A DNA stretch of 64,000 nucleotides from Actinophytocola xinjiangensis (GTDB lineage Bacteria > Actinomycetota > Actinomycetes > Mycobacteriales > Pseudonocardiaceae). Below the pieces are notes generated by a model, which was not told the origin of the DNA, did no database searches, and worked only from the letters and a program-made list of their open reading frames with translations. The translations under genes were made by a program, and so were the position numbers. Positions 1 through 64,000 of the stretch are shown here, one piece after another (the stretch's first letter is position 1; each line of letters begins with the position of its first letter). The stretch lies in contig NZ_MSIF01000003.1 of NCBI RefSeq assembly GCF_001921215.1, positions 124,001-188,000 on the forward strand. Direction: 5' to 3'.

Positions 1-1
1 C

Positions 2-3000
2 TCCGGGGCGAGCACGACGGTCACCCTGCTCACCGGGGACGTCGTCGAGTACACAGTGGATCGAAACGGCCAGCGCCGGGTCGCGCTGTCACCGGTCTCG
101 AACCCCGACCGCCTCGGCGTCGGCTTCATGTCGGTGCCCGAGGGCGACGCGTACTACGTCTACCCCACCGACGCCCTGCCCCTGATCAACTCGGGCCGGC
201 TCGACCCGACCCTGTTCGACGTGGCCTACCTCGCGGAGAACGGCTTCGGTGACGACGCGACCGACGCCCTGCCGGTCATCGCCCAGTACGGCGCGTCCGT
301 CCGCTCCGCCGGCGCCCTGTCGGCCAGGGCCGACGCCCTGCCGGCCAGCGACGACGTCATCCCGCTGGCCAGCGTGCGCGGCGCCGGCATCGACATCGCC
401 AAGGACGAGGCCGGCGAGTTCTGGTCGGCGATCACCGGCTCCGCCAAGAACAGCCGGGCCGGCGCGACCACGCTCGACGCCGGGCTGAGCAAGGTGTGGA
501 TGGACCGCCGGGTCACCCCCACGCTCGACCGCAGCACCGCCCAGATCGGCGCACCGCAAGCCTGGAAGAGCGGCTACGACGGCACCGGCGTCAAGGTCGC
601 CGTCCTGGACACCGGGCTCGACTTCGACCACCCCGACTTCGAGGGCCGGGTCATCGCCTCGGAGAACTTCACGGTCGACGCGTCGATCCACGACGGTTTC
701 GGCCACGGCACCCACGTCGCGTCCATCGTCGCCGGCAGCGGCAAGGCCTCCGACGGCCGCTACCGTGGCGTCGCCCCCGGCGCCTCGCTGATGATCGGCA
801 AGGTCCTCGGCGACCTCGGCACCGGCTCCAGCAGCGCCGTGATCGCGGGCATGGAGTGGGCGGCCGCCAACGGCGCCGACGTCGTCAACATGAGCCTGGG
901 CGGCGGCCGAACCGACGGCACCGATCCGCAGAGCCAGGCGGTCAACAACCTCACCGCCCAGTACGGCTCACTGTTCGTCGTCGCCGCCGGCAACAGCGGC
1001 CCCGGGCCGCAGACGCTCGGTGCGCCGGGCGTCGCCGACGCGGCACTGAGTGTCGCCGCCGTCGACCGGAACGACTCGATGGCCTCGTTCTCCAGCAGGG
1101 GCCCGCGGATCGGCGACTTCGGCCTCAAGCCCGACATCGCGGCCCCCGGTGTGGGGATCACCGCGGCCCGGTCCGAACCCAGCATCATGGGCGGCGACCC
1201 GGGCGCCCGCTATATGAGCGCGAACGGCACGTCGATGGCCTCCCCGCACGTCGCCGGCGCGGCCGCGATCCTCGCCCAGAAGAACCCGGAGTGGACCGCC
1301 GGCAAGCTGAAGCCCGTGCTGGTCAGCACCGCCAAGGACGCCGGCCACCGCAGCTACGAGCAGGGCGCCGGGCGAGTCGACATCCCCCGCGCCCTCAGCC
1401 AGCAGGTGTACGCCACCGGCAACCTCGACTTCGGTCAGCTCGCCCACCCGCAGACCGAGAAGGTCGACCAGACCGTCGGCTTCGTCAACGACTCCGACGA
1501 GCCGGTGACCCTGGACCTGTCGGCGTCGCTGTCCACCGAGGCCGGCCCGGCGCCGGACGGCATGCTGGCGATTGATCAGGACCAGGTCACGGTCCCCGCC
1601 AACGGCTCCGCGAAGGTCACCGTCACCGTCGATCCCACCATCGGTGAGCCGACCTGGTACGAGGGTGCGCTGCGCGCCAGTGCCCAGGGCATCGAGGTCG
1701 GCGCGGCCATCGGCTTCTACAAGGAGCCGGAGTCCTTCGAGGTCACCGGAAAGGTGATCCTGCCGGACGGCGTGCCGGTGGACTCGGTCCAGGCCTTCTT
1801 CTTCACCCGCGACGACGGTCGGCTCGACCGGACCATGTCCGTGCGCGCCGCGCCGGCGGTCGAGACGACGGCCCGACTGCACGGCGGCAGGCACACCGCC
1901 TCCGTCCTGATCGGCTGGGTCGACGAGAACGGCTACAACAACGCCGTCGGCATGAAGCCGGAGTTCGACGTCACGGGCGACACCACGGTGACCATCGACC
2001 TGCGCCGGATACAGCGGATCGAGGTCGACACACCCAAGGACGCCGTGGACTACACGTCGATCTTCGGGATCCTGCGACTGGGTGCCGGCAATGTCGGTGG
2101 CGTGCAGGCCACCGCGAGTGCCGCCCCCGCCGAAGGCATGGAGGGCTGGATGCTGCCGACCGACACGGTCGACATCGGCATTCTGCAGTCGTTCAGCCAG
2201 CACGTGCTCGGCGCGCAGCCGATCGAGATGACGGTGGCCGGCAAGCGCGGGCCCCGGCTGCACGGGCGGTACACCAGCCCCGACTCGCCCAGCACACCGC
2301 GGCTGGACGGACGGCGCACCCTGCCGCTGGTCGACGGCGGCACCGGCACGGCGGCCGACCTGGCCGGGGTGAACGCACGCGGCGCGCTCGTACTGGTCGA
2401 CCTGTCCGAGTTCTGCCAGCAGACACTCTGCGCACGCGAGACGGCCGACCGGGTCGCCGAGGTCGCGAAGACCGGGGCCGCGGCGGTGCTCGCCTACGGT
2501 CCTCGTGGTCATGTCATGCTCGGGACCGGAGGGTATCCGATCTTCAGCCTCCCGGCGATGAGCATCCCGACCGACGAGGCCCGGATGCTGCTCGACCGGC
2601 TGGCACAGGGTCAGGTGCGGATCGACACCCGTGGCACGGCGACCTCGCCGTACCGGTACCACCTCGCGTTCTCCGACCCCACCCGAGTTCCCGCAGACCT
2701 GCGGCACGAGGTGGCCGAACGTGACCTGTACCGGATCGACCACCGGTTCCACTCCGACGCTCCGTCGACGTACTCCCAGACCTACTCCGGGATGAACGTC
2801 CGGATGAGCGTGGCCGGGAACATCGGGACCGCACCGCGCAGGGCACAGAGCACCCTCACCGACTACGTCGGCCCGGTGTCGAAGGACCTGCTCTGGGCGC
2901 GGTCGGTGAGCTACACCTACGACGAGCTGGTCGGCGGTCTGAACTACGGCCCCGGCTACGGCAGCCTGGACGTGTTCGCCACGAAGGGCAGCAGGACCGA

Positions 3001-3790
3001 GACGTGGAACTCCCGTCCGCTGACCACCGCGCCGCCCTCCACGCCCCGGGAGCTGCTCGGCAACCCGTGGGTGACGAGCACCTGCTACACCTGCCGGGCG
3101 GGCGACATGTTCGTCTTCGGCCCCAACACGCTCGACCCCGCCGGCCACAGCGGTGGCAACACTCGCAAGGAGGAGTACCGGCTGACCATGGACGGTGAGG
3201 AGATCGAGCTGAAGGAGCGGGGCTTCCTGGTCAACGCCCTGTTCTTCCTCCTCCGTGTCAAGGTCGTCACGTTCGACGTTCCGGCGGAGCGCAACACCTA
3301 CCAGCTCCATCACCGGACGATCGACAAGCCCTTCCCCCAGATGCGCTACAGCGGGACCGAGAACTCGACCTACACCTTCTCGTCCGAGCGGGCCAGCGAG
3401 TCGCGGTTCGCGTCCTGCATCGGGCAGACCGTGCTCGGCCGGGCGGAACCCTGTGTCGCGGACACGATGCTGCGACTGGGCTACGACACCCAGCTCGCCC
3501 TGGACAACACCGCCAGGGCCGGCTCGTCGCAGCGGATCACCGTTCGCGGCCTCTACGGAAACGGTCTGGCCGCGCCGAAGCTGCGTTCGCTCGAACTGTG
3601 GGCGAGCGCGGACGACGGCAGGACCTGGCAGAAGATCCGTACGCACCAACGCGACGGCGAGTTCACCGGCACCATCGAACACCCGTCGCTGCGCGATTCC
3701 ACCGGCGCGATCACCTTGCGCGCCAAGGCGGTCGACGTCAACGGCAACACCGTTGACCAGACCATCGACCGGGCCTACGGCCTGAGGTAA
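2..3790 (+). CDS. S8 (subtilisin-like) secreted serine protease, 5' end outside window
   Basis: Giant secreted subtilisin expected to degrade extracellular protein. The frame is open to the left edge, and by alignment with the next gene about 46 N-terminal residues, including the signal peptide, are missing. The GTG at 56 is internal. Catalytic residues are visible: Asp in AVLDTG (codon 608), His in GHGTHV (codon 704) and Ser in GTSMASPHVAG (codon 1232). The protease domain ends near nt 1440. An Fn-like region and a PA-like stretch (about nt 2370-2520) follow, then a C-terminal domain that includes a CYTC cysteine pair. It is followed by a hairpin terminator and a near-identical paralogue in direct orientation. 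The family is certain; the substrate is unknown. Confidence 0.93.
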   Translation, partial: SGASTTVTLLTGDVVEYTVDRNGQRRVALSPVSNPDRLGVGFMSVPEGDAYYVYPTDALPLINSGRLDPTLFDVAYLAENGFGDDATDALPVIAQYGASVRSAGALSARADALPASDDVIPLASVRGAGIDIAKDEAGEFWSAITGSAKNSRAGATTLDAGLSKVWMDRRVTPTLDRSTAQIGAPQAWKSGYDGTGVKVAVLDTGLDFDHPDFEGRVIASENFTVDASIHDGFGHGTHVASIVAGSGKASDGRYRGVAPGASLMIGKVLGDLGTGSSSAVIAGMEWAAANGADVVNMSLGGGRTDGTDPQSQAVNNLTAQYGSLFVVAAGNSGPGPQTLGAPGVADAALSVAAVDRNDSMASFSSRGPRIGDFGLKPDIAAPGVGITAARSEPSIMGGDPGARYMSANGTSMASPHVAGAAAILAQKNPEWTAGKLKPVLVSTAKDAGHRSYEQGAGRVDIPRALSQQVYATGNLDFGQLAHPQTEKVDQTVGFVNDSDEPVTLDLSASLSTEAGPAPDGMLAIDQDQVTVPANGSAKVTVTVDPTIGEPTWYEGALRASAQGIEVGAAIGFYKEPESFEVTGKVILPDGVPVDSVQAFFFTRDDGRLDRTMSVRAAPAVETTARLHGGRHTASVLIGWVDENGYNNAVGMKPEFDVTGDTTVTIDLRRIQRIEVDTPKDAVDYTSIFGILRLGAGNVGGVQATASAAPAEGMEGWMLPTDTVDIGILQSFSQHVLGAQPIEMTVAGKRGPRLHGRYTSPDSPSTPRLDGRRTLPLVDGGTGTAADLAGVNARGALVLVDLSEFCQQTLCARETADRVAEVAKTGAAAVLAYGPRGHVMLGTGGYPIFSLPAMSIPTDEARMLLDRLAQGQVRIDTRGTATSPYRYHLAFSDPTRVPADLRHEVAERDLYRIDHRFHSDAPSTYSQTYSGMNVRMSVAGNIGTAPRRAQSTLTDYVGPVSKDLLWARSVSYTYDELVGGLNYGPGYGSLDVFATKGSRTETWNSRPLTTAPPSTPRELLGNPWVTSTCYTCRAGDMFVFGPNTLDPAGHSGGNTRKEEYRLTMDGEEIELKERGFLVNALFFLLRVKVVTFDVPAERNTYQLHHRTIDKPFPQMRYSGTENSTYTFSSERASESRFASCIGQTVLGRAEPCVADTMLRLGYDTQLALDNTARAGSSQRITVRGLYGNGLAAPKLRSLELWASADDGRTWQKIRTHQRDGEFTGTIEHPSLRDSTGAITLRAKAVDVNGNTVDQTIDRAYGLR

Positions 3791-3802
3791 GGGGTCCACC
3801 GG

Positions 3803-3833
3803 GAGGTGGGGCCGGGTCTCCCGGCCCCACCTC
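3803..3833 (+). terminator. Perfect 14-bp stem hairpin after the first S8 gene
   Basis: The arms 3803-3816 and 3820-3833 are perfectly complementary around a TCT loop, 12 bases after the stop. There is no clear T-run, as is usual in GC-rich actinobacteria. A similar hairpin with nearly the same sequence follows the second S8 gene, so it was copied with the duplication. Confidence 0.75.
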
Positions 3834-3988
3834 TCGCGGCTGATGCCGGTCGCACCGACCGCGGCCCTGGTGACGGCGTATTCACGTCGGTGACGACAAC
3901 GCGCCACTGCGAGAGCTTCCGATCACTGACGTTCATTGGCCATGTTCGAACAGTCATGTCCAGACGTCCTGCCAGCAAAGGAGCTCTC

Positions 3989-6900
3989 ATGAGACGTCGA
4001 CAATGGCGGTTACGCGGCGCGGTCGTCACCACGACCATCGCCGCGCTCAGCCTGTCGGGAGCGGTCGCGGGTGCAGCCGATCCATCAGCCACGGTCCCGA
4101 CAGTTCCGGTTCCCGCCGCACCCGCCGGTGGTGCGACGACGACGGTCACCCTGCTCACCGGCGACGTTGTCGAGTACACAGTGGACCGGGACGGGAAGAC
4201 CCGGGTGGCGATGTCGCCGGCCGCCGGTCCCGACCGTCACGGCGTCGGGTTCCTGTCGGTGCCCGACGGCGACGCGTACTACGTCTACCCCTCCGACGCC
4301 CTGCCCCTGATCAATTCCGGCAAGCTCGACCGCACCCTGTTCGACGTGGCCTACCTGGCGGAGAACGGCTTCGGTGACGATGCCACCGACGCCCTGCCGG
4401 TCATCGCCCAGTACGGCGCGTCCGTCCGCTCCGCCGGCGCCCTGTCGGCCAGGGCCGACGCCCTGCCGGCCAGCAGCGACGTCACCCCGCTCGCGAGCGT
4501 GCGCGGCGCGGGCCTGGACATCGACAAGGACAGGGCCGGCGAGTTCTGGTCGGCGATCACCGGTCCGGCCACGGCCAACCGGGGCGCCACCACCCTGGAC
4601 GCCGGGTTGGCCAAGGTCTGGATGGACCGGCGGGTCACCCCGACACTGGACCGCAGCACCGCCCAGATCGGCGCACCGGAGGCCTGGCGCGGCGGCTACG
4701 ACGGCAAGGGCGTCAAGGTCGCTGTCCTGGACACCGGGCTCGACTTCGACCACCCCGACTTCGAGGGCCGGGTCATCGCCTCGGAGAACTTCACGGTCGA
4801 CGCGTCGATCCACGACGGTTTCGGCCACGGCACCCACGTGGCGTCCATCGTCGCCGGCAGCGGCAAGGCCTCCGACGGCAGGTACCGTGGTGTCGCCCCC
4901 GGCGCCTCGCTGATGATCGGCAAGGTCCTGCGTGACGGCGGCACCGGCACCAGCCGCGACGTGCTCGCCGGCATGGAGTGGGCCGCCGCCAACGGCGCCG
5001 ACGTGATCAACATGAGCCTGGGCAGCGGCCCCACCGACGGCACCGACCCGCAGAGCCAGGCGGTCAACAACCTCACCGCCCAGTACGGCTCACTGTTCGT
5101 CGTCGCCGCCGGCAACAGCGGCCCCGGCCCGCAGACGGTCGGCGCGCCCAGCGTCGCCGACGCGGCACTGAGCGTCGCCGCCGTCAACCGGGACGACTCG
5201 ATGGCCTCGTTCTCCAGCAGGGGTCCGCGTCGCGGCGACTTCGGCCTCAAGCCGGACATCGCCGCGCCGGGCGTGGCGATCACGGCCGCTCGGTCCGAGC
5301 CCAGCATCCTGGGCGGCGACCCCGGCGCCCGCTACATGAGCGCCAGCGGAACGTCGATGGCCTCCCCGCACGTCGCCGGCGCGGCCGCGATCCTCGCCCA
5401 GAAGAACCCGGAGTGGACCGCCGCCGAGCTCAAGCCGGTGCTGGTCAGCACAGCCAAGGACGCCGGCCACCGCAGCTACGAGCAGGGCGCCGGGCGGGTG
5501 GACGTCCCCCGGGCGCTCACCCAGCAGGTGTACGCCACCGGCAACCTCGACTTCGGTCAGCTCGCCCACCCGCAGACCGGGCCGATCTCCAGGACCGTCG
5601 GCCTGGTCAACACCTCCGACGAGCCGGTGACGCTTTCCCTGTCGGCGTCGCTGTCCGCCGAGTCCGGCCCCGCGCCGGAAGGCATGGTCCGGCTCGGTCA
5701 GGACGAGATCACCATCCCGGCCAACGACTCGGCGAAGGTCGAGGTCACCGTCGACCCCACACTGGGCGACCCCACCTGGTACGAGGGCGCGCTGCGCGCC
5801 AGCGGCGACGGGGTCGAGGTCGGTGCGGCGATCGGCTTCTACACGGAGCCGGAGTCGTTCACGGTCACCGGCAAGATCCTGCTGCCCGAGGGCGCCCCGG
5901 CGAACGCGGTCCAGTTCGTCGCCTACACCCGTGACGACGGCCGGCGCGACCGCACCATGACGGTCCAGGCGGACGGCGCCATCGAGACGACGGCGCGACT
6001 GCACGCCGGCAAGCACACCATGTCGACCCTGATCGGCTGGTACGACGAGAACGGCTACAACACCGCCGCCGGTCTGCGGCCCGAGTTCGACGTCACAGGC
6101 GACACCACGGTGACCCTCGACCTGCGCGGGATCCAGCGGATCGAGGTCACGACCCCGAAGGCCAGCGAGGACTACGCGTCGATCTTCGGGATGCTCCGCC
6201 TTGGCGCCGGCAACGTCGGTGGTGTCCAGGTCACCGGCAACGCCAACCCGTCCGAGGGCAGCTACGGCTGGATGCTGCCGACCGACCGGGTCCGCCTCGG
6301 CTCGTTGCAGTCGTTCAGCCAGCACCTGCTCGGCGCGCCACCGATCCGTATGTCGGTGGCCGGCAAACGCGGGCCGGTCGTGCACGCCCGGTACCAGAGC
6401 GGCAACGCCACCAACGTGACCCGGCTCGACGGGCGGCGCACCCTGCCGCTGGTCGACGGCGGCACCGGCACGGCGGCCGACCTGGCCGGGGTGAACGCAC
6501 ACGGCGCGCTGGTCCTGGTCGACCTGTCGGAGTTCTGCCAGGAGACGCTGTGCGCGCCGGAGGCGGTCGACCGGGTCGCCGAGGTCGCGAAGACCGGGGC
6601 GGCCGGTGTGCTCGCCTACGGTCCGCGCGGGCACGTGATGGTCGGGTACGCCTACGCCAACACCCCCTTCGCCGTCCCGACGATGGGTATCCCGACCGTC
6701 GAGGCGCGGATGCTGCTCGACCGGTTGGGGCGCGGCGAGGTGCGGCTGGACACCGACGGTGTGGCGACATCGCCGTACCAGTACCAGCTCGCCTTCTCCG
6801 ACACCGCCAGGGTTCCCCGGGACCTGCGCCACGAGGTCGGCGCGCGGGAGGTTTACCAGCGTGAGCACCGCTTCCACGCCGACGCGCCGGGAACCGTCTC

Positions 6901-7912
6901 CCAGCGCACCTCCGGCAAGAACGTCGACATGCTGGTCGCGGGGATCATCACCACCCCGGCCCAGCGGTCGCAGAGCACGCTCACCGAGTACGTCGGCCCG
7001 GTGTCGGAGGACCTGATCTGGGATCAGACGGTCACCTACACCTTCGACGAGTTGGCGCCCTACAACTACGGTCCGACCTACACACAACTGGAGGTGTTCG
7101 ACAAGGCGGGCAGCCGCACCGAGACGTGGAACTCGCGGCCACTGTCCACCGGGCCGATCTCGCTGAAGCCGAACGTGTCCGACAACCCGTGGGTGTCCAC
7201 GTCGTGCTACACGTGCCGCGCGGGCGACACGCTGGTCGTCGGCACCAACACGCCCGACCCCGCCGGCCACAACAGTGGGCAGCTCCGCACGGAGGAGTAC
7301 CGGCTGACCAGCGGCGACCAGGAGTTCGTTCGCAAAACCCGAGGCTACCTGATCTCGGTGATCTTCTTCCTGCTGCGGATCCCGGTCGACACGTTCGACG
7401 TCCCGGCCGAGGTCGGTACCTACCGGCTGGAGCACCGGGCCGCCACCAAGCCGTTCCCGCAGGCGCGCTACAGCGCGACCACGAACTCGACCTACACGTT
7501 CCGCTCACAGCGGCCGAGTGAGTCGCAGTTCGCGTCCTGCACCGGACAGCTGGCGCTGGGCAGGGCCGAACCGTGTGGCGCCGACAAGATCCTGCGACTG
7601 CGCTACGACCTCGACCTCGACCTGGCCAACACGGTCAAGGCCGGTTCGTCGGAGCGGATCACGGTCGACGGGTTCTACGGAAACGGCCTGGCAGCGCCGA
7701 AACTGCGTTCGCTGGAGCTGTGGACCAGCGCGGACGACGGCAGGACCTGGCAGAAGATCCAGATGCGGCACCGGGGCGGCGCGTTCAGTGGCGTCATCGA
7801 GCACCCGGGGCTGAGTGACTCCACCGGCGCGATCACCCTGCGCGCCAAGGCGGTCGACGTCAACGGCAACACCGTTGACCAGACCATCGACCGGGCCTAC
7901 GGCCTGAGCTAG
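3989..7912 (+). CDS. S8 (subtilisin-like) secreted serine protease, tandem paralogue
   Basis: Secreted serine protease of about 1307 residues. The ATG at 3989 is preceded by AAAGGAG (3977-3983) and opens a signal peptide (basic MRRRQWRLR, a hydrophobic stretch, then AGAADP). An open frame exists upstream to 3806 but lacks a ribosome site. The prodomain is about residues 60-200. The catalytic triad is Asp249 (AVLDTG), His281 (GHGTHV) and Ser457 (GTSMASPHVAG). A PA-like segment lies around residues 830-890 and a long beta-rich C-terminal region follows. Gene length and domain order match the upstream gene almost codon for codon, with blocks of identical DNA, indicating recent tandem duplication or gene conversion. 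Substrate unknown. Confidence 0.95.
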   Translation: MRRRQWRLRGAVVTTTIAALSLSGAVAGAADPSATVPTVPVPAAPAGGATTTVTLLTGDVVEYTVDRDGKTRVAMSPAAGPDRHGVGFLSVPDGDAYYVYPSDALPLINSGKLDRTLFDVAYLAENGFGDDATDALPVIAQYGASVRSAGALSARADALPASSDVTPLASVRGAGLDIDKDRAGEFWSAITGPATANRGATTLDAGLAKVWMDRRVTPTLDRSTAQIGAPEAWRGGYDGKGVKVAVLDTGLDFDHPDFEGRVIASENFTVDASIHDGFGHGTHVASIVAGSGKASDGRYRGVAPGASLMIGKVLRDGGTGTSRDVLAGMEWAAANGADVINMSLGSGPTDGTDPQSQAVNNLTAQYGSLFVVAAGNSGPGPQTVGAPSVADAALSVAAVNRDDSMASFSSRGPRRGDFGLKPDIAAPGVAITAARSEPSILGGDPGARYMSASGTSMASPHVAGAAAILAQKNPEWTAAELKPVLVSTAKDAGHRSYEQGAGRVDVPRALTQQVYATGNLDFGQLAHPQTGPISRTVGLVNTSDEPVTLSLSASLSAESGPAPEGMVRLGQDEITIPANDSAKVEVTVDPTLGDPTWYEGALRASGDGVEVGAAIGFYTEPESFTVTGKILLPEGAPANAVQFVAYTRDDGRRDRTMTVQADGAIETTARLHAGKHTMSTLIGWYDENGYNTAAGLRPEFDVTGDTTVTLDLRGIQRIEVTTPKASEDYASIFGMLRLGAGNVGGVQVTGNANPSEGSYGWMLPTDRVRLGSLQSFSQHLLGAPPIRMSVAGKRGPVVHARYQSGNATNVTRLDGRRTLPLVDGGTGTAADLAGVNAHGALVLVDLSEFCQETLCAPEAVDRVAEVAKTGAAGVLAYGPRGHVMVGYAYANTPFAVPTMGIPTVEARMLLDRLGRGEVRLDTDGVATSPYQYQLAFSDTARVPRDLRHEVGAREVYQREHRFHADAPGTVSQRTSGKNVDMLVAGIITTPAQRSQSTLTEYVGPVSEDLIWDQTVTYTFDELAPYNYGPTYTQLEVFDKAGSRTETWNSRPLSTGPISLKPNVSDNPWVSTSCYTCRAGDTLVVGTNTPDPAGHNSGQLRTEEYRLTSGDQEFVRKTRGYLISVIFFLLRIPVDTFDVPAEVGTYRLEHRAATKPFPQARYSATTNSTYTFRSQRPSESQFASCTGQLALGRAEPCGADKILRLRYDLDLDLANTVKAGSSERITVDGFYGNGLAAPKLRSLELWTSADDGRTWQKIQMRHRGGAFSGVIEHPGLSDSTGAITLRAKAVDVNGNTVDQTIDRAYGLS

Positions 7913-7926
7913 GCACGACCGGGGGA

Positions 7927-7955
7927 GGTGGGGCCGGGCAACCCCCGGCCCCACC
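7927..7955. terminator. Hairpin between convergent S8 protease and DUF4349 genes
   Basis: The arms 7927-7938 and 7944-7955 form a perfect 12-bp GC-rich stem with a 5-nt loop. It lies between converging genes and so may terminate in both directions. The stem matches the core of the hairpin after the first S8 gene. Confidence 0.7.
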
Positions 7956-7958
7956 ATC

Positions 7959-8867
7959 TCACGGCTGCGGCACCGCCGGCGCCACCGCCGCGTTCGCCAC
8001 CGCCGCGCGGCGACGGCGCCACCAGCGCACCAGCGGCACCCCGGGAATCGCCAGCACCAGCACGAACGGCAGCACCGCGCCCAGCACCCGCAGCAACACG
8101 CCGCCGGCGCCGAGGAAGGCGTCCCAGCCGTCGGACAGGCCGGCGACGAACCCGCTCGACTCCTCCTCCGTCTCCACCGGCGGCGGTGCGGTGTCGTCCC
8201 GGCTCACCGCGATGGTGACGGTGGACATCGCGACCTGCCCACCCAGTGCCTGCCGGCGCTGGGTCAGCGACTCCAGTTCCGCCTCCCGCGCGGTCACCTC
8301 CTGCTCGATCCGCACGATCTCCTCGACCGTGCCCGCCCTGGCCAGCAGCGCCCGCACCCGGTCGACGCTGGCCCGCTGGGTGGCGACCCGGCTGTCCAGG
8401 TCGACGACCTGCTCGGTGACGTCCTCGGCCGTCTGGTCGCGGGACACCACCTCACCCAGCTCCGACAACTCCCCCAACGCCGCGTCGAAGCGGTCGGACG
8501 GGATGTGCAGGGTGAGCGTGGCGGACTCCTCCCTGACCTCCTCGCGACCGGCGTAGCCGCCCTCGGTGGCGGCGATGCCCCGCGCGCCGTCGACGACCTC
8601 GGCGACCGACGGCGCCGACAACGCGAGGTTGGCCGTGCGCACCAGTTTCCGGTCCACACCGGGCTGTTCGACCTTCTTCACCGGTGCCACCTCCCCCGAC
8701 TGGTCAGCCTCCGCCCCCGGCTTCGCGGCCTCCGCCGGCGCCATCTGGGCCTCGCCCCCGCTGGCGGAGTCGCTGCTCATCGCCGGGCCGCCGCTGCTGC
8801 CGGTACAGGCCGCCAGCCCGGCGGCGACCCCCAGCACCAGCGCGACGCCCACCAGTCCGCGCTTCAT
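7959..8867 (-). CDS. DUF4349 lipoprotein
   Basis: Membrane-anchored lipoprotein of 302 residues and unknown role. The ATG at 8867 is preceded by GGGAGGA; an in-frame ATG at 8900 has no such site. The N-terminus carries a lipobox ending LAAC, so the mature protein starts at a lipidated Cys. A Ser/Gly/Ala/Pro-rich linker precedes a DUF4349 domain, with a beta segment starting VDRKLVRTANLAL and a long Glu/Arg/Gln-rich coiled coil (about residues 150-225). One C-terminal membrane helix (VLGAVLPFVLVLAIPGVPLV) is followed by WWRRRR. The family is known only as a domain of unknown function in envelope proteins. It looks monocistronic. Confidence 0.85.
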   Translation of the reverse strand: MKRGLVGVALVLGVAAGLAACTGSSGGPAMSSDSASGGEAQMAPAEAAKPGAEADQSGEVAPVKKVEQPGVDRKLVRTANLALSAPSVAEVVDGARGIAATEGGYAGREEVREESATLTLHIPSDRFDAALGELSELGEVVSRDQTAEDVTEQVVDLDSRVATQRASVDRVRALLARAGTVEEIVRIEQEVTAREAELESLTQRRQALGGQVAMSTVTIAVSRDDTAPPPVETEEESSGFVAGLSDGWDAFLGAGGVLLRVLGAVLPFVLVLAIPGVPLVRWWRRRRAAVANAAVAPAVPQP

Positions 8868-9052
8868 GTGTCCTCCCAGTGTCATGCGGGATAGACGCAA
8901 GACCGTACGGATCGCGTTGCCAGCGACCGGTCACGAGTCGGAGTCGATCGGGCCACGCCACCGGCCGGCAAAGTCCACGCGCGGCGCGCGATTGTCCACC
9001 TCCTCGTCCTTAGCCTGATCACACGTGTGTCCACCCAGCCGAGGAGGCCTCA

Positions 9053-10288
9053 ATGAGCCTGCGCAACCGTGGTCCATCCGTGCGGGCGGCGGTCATCGCC
9101 GGTGTGACCGCACTCGGGGCCGGCCTGCTCGGGGTGACCGGCGCGGCGCCGGCCGCGGCCGCCAGCGTCGACACCGGGGCCACCTACGTGTTCGTCTCCC
9201 GCCACAGCGGCAAGGCGATGGACGTGTACAACTGGGCGACCAACGACGGCGCGCCGATCGTCCAGTTCGCCCGCAACGACCTCGCCGTGCAGCAGTGGCG
9301 GTTCGTGGATGCGGGATCCGGGTACTACAAGATCAGATCCGTGCACAGCGGGAAACTGCTGGAGATGCCCAACGCCACCGACGGCACCGGTCTGGTCCAG
9401 GCCAGCGACAACGGCAGTACCCGCCAGCACTTCCGGCTCGCCGACTCCGACAGCGGGTACGTGCGGTTCATCAACCGGCACAGCAACAAGGCGCTGGACG
9501 TGTGGGAGTGGTCGACCGCCGACGGTGGCCCGATCGCCCAGTTCGCCGACCTGGACGGCTGGAACCAGCAGTGGCAGCTGGCGACGGTCGGCGGCGGGAA
9601 CCCCCCACCGGGCACCTGGCCGACGCCGACCGGGCAGGTCGCGGTGAACGGCACGATCCAGGTGTCCGGCACGCTCGACGGCGGGCTGCGGCGCTACTGC
9701 TGCATCGGCGACGGCGGCCAGGAGGAGGACCAGGACCCGATGTTCCAGCTGGCCTCGGGGGCCACGCTGCAGAACGTCATCATCGGCGCGCCGGCCGGCG
9801 ACGGCGTGCACTGCTCGGGTCCCTGCACGCTGCGCAACGTCTGGTGGGAGGACGTCGGCGAGGACGCGGCGACCTTCCGGGGCAGCGGCTCGCCGAACTT
9901 CCTGGTCGACGGCGGCGGCGCGCGGGCGGCGTCGGACAAGGTGTTCCAGCACAACGGTCCCGGCACGGTGACGATCCAGAACTTCCAGGCCAGCAACTTC
10001 GGCTCGTTCTACCGGTCGTGCGGCAACTGTTCGTCGCAGAGCCAGCGCAACGTGGTGCTGCGCAACGTCACCCTGACCCGGCCGGGTAACACCGTGGCCG
10101 GCATCAACACCAACTACGGTGACACGGCGCGGTTCTCGGGCATCACGGTGGTCAACGACCCCAACCGGTCGATGGTGATCTGCCGCAAGTACGTCGGCAA
10201 CGACGACGGCGACGAGCCGGACCAGATCGGCACCGGTCCGGACGGGACCAACTGTCTCTACAGCGCCTCGGACATCACCTACCGCTGA
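9053..10288 (+). CDS. Secreted pectate lyase (PL3) with N-terminal ricin-type lectin domain
   Basis: Predicted to cleave polygalacturonate by beta-elimination outside the cell. The 411-residue protein begins with a signal peptide (cleavage near AAAAS, residue about 38). A ricin B-type/CBM13-like carbohydrate-binding domain follows (about residues 42-175) with repeated QQW/QHF motifs. A PGTWPTPTG linker leads into a PL3 parallel beta-helix domain (about 195-411). PL3 hallmarks are GDGVHC, NVWWEDVGEDAATF, DKVFQHNGPG and YRSCGNC. The start is fixed by GAGGAGG (9041-9047). A strong hairpin follows at 10307-10340. Plant-cell-wall use fits the other secreted hydrolases here. Confidence 0.94.
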   Translation: MSLRNRGPSVRAAVIAGVTALGAGLLGVTGAAPAAAASVDTGATYVFVSRHSGKAMDVYNWATNDGAPIVQFARNDLAVQQWRFVDAGSGYYKIRSVHSGKLLEMPNATDGTGLVQASDNGSTRQHFRLADSDSGYVRFINRHSNKALDVWEWSTADGGPIAQFADLDGWNQQWQLATVGGGNPPPGTWPTPTGQVAVNGTIQVSGTLDGGLRRYCCIGDGGQEEDQDPMFQLASGATLQNVIIGAPAGDGVHCSGPCTLRNVWWEDVGEDAATFRGSGSPNFLVDGGGARAASDKVFQHNGPGTVTIQNFQASNFGSFYRSCGNCSSQSQRNVVLRNVTLTRPGNTVAGINTNYGDTARFSGITVVNDPNRSMVICRKYVGNDDGDEPDQIGTGPDGTNCLYSASDITYR

Positions 10289-10306
10289 GGTCCGTGTCGT
10301 GTGGAT

Positions 10307-10340
10307 CCGGCCGCGCGTCCTCCTCCCCGCGCGCGGCCGG
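10307..10340 (+). terminator. GC hairpin after pectate lyase gene
   Basis: The 11-bp arms 10307-10317 and 10330-10340 are perfectly complementary with a 12-nt loop, 18 bases after the stop codon. Confidence 0.65.
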
Positions 10341-10364
10341 GTCCCGCCTCCGAGAAACGGGGCG

Positions 10365-10420
10365 TTGACGCACGGCGACGAATCGTTGACTATGGGCAGG
10401 CAGTTGTCTACTCATGAGTA
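10365..10420 (+). promoter_or_regulatory. Candidate promoter and palindrome upstream of the SGNH hydrolase
   Basis: There are two overlapping sigma-70-like options. One is TTGACG (10365-10370) with a 17-bp spacer to GACTAT (10388-10393). The other is TTGACT (10386-10391) with a 17-bp spacer to TACTCA (10409-10414). The second -10 overlaps a perfect 12-bp palindrome TACTCATGAGTA (10409-10420), which could be an operator. No experimental support. Confidence 0.4.
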
Positions 10421-10449
10421 GCTTTCAACTTCCCCCGGGAGAGGGTGCC

Positions 10450-11301
10450 ATGTCCCGTCGCCTGCTCGTGGTCGCCAGCGCACTGCTCACCGCGCTCGCC
10501 ACCGTCACCGTCCCCGCGTCGGCCGCCGAGCCGTTGGACTACGTCGCGCTCGGCGACTCCTACAGTGCCGCGTCCGGCGTACTGCCGACCGCACCGGGCT
10601 CACCGCTGCTGTGCCTGCGCTCGGCGCGCAACTACCCGAGCGTGATCGCCGCGACGACCGGGGCCAACCTCGTCGACGTGACCTGCGGCGCCGCCGAGAC
10701 CAGGCACTTCACCAGCTCCCAGTACCCCGGCGTGCCGGCCCAGGTCGACGCCCTGAGCGAGGACACCGACCTGGTCACGCTGACCATCGGCGGCAACGAC
10801 AGCGCGGTGTTCATCGGCGCCATCCTGGCCTGCGGCTCGGCCGGCATCGTCACCATCGGCCTGGGCAACCCCTGCCAGACGATCTACGGCTCGCTGTTCG
10901 AGGACACCATCCGCGACACCACCTACCCGTCGCTGGTCCAGGCGCTGCGCGCGGTCCGGGCCAACGCGCCCAACGCCGAGGTGGCCATCCTCGGCTACCC
11001 GTGGATCGTCCCGGAGTCCGGCGGCTGCTTCACCAGGATGCCGATCGCCCGGGGTGACGTGCCGTACGTGCGGTCGCTGCAGTCCACCCTGAACGACGCT
11101 GTGCGCCGCGCGGCCGAGGCCACCGGGGCGACCTATGTGGACCTGAACCAGGTCTCCCACGGCCGCGACGCCTGCCAACCCGTTGGTACGCGGTGGATCG
11201 AGCCGGTCCTGCACACCACCAACCCGGTCGTCGTGCACCCGAACGCGCTCGGCGAGGCCGGCATGGCCGCCCAGGCCATGCGGGTGCTCGGACTGGACTG
11301 A
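10450..11301 (+). CDS. Secreted SGNH/GDSL esterase or lipase
   Basis: Predicted extracellular ester hydrolase of 283 residues. The ATG at 10450 follows GGGAGAGGG; an in-frame GTG/ATG further upstream is less well placed. The signal peptide ends near PASAAE (residue 26). SGNH blocks are present: block I YVALGDSYSA with nucleophile Ser37, block III GGND (114-117), and block V VHPN with the catalytic His at 263. Six Cys may form disulfides, as in Streptomyces-type secreted lipases. The last codon lies 6 bp from the end of a convergent antiporter gene, with no room for a separate terminator. Substrate unknown. Confidence 0.92.
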   Translation: MSRRLLVVASALLTALATVTVPASAAEPLDYVALGDSYSAASGVLPTAPGSPLLCLRSARNYPSVIAATTGANLVDVTCGAAETRHFTSSQYPGVPAQVDALSEDTDLVTLTIGGNDSAVFIGAILACGSAGIVTIGLGNPCQTIYGSLFEDTIRDTTYPSLVQALRAVRANAPNAEVAILGYPWIVPESGGCFTRMPIARGDVPYVRSLQSTLNDAVRRAAEATGATYVDLNQVSHGRDACQPVGTRWIEPVLHTTNPVVVHPNALGEAGMAAQAMRVLGLD

Positions 11302-11307
11302 CGGGAC

Positions 11308-12897
11308 TCAGCGCCGGCCGCGCATGCTCTGCAGGTCCAGCCTCTGGAGCATCCGGTCGGCCACCGTCGGGTCGATACCCGGTTCGGCCCGGGCGTCGAT
11401 GATCTCCTGCCGGGCGGCCGAGAGCAGCTGCGCGTCGAGCGCGAGCAGCTGCCCGGCCCGGTGCCTCCACTGCTCGGCGTTCTCCCGCTGCTCCTCGTCC
11501 CACATGTCCGGGTTCAGCATCGCCAGCAGGTTGACGTACTTCTCCCGCAGGCGTTCCACGGCGGCCTGCGGGAGGTCCTCGTCCTCGACCACCTCGTCGA
11601 GCCGGCGGATCGCGGCCTTGGCGGCGCGTCGGGCCAGCCGGCGCTCGGCCTTCTCCTCGGCCGCCCTGGTGCCGCCGACGCCCAGCATCCGCACCAGGAA
11701 CGGCAGCGTCAGTCCCTGGAGCACCAGCGTCACCATCACCACGGCGAAGGCGATCAGCAGGATCTGCGCGCGCCCGGGGAAGTCCCCGCCGTCGCCGGCG
11801 GTCAGCGGGATCGCCAGCGCGAGCACGATCGTGGTCACCCCGCGCATCCCCGACCACCACATCACCAGCGTCTCGCGCACCCCGATCGGGCCCTCGACAT
11901 CCACCCGCCGCTTCCCCCGGCTGATCACCGCGACCGGCAGCAGCCACAGCAGCCGCACGACCACGACGGTCCCGACCACCAGCAGCGTCGGCCCGACCAA
12001 CGTGCGCCAGCCCTGGTCGAGAGTGCCGAGCACCGACCGCAACTCCAGGCCGATCACGCCGAAGGTGATGCCGGTGATGGCCACCTCGGCCACACCCCAG
12101 AACGTGGTGAACGTCAGCCGCCCCACCACGTCGTCGGGGTCGTGCCGGCCGGACAGGTACAGGCTGTAGACCAGCACGGCCAGCACCCCGGAACCCTGGA
12201 GGTGGTCGGCCAGCACGTAGACCCCGGCCGGCACCACCAGCGACAGGATGATCGCCGGGATCGGGTCGCCGCCGCCGATCACCGACACCAGCCGTGCCGA
12301 CAGCCAGCCGGCCACGTACCCGATCACCACGGCGATCACCGCGGCCAGGGCGAACTCACCGACGGCCCGGGCAGGGTGGAAACTCCCGGTGACCACCGCC
12401 GCGATCGCCACGTGGTACATGACGATGGCCGTGACGTCGTTGAAAAGCCCTTCACCCTCCAACAGGGACAGCATCCGGCGCGGCAGGTGCAGCGGCGCGC
12501 CGACCGCGCTCGTGGCCACCGGGTCCGGCGGCGCGACCAGTGCGCCGAGTACCACCGCCGAGGCCAGCGGCAGTCCCGGCACGACCGCGCTGGCGACCGC
12601 GGCGACCGCCCCCGCGGTGACGAACACCAGCGCCACGGCCAGCAGCAGGATCGGCCGGGCGTTGACCGCGAACTGGTGCCAGGTGGTCCGCCGGGCGGCG
12701 ATGTAGAGCAGCGGTGGCAGCAACAGCGGCAGGATCAGCTCGGGGTCCACGTCGATGCCGGGCAGGGTGGGCACCAACGCCAGCACCAGACCGAACACGG
12801 TCACCAGGACCGGGTAGGGCAGGCGGGTGCGGTCGGCGACCGGGATCAGCACGGCCGTCCCGCACAGCACGAGGGCCAGCAGGCCGAACTGGGTCAT
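11308..12897 (-). CDS. CPA1-family Na+/H+ antiporter
   Basis: Integral membrane cation/proton exchanger of 529 residues, expected to serve pH and Na+ homeostasis. About twelve hydrophobic segments span residues 1-410. The family core is seen in APPDPVATSAV and the EGEGLFNDVTAIV segment (about residues 130-165), which holds the conserved acidic ion-binding residues (FND type). The C-terminal 120 residues are charged and cytosolic (helical, Arg/Glu-rich), as usual for bacterial NhaP/Nhe-like proteins. The start ATG is preceded by GAGAGGG. It converges on the SGNH hydrolase and is divergent from a small membrane-protein gene. Confidence 0.93.
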   Translation of the reverse strand: MTQFGLLALVLCGTAVLIPVADRTRLPYPVLVTVFGLVLALVPTLPGIDVDPELILPLLLPPLLYIAARRTTWHQFAVNARPILLLAVALVFVTAGAVAAVASAVVPGLPLASAVVLGALVAPPDPVATSAVGAPLHLPRRMLSLLEGEGLFNDVTAIVMYHVAIAAVVTGSFHPARAVGEFALAAVIAVVIGYVAGWLSARLVSVIGGGDPIPAIILSLVVPAGVYVLADHLQGSGVLAVLVYSLYLSGRHDPDDVVGRLTFTTFWGVAEVAITGITFGVIGLELRSVLGTLDQGWRTLVGPTLLVVGTVVVVRLLWLLPVAVISRGKRRVDVEGPIGVRETLVMWWSGMRGVTTIVLALAIPLTAGDGGDFPGRAQILLIAFAVVMVTLVLQGLTLPFLVRMLGVGGTRAAEEKAERRLARRAAKAAIRRLDEVVEDEDLPQAAVERLREKYVNLLAMLNPDMWDEEQRENAEQWRHRAGQLLALDAQLLSAARQEIIDARAEPGIDPTVADRMLQRLDLQSMRGRR

Positions 12898-13036
12898 CGC
12901 CGCCCTCTCGCCGAGTCCACCTGGGACTGTCCAGTGTGGTCACTCGAACCGGAGGTTCGCGACCGGAGCACAGGAGATGCGCCATCGCCCGCGCCGCAAT
13001 ACGTTTGGCCGAGGTGAACAGGGCGGAGGAAGAACC

Positions 13037-13582
13037 GTGACGGACAACCAGTACCAGCCTTGGGTGGAACCGGCCGACGAGTCGGTGTCGGTCGAAGCGG
13101 GTCGTATGTGGACCGGCGGCCTGGCGACCGCCGTCGTCGCCGCGCTGGTCGCGGTGGTGGGCGTGCTGGTCATCCGCGGCGTGTTCGGCATCCCGGTGAT
13201 CGCGCCGGGCAACACCCCCGGCGCGATCGACTACGTCGGCGCGGTGTGGGTGGCCGGGTTCTCGGTGCTCGGCGCACTGCTGGCCACGGCACTGGCCCAC
13301 GTGCTGCTGCTGGTCGCACCCCGGCCGATGATCTTCTTCGGCTGGATCATCGCGCTGGCCACCGTGGCGATGACGGTGTGGCCGTTCAGCGTCGAGGTGG
13401 CCCCGGACGTGCGGGTGGCCAACGCGGCGCTCTACCTGCTGATCGGGATCTCGATCGGTTCACTGGTGGTCAACGCGGCCGGCGCCGCCGTCCGGTACAA
13501 CCGCTCCCCCTATCACGACTGGCCGGGGCAGGGCCGCCCGGTGGGCTGGCGGGAGGACCCGCCAACCCACCGGATGAACTAG
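13037..13582 (+). CDS. Small four-helix membrane protein (DUF6069-like)
   Basis: A 181-residue membrane protein of unknown function. GTG at 13037 is chosen because GGAGGA (13025-13030) precedes it; the frame stays open upstream but is arginine-rich and lacks a site. After a polar N-terminus (about 25 residues) there are four hydrophobic helices: near residues 27-47, 62-90, 95-112 and 122-142. The tail is polar. Size and topology resemble actinobacterial DUF6069 proteins, but that match is from memory and tentative. It ends 5 bp before the convergent DUF1540 gene. Confidence 0.75.
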   Translation: MTDNQYQPWVEPADESVSVEAGRMWTGGLATAVVAALVAVVGVLVIRGVFGIPVIAPGNTPGAIDYVGAVWVAGFSVLGALLATALAHVLLLVAPRPMIFFGWIIALATVAMTVWPFSVEVAPDVRVANAALYLLIGISIGSLVVNAAGAAVRYNRSPYHDWPGQGRPVGWREDPPTHRMN

Positions 13583-13587
13583 TCACA

Positions 13588-13890
13588 TCACCTGGCCACG
13601 TAGGTCATGCAGTTCGCGTCGTGGCCGCCCGGACCGGGGGCGACCTTCACCGCCGAGGCACCGCACTCGAGGTTCTTGTTGTAGACGCAGTCGGCGCGCG
13701 AGCAGGCGCCGACCTGGGACATGACCCTCGGCAGGCCGCCCTTGGCGTCCAGCGGCACGAACGTGGCGCAGTCGGCCGCGCCGTTCACGCCACTGACCGT
13801 GATCGCGAAGGCGTGGCAGTCGTGGTCGGCGTTGTAGGAACAGGTGGTGACCGTGCATTCACTGATGGCCGGCATCTCGGTGGTGGTCAT
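13588..13890 (-). CDS. Cys-rich protein with two DUF1540 repeats
   Basis: A 100-residue soluble protein with eight cysteines in two copies of the DUF1540 pattern. The first (about residues 11-50) has CTVTTCSYN, then HDCHAF and ADCATF. The second (about 60-99) has CSRADCVYN, then LECGAS and ANCMTY. The four-Cys spacing is typical of small metal-binding (probably zinc) modules; metal binding is inferred. The start ATG (13890) follows a GGGGGT site; an upstream in-frame ATG would add 27 unlike residues. Actinobacterial DUF1540 proteins often have one or two copies and no known role. Confidence 0.85.
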   Translation of the reverse strand: MTTTEMPAISECTVTTCSYNADHDCHAFAITVSGVNGAADCATFVPLDAKGGLPRVMSQVGACSRADCVYNKNLECGASAVKVAPGPGGHDANCMTYVAR

Positions 13891-14210
13891 CAGCCGACCC
13901 CCTTCCGTCGGTGGCAGTTCGGAACGTCTCTCCACCATGACAGCGCTCCCCCGGTCCCGCAATTCGTCCATCGTGGACGGCCGGGAGCAGTCGGCTGGCG
14001 CATCCGGGCGTCACCCGTTCGGGCGATTCGGGTGCTCCGTGAATCATTTGAATCTCATGCAGCAAACGGAGCATGAGAAGCGGTGGATGGCCGCATGAGG
14101 AACGCATGGGTCGACCGTGACCCGGGCACTGGTTGGTGCTCTTCCAGAGGTCAAGACTTCCTGTCAAGACCACAGGGTCGTAAATCACTCAAGAACCGAG
14201 GGAGCCCACC
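13891..14210. other. Intergenic region upstream of DUF1540 and a small ORF
   Basis: This stretch of about 320 bases holds no convincing gene. Its left part is the 5' region of the DUF1540 gene. On the right, an 8-bp direct repeat GTCAAGAC occurs at 14150-14157 and 14163-14170, upstream of the small + strand ORF at 14211. It may be a regulator site for that ORF. Nothing else is evident. Confidence 0.4.
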
Positions 14211-14372
14211 ATGTCCGCCGCCACCGCCACCACCGCCGCCTTCCGCACCGATGTCACCCCCGTGCTCGTGATCGAGGAGTTCGACCACTGGCACAACCAG
14301 CCCGACGCGATGCTCTCGCCGACGTCGATCACCTGGAACGACCCGGTGACGACGACCCGGCGCGCGGCGTGA
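14211..14372 (+). CDS. Possible 53-residue small protein
   Basis: ATG at 14211 is preceded by GAGGGAG with good spacing. The product starts Ala/Thr-rich, then reads VLVIEEFDHWHN and PTSITWNDP and ends TTRRAA. It has no Cys, no signal peptide and no family I recognise. It converges on pntB, with 8 bases between stops, and stands alone on its strand. The acidic/aromatic middle is not the Arg/Pro-rich composition of random frames in this GC-rich DNA, which argues for a real gene. It could be a peptide precursor or a small regulator; unproven. Confidence 0.4.
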   Translation: MSAATATTAAFRTDVTPVLVIEEFDHWHNQPDAMLSPTSITWNDPVTTTRRAA

Positions 14373-14380
14373 CCCGGTTG

Positions 14381-15784
14381 TTACAGGGCCTTCAGTTCCC
14401 TGGTGAGTTCGTTGACCGATGACTTGGCGTCGCCGAAGAGCATGCTGGTCTTCGGATGGTAGTAGAGCTCGTTGTCCACGCCGGCGAAGCCGGGGTTCAT
14501 CGATCGTTTGAGGACGATCACCGACCGACTGTGGTCGACATCGAGGATCGGCATACCGTAGATCGGTGAGCCGGGATCCGTGCGGGCCGCCGGGTTGGTG
14601 ACGTCGTTCGCGCCGATGACCAGGGTGACGTCGGTGTGGGTGAACTCGCCGTTGATGTCCGCCATCTCCTTGAGCTGGTCGTAGGGCACGTCCGCCTCCG
14701 CCAGCAACACGTTCATGTGGCCGGGCATGCGCCCGGCCACCGGATGGATCGCGTAGTAGACCGAGACGCCCTTCGACTCCAGTGCGGTGGCCATGTCCCG
14801 CACGGTGTGTTGGGCCTGGGCCACCGCCATCCCGTACCCGGGCACGATGATCACCTGGTGGGCGTAGGCCAGTTGGATGGCCGCGTCCGCCGCACTGGTC
14901 CGGCGAGCCGACCGCTGCCCCGCCGCGACGGCCGGCCCGCCGGAGGACCCGTTCCCGCCGAACCCGCCGGCCACGATCGACGGGATCGACCGGTTCATCG
15001 CCTTGGCCATCAGGTTGGTCAGGATCGAACCGGACGCGCCGACGATCATGCCGGCCACGATCAGCGCCGTGTTGTCCAGCGCCAGCCCCATCGCCGCCGC
15101 GCTGAGCCCGGTCGCCGCGTTCAGCAGCGAGATCACCACCGGCATGTCCGCGCCGCCGATCGGCAGGACCACCAGCACCCCGAGCGCCGCCGAGGTCACC
15201 AGCAGGCCGATCATCAGCAGTTCTGCCTGGCCGCCGACGGCGATCGACACCCCGCAGGCCAGCGACCCGAGCAGCAGCACGAGGTTGATCGGCTGCTGGA
15301 GTCGTCCGGCGGTCACCGGCCGGCCAGGGAGCACCTCCTGCAGCTTGCCGAACGCGATCGTCGAGCCCCAGAACGAGACCGAGCCGATCAGCGCGGCGAA
15401 CAGCGAGGCGATCGACACGTAGGCCGCCGCGTGCTCGAACCCGTTGCTGTGCCGGAACTCCACCCACGCGATCAGCGCGATCGCGCCCCCGCCGACGCCG
15501 TTGAACAGCGCCACCATCTGCGGCATGGCGGTCATCCGGACCTTGCGGGCCGCCGGTACGCCCGCGGCCGTACCGATCGCCACGCCGAGCAGGATCAGCC
15601 ACCAGTTGCCCAGTCCAGGGGTCAGCAGCGTCGCGCCGACCGCGACCGCCATGCCGGCGGCGGCGAGCAGGTTGCCGCGCACGGCGGTTCGCGGACCGGT
15701 CAGGCCCATCAACCCGAAGATGAACAGCGCGAAGGCGACGATGTACAGGCTCTGGATGACCGTCTCGTCCTGGAGCCAGCTCAT
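14381..15784 (-). CDS. pntB: NAD(P) transhydrogenase subunit beta
   Basis: Proton-translocating transhydrogenase subunit that carries membrane helices and the NADP(H)-binding domain III; the enzyme makes NADPH from NADH using the proton gradient. The protein has 467 residues, the usual length. About eight or nine hydrophobic helices fill residues 1-260. The Rossmann-type NADP domain occupies about 290-467, with the fingerprint VPGYGMAVAQAQH and then IGANDVTNPAAR and GMPILDVDHSR. ATG overlaps the stop of pntAb by 4 bp (ATGA), indicating translational coupling. The soluble NAD-binding subunit needed for activity is not encoded nearby. Confidence 0.96.
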   Translation of the reverse strand: MSWLQDETVIQSLYIVAFALFIFGLMGLTGPRTAVRGNLLAAAGMAVAVGATLLTPGLGNWWLILLGVAIGTAAGVPAARKVRMTAMPQMVALFNGVGGGAIALIAWVEFRHSNGFEHAAAYVSIASLFAALIGSVSFWGSTIAFGKLQEVLPGRPVTAGRLQQPINLVLLLGSLACGVSIAVGGQAELLMIGLLVTSAALGVLVVLPIGGADMPVVISLLNAATGLSAAAMGLALDNTALIVAGMIVGASGSILTNLMAKAMNRSIPSIVAGGFGGNGSSGGPAVAAGQRSARRTSAADAAIQLAYAHQVIIVPGYGMAVAQAQHTVRDMATALESKGVSVYYAIHPVAGRMPGHMNVLLAEADVPYDQLKEMADINGEFTHTDVTLVIGANDVTNPAARTDPGSPIYGMPILDVDHSRSVIVLKRSMNPGFAGVDNELYYHPKTSMLFGDAKSSVNELTRELKAL

Positions 15785-16110
15785 GACCGCGCACCGTCCC
15801 TGTCCCCGGCCGGGCCGCCCGGCGTGTCCTCGGTGCGTTTGGTCTTGAACATCGCCAGCATCCGGTCGGTCACCAGGAAGCCGCCGACCACGTTCATCGT
15901 GCCGAAGGCGATCGCCACCACCAGCAGGATCTTGTTCAGCGTCCCGTCGGCGCCCGATCCCAGGACGATGAACCCGCCGAGCACGACGATCCCGTGGATG
16001 GCGTTGGTGCCCGACATCAACGGGGTGTGCAGCGTGTTCGGGACCTTCGAGATGACCGCGAAGCCGACGAAACCGGCCAACACGAGGATCGCGAGGTTCT
16101 GCATCAGCAT
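15781..16110 (-). CDS. pntAb: NAD(P) transhydrogenase subunit alpha part 2 (membrane)
   Basis: A 109-residue membrane subunit corresponding to the C-terminal helices of E. coli PntA. Helices run about residues 3-20, 35-53 and 60-82, with the conserved segment TPLMSGTNAIHGIVVLGG. ATG at 16110 is preceded by AAAGGAG at 7-nt spacing; a second ATG two codons later is possible. It overlaps pntB by 4 bp. In three-gene actinobacterial operons pntAa normally lies just upstream, but here the upstream neighbour is an unrelated VOC protein 149 bp away. Confidence 0.94.
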   Translation of the reverse strand: MLMQNLAILVLAGFVGFAVISKVPNTLHTPLMSGTNAIHGIVVLGGFIVLGSGADGTLNKILLVVAIAFGTMNVVGGFLVTDRMLAMFKTKRTEDTPGGPAGDRDGARS

Positions 16111-16218
16111 CCGACGGCTCCTTTGGCGTCGACCGCTAGATCACCTTTCAGGTTTAGCACGCCGATCACCGTTGGCACAGGGTGCGTCCGCCGTTGTCCC
16201 CGTTGGTCCGTTCGGCGG

Positions 16219-16249
16219 CGGTCGGGCGGGTCCGGTGGCCACCCGACCG
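16219..16249 (-). terminator. Possible hairpin between VOC gene and pntAb
   Basis: The arms 16219-16226 and 16242-16249 (CGGTCGGG/CCCGACCG) pair over 8 bp, with a mismatch and more G-C pairs inward. It lies 11 bases past the VOC stop in the direction of transcription. Modest support. Confidence 0.4.
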
Positions 16250-16259
16250 TCGGCCCGGC

Positions 16260-16610
16260 TCAGCCGTCCTGCAGAATCCCCAGGACGTTGCCGTCGGGGT
16301 CGGTGAACGTGGCGACCCGCCGGCCTCCGCCGACCTCGCGGGCCGGCTCGGTGACCGTGCCGCCGGCGGCGGTCACCTCGGCCAGCTTGGCGTCGAGGTC
16401 GGCGACCTCCCAGTAGGCGACCGGTGAGGTCATGCCCTGCGGGCCCCCTCCGGGGACCAGGCCGACGTGCTGGCCCTCCACGTCGTAGCCGACGTAGTAG
16501 GGCCCTTCGGTCTGCGGGTCGATGCCCAGCAGCGCGGTGTACAGCGCCTTGGCCGCCGCGAGGTCGGTCACGGGATGCAGAACGGTCTTGATTCCCTTGG
16601 TGGTACTCAC
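16260..16610 (-). CDS. VOC (glyoxalase/bleomycin-resistance-like) protein
   Basis: A 116-residue protein of the vicinal oxygen chelate superfamily. It has two beta-alpha-beta modules: the first begins KTVLHPVTDLAAAKALYTALLG, in parts, and the second VAYWEVADLDAKLAEVTAAGG, ending FTDPDGNVLGI. Such proteins act as metal-dependent dioxygenases or isomerases, or as binding proteins, and the substrate cannot be read from sequence. GTG at 16610 is chosen because of the upstream GGAGA and because homologues start at this point; an upstream in-frame ATG at 16709 adds a basic, unlikely extension. Monocistronic. Confidence 0.85.
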   Translation of the reverse strand: MSTTKGIKTVLHPVTDLAAAKALYTALLGIDPQTEGPYYVGYDVEGQHVGLVPGGGPQGMTSPVAYWEVADLDAKLAEVTAAGGTVTEPAREVGGGRRVATFTDPDGNVLGILQDG

Positions 16611-16739
16611 TGTCTCTCCAGGTCGTCGGTCCAATCGGGACTGTCTGGCGACGACCGTAATCCGGTCTTCCGGCCCGGCGCTTCTCGAATCCTGATCGGT
16701 TCGGCGCACGAACGGGTGACCGTCGGCCCGCTGGGCCGG

Positions 16740-16777
16740 CTCCCGGCCGGTGGTCGGGGGTGACCACCGGCCGGGAG
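16740..16777 (-). terminator. 16-bp perfect stem-loop after the third S8 protease
   Basis: The arms 16740-16755 and 16762-16777 are perfectly complementary with a 6-nt loop, 9 bases downstream of the protease stop codon. One of the strongest intrinsic hairpins in the window. Confidence 0.8.
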
Positions 16778-16786
16778 TGCGTTACC

Positions 16787-19700
16787 TCACTTCAGTGTGT
16801 AGGCCCGGATCACGGTCTGGGTGACCGTGTTCCCGTCCTGGTCGGTCGCCGAGGCACGCAGGGACACCGAACTCGCCCCCGCCGGGTGTTCGAGCACCGC
16901 CACCTGGCGCACGAGCACCGCGGCCTTGCGCCAGGTCTTCCCCTCGTCGTAGGAGACGTCGACGGTCAGTGCCTTCGGGTACTCCAGGGCACCCAGCTCG
17001 TTCTGCATGCGCACCGGAACCAACGCCGCCCTGCCGGCCGGGGCCGAACCGTCCGCATCGAGCTTGGGCTGGAATCGAACAACGTTGAGCGGCAACGGTT
17101 CCTCGCCGTCCACATGCGACGAACGGAACGTCCACTCGGCACCGACCGAGGTGCTCAGGCCGTAGTCGGCCGACCTGGTCGCCTCGGTGGTGAGCCGGTA
17201 GTCACCGGCCTGCGCCGGCACGGAGAAGAACCCGCGCCCGGCCAGCGGCGTCTCGCCGACCAGTTCGTCGCCGAGGTAGAGCTTCGTCGAGCCGGACTCG
17301 GTCGGGGTGAAGCCCGCGTTGCCGGCGCCGTCGGTGAACAGCGGGAGGTCGACGCTGATCTCGTCCGCCCCCCGGTAGGCCCACTGGTAGTCCCCCGCCG
17401 GCAGGCCGGGGCCGAACACCGGGTGGTTGATCCGCTGGTCGTAGGTGCGACCGCTGTCGTAGGGCAGCGGCGACCCGTCGTAGCTCGCCACGAGGTCGGT
17501 CTCCCCGAAGATCCACAGGCTGGTGGCCCATCGGATGTCCTCGGTGGTGACGTGGAGGGTGCTGACCCCGGGAAGGGACACGTCCTGACCGAGTGCCGCG
17601 GTCCACAGCGAGCCCGAGGCCGGCTGAGGCGAGCGGAACAGTGATCCGCTGGGCGCCTGCGCCGACGGACCGATGTCGACCCGCAGCGTCGCCACGTCGT
17701 CCGGTCCGACGACCTTGGTGAAGTCCGTCGGGTAGCGGTCGAGGAACCAGGCAAGGGAGTACAGCTCGTTCTGGGCGTCCTGCCAGCCGGTGTGCACCCA
17801 GGCGTCGAACGCCAGTTCCGGCAACGGGTCACCGAGCTGCCCGAAGCGCACCCCGTCCAGTTCGTCACCGAAGATCAGGAACCCGCTGCCGAACGCCTGG
17901 CCGTCGTTGTCGACCTGGTAGGCGATCTCGGCGATCCCCAGCTCGGCCCCGCCGGGCGGGGTGACGTCCACCGGGCTGGCCGAGGCCAGGTCGACCTCGA
18001 AGGCCTGGTTCCGGTCGAGCAGCAGACCCGGTTGGATCAGCTGTGTGCTGTTGGAGTTGTCGTTGGTGAACGACAGGTACTCCATCAGGTAGCGACCCTT
18101 CGGCAGGCGCATCGTCACCGTGCCGTCCTCGCTGAAGCCGTCGATGATGCTGAACTCGTCCAGCCCCATCGCGCTGACGACGTAGGCGTCGGCCGCCACG
18201 GCCGGATCGTCGCGGAAGGTCACCGTGAGGTCGTAGCTCTCCTCCTCGCGGGAGATGCCCACCGGGGTGCGGGTGACCGAGTCGCCGGCGGTGGCCACGA
18301 TCGTGCCGGAGTAGGCGCCGTCGGCCGGACCGGTGCGCGGGTCTCCGGTGACCTCGACCGAGGCCGTGCCGCCGGCGGGAACGGTGAGCTGGTCGACGCT
18401 GAGCGAGAACGCGTCGGTCGGGTCGCCGTTGGGGTCGGTGGCCTCCAGCGTGAGGGCGAGCGTCACGTCGGCGTCACCGAGGTTGCGGTAGGTGACCGGC
18501 CTGGTCACCGGCTGGTCGTCCTCGCGGGGCCAGGTCTGGACGCCCAGGCTGACGCTGGAGGGCTCGGCGACCACCGACGCGGTCATCGCGCGCGGCACGT
18601 CGACCCGGCCGCTGCCCTGCTGGAAGGCGGTCAGGCCGTCGGTCGGCGTGGCCGAGCCGGCCAGGGCGGCCTTGAGCTGCTGGGCGGTCCAGTCCGGGTG
18701 CTGCTGGGCGATCATCGCGGCGACCCCGGCGACGTGCGGGGTGGCCATCGAGGTGCCCGACAGCGCGGTGTAGCCGTCCTCGACCGGCGGGGCGATGGTG
18801 CCGGCGGAGTGCAGTGCGGCCACGATCTCCACGCCCGGCGCGGTCAGGTCGGGCTTGACGGCGCCGTCGCCGACGGTCGGGCCGGTCAGCGAGAACGGGG
18901 CGAGCGAGTCGTCCCGGTCGACCGCGCCGACGGTGAGCGCCGAGGGGGCGCTGCCGGGCGAGGCGACGGGCTCGTCGTTCGAGAAACCGTTGCCGGCGGC
19001 GATCACGAACAGCACGTCGTGCTCGGCGGTGAGCGTCTCGACCGCCTGCTCCATCGGGTCGAGCCCGGGGGTGTCCGCGCCGCCGAGGCTCATGCTGATG
19101 ATGTCGGCGTCCTGGGCGGCCGCCCACTCCATGCCGGCGATGATCTCCGAGTCCGAGCCGAACCCGTAGTCGTCGAGCACCTTGCCGTCGAGGATGTCCG
19201 CGCCGCTGGCGATCCCCCGGTACTTGCCGCCGGCCTTGGCGCCGGTGCCGGCCAGGATCGACGCGACGTGCGTGCCGTGGCCGTAGTTGTCGACCGCGTC
19301 CGGGGACGCGGAGAAGTTCTGCTCGGCGACCTCCTGGCCGGCGAGGTCGGGGTGGGTCTGGTCGACGCCGGTGTCGAGCACCGCGACCCGCACACCCTCA
19401 CCGGTCAGGCCGGCCTCCCAGGCCGCCGGCGCGCCGATCTGCGCGGCGCTGCGGTCAAGGACCGCCTCGCGCTTGCCGTCGAGCCAGATCCGGTTCACCC
19501 CGCGCGTGGCCGTGCGTACCCCCACGCCGTCGGTCAACGCCTCCCAGGTGGCACCGTTCTTGGCCGCCGCGAGCGCGACGCCGTCGATGCTGGGTAACGG
19601 CCGCGAGTTACCGGCGAGCCGGGGTGCGCCGGCCCCGTCGGCACCGGTGACGATCAGCGGCACGCTGTCGGTGTGCGCGTCGTCGTAGCCGAACTCGACC

Positions 19701-20023
19701 AGCGTGGTGACGTCGAACAGCCGCCGGTCGAGGTGTCCGGTCGCGACGAGCTGGCGTGCGTCGCCGGGGATGACGTAGACGTGATCGCCGACCTTCGAAC
19801 GGGAGAACGTCATGTCGTCGCGGTCGCTGCCCGGTGTGACCGAGATGCGCTGGTCGGCGTGCAGGGTGACCTGGTCACCGGTGACCAGGGTGACCGTGGT
19901 GCCGTTGGGTCTGGCCGCGTCATGGGAGTCGCTCTGCCGGGGTGCCGCGCTCGCCACGCCGACGGTGCCGAGCACCATCCCGACGATGGCGACGCCGGTC
20001 CCGAGCGTTCTGCCTATTCGCAC
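16787..20023 (-). CDS. S8 (subtilisin-like) secreted serine protease, divergent paralogue
   Basis: Secreted protease of 1078 residues. GTG at 20023 follows GGAGG with 5-nt spacing. The signal peptide (MRIGR, hydrophobic core, VASAAP) ends near residue 27. After the prodomain the triad is Asp217 (AVLDTG), His249 (YGHGTHVAS) and Ser425 (SGTSMATPHVAG). The long C-terminal half contains beta-rich domains and ends with an Ig-like segment (TVDVSYDEGKTWRKA, ASATDQDGNTVTQT). It shares this end motif (ADDGRTWQK, AVDVNGNTVDQT) with the two S8 proteases at the left end but is otherwise diverged. It lies downstream of a TetR gene but has its own promoter. Confidence 0.94.
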   Translation of the reverse strand: MRIGRTLGTGVAIVGMVLGTVGVASAAPRQSDSHDAARPNGTTVTLVTGDQVTLHADQRISVTPGSDRDDMTFSRSKVGDHVYVIPGDARQLVATGHLDRRLFDVTTLVEFGYDDAHTDSVPLIVTGADGAGAPRLAGNSRPLPSIDGVALAAAKNGATWEALTDGVGVRTATRGVNRIWLDGKREAVLDRSAAQIGAPAAWEAGLTGEGVRVAVLDTGVDQTHPDLAGQEVAEQNFSASPDAVDNYGHGTHVASILAGTGAKAGGKYRGIASGADILDGKVLDDYGFGSDSEIIAGMEWAAAQDADIISMSLGGADTPGLDPMEQAVETLTAEHDVLFVIAAGNGFSNDEPVASPGSAPSALTVGAVDRDDSLAPFSLTGPTVGDGAVKPDLTAPGVEIVAALHSAGTIAPPVEDGYTALSGTSMATPHVAGVAAMIAQQHPDWTAQQLKAALAGSATPTDGLTAFQQGSGRVDVPRAMTASVVAEPSSVSLGVQTWPREDDQPVTRPVTYRNLGDADVTLALTLEATDPNGDPTDAFSLSVDQLTVPAGGTASVEVTGDPRTGPADGAYSGTIVATAGDSVTRTPVGISREEESYDLTVTFRDDPAVAADAYVVSAMGLDEFSIIDGFSEDGTVTMRLPKGRYLMEYLSFTNDNSNSTQLIQPGLLLDRNQAFEVDLASASPVDVTPPGGAELGIAEIAYQVDNDGQAFGSGFLIFGDELDGVRFGQLGDPLPELAFDAWVHTGWQDAQNELYSLAWFLDRYPTDFTKVVGPDDVATLRVDIGPSAQAPSGSLFRSPQPASGSLWTAALGQDVSLPGVSTLHVTTEDIRWATSLWIFGETDLVASYDGSPLPYDSGRTYDQRINHPVFGPGLPAGDYQWAYRGADEISVDLPLFTDGAGNAGFTPTESGSTKLYLGDELVGETPLAGRGFFSVPAQAGDYRLTTEATRSADYGLSTSVGAEWTFRSSHVDGEEPLPLNVVRFQPKLDADGSAPAGRAALVPVRMQNELGALEYPKALTVDVSYDEGKTWRKAAVLVRQVAVLEHPAGASSVSLRASATDQDGNTVTQTVIRAYTLK

Positions 20024-20055
20024 CTGAACCTCCGCTTCTTCGATTGGCGGAGGAA

Positions 20056-20084
20056 AGATAACGGTCGTTGATATCGACTGACAA
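20056..20084 (-). promoter_or_regulatory. Predicted sigma-70 promoter of the third S8 protease
   Basis: On the minus strand TTGTCA (20084-20079) is separated by 17 bp from TTATCT (20061-20056), about 33 bp upstream of the GTG start. The 20024-20179 spacer is clearly more AT-rich than its surroundings, as expected of a promoter region. Confidence 0.6.
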
Positions 20085-20179
20085 TGAATCAGCGGGATTT
20101 CAGGCGAAAACTCGTGAAATCGATCTCGTTTTCATAACGAACACCATCGTGAGGCAACCTTTTCAGGCCGCGGGGCGTG

Positions 20180-20857
20180 TTAACCGGACGACCTCGGCGT
20201 CAGCATGGGGACGAGGAACTGGTGGGCCACCTCGGCCAGCCGCTCCTCGTCGTCGAGATCGATGACGAGGCTGGGAATCGCCAGAAACGAGGCGGAAACC
20301 CGCACCATCATCTCGGCTACGAGATCGGCGTCCAGCTCGCCGGACACCGTGCCGGCGCGCTGCTCGCGGCGCAGCTGGCCGGCGACGAACTGCCGGACGG
20401 TGGCCAGGGTCCGGCCACCATCGGTGATCATCGAGGGCACCAGCAGGTCCGGTTCGGCGGCGATGAGCCCACCGATCAACGGATTGTTCCGAATGGCACG
20501 CAACGAGCTGACAAAACCGAGAACCACTCGGTCCGCCGCCGTCGTGGCCCGTTCGATATCAATGAGGAACTGGTCGAAATAACGCCGGAACTCGCGGCGG
20601 ACGACATGTTCGACCAGAGTGTCCTTCGTGGCGAACCGGCGGTAGACGGTGATCCGCGAAACCCCTGCCCGGCGGGCCACGTCTTCCATTGTGGACCGCT
20701 GGATACCCATCCGGCAGAACTGTTCGTAGGCCGCGTCGAGAATGCGGGAGCGCGCCTCGTCCACGTCGTCGACCTGTTCGACGGCGTCGGTGTAGGCACG
20801 CTCCAGCAACGACTCGGAGCCCCTCGGCGCCATGAATACGGACAGTGCGGGTTCCAC
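20180..20857 (-). CDS. TetR-family regulator divergent from lcp
   Basis: Predicted DNA-binding repressor of 225 residues. GTG at 20857 is chosen because GGAGG sits 5 nt upstream; an ATG at 20833 has none. The N-terminal HTH is about residues 31-78 (RILDAAYEQF, MEDVARRAGVSRITVYRRF). The C-terminal ligand domain is helical, with a long tail (LVIDLDDEERLAEVAHQFL). It is divergently transcribed from the tandem lcp genes across a 158-bp spacer, the arrangement of known lcp-associated TetR regulators in rubber degraders, so it probably controls lcp-oxiBA. The inducer is unknown. Confidence 0.88.
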   Translation of the reverse strand: MEPALSVFMAPRGSESLLERAYTDAVEQVDDVDEARSRILDAAYEQFCRMGIQRSTMEDVARRAGVSRITVYRRFATKDTLVEHVVRREFRRYFDQFLIDIERATTAADRVVLGFVSSLRAIRNNPLIGGLIAAEPDLLVPSMITDGGRTLATVRQFVAGQLRREQRAGTVSGELDADLVAEMMVRVSASFLAIPSLVIDLDDEERLAEVAHQFLVPMLTPRSSG

Positions 20858-20912
20858 GCTCACCTCCGGTGGCCGATTCTGCCTCATCGCCCTCCGCGGC
20901 GACTACAGGGCC

Positions 20913-20976
20913 TTGTGATGACCGATACGGTGTGTTATTGATGATACACAGAAGCATCTCTCGTTTCATCGTATCA
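20913..20976 (+). promoter_or_regulatory. Candidate lcp promoter and operator region
   Basis: A possible + strand promoter is TTGTGA (20913-20918), a 17-bp spacer and TATTGA (20936-20941). An inverted repeat with arms TGATAC (20942-20947) and GTATCA (20971-20976) lies just downstream, in an AT-rich patch between the divergent TetR and lcp genes. It may hold the TetR operator; no exact dyad of typical TetR size is obvious. Confidence 0.35.
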
Positions 20977-21015
20977 GTACAGTGCTCGGGCCTCGACGAG
21001 GAGGAAGAGCTAGCC

Positions 21016-22221
21016 ATGGACGGACTCAGCAGGCGCAACATGTTGAAGGCGGGCGGCGTGATGGGCGCGGCCGGCGCACTCGGCGTGGCGGTGCCGTGGA
21101 CCTGGTCGGCCAGCGGTTCGGTGGCTGGCGCGGGTGCCGGCGCCGACCCCCGATGGGTGTGGGACCCGGAGGCCGACCCGCTGGTCGCCTCCCTGCTCGA
21201 CCGGGGCGACGTGCCCCGGGTCAACCAGCTTCTCCGGACCTGGACCAAGAACGGCCAGCCGCTGCCCTCCGGACTCCCGGCCGACCTGCGCGACTTCATG
21301 GACAGCGCCCGGCAGCTGCCGTCCTGGACCGACCAGGGCAAGCTCGCCACCGCCTTCGACTTCAACGAGAAGCGCGGGCTCTACCTCGGCGTCCTGTACG
21401 GACTGGCCAGCGGCATGATGAGCACGGTCATCCCCAAGGAGGCTCGCGCGGTCTACTACTCGCAGGGCGGCGCGGACATGAAGGACCGCATCTCCAAGAC
21501 CGCCAAACTCGGCTACGACATCGGCACCCGCAACGCCTACGCCGCCGACGGCGAGATGATCGTGACCTGCGTGAAGACCAGACTCGTGCACGCCGCCGTG
21601 CGCCACCTGCTGCCGCAGTCGCCGCACTGGCCGCCGGTCGCCGAGGAGGACATCCCGATCAGCCAGCGGGACATGATGGTCACCTGGCACAGCCTGCCGA
21701 CGACCGTCATGCGGAAACTCGTCGACTGGAGGGTGCCGATCCCCGCCCACGAGTCCGAGGCGTTCCTGCACTCCTGGCAGGTGTGCGCGCACATGCTCGG
21801 CATCCACGACGAGTACATCCCGGCCACCTGGGACGAGGCCAACTCCCAGGCCGATCAGGTGCTCAACCCGGTCCTCGCGCCGACCAACGAGGGCATCGCG
21901 CTGGCCGACATCCTGCTCAACCTGGGCTCGATCATCGACGGCGGCATCCTGAGCAAGCCCATCCTCGGCGCGTTCACCCGGTTCATGCTCGGCGACCAGA
22001 TCGCCAGCTGGCTGCGGATCTCGCGCTACCCGCTGTGGGACGGGCTGCTGCGCACCGCGTGGGGCCCGTTCATCGCCGTGCGCGAGGGCCTGCTGCCCTT
22101 CCCGGGAGCGCCGGACGCCTACTGGCTGTTCGACGAGTTCCTGCGCAAGGCAGCGCTGCTGTTCCTCTCCGAAGGACGGACGATCAGCATCGAGATCCCC
22201 GAGTCCAACCGTCCTTCCTGA
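21016..22221 (+). CDS. lcp: Lcp-type rubber oxygenase (latex clearing protein), copy 1
   Basis: Secreted b-type heme dioxygenase expected to cleave double bonds of poly(cis-1,4-isoprene) into oligo-isoprenoids with aldehyde and ketone ends. It has 401 residues. The ATG follows GAGGAAG and opens a Tat signal (SRRNMLK). The MpaB/Lcp catalytic domain (PF09995 type) holds Arg158, Lys161, Thr162, His192, Arg196 and His197. These match Arg164, Lys167, Thr168, the heme ligand His198, Arg202 and His203 of Streptomyces K30 Lcp at a constant offset of six. It is followed 34 bp later by a second lcp and then by oxiBA. The substrate is inferred from the heme-pocket signature and the oxiAB neighbours. Confidence 0.92.
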   Translation: MDGLSRRNMLKAGGVMGAAGALGVAVPWTWSASGSVAGAGAGADPRWVWDPEADPLVASLLDRGDVPRVNQLLRTWTKNGQPLPSGLPADLRDFMDSARQLPSWTDQGKLATAFDFNEKRGLYLGVLYGLASGMMSTVIPKEARAVYYSQGGADMKDRISKTAKLGYDIGTRNAYAADGEMIVTCVKTRLVHAAVRHLLPQSPHWPPVAEEDIPISQRDMMVTWHSLPTTVMRKLVDWRVPIPAHESEAFLHSWQVCAHMLGIHDEYIPATWDEANSQADQVLNPVLAPTNEGIALADILLNLGSIIDGGILSKPILGAFTRFMLGDQIASWLRISRYPLWDGLLRTAWGPFIAVREGLLPFPGAPDAYWLFDEFLRKAALLFLSEGRTISIEIPESNRPS

Positions 22222-22255
22222 CCGATGTGCACGCGATGACGAGGAGTTCGTGGGA

Positions 22256-23473
22256 ATGGCGGAGCTGAGCAGGCGCAGGATGTTGGTCTCGGGTGGTGCC
22301 GTCGGTGCGCTGGGTGCGCTCGGCGTGGCCACCCCGGCCCAGGCACGCACGACCGACTGGTCGTGGGCCCCCAGCGGATCGGTGGCCGGTGCCGGCGCCG
22401 GCACCGATCCGCGGTGGGTGTGGGACGAGGAGGCCGACCCGCTGGTCGCCTCGCTGCTGGACCGGGGCGCGGTGCCCGAGGTCAACCGGCTGCTGTGGAA
22501 CTGGAATCGCAACGACCAGCCGCTGCCCGCCGGGCTGCCGGCCGACCTGGCGGACTTCATCGAGGGCGCCCGGCAGCTGCCGTCGTGGGCCGACCGGGGC
22601 AAACTGGAGACCGCGGCCGAGTTCAACAAGTCGCGGGGCCTGTACCTCAACCTGCTCAACGGTGTCGGCGGTGGCATGCTCAGCACCGCCATTCCCAAGG
22701 AGGCGCGCGCGGTCTACTACTCGGCGGGTGGCGCCGACATGGAGGACCGCGTCGCCAAGACCAGCATCCTCGGCTTCGCCGTCGGCGCGCTCAACGCCTA
22801 CCGGCCCGACGGCAACTGCGTGGTCAACGCGGTGAAGACCAGGCTGGTGCACGCCGCCGTGCGCCACCTGCTCCAGCAGTCCCCGCACTGGGGCGGCGAC
22901 ATCCCGATCAGCCAGGAGGACATGCTGGTCACCTGGCACACGCTGCCGACCTTCGCGATGCGCGAGATGCTCAGGTGGAAGGTCCCGATGCCCACCGCCG
23001 ACCGCGAGGCCTACCTGCACTCCTGGCAGGTGACCGCGCACCTGCTCGGCATCCGCGACGAGTACATCCCGGCCACGTGGGACGCGGCCAACGCCCAGTC
23101 CGACCAGGTCCTGCCGCGCAACATGGGGCCGACCGGCGAGGGCGTGGTGCTGACCGACATCCTGCTCGGCCAGCTCGCCGAGCAGACCAGCCCGGGCAGC
23201 ATCAGCCGGCCGCTGTGCAACGCGCTGGCCCGGTTCCTGGTCGGTGAGCAGGTCGCCGACTGGGACGAGATCCCCCGGGAACCGTTCTGGGAGCGCACGA
23301 TCGCCACCGTGTGGCCGATCCTGGTGCGTTTCCGCGAGGGCCTGGTGCCGCTGCCGCTGGTGCCGGAGATCGCCTGGACCATCGACGAGGCGCTGCGTCA
23401 GTACATACTGTTCTTCCTCACCAAGGGCCAGGAAACGAAGATCGAGATCCCGACGGCCAACCGGCCGGAGTGA
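22256..23473 (+). CDS. lcp: Lcp-type rubber oxygenase, copy 2
   Basis: Tandem paralogue of 405 residues with the same predicted role. ATG at 22256 lies 9 nt after GAGGAG; the GTG two codons earlier is also possible. The Tat motif is SRRRMLVSGG. Heme-pocket residues are conserved: Arg165, Lys168, Thr169, His199 (axial ligand position), Arg203 and His204. Differences from copy 1 include a longer signal region, loss of a short VAE insertion after PHW, and different residues flanking the pocket, so the two may differ in product size or substrate. The oxiB ATG begins 2 bp after its stop, so the genes are co-transcribed. Confidence 0.92.
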   Translation: MAELSRRRMLVSGGAVGALGALGVATPAQARTTDWSWAPSGSVAGAGAGTDPRWVWDEEADPLVASLLDRGAVPEVNRLLWNWNRNDQPLPAGLPADLADFIEGARQLPSWADRGKLETAAEFNKSRGLYLNLLNGVGGGMLSTAIPKEARAVYYSAGGADMEDRVAKTSILGFAVGALNAYRPDGNCVVNAVKTRLVHAAVRHLLQQSPHWGGDIPISQEDMLVTWHTLPTFAMREMLRWKVPMPTADREAYLHSWQVTAHLLGIRDEYIPATWDAANAQSDQVLPRNMGPTGEGVVLTDILLGQLAEQTSPGSISRPLCNALARFLVGEQVADWDEIPREPFWERTIATVWPILVRFREGLVPLPLVPEIAWTIDEALRQYILFFLTKGQETKIEIPTANRPE

Positions 23474-23475
23474 CG

Positions 23476-25779
23476 ATGACCGAACCGGGTGGTGGTGGCG
23501 ACGTGGCTGGGTCCATCGGGCGGCGGCGGTTCCTCGGCTACGTGCTGGCGGCGCCGACGCTGGTGACCGCGGCCGAGCTGGGAGTGGCGAGCGCGGCGGG
23601 GGCGCAGCCGGCGGCGGCCCCCCGCGTCGCCGACCTGCTCGACCTGACCGACCTGATGACGGTCGCGACGCTGCCCACCGCCGGGCTGATCGCGGTCGAG
23701 GTCCACGCGGACGGCACGGCGTCCTTCGCGCTGCCCCGGGCCGAGGTCGGCCAGGGCATCACCACCTCGACGGCCATGCTGATCGCCGAGGAGCTGTCCC
23801 TTCCGCTGGACCGGATCCGGGTCACCCTCGCCGACGCCCGGCCCGAGCTGGTGTTCAACCAGCTCACCGGCGGGTCGAACACCACCCACGCCACCTACCG
23901 CCCGATCCGGGTGGCCGCCGCGATCGCCCGACAGCGGCTGCTGGCGGCGGCGTCGGCCGAGCTGGGCTCGCCGGCCGGCGAGCTGACGTTGTCGGCCGGC
24001 GTGGTCACCGACCGCGCCGGCCGGGGCGTGGAGCTCGGGGTGCTGGCGGTCAGGGCGGCCAGCGACCGGTCCGAGCCGGTGACCGTCGAGCTGGCGGCCA
24101 GGGAGAGCTTCACGGTCATCGGGCGCCCGCACAACCGGGTGGACGCGCTCGACGCGGTGACCGGGCGCAAGAAGTTCGCCATGGACCTCGCCGTGCCGAA
24201 CGCGTTGCCGACGATGGTCTGCCGGCCGCCGACCATCAACGGCACGGTCAACTCGGTGGCCAACCTGGCGGAGGTCGCCGCCATGCCGGGCGTGACCGAC
24301 GTCGTGGTGATCGGCACCGGGGTGGCGGTCCGCGCGCGGACCTTCGGGCAGTGCGTCGACGGCGTGCGGGCGCTGCGGGTCAGCTGGAAGGCGGGCACCG
24401 CGGCCGGGAAGTCCGACGAGACGGTGCTGCGTGAGCTGGCCGCCGCCGAGCTGCCGCTGGGTCTGCTGCCGCCGCTGACGCCGACCGTGGAGGGCCGGTT
24501 CACCTTCCACTTCCGGGGCAACAGCGCGCTGGAGCCCAACTGCGCCATCGCCGACGTCCGGGCCGACCGGGCCGAGATCTGGTCGGCGCTCAAGTCGCCG
24601 ATCGTGGCCAGGCAGTCGATCGCCGCGCGGATCGGGCTGCCGCTGAACCGGGTCACCGTGCACGTCACCGAGGGCGGCGGTTCCTTCGGCCGCAAGCTGT
24701 TCTTCGACGCCGCGCTGGAGGCGGCGGAGGTGTCCAAGAAGATCGGCAAGCCGGTGAAGCTGATGTGGCACCGCGCCGACGACACCCGGCAGGGACGCAC
24801 CCACCCGATGGCGACCTCGCGGGTGCGGATGTCCTATCTCGGGGACGCGGTGCTGGGCTACCAGCAGCGGCACACCAGTGTGTCCACCGACCTCGGCCAC
24901 GGGCTCGGCGAGATCATCACCGCGTTCGCCGCACAGCTGCCGGTCGGGGACATCGGGTTCGCCGAGACGTTCTTCCTGCTCAGCCAGGAGCAGTCCTACC
25001 GGTTCGGGGTCAGCAGCCAGTTGCTCAGTGAGACCGACAAGGGCTTCAACACCGGCAGCACGCGCAACGTCTACTCCCCCGACGTCACCACCGCCCGCGA
25101 GCTGATCGTCGACCAGCTCGCCGCCAGGATGGGCTCCGACCCCCACGACTTCCGCCGCCGGTTCCTGCGCGCCGACCGCGCGAAGGCCGTACTGGCCAAG
25201 GTCGCCGAGGTCGGACAGTGGGGCAGGGCGATGCCGGCCGGGACCGCGCAGGGCATCGCGTTCCACGCCGAGTACAAGTCGGTCAGCGCCGCGCTGGTGG
25301 AGATCGACTGCCGGCCGGAGACGGTGAACCGGCCCATCCGCGACGGCGTCGGCGGCCCCCGGGTCACCAAGGTCGTGTTCGCCGTGGACGTCGGGCTCGC
25401 GGTCAACCCGCGCGGGCTGGAGGCGCAGATGATGGGCGGTGTCATGGACGGCATCGCGCTGGCGCTGACCTCCAGCCTGCACCTGCGCGACGGGTACTTC
25501 CTGGAAGCCAGCTGGGACAACTACTTCTACACCCGCCAGTGGAACACCCCGCTCGACCTGCGGATCATCATCATGCCGGACACCTCGGAGGACCCCGGCG
25601 GGGCCGGTGAGCTGAGTGTGGCGGCGTCGATGGCGGCGGTGGCGTGCGCCTACGGGCGGGCGACCGGGACCATGCCGACCACCTTCCCGATCAACCACGG
25701 CACGCTGTCCTTCGAGCCCAAGCCGACCGTGCCGCCGGTGCCGGCCTCGCCGACCGACGGCCGCGACCACGCCAGCTGA
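23476..25779 (+). CDS. oxiB: Molybdopterin-binding large subunit of aldehyde oxidase (OxiB-like)
   Basis: Large subunit of a xanthine-dehydrogenase/isoquinoline-oxidoreductase-type enzyme; in Streptomyces K30 the oxiA/oxiB genes next to lcp encode the oxidase that converts Lcp-derived aldehydes to acids. The protein has 767 residues. The ATG comes 2 bp after lcp copy 2. A Tat-like motif IGRRRFLGYV suggests export. Molybdopterin-domain signatures include EVGQGITTSTAMLIAEEL, EGGGSFGRKLF and a C-terminal GGAGELSVAAS with the presumed catalytic Glu. The FeS partner is the next gene. Substrate assignment rests on gene context. Confidence 0.9.
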   Translation: MTEPGGGGDVAGSIGRRRFLGYVLAAPTLVTAAELGVASAAGAQPAAAPRVADLLDLTDLMTVATLPTAGLIAVEVHADGTASFALPRAEVGQGITTSTAMLIAEELSLPLDRIRVTLADARPELVFNQLTGGSNTTHATYRPIRVAAAIARQRLLAAASAELGSPAGELTLSAGVVTDRAGRGVELGVLAVRAASDRSEPVTVELAARESFTVIGRPHNRVDALDAVTGRKKFAMDLAVPNALPTMVCRPPTINGTVNSVANLAEVAAMPGVTDVVVIGTGVAVRARTFGQCVDGVRALRVSWKAGTAAGKSDETVLRELAAAELPLGLLPPLTPTVEGRFTFHFRGNSALEPNCAIADVRADRAEIWSALKSPIVARQSIAARIGLPLNRVTVHVTEGGGSFGRKLFFDAALEAAEVSKKIGKPVKLMWHRADDTRQGRTHPMATSRVRMSYLGDAVLGYQQRHTSVSTDLGHGLGEIITAFAAQLPVGDIGFAETFFLLSQEQSYRFGVSSQLLSETDKGFNTGSTRNVYSPDVTTARELIVDQLAARMGSDPHDFRRRFLRADRAKAVLAKVAEVGQWGRAMPAGTAQGIAFHAEYKSVSAALVEIDCRPETVNRPIRDGVGGPRVTKVVFAVDVGLAVNPRGLEAQMMGGVMDGIALALTSSLHLRDGYFLEASWDNYFYTRQWNTPLDLRIIIMPDTSEDPGGAGELSVAASMAAVACAYGRATGTMPTTFPINHGTLSFEPKPTVPPVPASPTDGRDHAS

Positions 25780-25793
25780 ACAAGGAGATCCGC

Positions 25794-26270
25794 GTGCCAG
25801 AGCACACCTTTCGCGTCAACGGCGAGCAGGTGACGGTCACCGTCGAGGACGACGTGCGGCTGCTGTGGGTGTTGCGCGACATCCTCGGCATCACCGGCCC
25901 GAAGTACGGCTGCGGCATCAACGTGTGCCGCGCGTGCACCAGCCACCTCAACGGGCGGGCCGTCAGCCCGTGCTCGATCCCGGTCGGCGACCTCGAACCG
26001 ACCGACGAGGTGACCACCATCGAGGGCCTCGCGGCGACGGTCGACGAGGACCTGCACCCGATGCAGCGGGCCTGGCTCGACCACGACGTCGCCCAGTGCG
26101 GCTACTGCCAGCCCGGCCAGATCATGGCGGCCGTGGCGCTGGTCCGCCGGGTCACCGAGGAGGGCCGGTCGATCACCGACGCCGACCTCGACGGCCTGCG
26201 CAACATCTGCCGCTGCGGCACCTACCCGCGTATCCGCGACGCCATCCGGGACGGCGCGGCGAGGATGTGA
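25794..26270 (+). CDS. oxiA: [2Fe-2S] small subunit of aldehyde oxidase (OxiA-like)
   Basis: Electron-transfer subunit of 158 residues with two [2Fe-2S] clusters, partner of the preceding molybdenum subunit. GTG at 25794 follows AAGGAG (25782-25787). The N-terminal ferredoxin-like domain has the plant-type cluster GCGINVCRAC and a downstream Cys (SPCSIP). The C-terminal alpha-helical domain has CGYCQPG and CRCGTYPRI. There is no signal peptide of its own, so if OxiB is Tat-exported this subunit must travel with it or the complex stays inside. It is the last gene of the lcp operon; the next gene converges 2 bp later. Confidence 0.93.
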   Translation: MPEHTFRVNGEQVTVTVEDDVRLLWVLRDILGITGPKYGCGINVCRACTSHLNGRAVSPCSIPVGDLEPTDEVTTIEGLAATVDEDLHPMQRAWLDHDVAQCGYCQPGQIMAAVALVRRVTEEGRSITDADLDGLRNICRCGTYPRIRDAIRDGAARM

Positions 26271-26272
26271 CC

Positions 26273-27259
26273 TCAGGCCCCGCCGACCGGCAGGCCGAGG
26301 CCGGCGAGCAGGTCCAGGACCTCCGGCGGGGCGCCGCCGCCGAACCGGACGGTCCCGTCGAGCCCGAGCCGGGCGCGCAGCGGGGCGAGGACGGTCTCGT
26401 CGGCCGGCACCGAACAGTCCACAGTGGACAGGACGTGTCGGATGAGGGTGGCGAGCCGCTCCCACGCCGGGGGCGCGCCGAGAAAAGCCTGTGGTGCCAC
26501 CGTGGTCAGCGTTTCGGCGAGCCGGTCGGGGTCCTGGCAGACGGTGACGTGCCCGGCCGAGTAGACCGGCAGGTACAGGCCGAGCACGCGGTCCTCGACG
26601 TGGGTCAGCGGCAGGTGGGCGACGGTCCTGGGGTGCGGCGCGGTCGGCCGGGCCAGCTCCTGGGTGACGCACCGGTGCAGGACGTCGCGGTGGGAGACCA
26701 CCACGCCCGCCGGGTCGGCGACGGTGTGCACCACCGCCACCGGGTCGTCCTGGCTGTCCTCGGTGAGCGGCGCGTCGTGCCCGGCGGTGAGCAGGTCGGC
26801 GTAGCGGGTGTGCCCGTCGCCGTCCAGCACGACCACCCCGCGCAGGGCCGGCATCGCGGCCAGCGCCGGCGCCCACCGGGTGAGTTCGGCCGGGCCCGTC
26901 AGGACGACGACGGTCGCCCCGCTGTCCCGGGCGATCCGGTGGAGCTGGTCGGGGCCCAGGGCCGCGTCGACCGTGCAGGGAATCGCGCCGAGCTGGACCG
27001 AGGCCAGGTCGACCACCCAGTGCTCGGGGCGGGTGGCCGGGCCAAGGAGCATCCGCTCACCCCGGCGCAGGCCCAGCGCGGACAGGCCACCGGCGACGGC
27101 GAGCACCTCCTCGCCGAGCTGGGACCAGGTGCGGGTGACGCCGTCGGCCCCGGTGAGGGCGGGCAGGTGCCCGTGGACGGTGACGTCGCGGCGGAGCAGG
27201 CGGGAGATCGTCCAGGCACCGACCGAGGACCGGACCTGCTCAGCGGTGACCATCGCCAT
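26273..27259 (-). CDS. Truncated, degenerate AMP-binding (acyl-CoA ligase-like) protein
   Basis: A 328-residue protein matching only the N-terminal two thirds of fatty-acyl-CoA ligases (normally 500-600 residues). It aligns from TWSQLGEEVLAVAGGL to about GTVRFGGGAPPEVLDLL. It stops before the usual YGxTE motif and lacks the whole C-terminal domain. The phosphate-binding loop, normally TSGTTGxPKG, is replaced by VHTVADPAGVVVSHRDV. Catalysis is therefore unlikely; it may be a decaying gene or a binding protein. The start ATG (27259) has GGGAAG upstream. It converges on oxiA and is divergent from a double-TetR gene that may control it. Confidence 0.7.
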   Translation of the reverse strand: MAMVTAEQVRSSVGAWTISRLLRRDVTVHGHLPALTGADGVTRTWSQLGEEVLAVAGGLSALGLRRGERMLLGPATRPEHWVVDLASVQLGAIPCTVDAALGPDQLHRIARDSGATVVVLTGPAELTRWAPALAAMPALRGVVVLDGDGHTRYADLLTAGHDAPLTEDSQDDPVAVVHTVADPAGVVVSHRDVLHRCVTQELARPTAPHPRTVAHLPLTHVEDRVLGLYLPVYSAGHVTVCQDPDRLAETLTTVAPQAFLGAPPAWERLATLIRHVLSTVDCSVPADETVLAPLRARLGLDGTVRFGGGAPPEVLDLLAGLGLPVGGA

Positions 27260-27371
27260 GTCACCATCTTCCCGAATCACGACTTACTTGTCGACACACA
27301 TCCCCAGGTGAAACGCGAAATCTTTGATAACAGCGCCCGATTTCCGATTCAGTGCGAGGTACTCTCCGGCC

Positions 27372-28532
27372 ATGCCGGTCACCCAGCGACGTCGGCCTCG
27401 GGACCGGGGAGCGTGTATCGCCCTCGCCGCGGCGGAGTTGTTCTGCGTGCGCGGGTTTCACAACGTCGCGCTGGAGGACATCGCCGGGGTCGTGGGCATC
27501 ACCGGCCCGGCGATCTACCGGCACTTCCCGACCAAACAGGCGATCCTGGCCGCCGCCGTCGAGGAGCTGGCGGGCGCGTTCGCGACCACCGTGGCGTCCG
27601 CCGCGCCGGGCGGGCTGCCCGACGTGGTCGGCGCCCTGGTGCGGTTCGCCCTCGACCGGCGACCGGTGGTCCGGCTCTACCAGTGGGAGAGCCGCCACCT
27701 GCCGGCCGGCGAGCGCGTCAGGCTGGCCGGGCGGTTCGCCGACACCGTGGCGGTACTGCGGGAACTGGTGGCCGGCAACCGACCCTCACTGTCCACGCGG
27801 GACGTCTCGGTGCTGGTGGCGGCCGCGCTGAGCGTCGTGGTCAGCCCGTCGACCCACCGCGCCACCCTGGCCAGGAGCACCGCCGAACGGACCGTCACCG
27901 ACGGCGCGCTGGCCGTGCTCGCCACCGACCTGCCGCCCCCAGGACGCCGCCCGGCCGGCCCGGACCGGCGGCTCACCCTGCTCCCCCGCCGCGAACGCCT
28001 GCTGGCCGAGGCGGTGCGGCTGTTCCACGAACGCGGCTACCACGCGGTCAGCATCGCCGAGATCGGGGCGGCGGCCGGGATCACCGCCTCCAGCGTCTAC
28101 GCCCACGTCACCGGTAAGGCCGACCTGCTCGCCGCCGCCTACCACCGGGCCACCAGCCGCCTCGAACTCGCCACGGCCGAGGCGCTCACCGGCACCACCA
28201 GCCCGGCCACCGCACTGCGCCGGCTGGCCGAGACCTACGTGCGGATCACCTTCGACCAGGCCGACCTGACCGCCGTCTACGTCTCCGAGAGCGAGAACCT
28301 GCGGCCGGCCGACCGCCACCGGCTGCGGGTCGCGCAGCGCCGCCACGTCGACACCTGGGTCGGGCTGCTCGGCGACCTGGAGCCGCAACGCCCGGCGGTA
28401 CTGCGCTTCCGGGTGCACGCCGCGCTGAACGTGGTCACCGACCTCGCCCGCACCGGCGGCCGGTCGGTCACCGAACAACGCGCGGTCGCGCTGGTACTGG
28501 CGCTGCTCGATCAGCGGCGGAACTGGTCGTAG
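27372..28532 (+). CDS. Double TetR-family regulator (two HTH domains in one chain)
   Basis: A 386-residue protein made of two TetR units. The first HTH is about residues 13-60 (ALEDIAGVVGITGPAIYRHF) and its effector domain runs to about 190. A Pro/Arg linker (PPPGRRPAGPDRR) leads to a second HTH at about 208-255 (SIAEIGAAAGITASSVYAHV) with its own helical C-terminal domain. One polypeptide could thus mimic a TetR dimer. The ATG at 27372 has only a distant GAGG. It is divergent from the truncated ligase. Its 3' end overlaps the convergent next gene by 22 bp. Confidence 0.88.
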   Translation: MPVTQRRRPRDRGACIALAAAELFCVRGFHNVALEDIAGVVGITGPAIYRHFPTKQAILAAAVEELAGAFATTVASAAPGGLPDVVGALVRFALDRRPVVRLYQWESRHLPAGERVRLAGRFADTVAVLRELVAGNRPSLSTRDVSVLVAAALSVVVSPSTHRATLARSTAERTVTDGALAVLATDLPPPGRRPAGPDRRLTLLPRRERLLAEAVRLFHERGYHAVSIAEIGAAAGITASSVYAHVTGKADLLAAAYHRATSRLELATAEALTGTTSPATALRRLAETYVRITFDQADLTAVYVSESENLRPADRHRLRVAQRRHVDTWVGLLGDLEPQRPAVLRFRVHAALNVVTDLARTGGRSVTEQRAVALVLALLDQRRNWS

Positions 28533-29212
28533 AACCCTGCCTTCACGTCCACCACGGCCTCCTCGGTGCGGCGGAACACCTTCTGCTCCTCCGGCGAGTC
28601 CAGCCGCTGCCACAACCGAAGACCCAGCTGGTCGGAGTGGGTGGAGGCCAGCGGGGACGCCTCGGCCAGCGGCCGGATCTTCGCGTCGTGCACCTTGTGC
28701 GGCAGGTAGAACGTCGACCGGTCGCCCAGCAGCGGGCCGATCCGCCGCCACAACTGTTCGTACTCCACCGACACCAGTACCTCGCCCCAGAACCGCAGGA
28801 TCGTGATCAGCCCGGTGTCCGGGTACTCCCCCGCACCGGCCACCGCGATCAGCTCCAGCGTGCGGGTGATGGTCTCGACGGTGCACGGCGAGGGCCGCGA
28901 GCGCACCAGGTCCTCCCGACGCACCCCCAGCCGCAGGATGTCCTCGGTCATCTCCTCGCGGTGCGACGGCGTGCGGCCGTCCTCGTCGGGGTACTCCTCA
29001 CGCAGGATCGCCCGCGCGACACGCAAGGTCTGCTGGTCGCTCAGCAGGTCGATCGCCAGGTCGTAGGCCGGGGTGAACGCCAGCGACAGGAACCGCCGCT
29101 GCAACACCACCTCGTGGAACTCGACGTCGGTCAGCCGGTCCACCCGGCGCAGCACCGGGTGGTCGCGGAACCGCGCGATCTGCTCGTCCTCGAACTCGTC
29201 CAGCTCGTGCAC
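28511..29212 (-). CDS. Heme-oxygenase-fold iron-dependent redox protein (putative)
   Basis: A helical protein of 233 residues that I assign tentatively to the iron-containing redox/heme-oxygenase-like superfamily (PF14518-type or HDO). The supporting pattern is an acidic/His helix VEFHEVVLQRRF, then REEYPDEDGRTPSHREEM followed by ILRLG, and a later LPHKVHDAKI, all plausible metal-ligand positions. Members bind non-heme diiron or act on small amino acids or acids; the substrate is unknown. It is the third gene of an operon with an Nramp-like transporter and a membrane protein, 12 bp behind the latter. A metal supply-and-use link is attractive but inferred. Confidence 0.55.
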   Translation of the reverse strand: MHELDEFEDEQIARFRDHPVLRRVDRLTDVEFHEVVLQRRFLSLAFTPAYDLAIDLLSDQQTLRVARAILREEYPDEDGRTPSHREEMTEDILRLGVRREDLVRSRPSPCTVETITRTLELIAVAGAGEYPDTGLITILRFWGEVLVSVEYEQLWRRIGPLLGDRSTFYLPHKVHDAKIRPLAEASPLASTHSDQLGLRLWQRLDSPEEQKVFRRTEEAVVDVKAGFYDQFRR

Positions 29213-29224
29213 GGTGTCCCTCCT

Positions 29225-30067
29225 CTAGGGTCGAATGCGGTCCAGGTCCTGTTCCCAGGTCAGCGGGTTCACCGGGAAACCGATGCCCCACAGGGTGTCC
29301 AGCTCCCGCTGGAACTGCTTGGCCAGCACGCTGTCCGCGCCGTCGATCTCGAACTGCGGCGAGTCGATCGCCAACTGACCGTGCAGGAACACGCTGACCA
29401 GGTAGTGCTCGTCGGCCCGGTAGACCGCCACCGACGGAAGCGAGTTGTAGACCTTCACCTTCAGGTGCGTCGCCCGCCGCCTGCGCTCGGACACCAGCTC
29501 CTCGAGGATCCCCAGGCACTGCCGTACCCCGGCCCGCACACTGGTGTGCAGGTGGTTCACCCCGCGCGCCTTCAACGCGTCGTCGCGCAGCGGGGCGACC
29601 AGGGAGTTGGGGTAGAGCAACAGGATCCGCACCTCCGCGCGCCGGTCCAGCGCCTCGCCCAGCGGTTCGCGCAGCCGGTCGAGGTTGGGGATCCAGGTGT
29701 TGAGCACGGTGATCTCCCCGGCCTCCCGGACGTAGCGGTTGAACGCCTCGTCGGTCAGCCGGGGGTGCACGGCGACCAGCCCGGCGTGCCGGTCGTGCCG
29801 GAAACCCCGGTCGACCGCCGCGCTGAGGCTGGCCAGCCGGCTGTCCAGGCCGTCGAGCTTGCGGAACCCGTCGAGCTCCAGCAGCAGCACGACCGTCACG
29901 CTGCTGAGCACCAGCAGGGTGATCTTCGGGATGGCGCCGCCCGGGGCGATCGTGTCCAGCCAGCCGAGCAGGTCGGCCAGCACGACGAGCACCCCGAGAC
30001 CCGCCATCCCGAACAGCCCGACCCGCTCGGAGCGGCGCCGCAGGCCGGCCGTGTGCTGGGCCATCAT
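29225..30067 (-). CDS. Membrane-anchored protein with PLD-like (DUF5919-type) domain
   Basis: A 280-residue protein with two N-terminal membrane helices (about residues 16-37 and 45-63), a short Asp/Arg-rich linker, and a cytosolic alpha/beta domain. In that domain ITVLNTWIPNL, VRILLLYPNS and VKVYNSLPSVAVYRADEHYLV, ending with SPQFEIDG and FQRELDTLW, resemble the PLD-like fold of DUF5919. No HKD catalytic motif is seen, so it may sense or bind rather than cleave. The ATG overlaps the Nramp-like gene by 4 bp (ATGA). Function unknown; fold assignment is from memory. Confidence 0.6.
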   Translation of the reverse strand: MMAQHTAGLRRRSERVGLFGMAGLGVLVVLADLLGWLDTIAPGGAIPKITLLVLSSVTVVLLLELDGFRKLDGLDSRLASLSAAVDRGFRHDRHAGLVAVHPRLTDEAFNRYVREAGEITVLNTWIPNLDRLREPLGEALDRRAEVRILLLYPNSLVAPLRDDALKARGVNHLHTSVRAGVRQCLGILEELVSERRRRATHLKVKVYNSLPSVAVYRADEHYLVSVFLHGQLAIDSPQFEIDGADSVLAKQFQRELDTLWGIGFPVNPLTWEQDLDRIRP

Positions 30068-31320
30068 GTGACCAGACCCAGCACCTGGTCGTAGGCCAGG
30101 TAGACGAACAGCGCCAGGCACGCCCCGAGCATCGCGTTGGACACCCAGCCCGACCGGCCCAGCGCCGGCATCCGCCGGGAGTTCAGCATCACCAGCAGGG
30201 TCCCGGCCAGGAACGGCATGAACAGGGCGCCGAGCGCGCCGTAGGTGACGGTCAGCTGGAAGGGCTGGTCGAGGAACAGCAGCGCCATCGGCGGGAAGGT
30301 CAGCCACAGCACGTAGGCGCGGTAGGCGGGGGCGCGTTGCGGGGTGGTGTTCTCCGGCGCGGCGCGCACGGTGCGCCACCAGTCGGCGAACAGCAGGCTC
30401 ACGCCGTTCCACACGCCGATCACCGAGGTGAACGACACCGAGAAGAACCCGATGAGGAAAGGGATCCGCGCCCACTGGCCGTAGTCGGCGGCGAGCGTGT
30501 CGCCCAGCGTCAGCAGACCCTTGTCGCCGGAGACGACCTCCTGGCCGGCGAGCAGCTCGGCGCCCACGACCAGCATGGCCACGACGAACACGCCGGTGGT
30601 GACGTAGCCCAGGGCGTTGTCGGTGCGCATCATCGGCAACCAGGACGGGCCGCGCCAGCCCTTGGCCGTGGTCCAGTACCCGTAGGCGGCCATCGTGATG
30701 GTGCCGCCGACCCCTCCGATCAGGCCAAGAGCGTAGACCAGGGAGCCGTCGGGCAGCCGGGGCAGCAGCCCCTCCCCCAGATCGGCCAGCCGCGGGGTGA
30801 CCAGCACGGCGGTACCGACCACGGTCACGAACATGACCCCGATGAACGCGGTCATGACCTTCTCCAGCACGGCGTAGCGCCCGTACCAGACCAGCAGGAA
30901 GCCGGCCAGGCCGCAGAGCATCGCCCACCAGCGCACCGACAGCACGGGGAACAGGGCGTTGAGCGGCAGCCCGGAGGCCGACATGGCGGTCGCGCCGTAG
31001 ACGAAACCCCACACCAGGGCGTAGGCACCGAAGTACCACAGCGCCCAGCGACCCAGCGTGCGCCAACCGGCGAGGATCGTCTGCCCGGAGGTCAGGTGCC
31101 AGCGGCCGACGGCCTCACCGAGGGCCAGTTTGAACGCGGTTCCGAGGATGACCGCCCACAGGAGCGTGTACCCGTACTTGGAGCCGGCGACCATCGTCGC
31201 CACCAGGTCACCCGCGCCGACACCGGTCGCGGCGGCCATGATCCCGGGGCCGACCTGGCGCAGCCGCAACCGCCACCCCAGGGGAACGGCCACATCGTTG
31301 TGGTCCACTTCACTCGACAT
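30064..31320 (-). CDS. Nramp-related transporter with noncanonical metal site
   Basis: Polytopic membrane transporter of 418 residues with the LeuT/Nramp-type helix pattern (about eleven helices). The N-terminal signature QVGPGIMAAATGVGAGDLVAT aligns, in parts, with Nramp helix 1, but the metal-binding DPGN is replaced by GVGAGD. Helix 6, normally with MPH, reads GGTITMAAYGY. The transported ion may therefore not be Mn2+/Fe2+. It is the first gene of a three-gene operon, overlapping the next by 4 bp. The start ATG at 31320 lacks a clear ribosome site. The two-component gene upstream is divergent. Confidence 0.8.
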   Translation of the reverse strand: MSSEVDHNDVAVPLGWRLRLRQVGPGIMAAATGVGAGDLVATMVAGSKYGYTLLWAVILGTAFKLALGEAVGRWHLTSGQTILAGWRTLGRWALWYFGAYALVWGFVYGATAMSASGLPLNALFPVLSVRWWAMLCGLAGFLLVWYGRYAVLEKVMTAFIGVMFVTVVGTAVLVTPRLADLGEGLLPRLPDGSLVYALGLIGGVGGTITMAAYGYWTTAKGWRGPSWLPMMRTDNALGYVTTGVFVVAMLVVGAELLAGQEVVSGDKGLLTLGDTLAADYGQWARIPFLIGFFSVSFTSVIGVWNGVSLLFADWWRTVRAAPENTTPQRAPAYRAYVLWLTFPPMALLFLDQPFQLTVTYGALGALFMPFLAGTLLVMLNSRRMPALGRSGWVSNAMLGACLALFVYLAYDQVLGLVT

Positions 31321-31391
31321 GATGGGAAGGTAAGCCCGTGGCTCGGGGGGCCCGGTCAGACTTAACAGTCCCTTAGGAAAGAGGTCCTGGC

Positions 31392-32048
31392 ATGCGCGTG
31401 CTGGTCGTCGAGGACGACGACGGGGTGGCCGCGTCGCTCGTCGGCGCGCTGAAGTCGAAGGGCCACCTGCCCGACCGGGTCGCCCGGGGCGCGGACGCGC
31501 TGCTGCGCCACCGCGACGCCGACATCATGCTGCTCGACCTGGAGCTGCCCGACATCCACGGCCTGGACGTGGTCCGCAAGCTGCGCAAGGTGTCGCCGCT
31601 GCCGCTGATCGTGATCACCGCCCACGGCGAGGAGCACCTCAAGGTGTCCGCGCTCAACCTCGGCGCCGACGACTACCTGGTCAAGCCGATCGGGCTGGGT
31701 GAGCTGGTGGCCAGGATCCGCGCGGTCACCCGGCGGGCGGCCACCGAGGCCGAGCCGGGCGCGGTGACCACCCGGGACCTGACGATCGACCTGCCGGCGC
31801 GCCGGGTGCTGGCCGGCGACGGCCGGGAGATCGAGCTGACGCCCAAGGAGTTCGACGTGCTGGCGGTGCTCGCCCGCCACTGCGGGGTGGCGGTCAGCCG
31901 CCAGCAGCTGCTGGACACGGTGTGGGGCGACGCCTACGTCACGGTGAACCGTTCGCTGGACGTGCACATGACCGCGCTGCGGACCAAGCTCGCGCGGCCG
32001 GGGATCATCACCACCATCCGCGGCTACGGCTACCGGCTGGAGGGCTGA
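31392..32048 (+). CDS. OmpR/PhoB-family response regulator
   Basis: Two-component regulator of 218 residues. The receiver domain (1-115) has the acidic pair in VVEDDDG, phospho-acceptor Asp49 (MLLDLELPD), Thr in VITAHG, and Lys in LVKPIG. A winged-helix DNA-binding domain follows (about 125-217; ELTPKEFDVLAVLARH, IRGYGYRLEG). Its stop lies 1 bp before the sensor kinase GTG, and the TAXI binding protein follows, so the three form one operon. Confidence 0.95.
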   Translation: MRVLVVEDDDGVAASLVGALKSKGHLPDRVARGADALLRHRDADIMLLDLELPDIHGLDVVRKLRKVSPLPLIVITAHGEEHLKVSALNLGADDYLVKPIGLGELVARIRAVTRRAATEAEPGAVTTRDLTIDLPARRVLAGDGREIELTPKEFDVLAVLARHCGVAVSRQQLLDTVWGDAYVTVNRSLDVHMTALRTKLARPGIITTIRGYGYRLEG

Positions 32049-32049
32049 G

Positions 32050-33399
32050 GTGCGGCGGCGGCTGATGCTGGTGCTGCTGGTGTTCGCGGTGGCCGCGGTG
32101 ACCGCGTTCGCGGTGCCGCTGCTGCTGGCCACCGCCGCCAACCGGACCCAGCGCTTCGCGCAGTCCCGCACGGCCGACGTCGCCCGGTTCGCCACGCTCG
32201 CCGGGGAGGACCGGGCCCACCTGGTCTCCGAGGTCGACGCCCACGTCGGCCTGTACGGCGACGGGGTCGTGGTGGTGGACGCCCGGGGGCGCCCGCTGGT
32301 GGAGGCCGGGCTGCGCGCCGGTGACGAGCGGGTGGCGGCCGCGGTGGACGCCGCCCTGCGCAACCAGCCGCAACCAGCGCCGGAGGAGCTGCGGCCGTGG
32401 TCGGCGGGCACGGCGCTGTTCAGCCAACCGGTCGGGTCGGGGCCGAGCGTGTCCGGGGCGGTGGTGCTGCGTTCGGCGGTCGAGCCGGCGGTGGCCGACA
32501 TCCGTGTCCAGTGGACGGTGATCGCGCTGGGGGCGTTGGCCGCGACCGGGGCGTGCGTGCTGCTGGTGCTGCGGCTGACCAGGTGGCTCGTGCGACCGGT
32601 GGAACAGCTGGGTGCGGGAGTGCACGCGGTCGCCGAGGGACGTGAGCGTACGCATGTCGACGTGGTGGCCGGCCCGCCGGAGCTGCGAGGGCTGGCCGAG
32701 GAGTTCAACCAGATGTCCGACGCGCTGGCCGAGTCGGCGAGCCGCCAGCGGCGGCTGGTGGCCGACGCGTCCCACCAACTGCGCAACCCGTTGGCGGCCC
32801 TGCGGTTGCGCATCGACACGCTGGCCGCTGGCGACCCGACGCACGACCCGATGGTCGCCGAGCTGGAACGGTTGGAGGCGCTGCTGGACGGCATGCTGGC
32901 GCTGGCGTCGGCCGACAGCACCGCCACCGACCTGGCCACGGCCTCCACCGGGGCCAGCTGCGACGCGGTGGCGGTCCTGGTGGAGCGGGCGGAGGCCTGG
33001 CACGAGGCGGCCGAGCGGGCCGGGGTGACCCTGGTGTGTGCCGGCGCCCCGCCGGACATGCCGGTGCGCCAGGCGGAGTCCGAACTGGCCCAGGTCGTCG
33101 ACGTGGTGCTGGACAACGCGATCAAGTACGCCGGCCGGGGCGCGACCGTCCACTGGCGAGCCACCCGCGACGGCGACCTGGCCGAGCTGACCGTCGACGA
33201 CGACGGCCCCGGCGTGCCCACCGAGGAGCTTCCCCTGCTGACCGAACGCTTCTGGCGCGGCCGGACCAACGACGCCCCCGGCTCCGGACTCGGCCTGGCG
33301 ATCGCCGACCGCCTGACCACCGCCCACGGCGGCCGGTTCGCCGTGGGCCCCGGCGAGCGGGGCGGCCTGGCCGTCCGCATCACCCTGGCGGCGTCATGA
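32050..33399 (+). CDS. Sensor histidine kinase
   Basis: Membrane sensor kinase of 449 residues, cognate to the preceding regulator. GTG at 32050 lies 1 bp after its stop. Two membrane helices (about 5-25 and 155-175) flank an extracytoplasmic domain of about 130 residues. A HAMP segment (178-230) leads to the DHp helix with phospho-acceptor His242 (ADASHQLRNPLAAL). The ATPase domain carries N-box VVLDNAIKYAG, VDDDGPGVP and GSGLGLAI. Its last codon overlaps the ATG of the TAXI binding protein by 4 bp, suggesting that the binding protein supplies the signal. Confidence 0.95.
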   Translation: MRRRLMLVLLVFAVAAVTAFAVPLLLATAANRTQRFAQSRTADVARFATLAGEDRAHLVSEVDAHVGLYGDGVVVVDARGRPLVEAGLRAGDERVAAAVDAALRNQPQPAPEELRPWSAGTALFSQPVGSGPSVSGAVVLRSAVEPAVADIRVQWTVIALGALAATGACVLLVLRLTRWLVRPVEQLGAGVHAVAEGRERTHVDVVAGPPELRGLAEEFNQMSDALAESASRQRRLVADASHQLRNPLAALRLRIDTLAAGDPTHDPMVAELERLEALLDGMLALASADSTATDLATASTGASCDAVAVLVERAEAWHEAAERAGVTLVCAGAPPDMPVRQAESELAQVVDVVLDNAIKYAGRGATVHWRATRDGDLAELTVDDDGPGVPTEELPLLTERFWRGRTNDAPGSGLGLAIADRLTTAHGGRFAVGPGERGGLAVRITLAAS

Positions 33400-34358
33400 C
33401 CGGTTTTCCGTTGCGCCGCCGGAGTTTCCTGCTGCTCGCGGCCGCCGCCACCACCTCGTGCGCCACCGCGTGCGCCACCGCGTCCTACGGTGGTCCACAA
33501 CGAACACTGACCATCGCCGCCGGCGAGAAGGGCGGCTTCTACAAGGAGTTCGCCGCGCTGCTGGCCCAGCGGCTGACCACCGCCCCCGGTGACCTGAACG
33601 CCACCGTCCGGGAGTCCACCGGTTCGGTGGCCAACCTGGAACTGCTCAGTGCCGGCGAGGTCGACCTGGCCCTGACCCTGGCCGACACCGCCGACTCGGC
33701 CGTCGCCGGCGCGGCCCCGTTCACCGCACCGGTCCCGCTGCGCGCCATCGGCCGGGTCTACGAGAACTACCTGCAGCTCGTCGTGCCCACCACCAGCCCG
33801 GTCAGGTCGGTCGCCGACCTGGCCGGTCGCCGCATCTCGCTGGGCGCCGAGGGCTCCGGCGCCGCCCTGTCCGGCGAGCGCCTGCTCGCCGTCAGCAAGG
33901 TACGGGCCGACGTGGACCACCTGCCGCTCACCGAGGCCGCCGACCTGCTCGCCGCCGGCGACATCGACGCCCTGCTGTGGTCCGGCGGCGTCCCCACCCC
34001 CGGGCTGGCCGAACTGGACGCCCGCCGGCCCATCCGGCTGGTCGACATCACCGCGCACGTCACGGCGCTGCGCGCCACCTACGACTTCGCCTACCAGCAG
34101 GTCGGCGTGCCCGACAGCGGCTACGGCCACCCCGGCGCGGTCACCACCATCGGCGTCCCGAACCTGCTGGTGGCCGCCCCGTCGCTGCCCGAGGACGTGG
34201 CCGAGGAGGTCGCCCGGCTCCTGGTCGAGGACGCGCCGGACCTGGTGCCGGAACAGGCCCTGGGTACCCAGTACCTGGACCGCCGCTCGCTGATCGCCAC
34301 CGACCCGGTCCCGCTGCACCCCGGCGCGGCCAGGGCCTACCGGCAGCTGCGCGGCTAG
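33396..34358 (+). CDS. TAXI-family substrate-binding protein
   Basis: Extracytoplasmic solute-binding protein of 320 residues, TAXI type (the binding component of some TRAP transporters). The N-terminus (LRRRSFLLLAAAATTSCATAC) looks like a Tat/lipoprotein signal with Cys as lipid anchor. TAXI features include TIAAGEKGGFYKEFAALLA, ESTGSVANLELLSAGEVDLAL and SLGAEGSGAALSGERLL. The ATG overlaps the kinase stop by 4 bp. No TRAP membrane subunits are encoded within this window, so a role as a signal receptor for the kinase is more likely than transport here. The ligand is unknown. Confidence 0.9.
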   Translation: MTGFPLRRRSFLLLAAAATTSCATACATASYGGPQRTLTIAAGEKGGFYKEFAALLAQRLTTAPGDLNATVRESTGSVANLELLSAGEVDLALTLADTADSAVAGAAPFTAPVPLRAIGRVYENYLQLVVPTTSPVRSVADLAGRRISLGAEGSGAALSGERLLAVSKVRADVDHLPLTEAADLLAAGDIDALLWSGGVPTPGLAELDARRPIRLVDITAHVTALRATYDFAYQQVGVPDSGYGHPGAVTTIGVPNLLVAAPSLPEDVAEEVARLLVEDAPDLVPEQALGTQYLDRRSLIATDPVPLHPGAARAYRQLRG

Positions 34359-34359
34359 C

Positions 34360-35127
34360 TCACCCCTGGACCTCGACCGTGCCGAGTCGGTCGAACTCGG
34401 CCAGGAACCGGTCGCCGGCCGACATCGGTACCGCCGCGTGCAACGCCCCGGTCATGATCAGCTGGCCCGGTTCGAGCGCGACCCCGTGTCCCCCCAGGGT
34501 GTTGGCCAGCCACGCGACGACCGCGACCGGGTCGCCCAGCGCCGCCGCCCCGGCCCCGGTCGCCACGACCTCCCCGTTGCGGCTGAACACCATGCCCACC
34601 AGCCGGGGATCGACCTCGGCCAGCGGCACCGCCCGGGTGCCCAGCACCACGGCACCGTTGGACGCGAGATCGGCGATCGTGTCCGCCAGCCGGATCCGCC
34701 AGTCCACGATCCGCGAGTCGACGATCTCCAGCCCGGCCATCACCTCGGCGACCGCCGCGCGGGCCTGGTCCAGCCCCACCCCCGGCCCGCGCAGTCCGCT
34801 GCCGAGCCGGAACACGATCTCCGCCTCGACCCGGGGCGCGATGAACCCCCCACGCGGCACCCGGTCCCCGTCGCCGTGCACGGTCGACGCGAGCACCGGC
34901 CCGTAGTCCGGGGTGTCGACGCCGAACTGGCGCTGCATCGGTACCGACGTCAGCCCGGCCTTGTAGCCGACCACCCGGTCGCCGTCGGCGAGCAGCAGCG
35001 ACACCAGCTCACGCTGGACGGCGTACCCCTCGGCCATGCCCATCGACGGATCGTCATCGGTCAGCGGGGCGATCGGCACCCGGGTCGCCCGTGCCTCGTA
35101 CAGCGCCCTGGCGCGGTGGCTGTCCAC
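34360..35127 (-). CDS. 2-keto-4-pentenoate hydratase/FAH-family enzyme
   Basis: A 255-residue member of the MhpD/HpaH/DmpH branch of the fumarylacetoacetate hydrolase fold, which hydrates 2-hydroxypenta-2,4-dienoates or decarboxylates 4-oxalocrotonate in aromatic meta-cleavage pathways. Features include the VGYKAGLTS segment, the metal-binding RVEAEIVFRLG, GLEIVDSRIVDW, and the C-terminal PGQLIMTGALHAA. No other meta-cleavage gene is near, so the substrate is open. GTG at 35127 has a poor ribosome site. It lies 17 bp behind a LuxR regulator gene on the same strand and ends 1 bp from the TAXI gene. Confidence 0.85.
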   Translation of the reverse strand: MDSHRARALYEARATRVPIAPLTDDDPSMGMAEGYAVQRELVSLLLADGDRVVGYKAGLTSVPMQRQFGVDTPDYGPVLASTVHGDGDRVPRGGFIAPRVEAEIVFRLGSGLRGPGVGLDQARAAVAEVMAGLEIVDSRIVDWRIRLADTIADLASNGAVVLGTRAVPLAEVDPRLVGMVFSRNGEVVATGAGAAALGDPVAVVAWLANTLGGHGVALEPGQLIMTGALHAAVPMSAGDRFLAEFDRLGTVEVQG

Positions 35128-35144
35128 GCCCCGATCGTAGGGCG

Positions 35145-35804
35145 CTAGGCCGACCTGCGGTGCCCGGCGTGCTCACGTTCGCCGGCCACACCGTGCTCGA
35201 TGGCGTAACGGATCAGCTCGGGGCGGCGACGCAGGCCGGTCTTGTCCCGCACCCGCTCCAGGTAGCTGCGCACCGTCCGGATGCTGATCGCCAGGGTCTG
35301 CGCGATGTCCTGGTCACGGTCCCCGGCGACCAGCCGCACCAGCACGTCCTTCTCCCGCGCGGTCAACTCGGCCGCCGACGCCGCCAGCCACGACGGCGAC
35401 CGGGTCGACGCGACCGGGTCCGACGGACGCGCACGGTGCCCCGCGGCGATGCGGCGGATCGCCGCCAGGATCGCCGCGCCCTCGGCCCGCTTGCTCAGGC
35501 AACCGTGCGCCCCCGCCGCCAGCGTCGCGTGCACCCAGTCCACGTCGGTACGGTCCGAGAGCACGAGGACGCGGTGCCCCATCCTGGTCAGCGCGCGCAC
35601 CGCGTCGGCGTTGCGCATCACCGGCAGGTTGGGGTCCATCACGACGATCGAGTTGGACCACCGTCGCCGCGCCGCGAAGCGGGCCACCGAATCGCCGACG
35701 GCGTCCACGACCACGTCCGGCGCGGCCTCCAGCAGCCGGAGGAGCGTCGCGCTGAACACCGCGTCGCCTTCCACCACTCCGACCGGAATCCCCTGCGCCG
35801 CCAC
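35145..35804 (-). CDS. LuxR/NarL-family regulator with degenerate receiver
   Basis: A 219-residue protein with a receiver-like domain (about 1-125) and a LuxR HTH (about 150-210; LTAREKDVLVRLVAG, DIAQTLAISIRTVRSYL). The phospho-acceptor position is Asp57 (VVMDPNLP), but the N-terminal acidic pair is reduced to VEGDAV, so phosphorylation may be weak or absent. GTG at 35804 follows GGGAGG. A 7-bp inverted repeat (35827-35844) lies 23 bp upstream of the start. It follows the LuxR regulator and fused kinase on the same strand, so it may belong to that signalling system. Confidence 0.87.
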   Translation of the reverse strand: MAAQGIPVGVVEGDAVFSATLLRLLEAAPDVVVDAVGDSVARFAARRRWSNSIVVMDPNLPVMRNADAVRALTRMGHRVLVLSDRTDVDWVHATLAAGAHGCLSKRAEGAAILAAIRRIAAGHRARPSDPVASTRSPSWLAASAAELTAREKDVLVRLVAGDRDQDIAQTLAISIRTVRSYLERVRDKTGLRRRPELIRYAIEHGVAGEREHAGHRRSA

Positions 35805-35826
35805 CCCGGACCTCCCTGCTCGCCGT

Positions 35827-35844
35827 GTTCGCCCTACGGCGAAC
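35827..35844. promoter_or_regulatory. Inverted repeat GTTCGCC-N4-GGCGAAC upstream of LuxR gene
   Basis: A perfect 7-bp dyad with a 4-nt spacer in the 101-bp gap before the LuxR gene. The half-site resembles the ClgR half-site GTTCGC, but the spacing differs from the published GTTCGC-N5-GCG. It could be an operator or an RNA hairpin. Confidence 0.4.
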
Positions 35845-35905
35845 GCTAACGAGCATCCGAGCGCGGTGATGGTGGCTGTTCGTCCACCATTTCGGAGTCA
35901 ACAGG

Positions 35906-36547
35906 TCACAGTTCGTCAGCGAGCACGAGTCCGTCCTGGATCGCGCGGGCCACCAGCGCCGCCTTCGTCGGGGCCTCACGGCCCACGTTGGCGTACTTCA
36001 CCCGCACCCGCTCCAGGCACGCGTTCACCCGCCGGACGGTCAGGTTCAACCGCCGCGCGACCATGTCCTTGGACTCGCAGTGGAACCACTCCAGCAGCAC
36101 CTCGCTCTCCCTCGGCGAGAGCCGGGGGCGGTGCGGCCGGTCGTCGGTGCCGAACGCGCCGGAGAGCACCGGCGGCGTGTACGGGGTGTTGGTCGCCGCG
36201 GCCTCGACGGCGGCGACGAGGTGGTCCTGGCCCTCGGACTTGGTCAGGTAGGTGAACGCGCCGATGTCCAGACAGGTCAGCACGGTCTCCCGGTCGGCGC
36301 GCATGCTGTACACGACGACCTGCCGGCCGGCGTCCACCAGCCGTTTGAGGTCGCCGTAGGCCGGGCCGGTGACGTCCAGTTGCAGGTCCAGGATCACCAC
36401 CTGCGCCTGGTCGCCGGGAGTCAGCCAGGCGACGCCGACGTTCGCCCCCGAGTCGAGCACCTCGATCGGCGGGTCGGCGAGCATGCACCACGCCCGCACC
36501 CCGGCGACCACCGCGGGGTGATCGTCCACCACCACGACCGTGGTCAT
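35906..36547 (-). CDS. LuxR/NarL-family response regulator
   Basis: Two-component regulator of 213 residues paired with the fused kinase just upstream, whose stop overlaps its ATG by 4 bp. The receiver has the acidic pair Asp8-Asp9 (VVVVDDHP), phospho-acceptor Asp54 (VILDLQLD), and Lys in YLTKSEG. The LuxR-type HTH (about 145-205) reads LSPRESEVLLEWFHC, then MVARRLNLTVRRVNACLERV. Targets are unknown. Confidence 0.92.
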   Translation of the reverse strand: MTTVVVVDDHPAVVAGVRAWCMLADPPIEVLDSGANVGVAWLTPGDQAQVVILDLQLDVTGPAYGDLKRLVDAGRQVVVYSMRADRETVLTCLDIGAFTYLTKSEGQDHLVAAVEAAATNTPYTPPVLSGAFGTDDRPHRPRLSPRESEVLLEWFHCESKDMVARRLNLTVRRVNACLERVRVKYANVGREAPTKAALVARAIQDGLVLADEL

Positions 36548-38790
36548 CCGCGCCCTCCCTGCCATGTCGCCTGTATCCACAACCGGTCACCGTCCAGCAT
36601 GGTCGACGTCGCGATCTGGTCGGTGTTGGGCACCGGGACCGCCTGCGGCGGGCAGTCCGCGATGACGCTGACCGTCACCGTCCCGTCCGCGCCGGCCACG
36701 GTCAGCCGCACCCGGCCGCGCGCGGTGGCCAGCGCGGCGATCGCCGGCTCGGTCAGCACCCGCCGGACCTCGCGCGGGATCACCGGCCGCACCCCGGCCT
36801 CGGCGAAGGACACCGACACACCGTTGCGTTCGGCCAGCTCGATGCACGCGCGCAGCTCGTGCAGCAGCGGGTCGGGGGCGGTGGCGTCCTCGGCGAGCAG
36901 CCGGCGCATCTTGGCGGCCTCGACCGCGCACCGGCGGCGGGTGTCCTCCGCGCCGGGGTCGAGTGTGCCCGACGCCAGCCCGCGCAGCAGCGGAACGGTC
37001 GTGTCGGCCAGGCCGGCGTAGCGCTCGACGCGGTCGCGGTGCAGCTGTTCGGCGACCGCCTCCTCGGTGCGCACCTGTTCCTCGGCGCGCGCGGCCCTGG
37101 CCGAGGAGCTCGCGAGCCGGCGCAGCACCGCGGCGATCAGGCCGACGGCGAACTGGTAGCCGAGCACGATGACGGTGGCGCTGACCAGGCTGGTGACCGG
37201 CAGCGCGGAGTCCCCGCCGAGCGCGGCGTGGGCGAAGGTCATCACGTACTGGGCGACCAGCACGCCGACGAACACCGGCACCCGCACGTCGAGCAGCAGC
37301 AGCACCAGCGTCCAGCCGGCGTCGCCCTCCGACCAGTGCACGGTCCCGAGCCGGTGTTCGGGTGGGATGGCGGCGGTCGCCACGGCCGAGAGGGCGAACA
37401 CCAGCGCGATCAGCGCCCAGCGCCACCGGCCGAGGTCGCCGCCCCGGTGGATCCGCAGCGCCACCCCGATGGTGACCGCGACGAATCCGCCCCAGGCCAG
37501 GAACTGCGGCCACACCTGCGGGTAGATGTCCAGGTTGGCGATCAGCTTGGGCAGGTCCAGGCAGGTCAGGATGACCAGGTTCATCACCACGACGGCCCAG
37601 CGCAGCCCGGTGAGGAACACCGAGCCGAAGACCTCGGTGTCGTCGCCGGCCAGTTCGGTCGGCCGGCGCGGGCAGCTCAGCCGCACGCGGGTGCCGTGGC
37701 CGGGGCGGCTGTGCACCTCGGCCTGGCCGCCGGCACGGTCCATCCGCTCCACCAGCGAGCGGGTCAGGCCGTAGCGGTGGCGCGGCAGGCGTTGCGGGTC
37801 GAACCCGACGCCGTGGTCGACCACCTCGACGGAGACCAGGTCGCCGTCGGGCCGCGCGGTCACGGTGGCCTCGCCGACCCCGGCGTGGCGCACGACGTTG
37901 GTCAGCGCCTCGCGGGTGCCGTGGCAGAGCAGTACGGCGGTGGTCGCCGGCATGCGCAGCGTCTCCGGCAGGTCCAGGTGCACGCGCAGCGGGGTCAACC
38001 GGCCGACGTCGCGCAGCATCGGGATCAGGTCCGCCTCCCGACTGGACACAATGGACGGTCCGCCGATCACCTCGAGGTCGCGGGCGGCCTGGTCGGCCAG
38101 CCACTGCTGGCGGCCACCGGCGATGCCGGCGCCGACCATCAGCAGGGTGGCCGAGGCGGTGTCGTGCAGGGCGGCGAGGTACTCACGTTCGTCGACCCGC
38201 CGGGACGCCGCGACCGCCGCCTGCCGGCGCACCAGCTCACCACGCTCGACCTGGCGGTCGGCCGCCCGCGCCGCGCGGCGCACGAACCGGTAGATGGCGA
38301 AGGAGAGCACGACCTCCATCACCAGCCACAGCTGCAGCGGCACCGAGGACAGCCAGTCGCCGGGCCTGGCGAGCGCGGAACCGGCGAGCAGCGCGGGCAC
38401 CACGACCACGGTCGCCGCCGCCAGCCCGGCCGGGCCGATCTGCCACGAGTAGCTGACGATCGTGATGCCGACGGCCGCGAGGACCCAGTTCGTCCCGGCG
38501 GCACCGCCCTCCGCCGACGCGGTCCACAGCTGGGTGACGGCCAGGGCGCAGGTCACCGCGACGTCCACGGGAACCAGCCAGTAGCGGGCCCGGTCCGGCC
38601 CGCGCACCATCGTCGTGGCGTACAGGACGTTCCACACGTTGAGCAGCACGACGACGGAGATCGCGACCACCGGACGGGGTGCCGACTCGACGAACGACCC
38701 GAGGCTCGCGACGCCGACGACCGCCAGCCGCAGGGCCAGCGCGTACTTCAGGCCCTGCCGCCGTAGTCCTCGTTCAGCGGATCCGATCAA
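36544..38790 (-). CDS. Fused double histidine kinase (two membrane-kinase modules)
   Basis: A 748-residue protein that looks like two kinases joined. Module 1 has about five membrane helices (17-165), a DHp helix with His209 (YLAALHDTASATLL) and an ATPase domain with N-box REALTNVVRHAG and VDHGVGFDP (about 290-370). Module 2 begins with another membrane block (about 388-560), a coiled coil (RAARAEEQVRTEEAVAEQ), and a diverged half-kinase (YAGLADTTVPLLRGLA) whose His and ATP motifs are not recognisable. The TTG start at 38790 is uncertain. It is coupled to a LuxR response regulator by a 4-bp overlap. Confidence 0.85.
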   Translation of the reverse strand: MIGSAERGLRRQGLKYALALRLAVVGVASLGSFVESAPRPVVAISVVVLLNVWNVLYATTMVRGPDRARYWLVPVDVAVTCALAVTQLWTASAEGGAAGTNWVLAAVGITIVSYSWQIGPAGLAAATVVVVPALLAGSALARPGDWLSSVPLQLWLVMEVVLSFAIYRFVRRAARAADRQVERGELVRRQAAVAASRRVDEREYLAALHDTASATLLMVGAGIAGGRQQWLADQAARDLEVIGGPSIVSSREADLIPMLRDVGRLTPLRVHLDLPETLRMPATTAVLLCHGTREALTNVVRHAGVGEATVTARPDGDLVSVEVVDHGVGFDPQRLPRHRYGLTRSLVERMDRAGGQAEVHSRPGHGTRVRLSCPRRPTELAGDDTEVFGSVFLTGLRWAVVVMNLVILTCLDLPKLIANLDIYPQVWPQFLAWGGFVAVTIGVALRIHRGGDLGRWRWALIALVFALSAVATAAIPPEHRLGTVHWSEGDAGWTLVLLLLDVRVPVFVGVLVAQYVMTFAHAALGGDSALPVTSLVSATVIVLGYQFAVGLIAAVLRRLASSSARAARAEEQVRTEEAVAEQLHRDRVERYAGLADTTVPLLRGLASGTLDPGAEDTRRRCAVEAAKMRRLLAEDATAPDPLLHELRACIELAERNGVSVSFAEAGVRPVIPREVRRVLTEPAIAALATARGRVRLTVAGADGTVTVSVIADCPPQAVPVPNTDQIATSTMLDGDRLWIQATWQGGRG

Positions 38791-38918
38791 CTCGACCCCG
38801 TGATCCGCGCGCCGACCGGCAGGTGCGGCCGTCCGGTGTCCCCCAACCCGAACCTGACCACGACCGGTGAGACTAGCAGTTCGTCGCGCGCGAACCCCCG
38901 CACACCGGACGAAGTGAC

Positions 38919-38924
38919 TAGGCT
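38919..38924 (+). promoter_or_regulatory. Leaderless -10 box TAGGCT
   Basis: TAGGCT ends 7 bases before the ATG at 38932, and no ribosome site precedes that ATG. This fits the actinobacterial leaderless pattern (TANNNT at -12 to -7, transcription starting at the ATG). Confidence 0.6.
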
Positions 38925-38931
38925 GTTACAG

Positions 38932-40194
38932 ATGGTTATCAGACAACCGTGGCCGCTCGACGAACTACCGTTGGTCGGCGGGCCGGACCTGCCACTGGGC
39001 ATCTTCTGGCCGCCGCATCCCTACGAGATCACCCTGGAGCGCTACCAGGAGATCGCCGCCGCCGGCATGACGTTCCTGATCACCGGCAACTACATGTTCG
39101 ACCAGTACATCAACCGGCGGGCGCTCGACCTGGCCGCGCAGGCCGGCCTCAAGGTACTGGTCAACGCGCCGGAACCCCGGCTCTCGGCGACCACCCACAC
39201 CCTGTCGGTCACCGACGACCCGGCCGCGCCGCTGCGGATCAGCCCGGCCGACACCACGCGGCTGGTCCAGCAGATGGTCGACGACTACCGCCGCTACCCG
39301 GCCTTCGCCGGCTTCGACGTCTACGACGAGCCGCCGCAGGCCAAGTTCCCGACGGCCGCCGCGGTGACCGCGGCGGTGCGCTCGGTGGCGCCGGACCTGT
39401 TGGCCTACAGCAACCTGGTGCCCGGCAACGGAGCCACCTACGCGGCGATGGTGGCGCGCTACATCGACACCGTGGCGCCGCCGGTGCTCTCCTTCGACCG
39501 CTACCCGATCCTCACCGGCGGCGTCATCGACCTCAACTACTTCGACAACTGGGCGATCATCCGCCGCGCGGGGCTCGCGGCCGGGATCCCGACCTGGGTG
39601 TACCTGCAGTCGGTCAAGTACGCCCGCCACGAGCTGCCGACCGAGGCGCAGCTGCGCTGGCAGGCCAACATCAGCCTCGCCTACGGCGCCAAGGGCATCC
39701 TCTACTTCACCTACTGGACACCGGATCCGGCCAGGGGCGAGGCGTTCGAGTCGGCCATCATCACCCGCACGGGTGAGCGCACGCACCTCTACGAGGCGGC
39801 GGCGACGCTCAACACCCAGTGGCTGACGCCGGTCGGGCGCGAGCTCAAACCGCTGGTGTCGGTGTCGGTCACGCACGCCAACGAGAACCCGCTGCCGCCG
39901 GGCACCGAGCCGTTCGTCCCGGACGAGTACGTGCGGGCCGTGGAGGGCGGAGCGGTGGTGGTCGGCCAGTTCCGCTCGGCGACCGACGACGGCTCCCGGT
40001 GGGTACTGGTGGTCAACCGCTCCGACCGGGCGGAGACGACCGTACGGCTGACCTTCGGCTCGTCGACGCGCTCCGCCGGCCGGTTCCACGCCGGGCCGAT
40101 GGGCTACAAACCGGCGCGCGGGTCGGCGTTCGTCCAGCTGGCCGCCGGCGGGGCCGCCCTGTTCCAACTCGACGGGGCGGCCCGGACCGGCTAG
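38932..40194 (+). CDS. TIM-barrel glycoside-hydrolase-like protein
   Basis: A 420-residue protein with no signal peptide, predicted to be a (beta/alpha)8-barrel glycosidase acting in the cytosol. Barrel strands alternate with helices: ITLERYQEIAAAGMTFLIT, AGFDVYDEPP (a likely acidic active-site residue), PPVLSFDRYPI, GIPTWVYLQ, KGILYFTYW. A C-terminal beta-sandwich follows (about 345-418; WVLVVNRSDRAETTVRL). The ATG at 38932 is read as leaderless. It ends 11 bp from the convergent polysaccharide deacetylase. The exact GH family is not recognised. Confidence 0.65.
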   Translation: MVIRQPWPLDELPLVGGPDLPLGIFWPPHPYEITLERYQEIAAAGMTFLITGNYMFDQYINRRALDLAAQAGLKVLVNAPEPRLSATTHTLSVTDDPAAPLRISPADTTRLVQQMVDDYRRYPAFAGFDVYDEPPQAKFPTAAAVTAAVRSVAPDLLAYSNLVPGNGATYAAMVARYIDTVAPPVLSFDRYPILTGGVIDLNYFDNWAIIRRAGLAAGIPTWVYLQSVKYARHELPTEAQLRWQANISLAYGAKGILYFTYWTPDPARGEAFESAIITRTGERTHLYEAAATLNTQWLTPVGRELKPLVSVSVTHANENPLPPGTEPFVPDEYVRAVEGGAVVVGQFRSATDDGSRWVLVVNRSDRAETTVRLTFGSSTRSAGRFHAGPMGYKPARGSAFVQLAAGGAALFQLDGAARTG

Positions 40195-40205
40195 GTAGGG
40201 CCACG

Positions 40206-41201
40206 TCAGGGTGTCCGGCAGGCCACCGCCGGGGTCGCCCACTGGCCGTTGGTCATCACGGTGAAGCCGAAGGTGGTGCTGGCGCCCGGGGCGAGCGAGC
40301 CGTTTCCGTTGGGGCGCATGGTCATCACGTTGCCGTTCCAGCTCGGGGTGCCGTTCCAGGTGGTGGACACCCGCTGCGGCGCGGTGAGGGTGACCGTGGA
40401 GGTCCAGCTGGTGATGGCGCTCGCGCCGGCCCGGATGGTCACCTCGCCGTTGAACCGGTCGCCCCACTGCTGGGTGGTCCGGTAGGTGGCCGTGCAGGAC
40501 GCGGAGCCGGGCGGCGGGGTGTCGCCCGGCGCGACCGCCCGGCCGGTCGTCGGCGAGATCATGCCGGCGCACAGGTTGCGGCTGGCCAGGTTCGCGGCGA
40601 TCTGCGGGATGGCGTTGATGGTGGTCTGGTAGCCGTCGTGCATCAGGATCACGCCGCCGTCGCGCAGGTTCGCGGCGGCCGCGACGATCTGGCTGGTGCT
40701 CGCGCCGTTCCAGTCCTGGGAGTCGACGCTCCACAGCACCTCGGTCAGCCCGAGCTGGGCCTCGACGGCGCGCACGGTCGCGTTGGTCTCGCCGTAGGGC
40801 GGGCGGAACAGTCTCGGGGTCTGGCCGACGGCCTGCTGGAGCGCCTGCTGGGTCTGGGACAGCTCCGAGGTGATCTGGGCGGAGCCGAGCTGGGTGAGGT
40901 GCGGGTGGGACCAGCTGTGGTTGCCCACCCACATCCCGGCGTCGACCTGGCTCCTGGCCAGACCGGGGTTCTGCGCGACCTTGGAGCCGATGTTGAAGAA
41001 CGTGGCGCGCAGCCCGGAGGAGCGCAGGGCGTTGAGCAGTGCGGTGGTGGTGGCGCCGTTGGGGCCGTCGTCGTAGGTGAGGCCGACGTAGCCGGCCGAG
41101 CAGTCGGCGAGGGCGTCGGCCTCGGCGTTCGCGGTGGTGGGCAGGGTCATGGCGGCGGCGCCGAGAAAGGCGGCGGCCAGCACGAGGGCGGAGCGAAACA
41201 T
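40206..41201 (-). CDS. Secreted polysaccharide (chitin-type) deacetylase with CBM2
   Basis: Predicted extracellular CE4 enzyme of 331 residues that removes N-acetyl groups from chitin or a related glycan. The ATG at 41201 follows GGAGG; the signal peptide ends near ANAEA. NodB motifs: TYDDGP (catalytic base and metal Asp), HSWSHPHL (metal His pair), RPPYGE, SVDSQDW and LMHDGY. After a PPP linker a C-terminal CBM2-type domain of about 100 residues (CTATYRTTQQWGDRFNGEV, STTWNGTPSWNGN) should bind crystalline chitin or cellulose. It lies just downstream of a chitinase gene but behind a terminator and its own promoter. Confidence 0.93.
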   Translation of the reverse strand: MFRSALVLAAAFLGAAAMTLPTTANAEADALADCSAGYVGLTYDDGPNGATTTALLNALRSSGLRATFFNIGSKVAQNPGLARSQVDAGMWVGNHSWSHPHLTQLGSAQITSELSQTQQALQQAVGQTPRLFRPPYGETNATVRAVEAQLGLTEVLWSVDSQDWNGASTSQIVAAAANLRDGGVILMHDGYQTTINAIPQIAANLASRNLCAGMISPTTGRAVAPGDTPPPGSASCTATYRTTQQWGDRFNGEVTIRAGASAITSWTSTVTLTAPQRVSTTWNGTPSWNGNVMTMRPNGNGSLAPGASTTFGFTVMTNGQWATPAVACRTP

Positions 41202-41246
41202 CAGTCCTCCGAAAATTACGGAACCGATTGTTACCCGCCGTCGTTG

Positions 41247-41275
41247 AGCGTAAGTCGTTGTTGTTGACCGGTCAA
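41247..41275 (-). promoter_or_regulatory. Deacetylase promoter with overlapping 12-bp palindrome
   Basis: On the minus strand TTGACC (41275-41270) is separated by 17 bp from TACGCT (41252-41247), about 46 bp upstream of the start codon. The -35 box is half of a perfect palindrome TTGACCGGTCAA (41264-41275), which could be a repressor site. It is not the DasR consensus. Confidence 0.6.
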
Positions 41276-41330
41276 GGCTGGGCCGCCACACGGAGTTCCG
41301 AAAGTTTCGGAACCCGTGGGCGGCCCAGCC
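41276..41330 (-). terminator. Very long hairpin terminator of the chitinase gene
   Basis: The arms 41276-41303 and 41305-41330 pair in blocks of 12, 5 and 9 bp, interrupted only by two single-base bulges (41288 and 41294), with almost no loop. It begins 6 bases after the chitinase stop codon and directly abuts the deacetylase -35 box. Confidence 0.85.
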
Positions 41331-41336
41331 CGGTGC

Positions 41337-43268
41337 TCAGCCGATGCCCTGGTGGACGGCGGTCATCAGCTCACCGTTGGCGGTGTCGCCGTCCATGGAC
41401 CAGATCATCGCGCCGCCGAGGCCGTTGTCCTTGATCCAGGCGGCCTTGCGGGCGATCTCGGTCGGGTCGTCGAACGTCCAGAACGTCGAGCCGTTGAACA
41501 GCCACGCGTGGCCGGACTGGGTGTCGCGGTGCAGCGTGTAGCCACTGCCCAGCAACGGTTTGATCTCCTTGTAGTCGTTGATGCCGGCCTCGAACCGGCC
41601 GGGCGCGGGACCGGTGGCCGGCTGGTGCAGGCCGTTGTTGGCGTTGGTCACGCCCGTCCAGCCCCGGCTGTAGAACGGAAGCCCGAGGACCAGCTTGGCG
41701 GGCGGGGCACCGGCCCCGGTCCAGGCGTTGGCCGCGATCTCGATGCTGTAGGGCTTGGGGCCAGGGTCATTGGCCGGCAGGTGGATCGCCGACTGGTTGT
41801 TGGTGACCGGGTCCCAGCCGCCGTGCAGGTCGTAGCCCTGCAGGGTGCCGAAGTCGAGGTAGTCGAAGATCCGGTTGACCTCGAAGCCGGCGGTCACCTT
41901 GTCCGGGTCGGCCGGCAGGAACGCGCTCATCTCGTAGTCCCGGCCGGAGACCGCGCTGTACGCGTCGAGCTGGCGGCGCCACTCGGCCAGCAGCAGCGTG
42001 AAGTTCTGCTTGTCCTCGGGCCGCACGACGTTGCCGGTGTTGCCCTCGCTGCCCGGCCACTCCCAGTCGAGGTCGACGCCGTCGAACACGCCGGCCGCCG
42101 AACCGGGACCGCCCTGCGGCTCGCCGCCGAGCGGGGGCAGGTTGCCCTTGATCCACATGTCGAGGCAGGAGGAGACGTGCGCCTGCCGGGACGCGGCGGT
42201 CAACGCGGCGTTGGAGAAGTACTTCGACCAGGTCCAGCCGCCGAAGGAGATGTGCACCTTCAGGTGCGGGTACTTGGCCTTGAGCTGCTTGAGCTGGTTG
42301 AGGTTGCCGGCCAGCGGCTGGTTGTAGACGTCGGCCTGGCCGTTGACGGTCTGGTCGGCGGTGAAGCGGCGCTGGTAGTCGGCCCAGGCGTCACCCTGGC
42401 CGAGCTGGTTGGCCTGGAAGCAGCGCCCGGAGGAGTCGATGTTGCCGAAGGCGTAGTTGATGTGGGTCAGCTTCGCGGCGGACCCGGACGTGTCCAGGTT
42501 CTTGACGAGGTAGCCGCGGTCGTAGATGCCCCACTGGGTGAAGTAGCCGACCTTGCGGTTGCCGCCCGGGCCGGGGTCGCCCTGCTGCTTGGTGGTGGCC
42601 GAGACCGAGGTGCTGTGGCCGGAGGTGTTGCCGGCCTCGTCGCGCGCGCGGACACGGAAGCTGTAGGTGGTGGCCGGTTGCAGGCCGGTCACGGTGAACG
42701 AGGTCGACGCGGTGGTGCCGACCGGCGTGGTCGAGTTGCCCTGGAAGACCTCGTAGCCGGTGACGCCGACGTTGTCGGTGGCGGCCTGCCAGCTCAGCGG
42801 GACCGAGCGGCTGGTGGTCTCGCCGGCGCTCAGGCCGGACGGGGTGGACGGCGCCTCGGTGTCGGGCTCGCCGGAGGAACCGTCGCAGGGGAAGCCGTTG
42901 ACCGTGCAGTTCAGCGGTGCACCGGGGCCGGTGCCGTTGAATCCGAAGGCGGTCGAGCCGTTGGCCGGCACGGAGCCGTTGTAACTCCGGTTGACGAAGC
43001 GGTAGTGGTCGCCGGTGCGGGTCATGCCCGCTTCCCAGGTCGATCCGATGGTGGTGCCGCTGGGCAGGTCGAGCTCGACCGTCCAGTTGGTGAGCGCACT
43101 GGAACCGGCCTGGACGACGATCTGGCCGGTGAAGCCGGTTCCCCAGTCCGAGACCTTGGCGAAGGTGGCGGTGGGGTTGGTCGCGGCCTGAGCGGTCGCG
43201 GGAAGGCCGGTGACGGCCAGGGCGAGGAGTAAGGCGGGTAGGAGGCGTCTTGGCGACGGTCTGGACAT
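41337..43268 (-). CDS. Secreted chitinase: CBM2 - FnIII - GH18
   Basis: Extracellular endo-chitinase of 643 residues. The signal peptide ends at AQAAT (about residue 29). It is followed by a CBM2 domain (about 30-130, ending CTVNGFPCDG), an FnIII domain (about 140-230; PSGLSAGETTSRSVPLSW) and a GH18 barrel (about 240-643). The GH18 signature DGVDLDWEWP contains the catalytic Glu, and SFGGWTWS is the SxGG motif. ATG at 43268 follows GGAGGAG. Two DasR-type operators lie 50-85 bp upstream, so it is expected to be induced when N-acetylglucosamine metabolites release DasR. A strong terminator follows. Confidence 0.96.
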   Translation of the reverse strand: MSRPSPRRLLPALLLALAVTGLPATAQAATNPTATFAKVSDWGTGFTGQIVVQAGSSALTNWTVELDLPSGTTIGSTWEAGMTRTGDHYRFVNRSYNGSVPANGSTAFGFNGTGPGAPLNCTVNGFPCDGSSGEPDTEAPSTPSGLSAGETTSRSVPLSWQAATDNVGVTGYEVFQGNSTTPVGTTASTSFTVTGLQPATTYSFRVRARDEAGNTSGHSTSVSATTKQQGDPGPGGNRKVGYFTQWGIYDRGYLVKNLDTSGSAAKLTHINYAFGNIDSSGRCFQANQLGQGDAWADYQRRFTADQTVNGQADVYNQPLAGNLNQLKQLKAKYPHLKVHISFGGWTWSKYFSNAALTAASRQAHVSSCLDMWIKGNLPPLGGEPQGGPGSAAGVFDGVDLDWEWPGSEGNTGNVVRPEDKQNFTLLLAEWRRQLDAYSAVSGRDYEMSAFLPADPDKVTAGFEVNRIFDYLDFGTLQGYDLHGGWDPVTNNQSAIHLPANDPGPKPYSIEIAANAWTGAGAPPAKLVLGLPFYSRGWTGVTNANNGLHQPATGPAPGRFEAGINDYKEIKPLLGSGYTLHRDTQSGHAWLFNGSTFWTFDDPTEIARKAAWIKDNGLGGAMIWSMDGDTANGELMTAVHQGIG

Positions 43269-43318
43269 CGGGCTCCTCCGGTCTGTGGCAGGGGTTCGGG
43301 GGAATCTCCACCACTTTG

Positions 43319-43330
43319 TGGTCTAGACCA
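43319..43330. promoter_or_regulatory. DasR-responsive element (dre) 1
   Basis: TGGTCTAGACCA, a perfect 12-bp palindrome identical to the core DasR consensus found as direct repeats before Streptomyces chitinase genes. It lies upstream of the GH18 gene. Confidence 0.88.
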
Positions 43331-43340
43331 TAGTGAATCA

Positions 43341-43352
43341 AGGTCTAGACCA
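43341..43352. promoter_or_regulatory. DasR-responsive element (dre) 2
   Basis: AGGTCTAGACCA, differing from the first site at one outer base. Its centre is 22 bp from that of the first site, about two helical turns, so two dimers would sit on the same face of the DNA. Confidence 0.85.
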
Positions 43353-43516
43353 GTGTTGTGTCCGGAATGGGGCTGACCGGCGCAGTGTTTTGTCGGCCGC
43401 TTGGGCGGTTGGTCGCGGGTTGTGGGGTCGTGCTGTGCCTCGGTGGTGTCCCACTCGGGTTTCGCCGGGAGCGGAAACGGGGTGGGTGGGGGTGGCGGGG
43501 GTGCGAGGATGGCGCC

Positions 43517-43852
43517 ATGGCCGATGTGGTTCAGCTTCGTCCCGATCGGGAGCCGGAGCCTGAGCGGGAACCGGAACCCCTGTGGCGGGAGGCGCTCGGG
43601 GGGTACCTGCGGCGCGCCCGCGAGGAGCGCGGCGGACGCCTGGTCGACGTCGCCGAGCGGGCGGGGATCTCGCCCCAGTACCTCTCGGAGATCGAGCGTG
43701 GGCGCAAGGAGCCGTCGAGCGAGATGATCGCCGCCGTGGGTGGGGCCCTGGGTGTCCGGCTGGACGATCTGCTGATCGGGGTGGCTTCCGCCGTGCGGCG
43801 AGGTGCCCCGTCGGTCCGACGGCCCACGGGGCCGGTGTTGATGGCGGCCTAG
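43517..43852 (+). CDS. PopR/ClgR-like XRE regulator
   Basis: A 111-residue DNA-binding protein. The ATG at 43517 is preceded by GAGGAT. A Glu/Pro-rich N-terminus (about 10-22) leads to an XRE HTH (about 27-85; [32 protein letters not shown]) that closely follows the ClgR/PopR pattern (here given in one motif block of key residues: [15 protein letters not shown] then KEPSSE). It ends in LMAA; PopR and ClgR of Streptomyces also end in Ala-Ala, which targets them to ClpP1P2. It faces two clpP genes tail-to-tail, overlapping the second by 4 bp. In Streptomyces PopR activates clpP3clpP4, so this one probably controls the adjacent pair. Confidence 0.82.
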
Positions 43853-44439
43853 TCACGGCGGTCGAGGACCCGGTCGGCCAGGCCGTACGCGACGGCGCCC
43901 GCCGCGTCGAACACCCTGTCCCGGTCGGTGTCGTGGCGCAGGTCCGCCACCGCTCGGCCGGTGTGGGTGGACAGGATCTCCTCCAGTTGGGTGCGGACGC
44001 GCACCACCTCGTCGGCGGCGAGGATCAGGTCGGGGATCGTTCCCCGGCCCTGGGCGGCGGGCTGGTGGAGGACCACCCTGGTGTGCGGGAGCACGGCCCG
44101 CCGGCCTTGCGCGCCCGCCGCCAGCAGCACGGCGCCGGCCGCCACGGCCTGGCCGACGCACGTGGTGGCCACCGGCGCCTTGATGTAGCGCATCGTGTCG
44201 TAGAGGGCGAGCATCGCCGACGGGTCGCCGCCCTCGGAGTTGATGTAGAGGTTGATCTCCTGGTCGGGGTTCTCGGCTTCCAGGTGGAGGAGTTGGGCGA
44301 TCAGCGCGTTCGCCACGCCGGGGTCGATCGCCGTGCCCAGGTAGACGATCCTGGACGACAGCAGGTGCGAGTACACGTCCATGATGCGTTCCCCGCCCAT
44401 GGTGCGGGTGACGACGTTGGGAATGGTGTAGGTGCTCAT
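43849..44439 (-). CDS. clpP: ClpP-like protein lacking the catalytic serine
   Basis: A 196-residue ClpP-fold protein. The serine motif GQAASMG is replaced by GQAVAAG, so the nucleophile position is Ala100. The catalytic His (VVLHQP, residue 125) and the acidic region ([15 protein letters not shown]) remain. It is probably an inactive ring partner, comparable in concept to ClpR of plastids and cyanobacteria. The ATG overlaps the preceding clpP by 4 bp (ATGA), so both are made together. Its stop overlaps that of the convergent PopR-like gene. Confidence 0.9.
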
Positions 44440-45047
44440 GCCGGAACCCCCAGTCCGAGTTCGTGGGTACGCACCGGCACGACCTGGCCGAGACTGTCTA
44501 CGATGTGGTCGATGAAGCCGTAGTCCTTCGCCTGCCCCGCGGTGAACCAGCGGTCGTGCAGCGAATCGGTGAAGATCCGTTCCCGGTCCTGACCGGTGTC
44601 CTCGGCGATCAGGCCCAGGACCGTGTCCCGGGTGTGCCGCAGGTCGTCCGCCTGGACCTCGACCTCCACGGCGGAGCCGCCGATGCCGGCCGAACCCTGG
44701 TGCATCAGGACGCGAGCGTGCGGCAGCGCGTAGCGGCGGCCGGGGGTGCCGGCCGACAGCAGGAACTGGCCGGCACTGCACGCCAGGCCCAGCGCCAGCG
44801 TGACCACGTCGCACGGGACCAGGCGCATCACGTCACGGATGGCCAGCATCGCCGGGACCGAGCCGCCCGGTGAGTGGATCCACAGGGCGATGTCGCGGCG
44901 CGGATCGTCACCGGCCAGTGACAGCATCTGGGTGGCCAGGGCGGTGCCGTTGTCGTCGTCGAGGACGCCGTCGAGCACCAGGACTCGTTGGCTGAGGAAA
45001 CGTTCCCGCTGCCGGTGGTCGAACAGCGGTGGCCTGTCGTTGGTCAT
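44436..45047 (-). CDS. clpP: ClpP protease, active-type subunit
   Basis: ATP-dependent Clp protease proteolytic subunit of 203 residues, the active partner of the pair. Catalytic Ser91 lies in GLACSAG, the His at 116 (VLMHQG), and the acidic part near [16 protein letters not shown]. Substrate entry needs a ClpX or ClpC ATPase encoded elsewhere. The start ATG at 45047 has only a weak ribosome site. A 22-bp palindrome lies 46 bp upstream. Known ClpP3/ClpP4 pairs of Streptomyces are a close parallel; which number this corresponds to cannot be decided here. Confidence 0.93.
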
Positions 45048-45092
45048 GCCACGACCATGCCGGCAGCGGGACGCCCCGCGCTCGCCGTGCTG

Positions 45093-45114
45093 CTGTGGGC
45101 GGATCCGCCCACAG
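45093..45114. promoter_or_regulatory. Perfect 22-bp palindrome between the catabolic operon and clpP
   Basis: Every base of 45093-45114 pairs with its dyad mate; the centre is GATC and the arms read CTGTGGGCG. It lies 5 bases after the last gene of the catabolic operon and 46 bp before clpP, on the same strand. It may be the operon terminator (9-bp stem, GATC loop) or an operator for clpP. It does not match the PopR motif TCTGCC-N3-GGCAGA. Confidence 0.6.
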
Positions 45115-45119
45115 CGGAG

Positions 45120-46217
45120 TCACGGGACGATCGTCAGGTGCAGCGGACGCTCGCCGGGGACCTCACCGCCGAGAACGCGCAGCGCCTCGTCGAGATCCTC
45201 CAGGGCGAAGCGGTGGCTGTGCAGTTCGGCGAACGGGTAGCGGGCCTCGGTGAGCATCTGCACCGCGCGGCGCACACCGAACGTCGACGAGCCGAACACG
45301 CCGCGCACCACCAGCTCGCGCAGGGTGATCGCGTTGATGTCCAGGCCGTCCATCGCCCCCGACTTGATACCGGCGACCACCATCCGGCCGCCGCGCCTGA
45401 GACAGGCCAGGCCGTCACGGGTGGACGTCGCCGTGCCGGGAACCGTGTCCACGACCACGTCCACACCCGCACCGCCGGTCAGGTCCATGACCTGGGCGAC
45501 CGTGTCGGCGGACTCGGCGTCGAGCAGGGTGTCGGCGCCGAACCTGGCCAGCAGCGGGGCCTTGACCTGGTCACGTTCCAGGCCGGTGACGATCACCCGC
45601 GCCGCTCCGGCGTTGTGGGCCACCGCCGAGCAGGCGAAGCCGCGTTGGCCGGCGCCCAGGATCAACACGCTGTCGCCCGGTCGCACGGCGGCCACGGTCA
45701 CCAGCCAGTGGATCGCGTTGCCCAGCGGGTTGTACAGCGCGGCGTCCTCGTCGGACAGGGCGTCCGGCACCGGGACGACCAGGGTGCCGGGCAGCAACTC
45801 CATGTACTCGGCGTTGCCGCCCCACAGGCCCGAGCCCCGCGACAGCGGCATCGTCGAGTAGCGCAGCAGGTCGCGACAACGGTTGTCGGTCGTGCTCCGG
45901 CAGTCCAGGCACTGTCCACAGCGGACGGCAGGGTCGACCACCACCCGGTCCCCCGGCGACACCGCCCACTTCTCGGCCGCCTCGGGGTCGACCCGTTCCA
46001 GGACGCCGACCATCTCGTGGCCCGACACCAGCGGCAGCGGCACCAGCCCGGGTGAGGCTTCCCGCAGATGACCGGAGTAGAGGTCGTAGTCGCTGCCGCA
46101 CAGGCCGTTCGCGGTCACCCGCAGCAGCGCGCCGCCGCGGGGCGGGCGGTCGGGCACCGCCACCGTGCGCAGTTCGATCTCGCGGTCGCCGACGGTGACC
46201 GCAGCGCGTGATTTCAT
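45120..46217 (-). CDS. Zinc-dependent alcohol dehydrogenase (MDR family)
   Basis: NAD(P)-dependent dehydrogenase of 365 residues. The catalytic zinc site is CGSDYD and GHEMVG. The structural zinc lobe is the four-Cys run CGQCLDC with a later Cys in DNRC. The Rossmann motif is LGAGQRGFA (about 170-178). The chain is typical of sorbitol/threonine-type MDR enzymes; the alcohol is unknown. The ATG overlaps the alpha-hydroxyacid oxidase by 4 bp. It is the last gene of the nine-gene catabolic operon and could oxidise an alcohol released by the monooxygenase step. Confidence 0.92.
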   Translation of the reverse strand: MKSRAAVTVGDREIELRTVAVPDRPPRGGALLRVTANGLCGSDYDLYSGHLREASPGLVPLPLVSGHEMVGVLERVDPEAAEKWAVSPGDRVVVDPAVRCGQCLDCRSTTDNRCRDLLRYSTMPLSRGSGLWGGNAEYMELLPGTLVVPVPDALSDEDAALYNPLGNAIHWLVTVAAVRPGDSVLILGAGQRGFACSAVAHNAGAARVIVTGLERDQVKAPLLARFGADTLLDAESADTVAQVMDLTGGAGVDVVVDTVPGTATSTRDGLACLRRGGRMVVAGIKSGAMDGLDINAITLRELVVRGVFGSSTFGVRRAVQMLTEARYPFAELHSHRFALEDLDEALRVLGGEVPGERPLHLTIVP

Positions 46218-47434
46218 CGTTGTCCCTTCCGGAAGCGGACCAGGTCGGGGTTCAGCTCGGCCACCGAGGTGACGCCGAGCAGTGTCATCGTGCGGACCAC
46301 GTCCTCGCGCAGGATCCGGCCGGCGTGCTCGACCCCGGCCCGCCCGCCGGCCATCAGCCCGTACAGGTAGGCGCGGCCGACCAGCACGGCCCGCGCGCCC
46401 AACGCCACCGCCGCGACGACGTCCGCGCCGCCCAGGACACCGCCGTCGACGTAGATCTCGGTGCGGTCGCCGACCTCGGCCACCGCCTCGGGCAGCCACT
46501 CCAGCGGGGTCGGCGCGCGGTCGAGCTGACGACCGCCGTGGTTGGACAGCACGATCGCGTCCGCGCCGAGGTCGACCACCGCGCGGGCGTCCTCGACGGT
46601 CTGCACGCCCTTCACGACCAGCGGCCCGGTCCAGCTCCGCCGCAACGCCGCCAGGTCCTCGAAGGTCAGCGCCGGGTCGAGCAGGTCGCCGACCACGTCA
46701 CCGAACGCGGCGCCGGTCGGGTCGACCGAGGCGAACCCGAGCGGCTCGGTGGTCAGCACGTTGAACCACCAGCCGGGGTGGGTGGCCATGTCCAGCAGGG
46801 TGCGCGGCGTCAGCGACGGCGGCACGGTCATCCCGTTGCGCACGTCGCGCAGCCGGGCGCCGGAGGTCGCGGTGTCCACGGTCAGCACCAGCGTCGAGAA
46901 CCCGGACGCGGCCGCCCGGTCGACCAGCTTCGCCGCCGCCGGGCGGTCGCGGCCCAGGTAGAGCTGGAACCAGCGCTCGCCGCCGGGGACCGCCTCGGCG
47001 AGGGCCTCGGGGGTGGTGGTGCCCATGGTCGAGAGCGCGTACGGGATGCCGAGCCCGGCGGCCGCGCCGGCCACCGCCGGCTCCCCGGCGACGTGCATCA
47101 TCCGGGTGAAGCCCGTGGGGGCGAACACGATCGGCAGCGCCGAGGGCCGGCCGAGCAGCGTCGTCGACGGGTCGACCGCCGACACGTCACGCAGCACCCG
47201 TGGCCGGAACTCGACGTCGGCGAACGCGGCCCGCGCGCGGGTCAGGCTGGTCTCGGTCTCCGCCGCGCCGTCGACGTAGTCGAACACCGCGCGCGGCACC
47301 CGGCGGCGGGCCAGCTCACGCAGGTCGGCGATGGAGGCGGCGCGGGCCAGCCGGCGGGGCCGGACAGTGGTGGCCGGTGGACGCAGGTAGGACCACAGCT
47401 CGGCGGGCCGGGGCAGGCGGCGGGCGACGCTCAC
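46214..47434 (-). CDS. FMN-dependent alpha-hydroxyacid oxidase/dehydrogenase
   Basis: A 406-residue enzyme of the lactate/mandelate/glycolate oxidase family, which converts 2-hydroxyacids to 2-oxoacids. It is an FMN TIM barrel: FDYVDGAAETE near the N-terminus, PIVFAPTGFTRMMH, VKGVQTVEDA with the flavin Lys, LSNHGGRQLD with the catalytic His, and YVDGGVLGGADVVAA. GTG at 47434 is preferred because it overlaps the upstream stop by 4 bp (GTGA); a TTG at 47449 is an alternative. With the ThDP enzyme before it, it could oxidise then shorten a 2-hydroxyacid; specificity is not determined by what I see. Confidence 0.92.
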   Translation of the reverse strand: MSVARRLPRPAELWSYLRPPATTVRPRRLARAASIADLRELARRRVPRAVFDYVDGAAETETSLTRARAAFADVEFRPRVLRDVSAVDPSTTLLGRPSALPIVFAPTGFTRMMHVAGEPAVAGAAAGLGIPYALSTMGTTTPEALAEAVPGGERWFQLYLGRDRPAAAKLVDRAAASGFSTLVLTVDTATSGARLRDVRNGMTVPPSLTPRTLLDMATHPGWWFNVLTTEPLGFASVDPTGAAFGDVVGDLLDPALTFEDLAALRRSWTGPLVVKGVQTVEDARAVVDLGADAIVLSNHGGRQLDRAPTPLEWLPEAVAEVGDRTEIYVDGGVLGGADVVAAVALGARAVLVGRAYLYGLMAGGRAGVEHAGRILREDVVRTMTLLGVTSVAELNPDLVRFRKGQR

Positions 47435-49101
47435 TCGCCGCCGTCCCAACTCGCGACCTTGCCCACGGCCGAGTAGTCCCGGAAGAACCGGCTGGCCGAC
47501 TCGGGGTGGATCGGCACGTGCACCAGCGCCGGGCCACCCGACCCGGAGGTCACCGTGCCGACCACCGCGAGGTCGTCGAGGGTGGCGACCGGGTGGTAGT
47601 CCAGGCCGAACGCGCGGGCCAGGTCACCGAGGTCGGGGTGGGGCACCCGCGCCAGGCGGGTCGGGATGCCCCGCCCGCCGGTGTACTGGACCTCGGCGCC
47701 GTAGCCCTCGTCGTCGAGCACCACGATCAGCAGTCTCGGGCGCTGCTCGGCGACGGTCGCCAGTTCCTGCAGGGCCATCATCAGCGACCCGTCGCCGGTG
47801 AAGTGCACGGTCCACTGGTCGGGGCTGGCCAGCGACGCGCCGATCGCGGTGCCCAGCCCGAGGCCGATGGAGCCGGCGTGGATGGGGTAGATGAACCGGT
47901 CCGGGCCGGCGATCTCCAGGTAGGTCACCATGTCGGCGGTGGCCTGGCCGGTGTCCGAGGCGAACACGGCGTCGGCCGGGAAGTGCTCGCGCAGCGCCAG
48001 CGCCACGTCGCTCACCTCGAACGGCGCGCCCCGGCCGCGCGCGGAGCTCCGGGACTCGGCGGCCGGATCGAACGGTGGCAGCGGCGCACGGGTCGCGGCG
48101 GCCACGCCGCGCTCGCGCAGGCCGGCCAGCAGCGCCTCGGCGGTGAGCTGGGCGTCGCCGACGACCGCGAGGTCGGGCCGGCGCCAGCGGCCGATCGCGC
48201 CGGGGTCGGCGTCGACGTGCACGATCGTCGAGCCGTCGAGCAGTTCGGTGGCCGTCCACGGGTTGAGCGAGGCGCCGACGGCCAGCACCAGGTCGGCCGC
48301 GCCGATCACGTCGGCCCCCCGGGCGGTGGCGAACCCGCCGCAGATGCCGACGTGGTTGTCGGCCTTGGCGAACAGGCCCTTGCCGAGCAGGGTGGTCGCC
48401 AGCGGCGCGTCCAGGTGGGCGGCCAGCGACTGGAGGGCCTCGGCCGCGCCGGGGCCGGCCGCGCCCCGCCCGGCCAGCACGACCGGGGTGCGGGCGGCGG
48501 CGAGCAGGTCGACGGCGGCGCGTACGGCGTCGTCGCCGGGCAGCACCGGGCGGGCGGCCAGGGTGTGTCGCGGGAGGGACTCGGGCAGTGTGCCGTCGAG
48601 CAGCAGGGCGTCGACGACGTCGTAGAGCAGGGCGGCGTCCAGGCCGAGGACGTAGGGCCGCGCTTCGGTGACCGCGCCGGCGAACGCCGCCCCGATGTCC
48701 TCGGCCAGCCACGGCAGGCCGCGGATCTCGCGCCAGCCGGCGCCGGTCAGCGCGGTGGCCTGCTCGTGCGGGAACCGCTGGGAGTTGTGCAGGGAGGAGC
48801 GGGCGGTCAGGCCGGTGAGCAGCACCAGCGGGGTGCGGTGGCGGGCGGCCTCGGTGAGCGAGGTGATGGCGTTGGTGAAGCCGGGGCCGTGGGTGACCGA
48901 GGCGAGGCCGACCGTGCCGGTCCGCCGGGACCAGCCGTCGGCCATGCCCAGCGCGGCGTCCTCGCGGCGGGCGCCGACGAACCGGACGCCGAGTTCGTCC
49001 AGGGCGGTCGCGACGGCGATGTTCCCCTCGCCGAGGAGTCCGAACTGGACGGTCACGCCCGCGTCCCGCAGGTACCGGGCGATCAGTTCACAGGCAAGCA
49101 T
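47431..49101 (-). CDS. Thiamine diphosphate-dependent 2-oxoacid decarboxylase/lyase
   Basis: A 556-residue enzyme of the acetolactate synthase/benzoylformate decarboxylase/2-hydroxyacyl-CoA lyase superfamily. The N-terminal Pyr domain has the cofactor-activating Glu in ARREDAALGMADG. The central domain starts near GRGAAGPGAAEAL. The C-terminal PP domain has the ThDP motif GDGSLMMALQELATVAEQ followed by VLDDEGYG, with Asp in place of the common Asn. No membrane or carboligase regulatory subunit gene is near. The 2-hydroxyacid oxidase next to it suggests a decarboxylation or C-C cleavage of a 2-oxo or 2-hydroxy intermediate. Confidence 0.88.
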   Translation of the reverse strand: MLACELIARYLRDAGVTVQFGLLGEGNIAVATALDELGVRFVGARREDAALGMADGWSRRTGTVGLASVTHGPGFTNAITSLTEAARHRTPLVLLTGLTARSSLHNSQRFPHEQATALTGAGWREIRGLPWLAEDIGAAFAGAVTEARPYVLGLDAALLYDVVDALLLDGTLPESLPRHTLAARPVLPGDDAVRAAVDLLAAARTPVVLAGRGAAGPGAAEALQSLAAHLDAPLATTLLGKGLFAKADNHVGICGGFATARGADVIGAADLVLAVGASLNPWTATELLDGSTIVHVDADPGAIGRWRRPDLAVVGDAQLTAEALLAGLRERGVAAATRAPLPPFDPAAESRSSARGRGAPFEVSDVALALREHFPADAVFASDTGQATADMVTYLEIAGPDRFIYPIHAGSIGLGLGTAIGASLASPDQWTVHFTGDGSLMMALQELATVAEQRPRLLIVVLDDEGYGAEVQYTGGRGIPTRLARVPHPDLGDLARAFGLDYHPVATLDDLAVVGTVTSGSGGPALVHVPIHPESASRFFRDYSAVGKVASWDGGE

Positions 49102-49113
49102 GGTTGTTCCGTT

Positions 49114-51042
49114 TCATCGGCGGTGGGTGCGGTAGGGAGTCAGCGACGCCGAGCGGGTCAGCTCCCAGTAGTCGACGACGCGCCACGGCATGTTGGCGAT
49201 GACCCGTCCTCGGGAGTTCGCGTACCAGGTGGTGAAACCCGGCTGGGTCCAGATCATCCGGTCGTGTGCCTCGTCGACGGCCCGGACGTACTCGGCGCAC
49301 GCCTGCTCCCCGATCTCGACGGCGGCGACGTCCTCGTCGACCATGGCGCACAACAGCTCGGTGACGTACCGGGCGGCGCGTTCGGCGAGGAAGATGAAGC
49401 TGCCGCCGTGACCCAGCGAGCTGTTGGGGCCGTAGAGGATGAACAGGTTGGGAAAGCCGGGGGTGGCGACCCCGAGGTAGGCGCGGCCGTCGTCGTCGTT
49501 CCACGCCTCGCGCAGCGTCACTCCCCCGGTGCCCTGCAGGACCAGCGGGTAGGTGGGTCGCTGGGCCTCGAAACCCGTCGCCAGTACGACGATGTCGGCC
49601 TGGTGGACCTCGCCGGCGGCGGTGACGACGGCGTCCTCGGTCAGCTCGGCGACCGCGTCGGTCACCAGCGTGACGTGGTCACGGCGCAGCGCCCGGAACC
49701 AGCCGTTGTCCAGCAGCATCCGTTTGCCGAAGGGTGGGTAGTCCGGCAGGGCCTTGGCGATCAGGTCGGGGCGGCCGTCGAGTTCGGTGCGCAGGTAGCG
49801 TTCGAAGTGTCCCCGGTGGCCCTCGTTGGTCCGGTTGATCGACCGTGGCCGCAGCGGCCACTCGGGGTCGACCTGCAACGACGGGTGGACCTTGTCGTTG
49901 AAGATCCAGCCAAGGCGCAGGCGGTACCACTCGTAGTAGAACGGCACCTGGCGCATCAGCTGGTGCAGACCGGCCCCGATCGGCTCGAAGTAGTAGTCGC
50001 TGGGCGCGACCCACTGGGGTGAGCGCTGGAACACGGTCAGCTCGCCGGCCTGGTCGACGATCGCCGGCACGATCTGCATGGCGCTGGCGCCGGTGCCGAC
50101 GACCGCGACCCGTTTCCCGGTCAGGTCGAGGCCCTCCGGCCACTGGGCGGAGTGGAAGACCTGGCCGCCGAAGGTGTCCATCCCTTTGATGTCGGGCAGT
50201 TTGGGTTTGCTCAGCTGACCGACGGCCGACACCAGCACCGGCACGGTGTGTCGTTCCAGCTCGCCGCCGGGGCCGCGCGCGGTGACCGTCCAGTGCCGGG
50301 CCTGCTCGTCCCAGGACGCCCCGAGCACCTCGACGCCGAAGCGCACGTTGCGCACCAGGTCGAGGTCGCGGGCCATGTCGGCGACGTAGGTCTCCAGCTC
50401 GGCGCGCTTGGCGAAGTGCTGGGACCAGTCGCGCTGGTAGAAGGAGAACGAGTACAGGTAGCTCGGGGTGTCGACACCGCAGCCGGGGTAGGGGTTGTTG
50501 ACCCAGGTGCCGCCGACCCGGTCGTTGCGTTCCAGGATGGCGTGCGGGATGCCGGCGTGGGTGAGGTCGCGGGAGAGCACCAGCCCGGAGATGCCGGCGC
50601 CGATGATCAGCACCGACAGGCCGCTGGCGGCGGCGTCGGCCTCGGGGGTGGGCAGGGCCTCGGGGGCGAAGCCGAGGTCCTCGGCGGCCATCGGCTCGTA
50701 CTCGGCGGGGATCTCCTCGCCCATGCAGGCACTCATCAGCTCCACGAGCTCCGCGCCCCGGGGCGCGGGGTGGGCGACGGGTTCGCCGGCGGCCCAGCGC
50801 AGGGTGGCGGCGGCGGTGGCCTGGCGCAGTTCCGCGCGGATCTCGGGGTCCAGGCCGCCGGTGGGGTTGTCGTCCAGGCCGCGCGCCCGGGTGGGGCGGT
50901 AGCGCTCGCCCAGCCACTTCCGGTCGCCGGTGAGCTGGTAGAGGACGGGGATCAGGGTGGGGACGTTGGCGCTGTCCAGGGCCTGTAACAGTTCCCGCTC
51001 GTCCAGCCGTGGCCCGGGGTCGGCGGAGACGTTCCTATACAC
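49114..51042 (-). CDS. Flavin monooxygenase, Baeyer-Villiger type (HAPMO-like)
   Basis: FAD/NADPH monooxygenase of 642 residues. An N-terminal extension of about 140 residues precedes the FAD motif GAGISG (148-153), as in 4-hydroxyacetophenone monooxygenase. The Baeyer-Villiger fingerprint FxGxxxHxxxWP is present in FGGQVFHSAQWP, and a second nucleotide motif is VVGTGASAMQ. Such enzymes turn ketones into esters; the real substrate is unknown. GTG at 51042 is fixed by GGAGG 6 nt upstream and overlaps the ligase stop by 8 bp. In the operon it follows the ligase and precedes the ThDP enzyme. Confidence 0.9.
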   Translation of the reverse strand: MYRNVSADPGPRLDERELLQALDSANVPTLIPVLYQLTGDRKWLGERYRPTRARGLDDNPTGGLDPEIRAELRQATAAATLRWAAGEPVAHPAPRGAELVELMSACMGEEIPAEYEPMAAEDLGFAPEALPTPEADAAASGLSVLIIGAGISGLVLSRDLTHAGIPHAILERNDRVGGTWVNNPYPGCGVDTPSYLYSFSFYQRDWSQHFAKRAELETYVADMARDLDLVRNVRFGVEVLGASWDEQARHWTVTARGPGGELERHTVPVLVSAVGQLSKPKLPDIKGMDTFGGQVFHSAQWPEGLDLTGKRVAVVGTGASAMQIVPAIVDQAGELTVFQRSPQWVAPSDYYFEPIGAGLHQLMRQVPFYYEWYRLRLGWIFNDKVHPSLQVDPEWPLRPRSINRTNEGHRGHFERYLRTELDGRPDLIAKALPDYPPFGKRMLLDNGWFRALRRDHVTLVTDAVAELTEDAVVTAAGEVHQADIVVLATGFEAQRPTYPLVLQGTGGVTLREAWNDDDGRAYLGVATPGFPNLFILYGPNSSLGHGGSFIFLAERAARYVTELLCAMVDEDVAAVEIGEQACAEYVRAVDEAHDRMIWTQPGFTTWYANSRGRVIANMPWRVVDYWELTRSASLTPYRTHRR

Positions 51043-52561
51043 GGTGTTCCTCCCGCACTGGCCGACTGCCCAGCTCGGCACGGACGACCTTGCCCGTCGT
51101 GCTGCGCGGCAGGGCGTCGCCGTCGATGAACTCGATCATTCGTGGCCGTTTGAAGCCGGCGAGCCGGCCCCGGCAGTACTCGTCGAGCGCGGCGCGGTCG
51201 GCGACGCCGCCGGGGCGCAGCACGACGAACGCCTTGACCGTCTCGCCCCAGCGGTCGTCGGGGACGCCGACGACGCAGACCTCCGCGACGTCCGGGTGGG
51301 CGCCGACCGCCAGCTCGACCTCCATCGGGTAGACGTTCTCGCCGCCGGTCTTGATCAGGTACTTCTTGCGGTCGACGAACCGCACCGCGCCGTCCTCGGT
51401 GCGCGCCAGCAGGTCGCCGGTGTGCAGCCAGCCGTCGCGGAAGACCTCCTCGGTGGCGTCGGGCTGGTTGAGGTAGCCGCTCATCACCGACGGGCCGCGC
51501 ACCACGCACTCCCCCGGCTCGCCGACCCCGGCCTCGGTGCCGTCGGGGCGCACGATCCGCACATCCAGCAGCGGGGCCGGGTACTTGTCCCACTCGCGGG
51601 TGCCGGGCGTGTCGATCCGGTTGGCGGCGATCAGCAGGCTGGACTCGGTCTGGCCGAACAGGTCGACGAACGCCACGCCCCGGCCGAGGAGGTCGTCGAG
51701 CAGCCGGCCGGGCAGCAGGTTGCCGTAGCCGCCGGCGAACCGCAGCCCGTCCAGGTCCGCGCCCCGGGCGGCGGCCAGGTCGAGGAACTGGGCGGACATG
51801 CCGGGCAGCAGCCAGGTCCAGCTGCCGCCCCGGTGTTCGACCGCCTCGACCAGCGGGCCGGGTTCGGCGCGGCGGAAGGTGAGGTACCGGCCGCCGGAGA
51901 GGAAGGTGGCGTTGAGCGGTTCCTCGCCGCTGGTGTGGAACAGCGGCAGCCAGCCGAGGAACGCGTCGGCGCCGGTGAGGCCGAACGAAGACACCAACCG
52001 CAGCGCGCGGATCGCGGCGGCGGACTGGCTGATCATCGCGCCCTTGGGTTTTCCGGTGGTGCCGCTGGTGTAGATGATCGTGTGGATGTCCTCCGGCCGG
52101 CCGGTCTCGACCAGCCCGGTGGCGTCGGTGGCGGCCAGGGTGGGCAGTGTCAGCTCGACGGCGTCGGCGAAGCCGGTGACGCCGTCGAGGACGTCGCGGT
52201 GGGCGTCGTCGAAGAACAGGAGCTTCGCGTCGGCGTCGCGGACGCAGTAGTCGGCGTCGGCGGCGGTGTAGCGGGTGTTGATGCCGACGAGGGTCACGCC
52301 GAGCTTGGCGGCCGCCAGGTTGACCGCGACGTAGCCGGGGCAGGGGTCGGACATCACCGCGACCCGGTCGCCCCGGCGCACCCCGCGGCGCAGCATCAGG
52401 GCCGCGACGCCGGCGGCGAGCCGGTCCAGCTCGCGGTAGGTGAGGCGCACGCCGTCCTCGGACTCGACGGCGACCCGGTCGCCGAAGCGGGCCACGCTCT
52501 GCCGGAACACCGAGGCGATCCCGATCTGTCGGGCCGTGTGCCGGTTGGTCTGGTCGTTCAC
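51035..52561 (-). CDS. Acyl-CoA synthetase (AMP-binding)
   Basis: ATP-dependent acid:CoA ligase of 508 residues that activates a carboxylic acid for beta-oxidation. Core motifs: YTSGTTGKPKGAM (phosphate loop), FGQTESS, GWLHTGDLL, and the catalytic Lys near the end in LPRSTTGKVVR. GTG at 52561 follows GAGGAGG; an upstream in-frame ATG lacks a site. It overlaps the monooxygenase gene by 8 bp. In contrast to the truncated relative at 26273, it is complete. Acid specificity is unknown. Confidence 0.93.
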   Translation of the reverse strand: MNDQTNRHTARQIGIASVFRQSVARFGDRVAVESEDGVRLTYRELDRLAAGVAALMLRRGVRRGDRVAVMSDPCPGYVAVNLAAAKLGVTLVGINTRYTAADADYCVRDADAKLLFFDDAHRDVLDGVTGFADAVELTLPTLAATDATGLVETGRPEDIHTIIYTSGTTGKPKGAMISQSAAAIRALRLVSSFGLTGADAFLGWLPLFHTSGEEPLNATFLSGGRYLTFRRAEPGPLVEAVEHRGGSWTWLLPGMSAQFLDLAAARGADLDGLRFAGGYGNLLPGRLLDDLLGRGVAFVDLFGQTESSLLIAANRIDTPGTREWDKYPAPLLDVRIVRPDGTEAGVGEPGECVVRGPSVMSGYLNQPDATEEVFRDGWLHTGDLLARTEDGAVRFVDRKKYLIKTGGENVYPMEVELAVGAHPDVAEVCVVGVPDDRWGETVKAFVVLRPGGVADRAALDEYCRGRLAGFKRPRMIEFIDGDALPRSTTGKVVRAELGSRPVREEHRV

Positions 52562-52571
52562 CGTGTCCTCC

Positions 52572-53333
52572 TCACCGTCCGGTCCAGCGAGGTTCGCGCT
52601 TGTCGACGAACGCCTGGGCACCCTCGACGGCGTCGGCGGAGTCGAAGACCGGGTCGGTCAGCTCGGCCTGCCTGGCGAACCGCTCACCGGCCGGCCAGTC
52701 CGCCGACGCGGCCATGACCTGCTTGGACACCCGGACCGCGAGCGGTGCGTTGCGCGCGATCCGCTCGGCCAGGGCGAGCGCGTGCTCCAGCGCGGTGCCG
52801 TCCTCGACCAGTTCGGTGACCAGGCCCCAGGTGTGGGCCTGGGCGGCGTCGACGGTGTCGCCGGTGAGCACCAACCGCATGGCGGCGGAGCGGGGGATCA
52901 GCTGGGGCAGGCGCATCAGGCCGCCGGCCCTGGCGACCAGGCCCCGGCGGACCTCGGGCAGCCCGAACTTCGCGCCCCGGGCGGCGACGACGAGGTCACA
53001 GGCCAGCACGGTCTCGAAGCCGCCGGCGACCGCGTGGCCCTCGACGGCGGCGATCAGCGGTTTGTCCGGCGGGCGCTGGGTGAGCCCGGCGAAGCCCCGG
53101 CCGGGGACCGAGGCCAGCTCGCCGGCGGCGAAGCGGCGCAGGTCCATGCCGGAGCAGAACGTGCCGCCGGCGCCGGTGAGCACGCCGACGCTGAGCGTGT
53201 CGTCGGCGTCGAGCTGGTCCAGGGCCTCGGCGATCAGCTCGCCGGCGGCGCGGGTCATGGCGTTGCGGCGCTCGGGGCGGTTGATGGTGATGACCAGTGT
53301 CCGGTCCCGGCGCTCGACCAGTACCTCGCTCAT
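52572..53333 (-). CDS. Enoyl-CoA hydratase/isomerase
   Basis: Crotonase-family enzyme of 253 residues, second step of beta-oxidation. The oxyanion-hole segments are GTFCSGMDL and GHAVAGGFET. The Glu at the position after LPEVRRGLVA is one of the usual catalytic acids. Its ATG overlaps the SDR stop by 4 bp. A second, independent crotonase gene is at 58291. Confidence 0.92.
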   Translation of the reverse strand: MSEVLVERRDRTLVITINRPERRNAMTRAAGELIAEALDQLDADDTLSVGVLTGAGGTFCSGMDLRRFAAGELASVPGRGFAGLTQRPPDKPLIAAVEGHAVAGGFETVLACDLVVAARGAKFGLPEVRRGLVARAGGLMRLPQLIPRSAAMRLVLTGDTVDAAQAHTWGLVTELVEDGTALEHALALAERIARNAPLAVRVSKQVMAASADWPAGERFARQAELTDPVFDSADAVEGAQAFVDKREPRWTGR

Positions 53334-54097
53334 CGTGGGGGCATCCTGATCGCTCCGTCCAGCCGGATGGTTTCGCCGTTGAGGTAGTCGTTGCGCAGCA
53401 CGCTGACCGCCAGGTCGCCGAACTCGTCGGCGCGGCCGAGCCGGCTGGGGTGCGGCACGGCGGCGGCCAGTTGCTCGCGCAGGTCCTCGCGCAGGCGGGC
53501 GAGCATGGGGGTGTCGAAGGTGCCGGGGGCGATGGTGTTGACCCGGATGCCGTGGCGGGCCAGGTCACGCGCGGCGACCAGGGTCATGCCGTGCACGCCG
53601 GCCTTGGACGCGGTGTAGGAGGTCTGGCCGATCTGGCCGTCGAAGGCGGCGACCGACGCGGTGAGCACGCACGCGCCCCGGCTCCCGTCGACGGGTTCGT
53701 TGCGGCTCATGGCCGAGGCGACCAGGCGCAGGACGTTGTAGGTGCCGACCAGGTTGGTGGTCACCACCTCGGTGAACGATTCCAGCGGACCCGGCCGGTG
53801 CTCGCGGTCGACGATCCGCAGCCGGTCGCTGCCCCGGCCGGCGCAGTGCACCAGCGCGCGGACCGGACCGTCCTGCCCGGCCTGCTCGATCGCACCCTCT
53901 ACGTCGTCGGTCACCGTGACGTCACCGGGCACGAACCGGGCGTGGTCGCCCAGCTCGTCCAGTGTCCGGGAGTCACGGCTCCGTTCCAGGTCCACAATGG
54001 TCACCCACGCACCATGCCCCAGCAGGTGCCGTGCCGTCGACAGTCCGAGACCGGACATCCCGCCGGTCACGATGGCGGACACGCCGTCCAACCGCAT
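53330..54097 (-). CDS. SDR dehydrogenase, 3-hydroxyacyl-CoA type
   Basis: Short-chain dehydrogenase of 255 residues. It has the NAD motif TGGMSGLG, an Asp (VDLE) that favours NAD, and the catalytic YTASK. The chain resembles type-II 3-hydroxyacyl-CoA dehydrogenase (HSD10), which also oxidises 2-methyl-3-hydroxyacyl-CoA. It fills the third beta-oxidation step between hydratase and thiolase in the operon. It lies 18 bp behind the acyl-CoA dehydrogenase. Confidence 0.9.
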
Positions 54098-54115
54098 CCC
54101 GTGTTCCCTTTCCCG

Positions 54116-55261
54116 TCACAGTCCGATGGACTTGCTGATGATCGACTTCATCACTTCGCTGGTGCCGCCGTAGATCCGCGTGACGCGCGCGTCGGCGTAG
54201 AGCCGGGCGATGGCGGACTCGGTGACGTAGCCGAACCCGCCGAACAGCTGGAGGCACCGGTCGACGACCCGGCCCTGGGTCTCGGTGCAGAACAGTTTCA
54301 CCGCGGCGGCGTCGGCACCGGTCAGTTCGCCGTCGCCGAGGGCGGTGACGGCGGCGTCGAGCAGTGCCTGGGCGGCGGTCGCCTCGGCGGTCATCGCGGC
54401 CAGCTCGAACTTGGTGTTCTGGAAGGATCCCAGCGGCTGGCCGAAGATCGTCCGCTGGCGGACGTGGTCGACGGTCAGGTCGATGGCCGCGCGGGTCTGG
54501 GCGACCGCGCCGACCGCGATGGCCAGCCGTTCCTGCGGCAGGTTCGAGGTGAGGTGGCGGAAGGCCTCGCCGGCGGTGCCGAGCACGTTGGTGGCCGGGA
54601 CGCGCACGCCGTCGAAGGTCAGCTCGACGGTGTCCTGCGCGCGCAGGCCGAGCTTGTCCAGCTTGCGTCCCTTGTGGAATCCCTCGGTGCCGTCCTCGAC
54701 GACCAGCAGGGTCAGCCCGTCGCGGCGGTTCTGCCCGGTCGAGGTCCTGGCCAGCACGATCACCAGGTCGGCCAGGTGTCCGCCGGTGATGTAGGTCTTG
54801 GCGCCGTCCAGGACGTAGTGGTCGCCGTCGGGCACCGCGCGGGTGCGCACGGCGGCGAGGTCGGAGCCGGTGTCGGGTTCGGTGAGCGCGATGGCGGTCA
54901 TGAGCTTGCCGGTGGCGAGCCCCGGGAACCACCGGCCGCGCTGCTCGTCGGTCGCGTAGCGCAGGAAGTAGGGCAGGATCACGTCCAGGTGGGTCCGCAG
55001 TGGACCGATGGTGACCCCGGCGCGCGCGGTCTCCTCCTGCAGCACGACGTTGAAACGGTAGTCGTCGTTGCCGCCGCCGCCCCACTCGACGCCCAGGTTC
55101 ATTCCCATGACGCCGAGGTCGCCGAGCCGGTCGAACACCGCGCGCGGCACGCTGCCGGCGGCCTCCCAGTCCGAATAGGACGGGGTGACCTCCTTGTCGA
55201 CGAAGTCCCTGACCATGACCCGGAACGCCTCGTGTTCCTCGGTGAACAGCGTTCTGCGCAT
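54116..55261 (-). CDS. Acyl-CoA dehydrogenase
   Basis: FAD-dependent enzyme of 381 residues, first oxidation of beta-oxidation. Features: TEPDTGSDLAAVRT (flavin and substrate contacts), YITGGHLADL, and the C-terminal LFGGFGYVTESAIARLYADARVTRIYGGTSEV region, in key blocks QLFGGFGY and YGGTSEVMK. The catalytic acid is expected in the final helix region. It starts 4 bp after the thiolase stop. Chain-length preference is not visible. Confidence 0.94.
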   Translation of the reverse strand: MRRTLFTEEHEAFRVMVRDFVDKEVTPSYSDWEAAGSVPRAVFDRLGDLGVMGMNLGVEWGGGGNDDYRFNVVLQEETARAGVTIGPLRTHLDVILPYFLRYATDEQRGRWFPGLATGKLMTAIALTEPDTGSDLAAVRTRAVPDGDHYVLDGAKTYITGGHLADLVIVLARTSTGQNRRDGLTLLVVEDGTEGFHKGRKLDKLGLRAQDTVELTFDGVRVPATNVLGTAGEAFRHLTSNLPQERLAIAVGAVAQTRAAIDLTVDHVRQRTIFGQPLGSFQNTKFELAAMTAEATAAQALLDAAVTALGDGELTGADAAAVKLFCTETQGRVVDRCLQLFGGFGYVTESAIARLYADARVTRIYGGTSEVMKSIISKSIGL

Positions 55262-55265
55262 GCCG

Positions 55266-56411
55266 CTACCCGACCAGCTCGACGAGCGTGGCGTTGGCGG
55301 TGCCGCCGCCCTCGCACATGGTCTGCAGGCCGTAGCGCAGGTCGTTGTCCCGCAGGTGGTGGACCAGGCGGGTCATCAGCGACGCGCCGGAGGCGCCGAG
55401 CGGGTGGCCGAGGGCGATCGCCCCGCCGAGCGGGTTGAGCCGTTCCGGCGCGGCGCCCAGTTCGTCCAACCAGGACAGCGGGACCGGGGCGAACGCCTCG
55501 TTGACCTCGAAGGCGCCGATGTCGCCGACGGCCAACCCGGTGCGGCCCAACAGCTTGCGGGTGGCGTCGATGGGGGCGGTGAGCATCAGGACCGGGTCGC
55601 CGCCGCACGCCGCGCCGGCCCGGTAGCGCACGATCGGCGTCAGACCGAGGGCCTTGGCCCGTTCGGGGGTGGTGACCAGCAGCGCGGCGGCGCCGTCGGA
55701 GATCTGGGAGGAGTTGCCGGCGTGGATGCGGCCGTCCTCGCGGAAGGAGGGGGTGAGCTGGGCGAGCTTGTCGACGCCGGTGTCGCGGCGTACGCCCTCG
55801 TCGACGGTGAACGTCCCGCCCTCGACGGGGATCGGCACGATCTGACCGGCGAAGGCGCCGGAGTCGATGGCGGCGGCGGCCTTGTGGTGGGAGTCGACGG
55901 CGAACTCGTCGAGCCGCCGGCGGCCGAGCGACCACTTCTCGGCGATCAGCTCGGCGGAGATGCCCTGGTTGAAGCCGAAGCCGTCGTAGCGGGCGAGCAC
56001 GCGTGGTCCGTAGGGGACGCCGACCTCGCGGGCGGCGCCGAGCGGGACCCGGCTCATGCACTCGACGCCGCCGGCCACGACCAGGTCGGCCTGACCGGCC
56101 ATCACGGCCTGCGCGGCGAAGTCGAGGGCCTGCTGGCTGCTGCCGCAGGCGCGGTTGACCGTCACGCCGGGGACGTGTTCGGGCCAGCCGGCGGCCAGCA
56201 CGGCGAACCGGGCGACGTTGCTGGACTGGTCGCCCAGCTGCGTGACGCAGCCGAGGATGACGTCGTCCACCTCGCCGGGGTCGATCCCGGTCCGCGCGAC
56301 GAGGGCGTTGAGCACCTCCGCCGCGAGGTCGACGGGGTGGACGGTGGACAGCGCGCCGTCACGCTTGCCCTGGGCCGTCCGGACGGCTTCGACGATCACC
56401 GCATCTCGCAT
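55266..56411 (-). CDS. Thiolase (acetyl-CoA acyltransferase)
   Basis: A 381-residue thiolase, final step of beta-oxidation. It has the nucleophilic Cys in VNRACGSSQQA, NEAFAPVP, GHPLGASGA with the catalytic His, and the second Cys in CEGGGTAN. ATG at 56411 follows AAGGAG with 6-nt spacing; TTG two codons upstream is less likely. It is the first gene of a nine-gene operon running to 45120. Its promoter carries the 20-bp operator. Confidence 0.94.
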   Translation of the reverse strand: MRDAVIVEAVRTAQGKRDGALSTVHPVDLAAEVLNALVARTGIDPGEVDDVILGCVTQLGDQSSNVARFAVLAAGWPEHVPGVTVNRACGSSQQALDFAAQAVMAGQADLVVAGGVECMSRVPLGAAREVGVPYGPRVLARYDGFGFNQGISAELIAEKWSLGRRRLDEFAVDSHHKAAAAIDSGAFAGQIVPIPVEGGTFTVDEGVRRDTGVDKLAQLTPSFREDGRIHAGNSSQISDGAAALLVTTPERAKALGLTPIVRYRAGAACGGDPVLMLTAPIDATRKLLGRTGLAVGDIGAFEVNEAFAPVPLSWLDELGAAPERLNPLGGAIALGHPLGASGASLMTRLVHHLRDNDLRYGLQTMCEGGGTANATLVELVG

Positions 56412-56422
56412 GCACAACTCCT

Positions 56423-56442
56423 TGTACCGATCGGTCTGTACA
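56423..56442. promoter_or_regulatory. 20-bp TetR operator, site 1 (thiolase/CoA-transferase)
   Basis: On the minus strand this reads TGTACAGACCGATCGGTACA, identical to site 2 at 59083-59102. Its core ACCGATCGGT is a perfect dyad. On the minus strand it starts at the last base of the thiolase -10 box. On the plus strand it covers the -35 region of the divergent CoA-transferase gene. It is therefore placed to repress both, most likely by the TetR protein at 57651. Confidence 0.85.
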
Positions 56443-56470
56443 CCGTAAGCTCGCCGCCGTGCCCAATCAA
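56442..56470 (-). promoter_or_regulatory. Promoter of the nine-gene catabolic operon
   Basis: On the minus strand TTGATT (56470-56465) is separated by 17 bp from TACGGT (56447-56442), followed at once by the 20-bp operator and the AAGGAG of thiolase. The -35 lies inside the first codons of the divergent CoA-transferase gene. Confidence 0.7.
56446..56451 (+). promoter_or_regulatory. Leaderless -10 box TAAGCT of the CoA-transferase operon
   Basis: TAAGCT ends 7 bases before the GTG at 56459, and there is no ribosome site, so the mRNA probably starts at the GTG. TTGTAC (56422-56427) at 18-bp spacing is the candidate -35 and overlaps the operator. Confidence 0.55.
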
Positions 56471-57658
56471 GTGCTCTCCGGTGTCCGTGTCCTTGACCTC
56501 ACCCGCCTGCTGCCGGGCGGGCTCTGCACGCTCGTCCTCGCCGACCTCGGCGCGGACGTGATCAAGATCGAGGCCCCGACCGGCGACCCGGCACGGACCA
56601 GGGGCCCGCACCTGCCCGACGCCGAACCGACCACGTCCTCGGCGAGTTTCCGGGCCGTCAACCGGAACAAGCGCTCGGTGGTGATCGACCTGAAGGCGCC
56701 GGGAGGCCCCGAGGCGCTGCTGGCCGTCGCGCGCACCGCCGACGTGCTGGTGGAGTCGTTCCGGCCCGGGGTGCTCGACCGGCTCGGCGTGGGCTACGAC
56801 GCGCTGTGCGAGGTCAACCCCGGGATCGTGTTCTGCCAGATCTCGGGCTGGGGCCAGCACGGTCCGCACGCCCTCACGGCCGGGCACGACCTGAACTACC
56901 TGGCCGCCATGGGCCTGCTCTCGCACACCGGCCAGCCGGACGACCCGCCCTCGCTGGTACCGATGCAGGTCGCCGACTCGGCGTCGGGGCTCTACGCGGC
57001 GACCTCGATCCTGGCCGCGCTGCACGAACGCCGCGAGTCCGGCCGGGGCCAGCGCATCGACGTGTCGATCGCGCACGCCGCGCTGACCCTGGCCCCGATG
57101 ACCGTCGCCGGAGTACTCGGCACCGGCCGGGCGCGGCCGACCAACGAGGGCATCTGGAGCGGCGGCGCGGTCTGCTACCAGGTGTACCGCTGCGCCGACG
57201 GCTGGGTGGCGCTGGGCGCGCTGGAGGAGAAGTTCTGGGCGACCTGGTGCCAGGGCGTCGGCCGGCCCGACCTGCTGGCCGGCCGTTACGACCCGTCCGG
57301 CTCGACCACCCACGAGGAGGTCACCCGGATCATGGCCGGACGCACCCGCGCCCAGTGGCGGGAGTTCGCCGAGGCCAACGACTGCTGCCTGACCGTCCTG
57401 TCGGGCCTGGACGAGGCACTGGACTCGGACCTGGTGCGCGAGCGGGGCACGGTCACCCGCCTGCCCCACCCCGGCACCGGCGGCCAGCAGGAGTACGACG
57501 CGCTGACCCTGCCGGTGGTGTTCTCCCGCGCCGGTCCCGACTTCCGGCGGCTGCCGGCACCGGCGCTAGGCTCGGACTCCGAGACTGTCCTCAAGGAATG
57601 TGGTGTCCCGCCCGAGGTCTCGCGACGTCTCTCAGCCGTGGATGGAGCCGATGACTAA
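56459..57658 (+). CDS. Family III CoA-transferase / alpha-methylacyl-CoA racemase-like
   Basis: A 399-residue CaiB/BaiF-fold protein. His143 (AGHDLNY) and Asp173 (VADSASG) correspond, at a constant offset of 17, to the catalytic His126 and Asp156 of Mycobacterium tuberculosis alpha-methylacyl-CoA racemase. Racemase activity on 2-methyl-branched acyl-CoA is thus the favoured role; CoA transfer remains possible because family III enzymes also use an Asp. The GTG start is read as leaderless. The stop overlaps the TetR gene by 8 bp. A racemase suits isoprenoid or methyl-branched acid breakdown. Confidence 0.87.
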   Translation: MPNQVLSGVRVLDLTRLLPGGLCTLVLADLGADVIKIEAPTGDPARTRGPHLPDAEPTTSSASFRAVNRNKRSVVIDLKAPGGPEALLAVARTADVLVESFRPGVLDRLGVGYDALCEVNPGIVFCQISGWGQHGPHALTAGHDLNYLAAMGLLSHTGQPDDPPSLVPMQVADSASGLYAATSILAALHERRESGRGQRIDVSIAHAALTLAPMTVAGVLGTGRARPTNEGIWSGGAVCYQVYRCADGWVALGALEEKFWATWCQGVGRPDLLAGRYDPSGSTTHEEVTRIMAGRTRAQWREFAEANDCCLTVLSGLDEALDSDLVRERGTVTRLPHPGTGGQQEYDALTLPVVFSRAGPDFRRLPAPALGSDSETVLKECGVPPEVSRRLSAVDGADD

Positions 57659-58283
57659 CGCCAACCGGAGCATGCGCGAGAAGATCCTTGAGACGGTCAC
57701 GGAGTTGTTCATCCACAAGGGTTTCCACGGGACCGGCGTGCAGGAGATCTCCAAGGCGGTCAACCTCGGCCGGGGCGCGCTGTACTACCACATCGGCAGC
57801 AAGGAACAGATCCTGTTCGACATCAGCATGTCGCTGCTGCGCAGTGCGCTGGACACCACGCTGCCCTTCGTGGACACCGACGACCCGCCGGACGTGAAGC
57901 TGCACAACATCGCCCGCGCGCTGCTGCGCCACCACGCCACCCACGGCGAGGGCTGGCAGGTCGCGGTGCGCGAGGCCCGCTTCCTGTCCGAGGAGTACCA
58001 GCAGCAGGTGATCGACGCCCGGCGCGAGTTCGAACAGCTCTGGCACCGGGTTCTCCAGGAGGGCGCGCGGGCCGGACTGTGGCGCGCGGTCGACGCGGTC
58101 GACGTGCGCGGCGTGCTCGGCATGTTCAACTACACCGCCCGCTGGATGCGCGCCGACGGTCCGCTCTCACCGGAGCAGATCGCCGACCGCTACGTGGACC
58201 TGCTGCTGACCGGTCTCATCGAGCGATCCGAGCGATCCGAGCGATCCGACCGGCCCGATCAACCCGAACCACCGCCGGAGTGA
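57651..58283 (+). CDS. TetR-family regulator of the acyl-CoA regulon
   Basis: DNA-binding repressor of 210 residues. ATG at 57651 overlaps the CoA-transferase end by 8 bp; ATG at 57642 is an alternative. The HTH is about residues 8-55 (VQEISKAVNLGRGALYYHI). The helical effector domain probably senses an acyl-CoA; this is inferred from context. The C-terminus ends in SERSERSDRPDQPEPPPE, encoded in part by three 9-bp repeats. It is co-transcribed with the racemase-like gene and enoyl-CoA hydratase, and is the best candidate to bind the 20-bp operators at 56423 and 59083. Confidence 0.9.
   Translation: MTNANRSMREKILETVTELFIHKGFHGTGVQEISKAVNLGRGALYYHIGSKEQILFDISMSLLRSALDTTLPFVDTDDPPDVKLHNIARALLRHHATHGEGWQVAVREARFLSEEYQQQVIDARREFEQLWHRVLQEGARAGLWRAVDAVDVRGVLGMFNYTARWMRADGPLSPEQIADRYVDLLLTGLIERSERSERSDRPDQPEPPPE
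58221..58247 (+). repeat. Three 9-bp tandem repeats (GAGCGATCC) in the TetR 3' end
   Basis: Three exact copies encode the Glu-Arg-Ser repeats of the disordered TetR tail. Copy number could vary without changing the reading frame. Confidence 0.8.
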
Positions 58284-58290
58284 GGTGGCG

Positions 58291-59034
58291 ATGGACATCT
58301 CGGTTCGCGACGAGGGCCCGGTCCGGGTCGTCACGCTGTCCGGCCCGGGCGGGGTCAACGTGGTCACCGCGCGGGCACACGACCGGCTTGAGGAGGTCCT
58401 GACCGCCGCCAACCAGGACGACGGTGTCCGGGTCGTGGTCCTGACCGGCACCAACCGGACGTTCTCGGTCGGTGCGGACATCGGCGCGTTTCCGCCGGCG
58501 CCGTGCGACCCGACCGAGTTCGTCGCCCGGTTCCTCGCGGTGAACGCCCTGCCGGAGCGGCTGACCAAGCCGGTCCTGGCGGTGGTGCACGGCGCGGCGA
58601 CCGCCGGCGGCTTCGAGCTGGCGCTGGCCTGCGACTGGATCCTGGCCGCGCCCACGGCGCGGTTCTCCCTGCCGGAGGCCCGTTTCGGGCTGGTCGCCGG
58701 CTATGCGGCGGCCCGTCTCGCGCAGTCGGTCGGCGCTCACCGCGCCCGCCGGCTGCTGCTGACCGGGGAGACGCTCACGGCCACCCAGGCCGTCGAGTTC
58801 GGCCTGCCCGTCACCGTCACCGACGACCCACTCGACGCGGCCATCGCGATGGCCGCCCAGATCTGCCGCAGCGCACCGCACGCGGTGCGGATCATCAAAC
58901 AACGCAGTGTGGCCCAGGCAGGGGCCACCGATCCGGATCTCCAGGTCTCGCTCCAGGCCTACGCCGAGCTGTGGAACCTGCCGGAAACCCGGAGCGCGAT
59001 CGCCGCCTGGCGAGACACGCGCGGCACCAACTAG
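58291..59034 (+). CDS. Enoyl-CoA hydratase/isomerase, second copy
   Basis: Crotonase-family enzyme of 247 residues. The ATG at 58291 follows GAGG at 5-nt spacing; GTG two codons upstream is possible. The oxyanion hole segments are RTFSVGADIGAF and GAATAGGFELALA. The usual catalytic Glu is at LPEARFGLVAG. It ends the racemase-TetR operon. It differs clearly from the crotonase at 52572, so the two may act on different intermediates. Confidence 0.9.
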   Translation: MDISVRDEGPVRVVTLSGPGGVNVVTARAHDRLEEVLTAANQDDGVRVVVLTGTNRTFSVGADIGAFPPAPCDPTEFVARFLAVNALPERLTKPVLAVVHGAATAGGFELALACDWILAAPTARFSLPEARFGLVAGYAAARLAQSVGAHRARRLLLTGETLTATQAVEFGLPVTVTDDPLDAAIAMAAQICRSAPHAVRIIKQRSVAQAGATDPDLQVSLQAYAELWNLPETRSAIAAWRDTRGTN

Positions 59035-59054
59035 AACCCGGTTCTCTCTCCCTC

Positions 59055-59083
59055 TTGATCGGCCCTTTCACCAGGCCTATCGT
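59055..59083 (+). promoter_or_regulatory. MHS transporter promoter
   Basis: TTGATC (59055-59060), a 17-bp spacer and TATCGT (59078-59083), with the 20-bp operator beginning at the last base of the -10. This is the same geometry as in the thiolase promoter. Confidence 0.7.
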
Positions 59084-59102
59084 GTACAGACCGATCGGTA
59101 CA
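59083..59102. promoter_or_regulatory. 20-bp TetR operator, site 2 (MHS transporter)
   Basis: TGTACAGACCGATCGGTACA, an exact copy of site 1 in the opposite genome orientation but the same orientation to its promoter. Here the flanks extend it to a direct repeat GTACAGAC-N6-GTACAGAC. Confidence 0.85.
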
Positions 59103-59160
59103 GACGTCGGTCGACGGTCCGCCTGGCAAGCCCGACATCCGTGGAATCGAGGAGGCTTCC

Positions 59161-60489
59161 ATGAGCGACACCGCAACGCGGACCGCGGGTCCGCACACCG
59201 ATCAGCACGGCCGGCGACGAGTACTCGTCTCCGCCGCGCTCGGCCAGTTCGTCGAGTTCTACGACTTCGTCATCTACGCCTACACCGCCTCGGTCATCGC
59301 CACCCTGTTCTTCCCCGGCGACTCCCGGGTCGCCTCGATGCTCGCGACCTTCGCCGTCTACGCCGTCGGATTCGTGATGCGCCCGGTCGGCGGGCTGCTG
59401 TTCGGCCACCTCGGCGACCGCGCCGGCCGCAAGGGCGTCCTGGCGATCATCATCCTGCTGATGGGCGCCTCGACCGCGCTGGTCGGCGTGCTCCCCACCT
59501 ACGAACAGATCGGCATCCTCGCGCCGATCCTGCTGGTCGTCGCCCGGCTGCTGCAGGGCCTGTCGGTCGGCGGCGAGGCCATCGGCTCCAACGCGCTGGT
59601 CGCCGAGCACTCCCCGCCCGCGCGCCGCGGCGGGTACGTGGCGCTGGCCTACGCCTTCGGCGTCATCCCCGCCGTGTTCGCCGCGCTGTTCGTGCTGGCG
59701 CTGAACTCCGTACTCGGCGAGGCGGCGTTCACCTCGTGGGGCTGGCGGATCCCGTTCCTGCTCGGCGGGGTGATCTCGCTGGTCGGCATCTACATCCGGC
59801 GCCGGGTCGCCGAGTCCCCCGCCTTCGAACAGACCAAGCGGGCCGAACGGGTCGCGAAGGCCCCGCTGCTGAGCGTGCTGCGCGAACACCGGCGGGCACT
59901 GGGCTTCGCGTTCGTCATGGCCTCGCTGTCCGGGCTGGGTTTCTACTCGCTCACCGGCTACTTCCCGTCCTACCTGAGCGAGGCGGTCAAACTCACCGAG
60001 TCGGAGTCACTGATCGCCAACAGCGTGGCGCTGACCATGGCGTTCATCGCGATGCCGTTGGCCGGACGGCTCTCCGACCGGGTCGGCCGCCGGCCGATGC
60101 TGGTCGCCGGGGCGCTGTCCAGCGCGCTGGCGGCGGTGCCCGCCTACTGGCTGGCCAGTTCCGGCTCGCTGGCCCCGGCGATCATCGGCGAGAGCCTGCT
60201 GGCGATCACCCTCGGGATCTTCTTCGGGACGGTCGGCATCGTCTGGCTGGAACTGTTCCCCACCAGGACCAGGTACAGCGGTGCCGCGATGAGCCTGAAC
60301 GCCGCCTACGTGGTGTTCGGCGGCACCGCTCCCCTGTTCAGCACCTGGCTGGTCGACGCGACCGGCAGCCTGCTGGCCCCGGCGATCTACCTGGCGGTGC
60401 TCTCGTTCCTGGTGTTCGTGGTGGCCTGCCGGATTCCCGAGACCTACCAGGTCTCCCTCGTGCAGGGCGAGGACCGCACGGTCAGGTGA
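59161..60489 (+). CDS. MHS-family (MFS) metabolite:H+ symporter
   Basis: Membrane uptake transporter of 442 residues with twelve helices. ATG at 59161 follows GAGGAGG. Family marks: VEFYDFVIYAY in helix 1, GHLGDRAGRKG in the loop 2-3, RLLQGLSVGGE and a second motif RLSDRVGRRP in loop 8-9. MHS members carry organic acids, betaines or shikimate. The shared operator suggests it imports the substrate of the neighbouring acyl-CoA pathway. Its end overlaps the next convergent gene by 8 bp. Confidence 0.93.
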   Translation: MSDTATRTAGPHTDQHGRRRVLVSAALGQFVEFYDFVIYAYTASVIATLFFPGDSRVASMLATFAVYAVGFVMRPVGGLLFGHLGDRAGRKGVLAIIILLMGASTALVGVLPTYEQIGILAPILLVVARLLQGLSVGGEAIGSNALVAEHSPPARRGGYVALAYAFGVIPAVFAALFVLALNSVLGEAAFTSWGWRIPFLLGGVISLVGIYIRRRVAESPAFEQTKRAERVAKAPLLSVLREHRRALGFAFVMASLSGLGFYSLTGYFPSYLSEAVKLTESESLIANSVALTMAFIAMPLAGRLSDRVGRRPMLVAGALSSALAAVPAYWLASSGSLAPAIIGESLLAITLGIFFGTVGIVWLELFPTRTRYSGAAMSLNAAYVVFGGTAPLFSTWLVDATGSLLAPAIYLAVLSFLVFVVACRIPETYQVSLVQGEDRTVR

Positions 60490-60937
60490 CCAGCACGGTG
60501 CCCAGCGCCACCGCCTGGACCCCGCAGGACAGGGAGTCCCACTGGGCCAGCACGTCGAGCGTGTCGCCGGGGACGACGCCGGGCGAGACGTCCCACGGCC
60601 GCCCGAGGACCAGGCCGAGGGAGTCCGCCCGGTACCGGCCCTGGAAGACCGGCAGACCGCCGCGCTGGAAGGACACGACCTCGTTGCCCTGCGGCCGGAT
60701 CGTCCCGCCGGCGGTGAGGTGGTGGTCCGGGCCGGACAGGGTCAGCCCGACCACCCGGCCCGGATCCCGGGAGTCCAGCACCGAGCCCGGGACCGGGTTC
60801 CCGGCGGCGTCGGTCACCGCGACCGTGACGAACGTCGTGTCACAGGCGGCCTCGGCCGTCGCGTGAGCGGGGGCCAGGCCCAGCACGGCGACCGTGAGCG
60901 CGACCAGCCGCAGGACCACGGAGTTGTTTCTGCGCAT
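60482..60937 (-). CDS. Secreted protein of unknown function, paralogue A
   Basis: A 151-residue exported protein. ATG at 60937 follows AAGGAG. The signal peptide (MRRNNSVV, then a hydrophobic core, ending ATAEA) is about 30 residues long. The mature part has two Cys (AACDTT and LSCGVQ), a beta-rich look and the motif AGGTIRPQGNEVVSF. The same motif and Cys positions occur in the protein encoded upstream, so the two are paralogues. No family recognised. Confidence 0.75.
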   Translation of the reverse strand: MRRNNSVVLRLVALTVAVLGLAPAHATAEAACDTTFVTVAVTDAAGNPVPGSVLDSRDPGRVVGLTLSGPDHHLTAGGTIRPQGNEVVSFQRGGLPVFQGRYRADSLGLVLGRPWDVSPGVVPGDTLDVLAQWDSLSCGVQAVALGTVLVT

Positions 60938-60961
60938 GGGAAAGCTCCTTGTCCGGCCGGT

Positions 60962-60989
60962 GTGCCGGCGGGTCAACGCCCGCCGGCAC
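60962..60989 (-). terminator. 11-bp hairpin between the two secreted-protein genes
   Basis: The arms 60962-60972 and 60979-60989 are perfectly complementary with a 6-nt loop, 10 bases after the upstream gene's stop. Confidence 0.65.
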
Positions 60990-60999
60990 GCCGGTGCCG

Positions 61000-61497
61000 C
61001 TACACGAAGTTGATCCAGCCGAGGGTCGTGTCCAGCGAACGGGTCGGCGAGCAGAAGGCGTTGGTCTCCCAGTAGCCCTGCACCCGCAGCCGGTCACCCG
61101 GGTTGGCGAACGGATCGGTGCTCACGCCCGGCTCCTGGCGGATCACACCGTTGCTGCCGGCTCTCTTGGTGAACTGGGCGACCAGCACCGAACCGGTCGG
61201 CGTGTCGTTGTAGAACGAGTACACCGCCGTGCCGTTCGGCCGGATCGTGCCGGCCAGCGCCAGGTAGCCCAGCGGACCGCCGGCCGTCATGCCGAACTCG
61301 CCGCTGGGGTTGGGGTAGTTGCGGGTGTGGAGGGTCTCGTACGTCGGGTTCCCGTTGCTGCCCGAGTGCCCGACGATCAGGTACGTGCCGTCGCAGCTGT
61401 CCGCGAACGCCACGGCGGGGTTGGCCATGCCGACCATCGCCAGGGCCAGCGCGGTCACCAGCCCCGCGAGACCCGTCCGCCTGCTGAACTTGCGCAA
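61000..61497 (-). CDS. Secreted protein of unknown function, paralogue B
   Basis: A 165-residue exported protein. The TTG start at 61497 is supported by GGAGG at 5-nt spacing. The signal peptide ends near AFADS (about residue 33). The mature region begins with a Cys (SCDGTYLIVG), contains ALAGTIRPNGTAVYSF, and has a second Cys near the end (NAFCSPT). It resembles the downstream paralogue A in layout. No homologue known to me. Confidence 0.75.
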   Translation of the reverse strand: MRKFSRRTGLAGLVTALALAMVGMANPAVAFADSCDGTYLIVGHSGSNGNPTYETLHTRNYPNPSGEFGMTAGGPLGYLALAGTIRPNGTAVYSFYNDTPTGSVLVAQFTKRAGSNGVIRQEPGVSTDPFANPGDRLRVQGYWETNAFCSPTRSLDTTLGWINFV

Positions 61498-61522
61498 TGC
61501 GACCTCCAGGTGAGTACCGATA

Positions 61523-61544
61523 CGCCGGCCGGTGCGGGCCGGCG
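61523..61544 (-). terminator. 8-bp GC hairpin after the FHA-like gene
   Basis: The arms 61523-61530 and 61537-61544 pair perfectly around a 6-nt loop, 34 bases after the stop codon. Confidence 0.45.
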
Positions 61545-61578
61545 CACCCGATCCTGTCGGCCACCGATGTGTGCGCCC

Positions 61579-62421
61579 TCAGTCAGCGCTGTGCCCGCGT
61601 TGAGCCGGGCCCGCACCCTGCTGGCGGGCCCTGGCCCGCTGCTCGGCCTGGTCGAGGTCGGCCGAGGTGACGATGCGGTACTCGGCCACCCGCTTGCCGA
61701 CGGCGAACCTCGGGTTCTGGATCCGGCCGGCCCGCGCCTCGGTGTAGGGGTCCTCCAGCTCACCGAACGCGATCCGCGACACCACCCGGATCACGTCGTC
61801 CACCCGCTGGGACTTGACCAGGTTCCACGCGTCGCCGCGCCAGTACAGGATCCGCTCGTAGATCCGCCGGTTGGTCGGCGGGAACGGGAAGTCGTCCTGG
61901 CCGGCCAGCCACGGCTCGGCCAGCGCGAGGGCCACGAACCACTCCTTGCCCCCGGCCACCAGCTGGTTGTCCCGCACGTGCGGCTTGGGCGCGGTCAGCC
62001 CGCGCGGCACCACCGGCTCGGACCCGGTCACCGGCGCGATGCCGGACACCACGATGCTCAGCTCCAGGTCGGCGAACAGACCCTTGATCCGCCGCCCGGA
62101 CAGCACCAGCAGCTCGTTCTTGCCCTCGTCGAGCATCGCCGTCAGGTCGCGGACCAGGGTGACCCGCCGGGCACCGCCGGGGGCGTGCAGCAGGCTGGAG
62201 AGCCGGCCCTCGTTGGTGCCCAGCCAGCGCAGCTGCGCCATCTCCGCGCCCACCACCAGCTCGGCCAGCACCGCCGAGACGTGCGGGGCGCAGTCAGGCA
62301 GGCGGATGGCGCTGCGGCCCGGCTGGTGTTCGCCGTGCGGGGCGCGGCCGAACAGCAGCCGCTCGCCGGTGCCGATCGAGACGGGGTGGATCTCCTTGCC
62401 CCGCACCACGACCTTCACCAC
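61579..62421 (-). CDS. FHA-like / winged-helix protein, partner of the WD40 gene
   Basis: A 280-residue protein. GTG at 62421 follows GGGAGGG (a second GTG is the next codon). The N-terminal part (about 15-110) looks like a diverged FHA domain: LLFGRAPHGE and PHVSAVLAEL stand where GR and SxxH usually are. After a linker, residues about 165-230 (EPWLAGQDDFPFPPTNRRIYERIL, in key blocks FPPTNRRIYERIL) resemble a winged helix. The tail is Arg/Gln-rich. It lies 21 bp downstream of a WD40 gene. FHA partners of WD40/STAND proteins occur in actinobacterial signalling and possible conflict systems; the role here is unknown. Confidence 0.6.
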   Translation of the reverse strand: MVKVVVRGKEIHPVSIGTGERLLFGRAPHGEHQPGRSAIRLPDCAPHVSAVLAELVVGAEMAQLRWLGTNEGRLSSLLHAPGGARRVTLVRDLTAMLDEGKNELLVLSGRRIKGLFADLELSIVVSGIAPVTGSEPVVPRGLTAPKPHVRDNQLVAGGKEWFVALALAEPWLAGQDDFPFPPTNRRIYERILYWRGDAWNLVKSQRVDDVIRVVSRIAFGELEDPYTEARAGRIQNPRFAVGKRVAEYRIVTSADLDQAEQRARARQQGAGPAQRGHSAD

Positions 62422-62442
62422 GACGCCCTCCCCCTGTCGGCC

Positions 62443-63999
62443 TCACCGGCACCCGTCCCCGGTACCGCCCAGATCGTCGCAGACGCGGCGCAGGGCGTCC
62501 TCGGGGCGCACGGTCCACAGGCCGACGTCGCTGTCCTCGCCGGCGCTGGCCAGGGTCCGGCCGTCGGGCGAGAACACCAGGTCGTGGATGCCGGCGCCGT
62601 GTCCGGTGAGGGTGGCCAGCGGGGTCCCGGTGGTCAGGTCCCACAGCCGCACGACCGGCTCGGTGACCGTCCCGGTCGCCACCAGCCGCCCGTCCGGGGA
62701 CACCGCGAGCGCCCGGATCTCACCGGCGTGCTCACCGAACTCCAGGCGCACCGCCCCGGTGTCCGGGTCGCGGACCTGGACGCGGGTGCCGCCGGAGGTG
62801 ACCAGAACGCGGCCGTCGGGGGTGAACGTGGGGGTGCCGTGGTCGTTGGTGGCCAACGGTTCCCGCTCGGTGAAGTCCGAGGTGCGCCAGACCCGCAGCC
62901 GCCCGCCGGAGCCGCCGGGGTCCTCGGTGGTGGTGGCGTCGGTGACCGACAGCAGCAGCCGCTCCCCGTCCGGGGAGAACACCGGTTGACCGGTGACGTC
63001 GGCGCCGAAGTCCAGCACGGCACGGCGTTCCAGCGAGCGCGCCGCCCAGACGTACACGCTGGTGTCCTTGCCGCCGCCGGGTCCCGCGGTCACGACCTTC
63101 ACCGCGACCAGTTCGCCGTCGCCGGAGACGGTCAGGTCGCCGTCGACGATCCGGTCGGTGGTCCCGATCCCGACCGAGCGTTCCTCGCCGTCGGGCGGCA
63201 CCCAGGTGACGGCACCGTCGACACTGCCGACGACGCGGGTGCCGTCGGGCAGGAACCCGATGTCGAACGGCCCGCCGCCGGCGGTGTAGCCGGCGGGTAC
63301 CGCGCGGCCGGTGCGCGGGTCCCAGTTGTGGAAACCGTCGCCGGCCACCGCCGACACCTGCTCGCCGTCCGGGCCGAACGCCACCCGGTACACCGGCTCG
63401 GCGGGCCCGAAGTACCAGCCGGGGTTGGCCGGCCACACCACCACGTCCCCGTCGACCTGGCCGGCGACCACCCCGGCGGCCGACGCGCCGACCGACACCA
63501 GCACCACCGCACCGACCCCGCCCTCGCCCGGGGCCTGGGCGTAGCCGCCGGCACGGCGCCGGGCCGGCACGTTCCACCGGGTCAGCCCGACGGCCGGTGC
63601 CGCGATGGTCAGCAGGTGGGCGCCGTCGACGGTGAGGTTCAACCCGATGCCCGGGTAGTCGGCCTCCAGGGCGCGGCCCCGGGGTCTGCCGGTGCGGGCG
63701 TCGGCGAACCGGACCCGGCCGTCGAGGTAGCTGGCCGACACCAGCAGGTCGTGGTTGAACGCGACCTCGGGCTCGCGGGTGGGCGGGTCGGTCGACCGCG
63801 CGGTGGTGGCGCCCTCGACGTGGCGGGTGTCGACGCGCAGCCGGGTGCCGGCGGCCGCGTCCCACAGCTCGACCGCGCCGTCGCCCCGGCCCACGGCGAA
63901 CCGGGTGCCGTCCTGGCTGTAGGCGCCGCGCAGCGGGGCGGCGTCGGTGTACGGGCCGGCCAGCCACGCGGTCGCCGCGCCGGTCGCCGGATCCCAGGC
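62443..63999 (-). CDS. WD40-repeat protein, N-terminus outside window
   Basis: The C-terminal 518 codons of a larger protein; the frame is open to the right edge. Repeats recur about every 40 residues with WD or W-like ends: VELWD, LTRWN, VVVWP, FHNWD, VYVWA, LRVWR and VRLWD, and FSPDGRTLASAGEDSDVGLW near the end. The repeats form one or two beta propellers that bind partners. The C-terminal ALRRVCDD segment is typical of actinobacterial nSTAND/WD40 proteins, so an upstream ATPase, protease or HTH domain is likely but unseen. It is transcribed ahead of the FHA-like gene. Confidence 0.85.
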   Translation of the reverse strand, partial: AWDPATGAATAWLAGPYTDAAPLRGAYSQDGTRFAVGRGDGAVELWDAAAGTRLRVDTRHVEGATTARSTDPPTREPEVAFNHDLLVSASYLDGRVRFADARTGRPRGRALEADYPGIGLNLTVDGAHLLTIAAPAVGLTRWNVPARRRAGGYAQAPGEGGVGAVVLVSVGASAAGVVAGQVDGDVVVWPANPGWYFGPAEPVYRVAFGPDGEQVSAVAGDGFHNWDPRTGRAVPAGYTAGGGPFDIGFLPDGTRVVGSVDGAVTWVPPDGEERSVGIGTTDRIVDGDLTVSGDGELVAVKVVTAGPGGGKDTSVYVWAARSLERRAVLDFGADVTGQPVFSPDGERLLLSVTDATTTEDPGGSGGRLRVWRTSDFTEREPLATNDHGTPTFTPDGRVLVTSGGTRVQVRDPDTGAVRLEFGEHAGEIRALAVSPDGRLVATGTVTEPVVRLWDLTTGTPLATLTGHGAGIHDLVFSPDGRTLASAGEDSDVGLWTVRPEDALRRVCDDLGGTGDGCR

Positions 64000-64000
64000 G

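Follow-up and report, generated by a model that had tools for sequence, protein, structure and literature searches.

Several actinomycetes carry two rubber oxygenases in one operon, and in the accessible text of the publications on these operons the reason for this is left open. The same question is raised by a locus of Actinophytocola xinjiangensis in the window analysed here (the whole stretch of 64,000 nucleotides), in which two genes for latex clearing proteins (Lcp) stand in tandem.

The locus and its published relatives

The locus contains the following features:

20180..20887, minus strand: divergent TetR/AcrR regulator gene (LcpR-like); 235 aa, PF00440 at E=1.7e-13
20942..20976, no strand: candidate LcpR operator, a 35-bp imperfect palindrome (TGATAC..GTATCA)
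21016..22221, plus strand: lcp1, latex clearing protein of clade A; 401 aa, twin-arginine signal without an AxA site
22256..23473, plus strand: lcp2, latex clearing protein of clade B2; ATG start, 405 aa, twin-arginine signal
23476..25779, plus strand: oxiB, molybdopterin-binding subunit of an aldehyde oxidoreductase; 767 aa, twin-arginine motif near the N-terminus
25794..26270, plus strand: oxiA, [2Fe-2S] subunit; GTG start, 158 aa

The lcp1 gene lies in an open frame at 20845-22221 (+), and its ATG start at 21016 is preceded by GAGGAGGAAGAG. The first-pass annotation described a rubber-oxygenase locus with tandem lcp genes, oxiBA and a divergent TetR gene, which is borne out by gene order, starts, families and structure matches. 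The five-gene layout is already published and is not new here. In Actinoplanes sp. OR16, the lcp1-lcp2-oxiB-oxiA genes and the TetR gene ACTI_59620 agree with the window in order and orientation; for this operon, co-transcription, TetR binding and rubber assays with either Lcp in purified form have been reported (PMC7413915). The same layout is described in Streptomyces CFMR7 and Dactylosporangium AC04546 (PMC9108482, PMC11169899). The AC04546 locus lcp2/lcp3-oxiB-oxiA (L025) has a TetR gene, a type A lcp, a type B2 lcp, oxiB and oxiA in the order of the window (PMC11169899; types are defined below). Both of its Lcps are 83% identical to those of the window, and a second TetR gene lies nearby. 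By the identities between OR16 and AC04546 proteins (PMC11169899), OR16 Lcp1 pairs with the A-type and Lcp2 with the B2-type protein of L025; the OR16 sequence stands outside our tree. Streptomyces sp. K30 has an OxiAB pair in its lcp-oxiB-oxiA locus, and its Lcp has the same heme-pocket residues as the window Lcps. The 9.1-kb plasmid stretch of Gordonia polyisoprenivorans VH2, unlike the window, has neither tandem lcp genes nor oxiBA. Just downstream of the operon the window, unlike OR16, has a double-TetR gene and an acyl-CoA ligase gene that is shortened; it is doubtful that this ligase takes part in the pathway.

OxiB matches PF20256 (E=2.8e-27) and PF02738 (E=9.5e-22) and carries the twin-arginine motif GRRRFL. 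OxiA matches PF01799 (E=4.5e-25) and PF00111 (E=2e-6); its start is preceded by AAGGAG, and a signal peptide is not apparent in it by eye. Neither protein reached an NCBIfam equivalog cut-off. OxiB and OxiA are 80% and 82% identical to their counterparts in L025, and those of AC04546 are reported to be 77.5% and 74.5% identical to the K30 proteins (PMC11169899). We infer that this molybdenum cofactor subunit and [2Fe-2S] subunit adjoining the lcp genes are the OxiAB of rubber operons, with a predicted role in the oxidation of oligo-isoprenoid aldehydes.

At 76 of 81 loci (80 loci plus the window), an lcp gene has a TetR relative immediately upstream in divergent orientation. The palindrome is conserved across 13 aligned TetR-lcp regions, and in the 9.5-Mb genome it is the sole match at up to 3 mismatches. 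It was present in all 76 TetR-lcp regions with 0-7 of 25 mismatches, versus 10-15 in one shuffle of each. LcpR_VH2 exerts TetR-type control by a palindrome (PMC7413915), as we propose for the window. The LcpR_VH2 site before the plasmid lcp resembles our palindrome in its left half only (9 of 25 mismatches, close to the 10-15 of the shuffles), and an operator identical to that of LcpR_VH2 is not supported beyond this half-site. The palindrome proposed for OR16 (PMC7413915) differs in sequence from that of the window when compared by eye. The window palindrome was not found between the lcp3 gene of the same genome and its neighbour (best 11 mismatches), and no palindrome of the published lcp3 kind was found with three patterns at that lcp3 stretch and one in the window. 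In OR16 the TetR counterpart binds upstream of lcp1 (PMC7413915). From the divergent gene and the operator-like palindrome, we propose that the window TetR is of the LcpR type, and binding to the palindrome is predicted.

Both Lcps match the solved LcpK30 structure 5O1L, with E=4.8e-156 for Lcp1 and 9.8e-158 for Lcp2. They are identical to K30 Lcp at 233/400 (58.2%) and 237/402 (59.0%) positions, respectively, and to each other at 242/397 (61.0%). The key residues of LcpK30 are the proximal His198, the distal Lys167, Arg164/Thr168 and the base Glu148 (PMC5522427). According to the first-pass annotation, both proteins keep the heme-pocket residues at the spacing of K30 Lcp, with an offset of 6 in copy 1. 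This was confirmed: all nine residues checked (E148, R164, K167, T168, R195, H198, R202, H203 and H232) are present in both, and from R164 to H203 the numbering offset against K30 is -6 in Lcp1 and +1 in Lcp2. AlphaFold models of Lcp1 and Lcp2 (pLDDT 83.9 and 77.9) align to 5O1L/5O1M with TM 0.81-0.90, a fold match that at 58-59% sequence identity to LcpK30 is no independent test. We infer from sequence that both are latex clearing proteins, and heme binding and polyisoprene cleavage are predicted.

Two Lcp types and their co-occurrence

A tree of 73 Lcps was built without an outgroup, after removal of duplicate places (L004, L005, L087-L091, then L092, L095) and of one non-Lcp place (L001). 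Three clades were supported: A (100/98), B1 (99/94) and B2 (100/100), with B1+B2 against the rest at 98/95. Lcp1 falls in A together with the VH2 plasmid Lcp, Lcp2 falls in B2, and the K30 Lcp, unlike both window proteins, belongs to the third clade, B1. An lcp mutant of K30 retained about half of the wild-type mineralisation of rubber (0.82 versus 1.63% in 50 days; PMC3426405), for which a B2 gene upstream of its lcp might be the reason. When four very distant MpaB-like rows were added as an outgroup, they formed long branches with erratic attachment, one of them inside B2; this rooting was set aside, and the tree is unrooted among A, B1 and B2. Placement of both proteins outside the Lcp clade, named in the annotation as an outcome against its reading, was not found: they fall among the Lcps with and without the MpaB outgroup. 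Streptomyces Lcps have been grouped into three clusters (PMC9108482). A literature search, mostly without reach into subscription papers, found neither the two types nor the 162/392 swap (see below) in earlier work.

Co-occurrence was counted at the best 80 of 143 loci ranked by similarity to Lcp2, a set not informative on the frequency of A or B1 without B2. A second Lcp was nearby in 72 of these 80 (44 A, 26 B1, 2 other), and OxiB was found at 65 (two weak). B2 genes side by side with a second lcp gene are spread over six families. It turned out that B2 is not an obligate partner, as seven of eight Nonomuraea genomes with a lone B2 have no other Lcp at E<=1e-60. One place (L125) has a lone B1 gene, with no other Lcp in its 1.5-kb flanks. 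The LcpK30 catalytic residues show little or no variation among 45 A, 26 B1, 73 paired B2 and 8 lone B2 proteins. Judging by these sequences, Lcp1 and Lcp2 appear to be two old, separately conserved and mostly co-retained types.

Differences between the types and what they may mean

The first-pass annotation proposed a division of labour, such as polymer versus oligomer cleavage, from a different signal region and loop in one copy. This difference is real in the window pair. Both Lcps have the twin-arginine motif SRRxxL, with a PF10518 match at E<=0.001 for Lcp1 only; the Lcp1 signal region is about 7 residues shorter than that of Lcp2 and lacks the AxA site, and the loop after the HLLxQSPHW stretch differs. 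It is not a conserved mark of the types: with gene starts chosen by our own rule, the AxA site is missing in 8 of 44 A, 2 of 25 B1 and 6 of 76 B2 proteins scored, and the loop residues are retained in about 57% of 79 paired B2 rows. Since neither is fixed by type, signal peptide and loop were rejected as the functional difference.

No recent gene conversion was seen between the window lcp1 and lcp2: they share no exact DNA run above 26 bp, which is also the median for A+B2 pairs. Among 28 B1+B2 pairs, chiefly from Streptomyces, the longest runs reach 150 bp with a median of 58, compared with a median of 27 and a maximum of 77 in 80 random cross-locus pairs. Residues 1-60 of these 28 pairs are homogenised within the locus (0.812 same-locus versus 0.722 cross-locus), and residues 121-200 and 301-407 only slightly. 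Some species, present in two collections, were counted twice in the homogenisation, DNA-run, loop and gate-enrichment analyses (identical protein ends: L015/L101, L031/L104, L058/L118, L069/L112). For the final residue counts only the 80 loci and the window were used, a set free of identical rows.

In these counts, K162/E392 occurs in 38 of 45 A proteins (the other 7 deviate) and in 26/26 B1, whereas 72 of 73 paired B2 have the reversed E162/K392. Positions 131, 134, 138, 169, 173 and 174 are G, Y, S, A, Y and D in all 45 A and all 26 B1 proteins. The 73 paired B2 have N131 (72), N134 (73), G138 (72), S169 (73), F173 (73) and A or S at 174 (65 and 8). Glu392 lies at the wide tunnel mouth of LcpK30, for which a gate has been defined (PMC11095694); we tested residues 155-176 plus 392-397 as the gate region. 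At the strict threshold, 6 of 17 B2-specific sites lie inside the gate (expected 1.3, P=0.0008), compared with 0 of 13 A-specific and 0 of 8 B1-specific sites; at the looser threshold the gate holds 7 of 29 (P=0.0036), 1 of 31 and 0 of 16, respectively. Tunnel residues alone showed no enrichment of B2-specific sites (P=0.17 and 0.09 at the two thresholds), and tunnel plus pocket showed a weak one (P=0.10 and 0.035). The B2-specific sites were drawn up before the gate definition was consulted, and five region sets were tried at two thresholds; columns within one protein are not independent, and these P values are a guide only. As far as the alignments go, the types are set apart by residues other than signal and loop, several of them at the proposed LcpK30 gate.

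Thus, the proposed division of labour gains evolutionary support in its general form from two anciently separate, mostly co-retained clades that carry type-fixed substitutions, several of them at the proposed gate; the signal and loop evidence offered for it does not stand. The polymer versus oligomer split of Lcp1 and Lcp2 has no support here, because both purified OR16 Lcps took up oxygen on natural rubber (Lcp1 4.02 and Lcp2 1.17 U/mg; PMC7413915); the accessible text of that paper mentions no product-size analysis. We tentatively suggest, as possible rather than probable, that rubber operons hold two functionally different oxygenases: a K30/VH2-like enzyme (A or B1) and a B2 enzyme with a reversed-charge gate (E162/K392) and a changed pocket region (N134, G138, S169, F173, A174). 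The two may work one after the other, or each on its own form of substrate (long chains versus chain ends or oligomers). B2 would then be a distinct enzyme class under the name Lcp that sets the final oligomer length.

It is also possible, but rather unlikely, that the two window Lcps share one job, with the extra copy serving only dosage, or other temperature, pH or surface conditions. The nine heme-pocket residues are identical in the two proteins, and both OR16 counterparts are active on natural rubber, with optima of 30 C, pH 7.0 and 35 C, pH 7.5 (PMC7413915). However, the strongly supported clades A and B2, the side-by-side genes in six families and the type-fixed substitutions argue against a shared job. 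Copies kept simply for dosage should turn over or become alike, yet in B1+B2 pairs homogenisation affects residues 1-60 strongly, and 121-200 and 301-407 just slightly.

The natural substrate may instead be other soil polyisoprenoids or terpenoids, with rubber activity incidental, which we consider less likely still. An Lcp-like gene (E<=1e-80) occurs in 36 of 394 class-wide and 75 of 297 family genomes, A. xinjiangensis being in both sets, and these counts probably exceed the known rubber degraders. There is also a weak fold resemblance to t-anethole oxygenase (rank 4; E=0.043 and 0.0062; TM 0.46-0.61). Retention of all nine heme-pocket residues and the induction of OR16 lcp genes by natural rubber (PMC7413915) speak for rubber. 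That Lcp1 and Lcp2 belong to the MpaB-fold oxygenases but not to the Lcp family is extremely improbable and already refuted by sequence. Both match PF09995 (DUF2236; 59.6 and 52.3 bits, cut-off 23), but this family is common to MpaB and Lcp proteins, so the match is necessary and not sufficient for an Lcp. Three other proteins of this genome outscore them on the profile, and one distant outgroup row fell inside B2. Against this stand the full-length identity to LcpK30, compared with 31% or less for 17 of 19 plasmid-borne matches to Lcp1 (16 Streptomyces, one Persicobacter record), the placement among Lcps in the trees, and 5O1L and 5O1M as by far the best fold matches.

Proposed working of the operon and its significance

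We hold it highly probable that the locus serves rubber degradation as an operon of the published lcp1-lcp2-oxiB-oxiA type, with two old Lcp types, and works as outlined below. By analogy with OR16 and VH2, the TetR protein would repress the operon from the 35-bp palindrome and be released by products of rubber breakdown. Both Lcps would be exported by Tat as folded heme proteins and, given their conserved residues, would use O2 to cleave cis-1,4-polyisoprene at its C=C bonds, giving oligo-isoprenoids that end in aldehyde and ketone groups. Cleavage of polyisoprene has been shown for K30, and for OR16 as oxygen uptake on rubber (PMC7413915); all three AC04546 Lcps, as crude extracts, gave aldehyde from rubber (PMC11169899). 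By analogy with K30, OxiAB, exported on the OxiB Tat signal, would oxidise the aldehyde ends to acids, which may be taken up for beta-oxidation. Lcp1 would have a K30-like entrance. Lcp2 would share the core of Lcp1, with an entrance and pocket region changed by E162/K392 together with N131, N134, G138, S169, F173 and A174; because of this change, Lcp2 most likely differs in the substrate form that it admits or the product length that it releases.

What is new here is the comparative part, that is, the types and the gate residues; the tandem layout is not news. If the types make different oligomers, this would be useful for converting waste rubber to defined oligo-isoprenoids. The window locus adds one more example to a known operon type and comes with a hypothesis of specialisation that can be tested. 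The comparison leads to a concrete test, as a handful of residues tells the types apart almost or entirely without exception, and some of these residues cluster at the entrance predicted for an enzyme of known structure.

The lcp operon and its published counterparts

The first-pass annotation had described a rubber-oxygenase locus with tandem lcp genes and oxiBA opposite a TetR gene. Gene order and Pfam families bear this out:

20180-20887, minus strand, TetR gene (Pfam TetR_N)
21016-22221, plus strand, lcp1 (MPAB_Lcp_cat)
22256-23473, plus strand, lcp2 (MPAB_Lcp_cat)
23476-25779, plus strand, oxiB (MoCoBD_1/2)
25794-26270, plus strand, oxiA (Fer2/Fer2_2)

The spacers from lcp1 to oxiA are 34, 2 and 14 bases, as in a single putative transcript. 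In Actinoplanes sp. OR16, lcp1-lcp2-oxiB-oxiA with a divergent TetR gene is co-transcribed according to RT-PCR, oxygen uptake by the Lcps on rubber was demonstrated (on natural rubber latex, purified Lcp1, Lcp2 and Lcp3 show activities of 4.02, 1.17 and 0.22 U/mg), and the TetR protein binds upstream of lcp1 (PMC7413915). An adjacent lcp pair followed by oxiB-oxiA is also described in Dactylosporangium sp. AC04546 and Streptomyces CFMR7 (PMC11169899, PMC9108482). The window operon belongs to this published type, and its layout was already known. Thus, the latex assay proposed in the first-pass annotation has partly been done on relatives.

For Streptomyces sp. K30 Lcp, cleavage and Tat secretion have been demonstrated. 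Structure comparison of predicted models gave this protein as the top fold match of both Lcp1 and Lcp2, and for both proteins the solved relatives at E≤0.001 were limited to the two K30 Lcp sequences. Both proteins keep R195, R202, H203 and H232 (K30 numbering), which we take to be heme-pocket sites, partly from the annotated motif. They also keep E148, R164, K167, T168 and H198, the active-site residues of LcpK30 (PMC5522427). All nine heme-pocket residues checked are in place in both copies. The Lcp1 signal has no AxA site, without which the protein may stay tethered or be cleaved elsewhere; Lcp2 of AC04546, which belongs to the same clade A, also has none, and its predicted cleavage is AWT-WA (PMC11169899). 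We infer expression, secretion and activity of the window Lcp and Oxi proteins. OxiAB would act on aldehydes from rubber cleavage, and we also infer the nature of the Lcp1/Lcp2 difference.

An acyl-CoA ligase-like gene (26273-27280, minus) ends 2 bp from the oxiA stop. Its product of only 335 aa covers positions 2-271 of the 384 in the AMP-binding profile and lacks the C-terminal part. Relatives in 30 fetched lcp loci have open frames of 464-698 codons, some clipped by the locus end, and those in two Dactylosporangium loci have 200. The P-loop-like stretch looks degenerate; together with the missing C-terminal part, this suggests that the gene is probably decaying. Next to it, a 402-aa protein (27324-28532, plus) contains TetR_N twice, an arrangement also reported for the LcpR_BA3(2)-like ACTI_69510. 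Two further places in the genome match both of its halves: C12:329364-330509 (42%) and, some 5 kb from lcp3, C56:287484-288572 (35%). A 233-aa protein (28511-29212, minus) matched no Pfam family at E≤0.001, and none of the fetched loci contained a relative at E≤1e-15. The TetR gene adjoins a 1078-aa subtilase-family protein (16787-20023, minus), whose matches of at least 150 bits in fetched loci beyond its own genome came to one, partial, in L079. A pectate lyase with ricin-type lectin repeats lies at 9053-10288 (plus).

A search of the own genome (9,535,536 bases, 72 contigs) gave a third Lcp gene, lcp3, at C56:281262-282467. In the fetched locus L131 (C56:276000-288000) it occupies 5260-6468 (minus), divergent to an aldehyde dehydrogenase gene (6652-8256, plus), and is flanked on the opposite side by PhzF-like, PhzA/B-like and O-methyltransferase genes. 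Lcp was found in three of six Actinophytocola genomes, this one included.

An operator-like palindrome in the TetR-lcp region

Alignment of 13 TetR-lcp regions, with a type A gene first in all, gave the consensus TGATACRCAGA-N10-GTTTCATCGTATCA. The window copy (20942-20976) is the sole match in the genome at ≤3 mismatches. Of 81 loci, the window among them, 76 have a TetR relative divergently upstream of an lcp gene. Scored against the pattern, each of these 76 regions had a best match with 0-7 mismatches of 25, and one shuffle of each gave 10-15. The 38 A-first regions had 0-7 mismatches, and the 38 B2-first regions (lone B2 included), none of which was used to build the pattern, had 1-6. The published plasmid site of Gordonia polyisoprenivorans VH2 was recovered in place; the pattern fits only its left half, with 9 mismatches.

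Two types of Lcp

In the tree of 73 Lcps, with the outgroup omitted and groups read as sides of branches, support was 100/98 for A (window Lcp1), 99/94 for B1 (K30 Lcp) and 100/100 for B2 (window Lcp2); B1+B2 separated from the rest at 98/95. FastTree on 197 rows plus one MpaB outgroup gave the same groups (B1 98, B2 100), with A depending on forks at 89-94. Judged by sequence, Lcp1 and Lcp2 are two old types.

We scanned the named genome collection with Lcp2 and kept the best 80 of 143 relatives, from six families. Within the fetched stretches, 72 of these 80 loci carry another Lcp (44 type A, 26 type B1, 2 neither) and eight have B2 alone; OxiB is present in 65, weakly in L034 and L065. The order TetR-A-B2-oxiBA occurs in the window and 28 of the 80, and two Dactylosporangium loci have it with an extra TetR. 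TetR-B2-B1-oxiBA occurs in 20, B2-oxiBA then TetR-A in four and TetR-B2-A-oxiBA in three; the remaining orders are rarer still. A. algeriensis (L007) and A. oryzae (L021) have B2-oxiBA then A, so the window order is unlike that of its congeners.

In K30 numbering, seventeen sites are strictly B2-specific: 131, 134, 138, 162, 169, 173, 174, 238, 314, 315, 316, 339, 385, 386, 391, 392 and 396. When residues were counted in the 80 loci and the window, all 45 A and all 26 B1 proteins had G131, Y134, S138, A169, Y173 and D174. In the 73 B2 paired with a second Lcp, these sites are N131 (72), N134 (73), G138 (72), S169 (73), F173 (73) and A174 (65) or S174 (8). The 162/392 pair is K/E in 38/45 A and 26/26 B1, and E/K in 72/73 paired B2.

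The eight lone B2 genes (L074, L077, L078, L080, L082, L083, L085, L086) are single, diverged Nonomuraea lcp genes that keep TetR; their fetched stretches hold no partner lcp or oxiBA, and seven of the eight genomes have no other Lcp at E≤1e-60. Here 162/392 is K/K (7) or K/R (1), and several type sites carry other letters (V131, T/A134, A138, N169).

In the entry path proposed for LcpK30, the substrate passes a gate with loop 155-160 and helix 160-176 on one side and residues 392-397 on the other; the same study assigns Glu392 to the wide mouth of tunnel 2 and Ser138 to the pocket (PMC11095694). This proposed gate holds 6 of the 17 strict B2 sites (expected 1.3, P=0.0008), 0/13 A-specific and 0/8 B1-specific sites; the other 11 B2 sites lie outside it. 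At a looser threshold it holds 7/29 B2 (P=0.0036), 1/31 A and 0/16 B1 sites. The B2 list was drawn up before the gate definition was read, and five region sets were tried. Tunnel-lining residues alone showed no clear enrichment of B2 sites (4/17, P=0.09; 5/29, P=0.17).

Sequence exchange between the copies

In 28 B1+B2 pairs, same-locus paralogs are more alike over residues 1-60 (0.812) than paralogs across loci (0.722) and even orthologs (0.733 and 0.723), a likeness reached by 0 of 2000 permutations. A slight same-locus excess persists at 121-200 and 301-407: 0.012 (121-150), 0.019 (151-200), 0.009 (301-350) and 0.007 (351-407), reached by 2, 0, 3 and 110 of 2000 permutations. Exact DNA runs in these pairs reach 150 bp and point to gene conversion. 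In five Streptomyces loci (L039, L041, L043, L049, L061) the tandem genes share exact DNA stretches of 74-150 bp within their first third, a sign of gene conversion between paralogs clearly unlike in 121-200 and 301-407. The 49 A+B2 pairs show little such excess (0.694 vs 0.682 in 1-60, 0.565 vs 0.555 beyond), and no recent conversion was seen between window lcp1 and lcp2.

Thus, the Streptomyces copies swap sequence yet differ where most B2 marks lie. Comparative evidence, absent from the literature covered, argues that Lcp1 and Lcp2 would be separate functional types. Type-specific sites are possible only where conversion failed to reach; with this caveat, we read the persistent differences as selection for two types.
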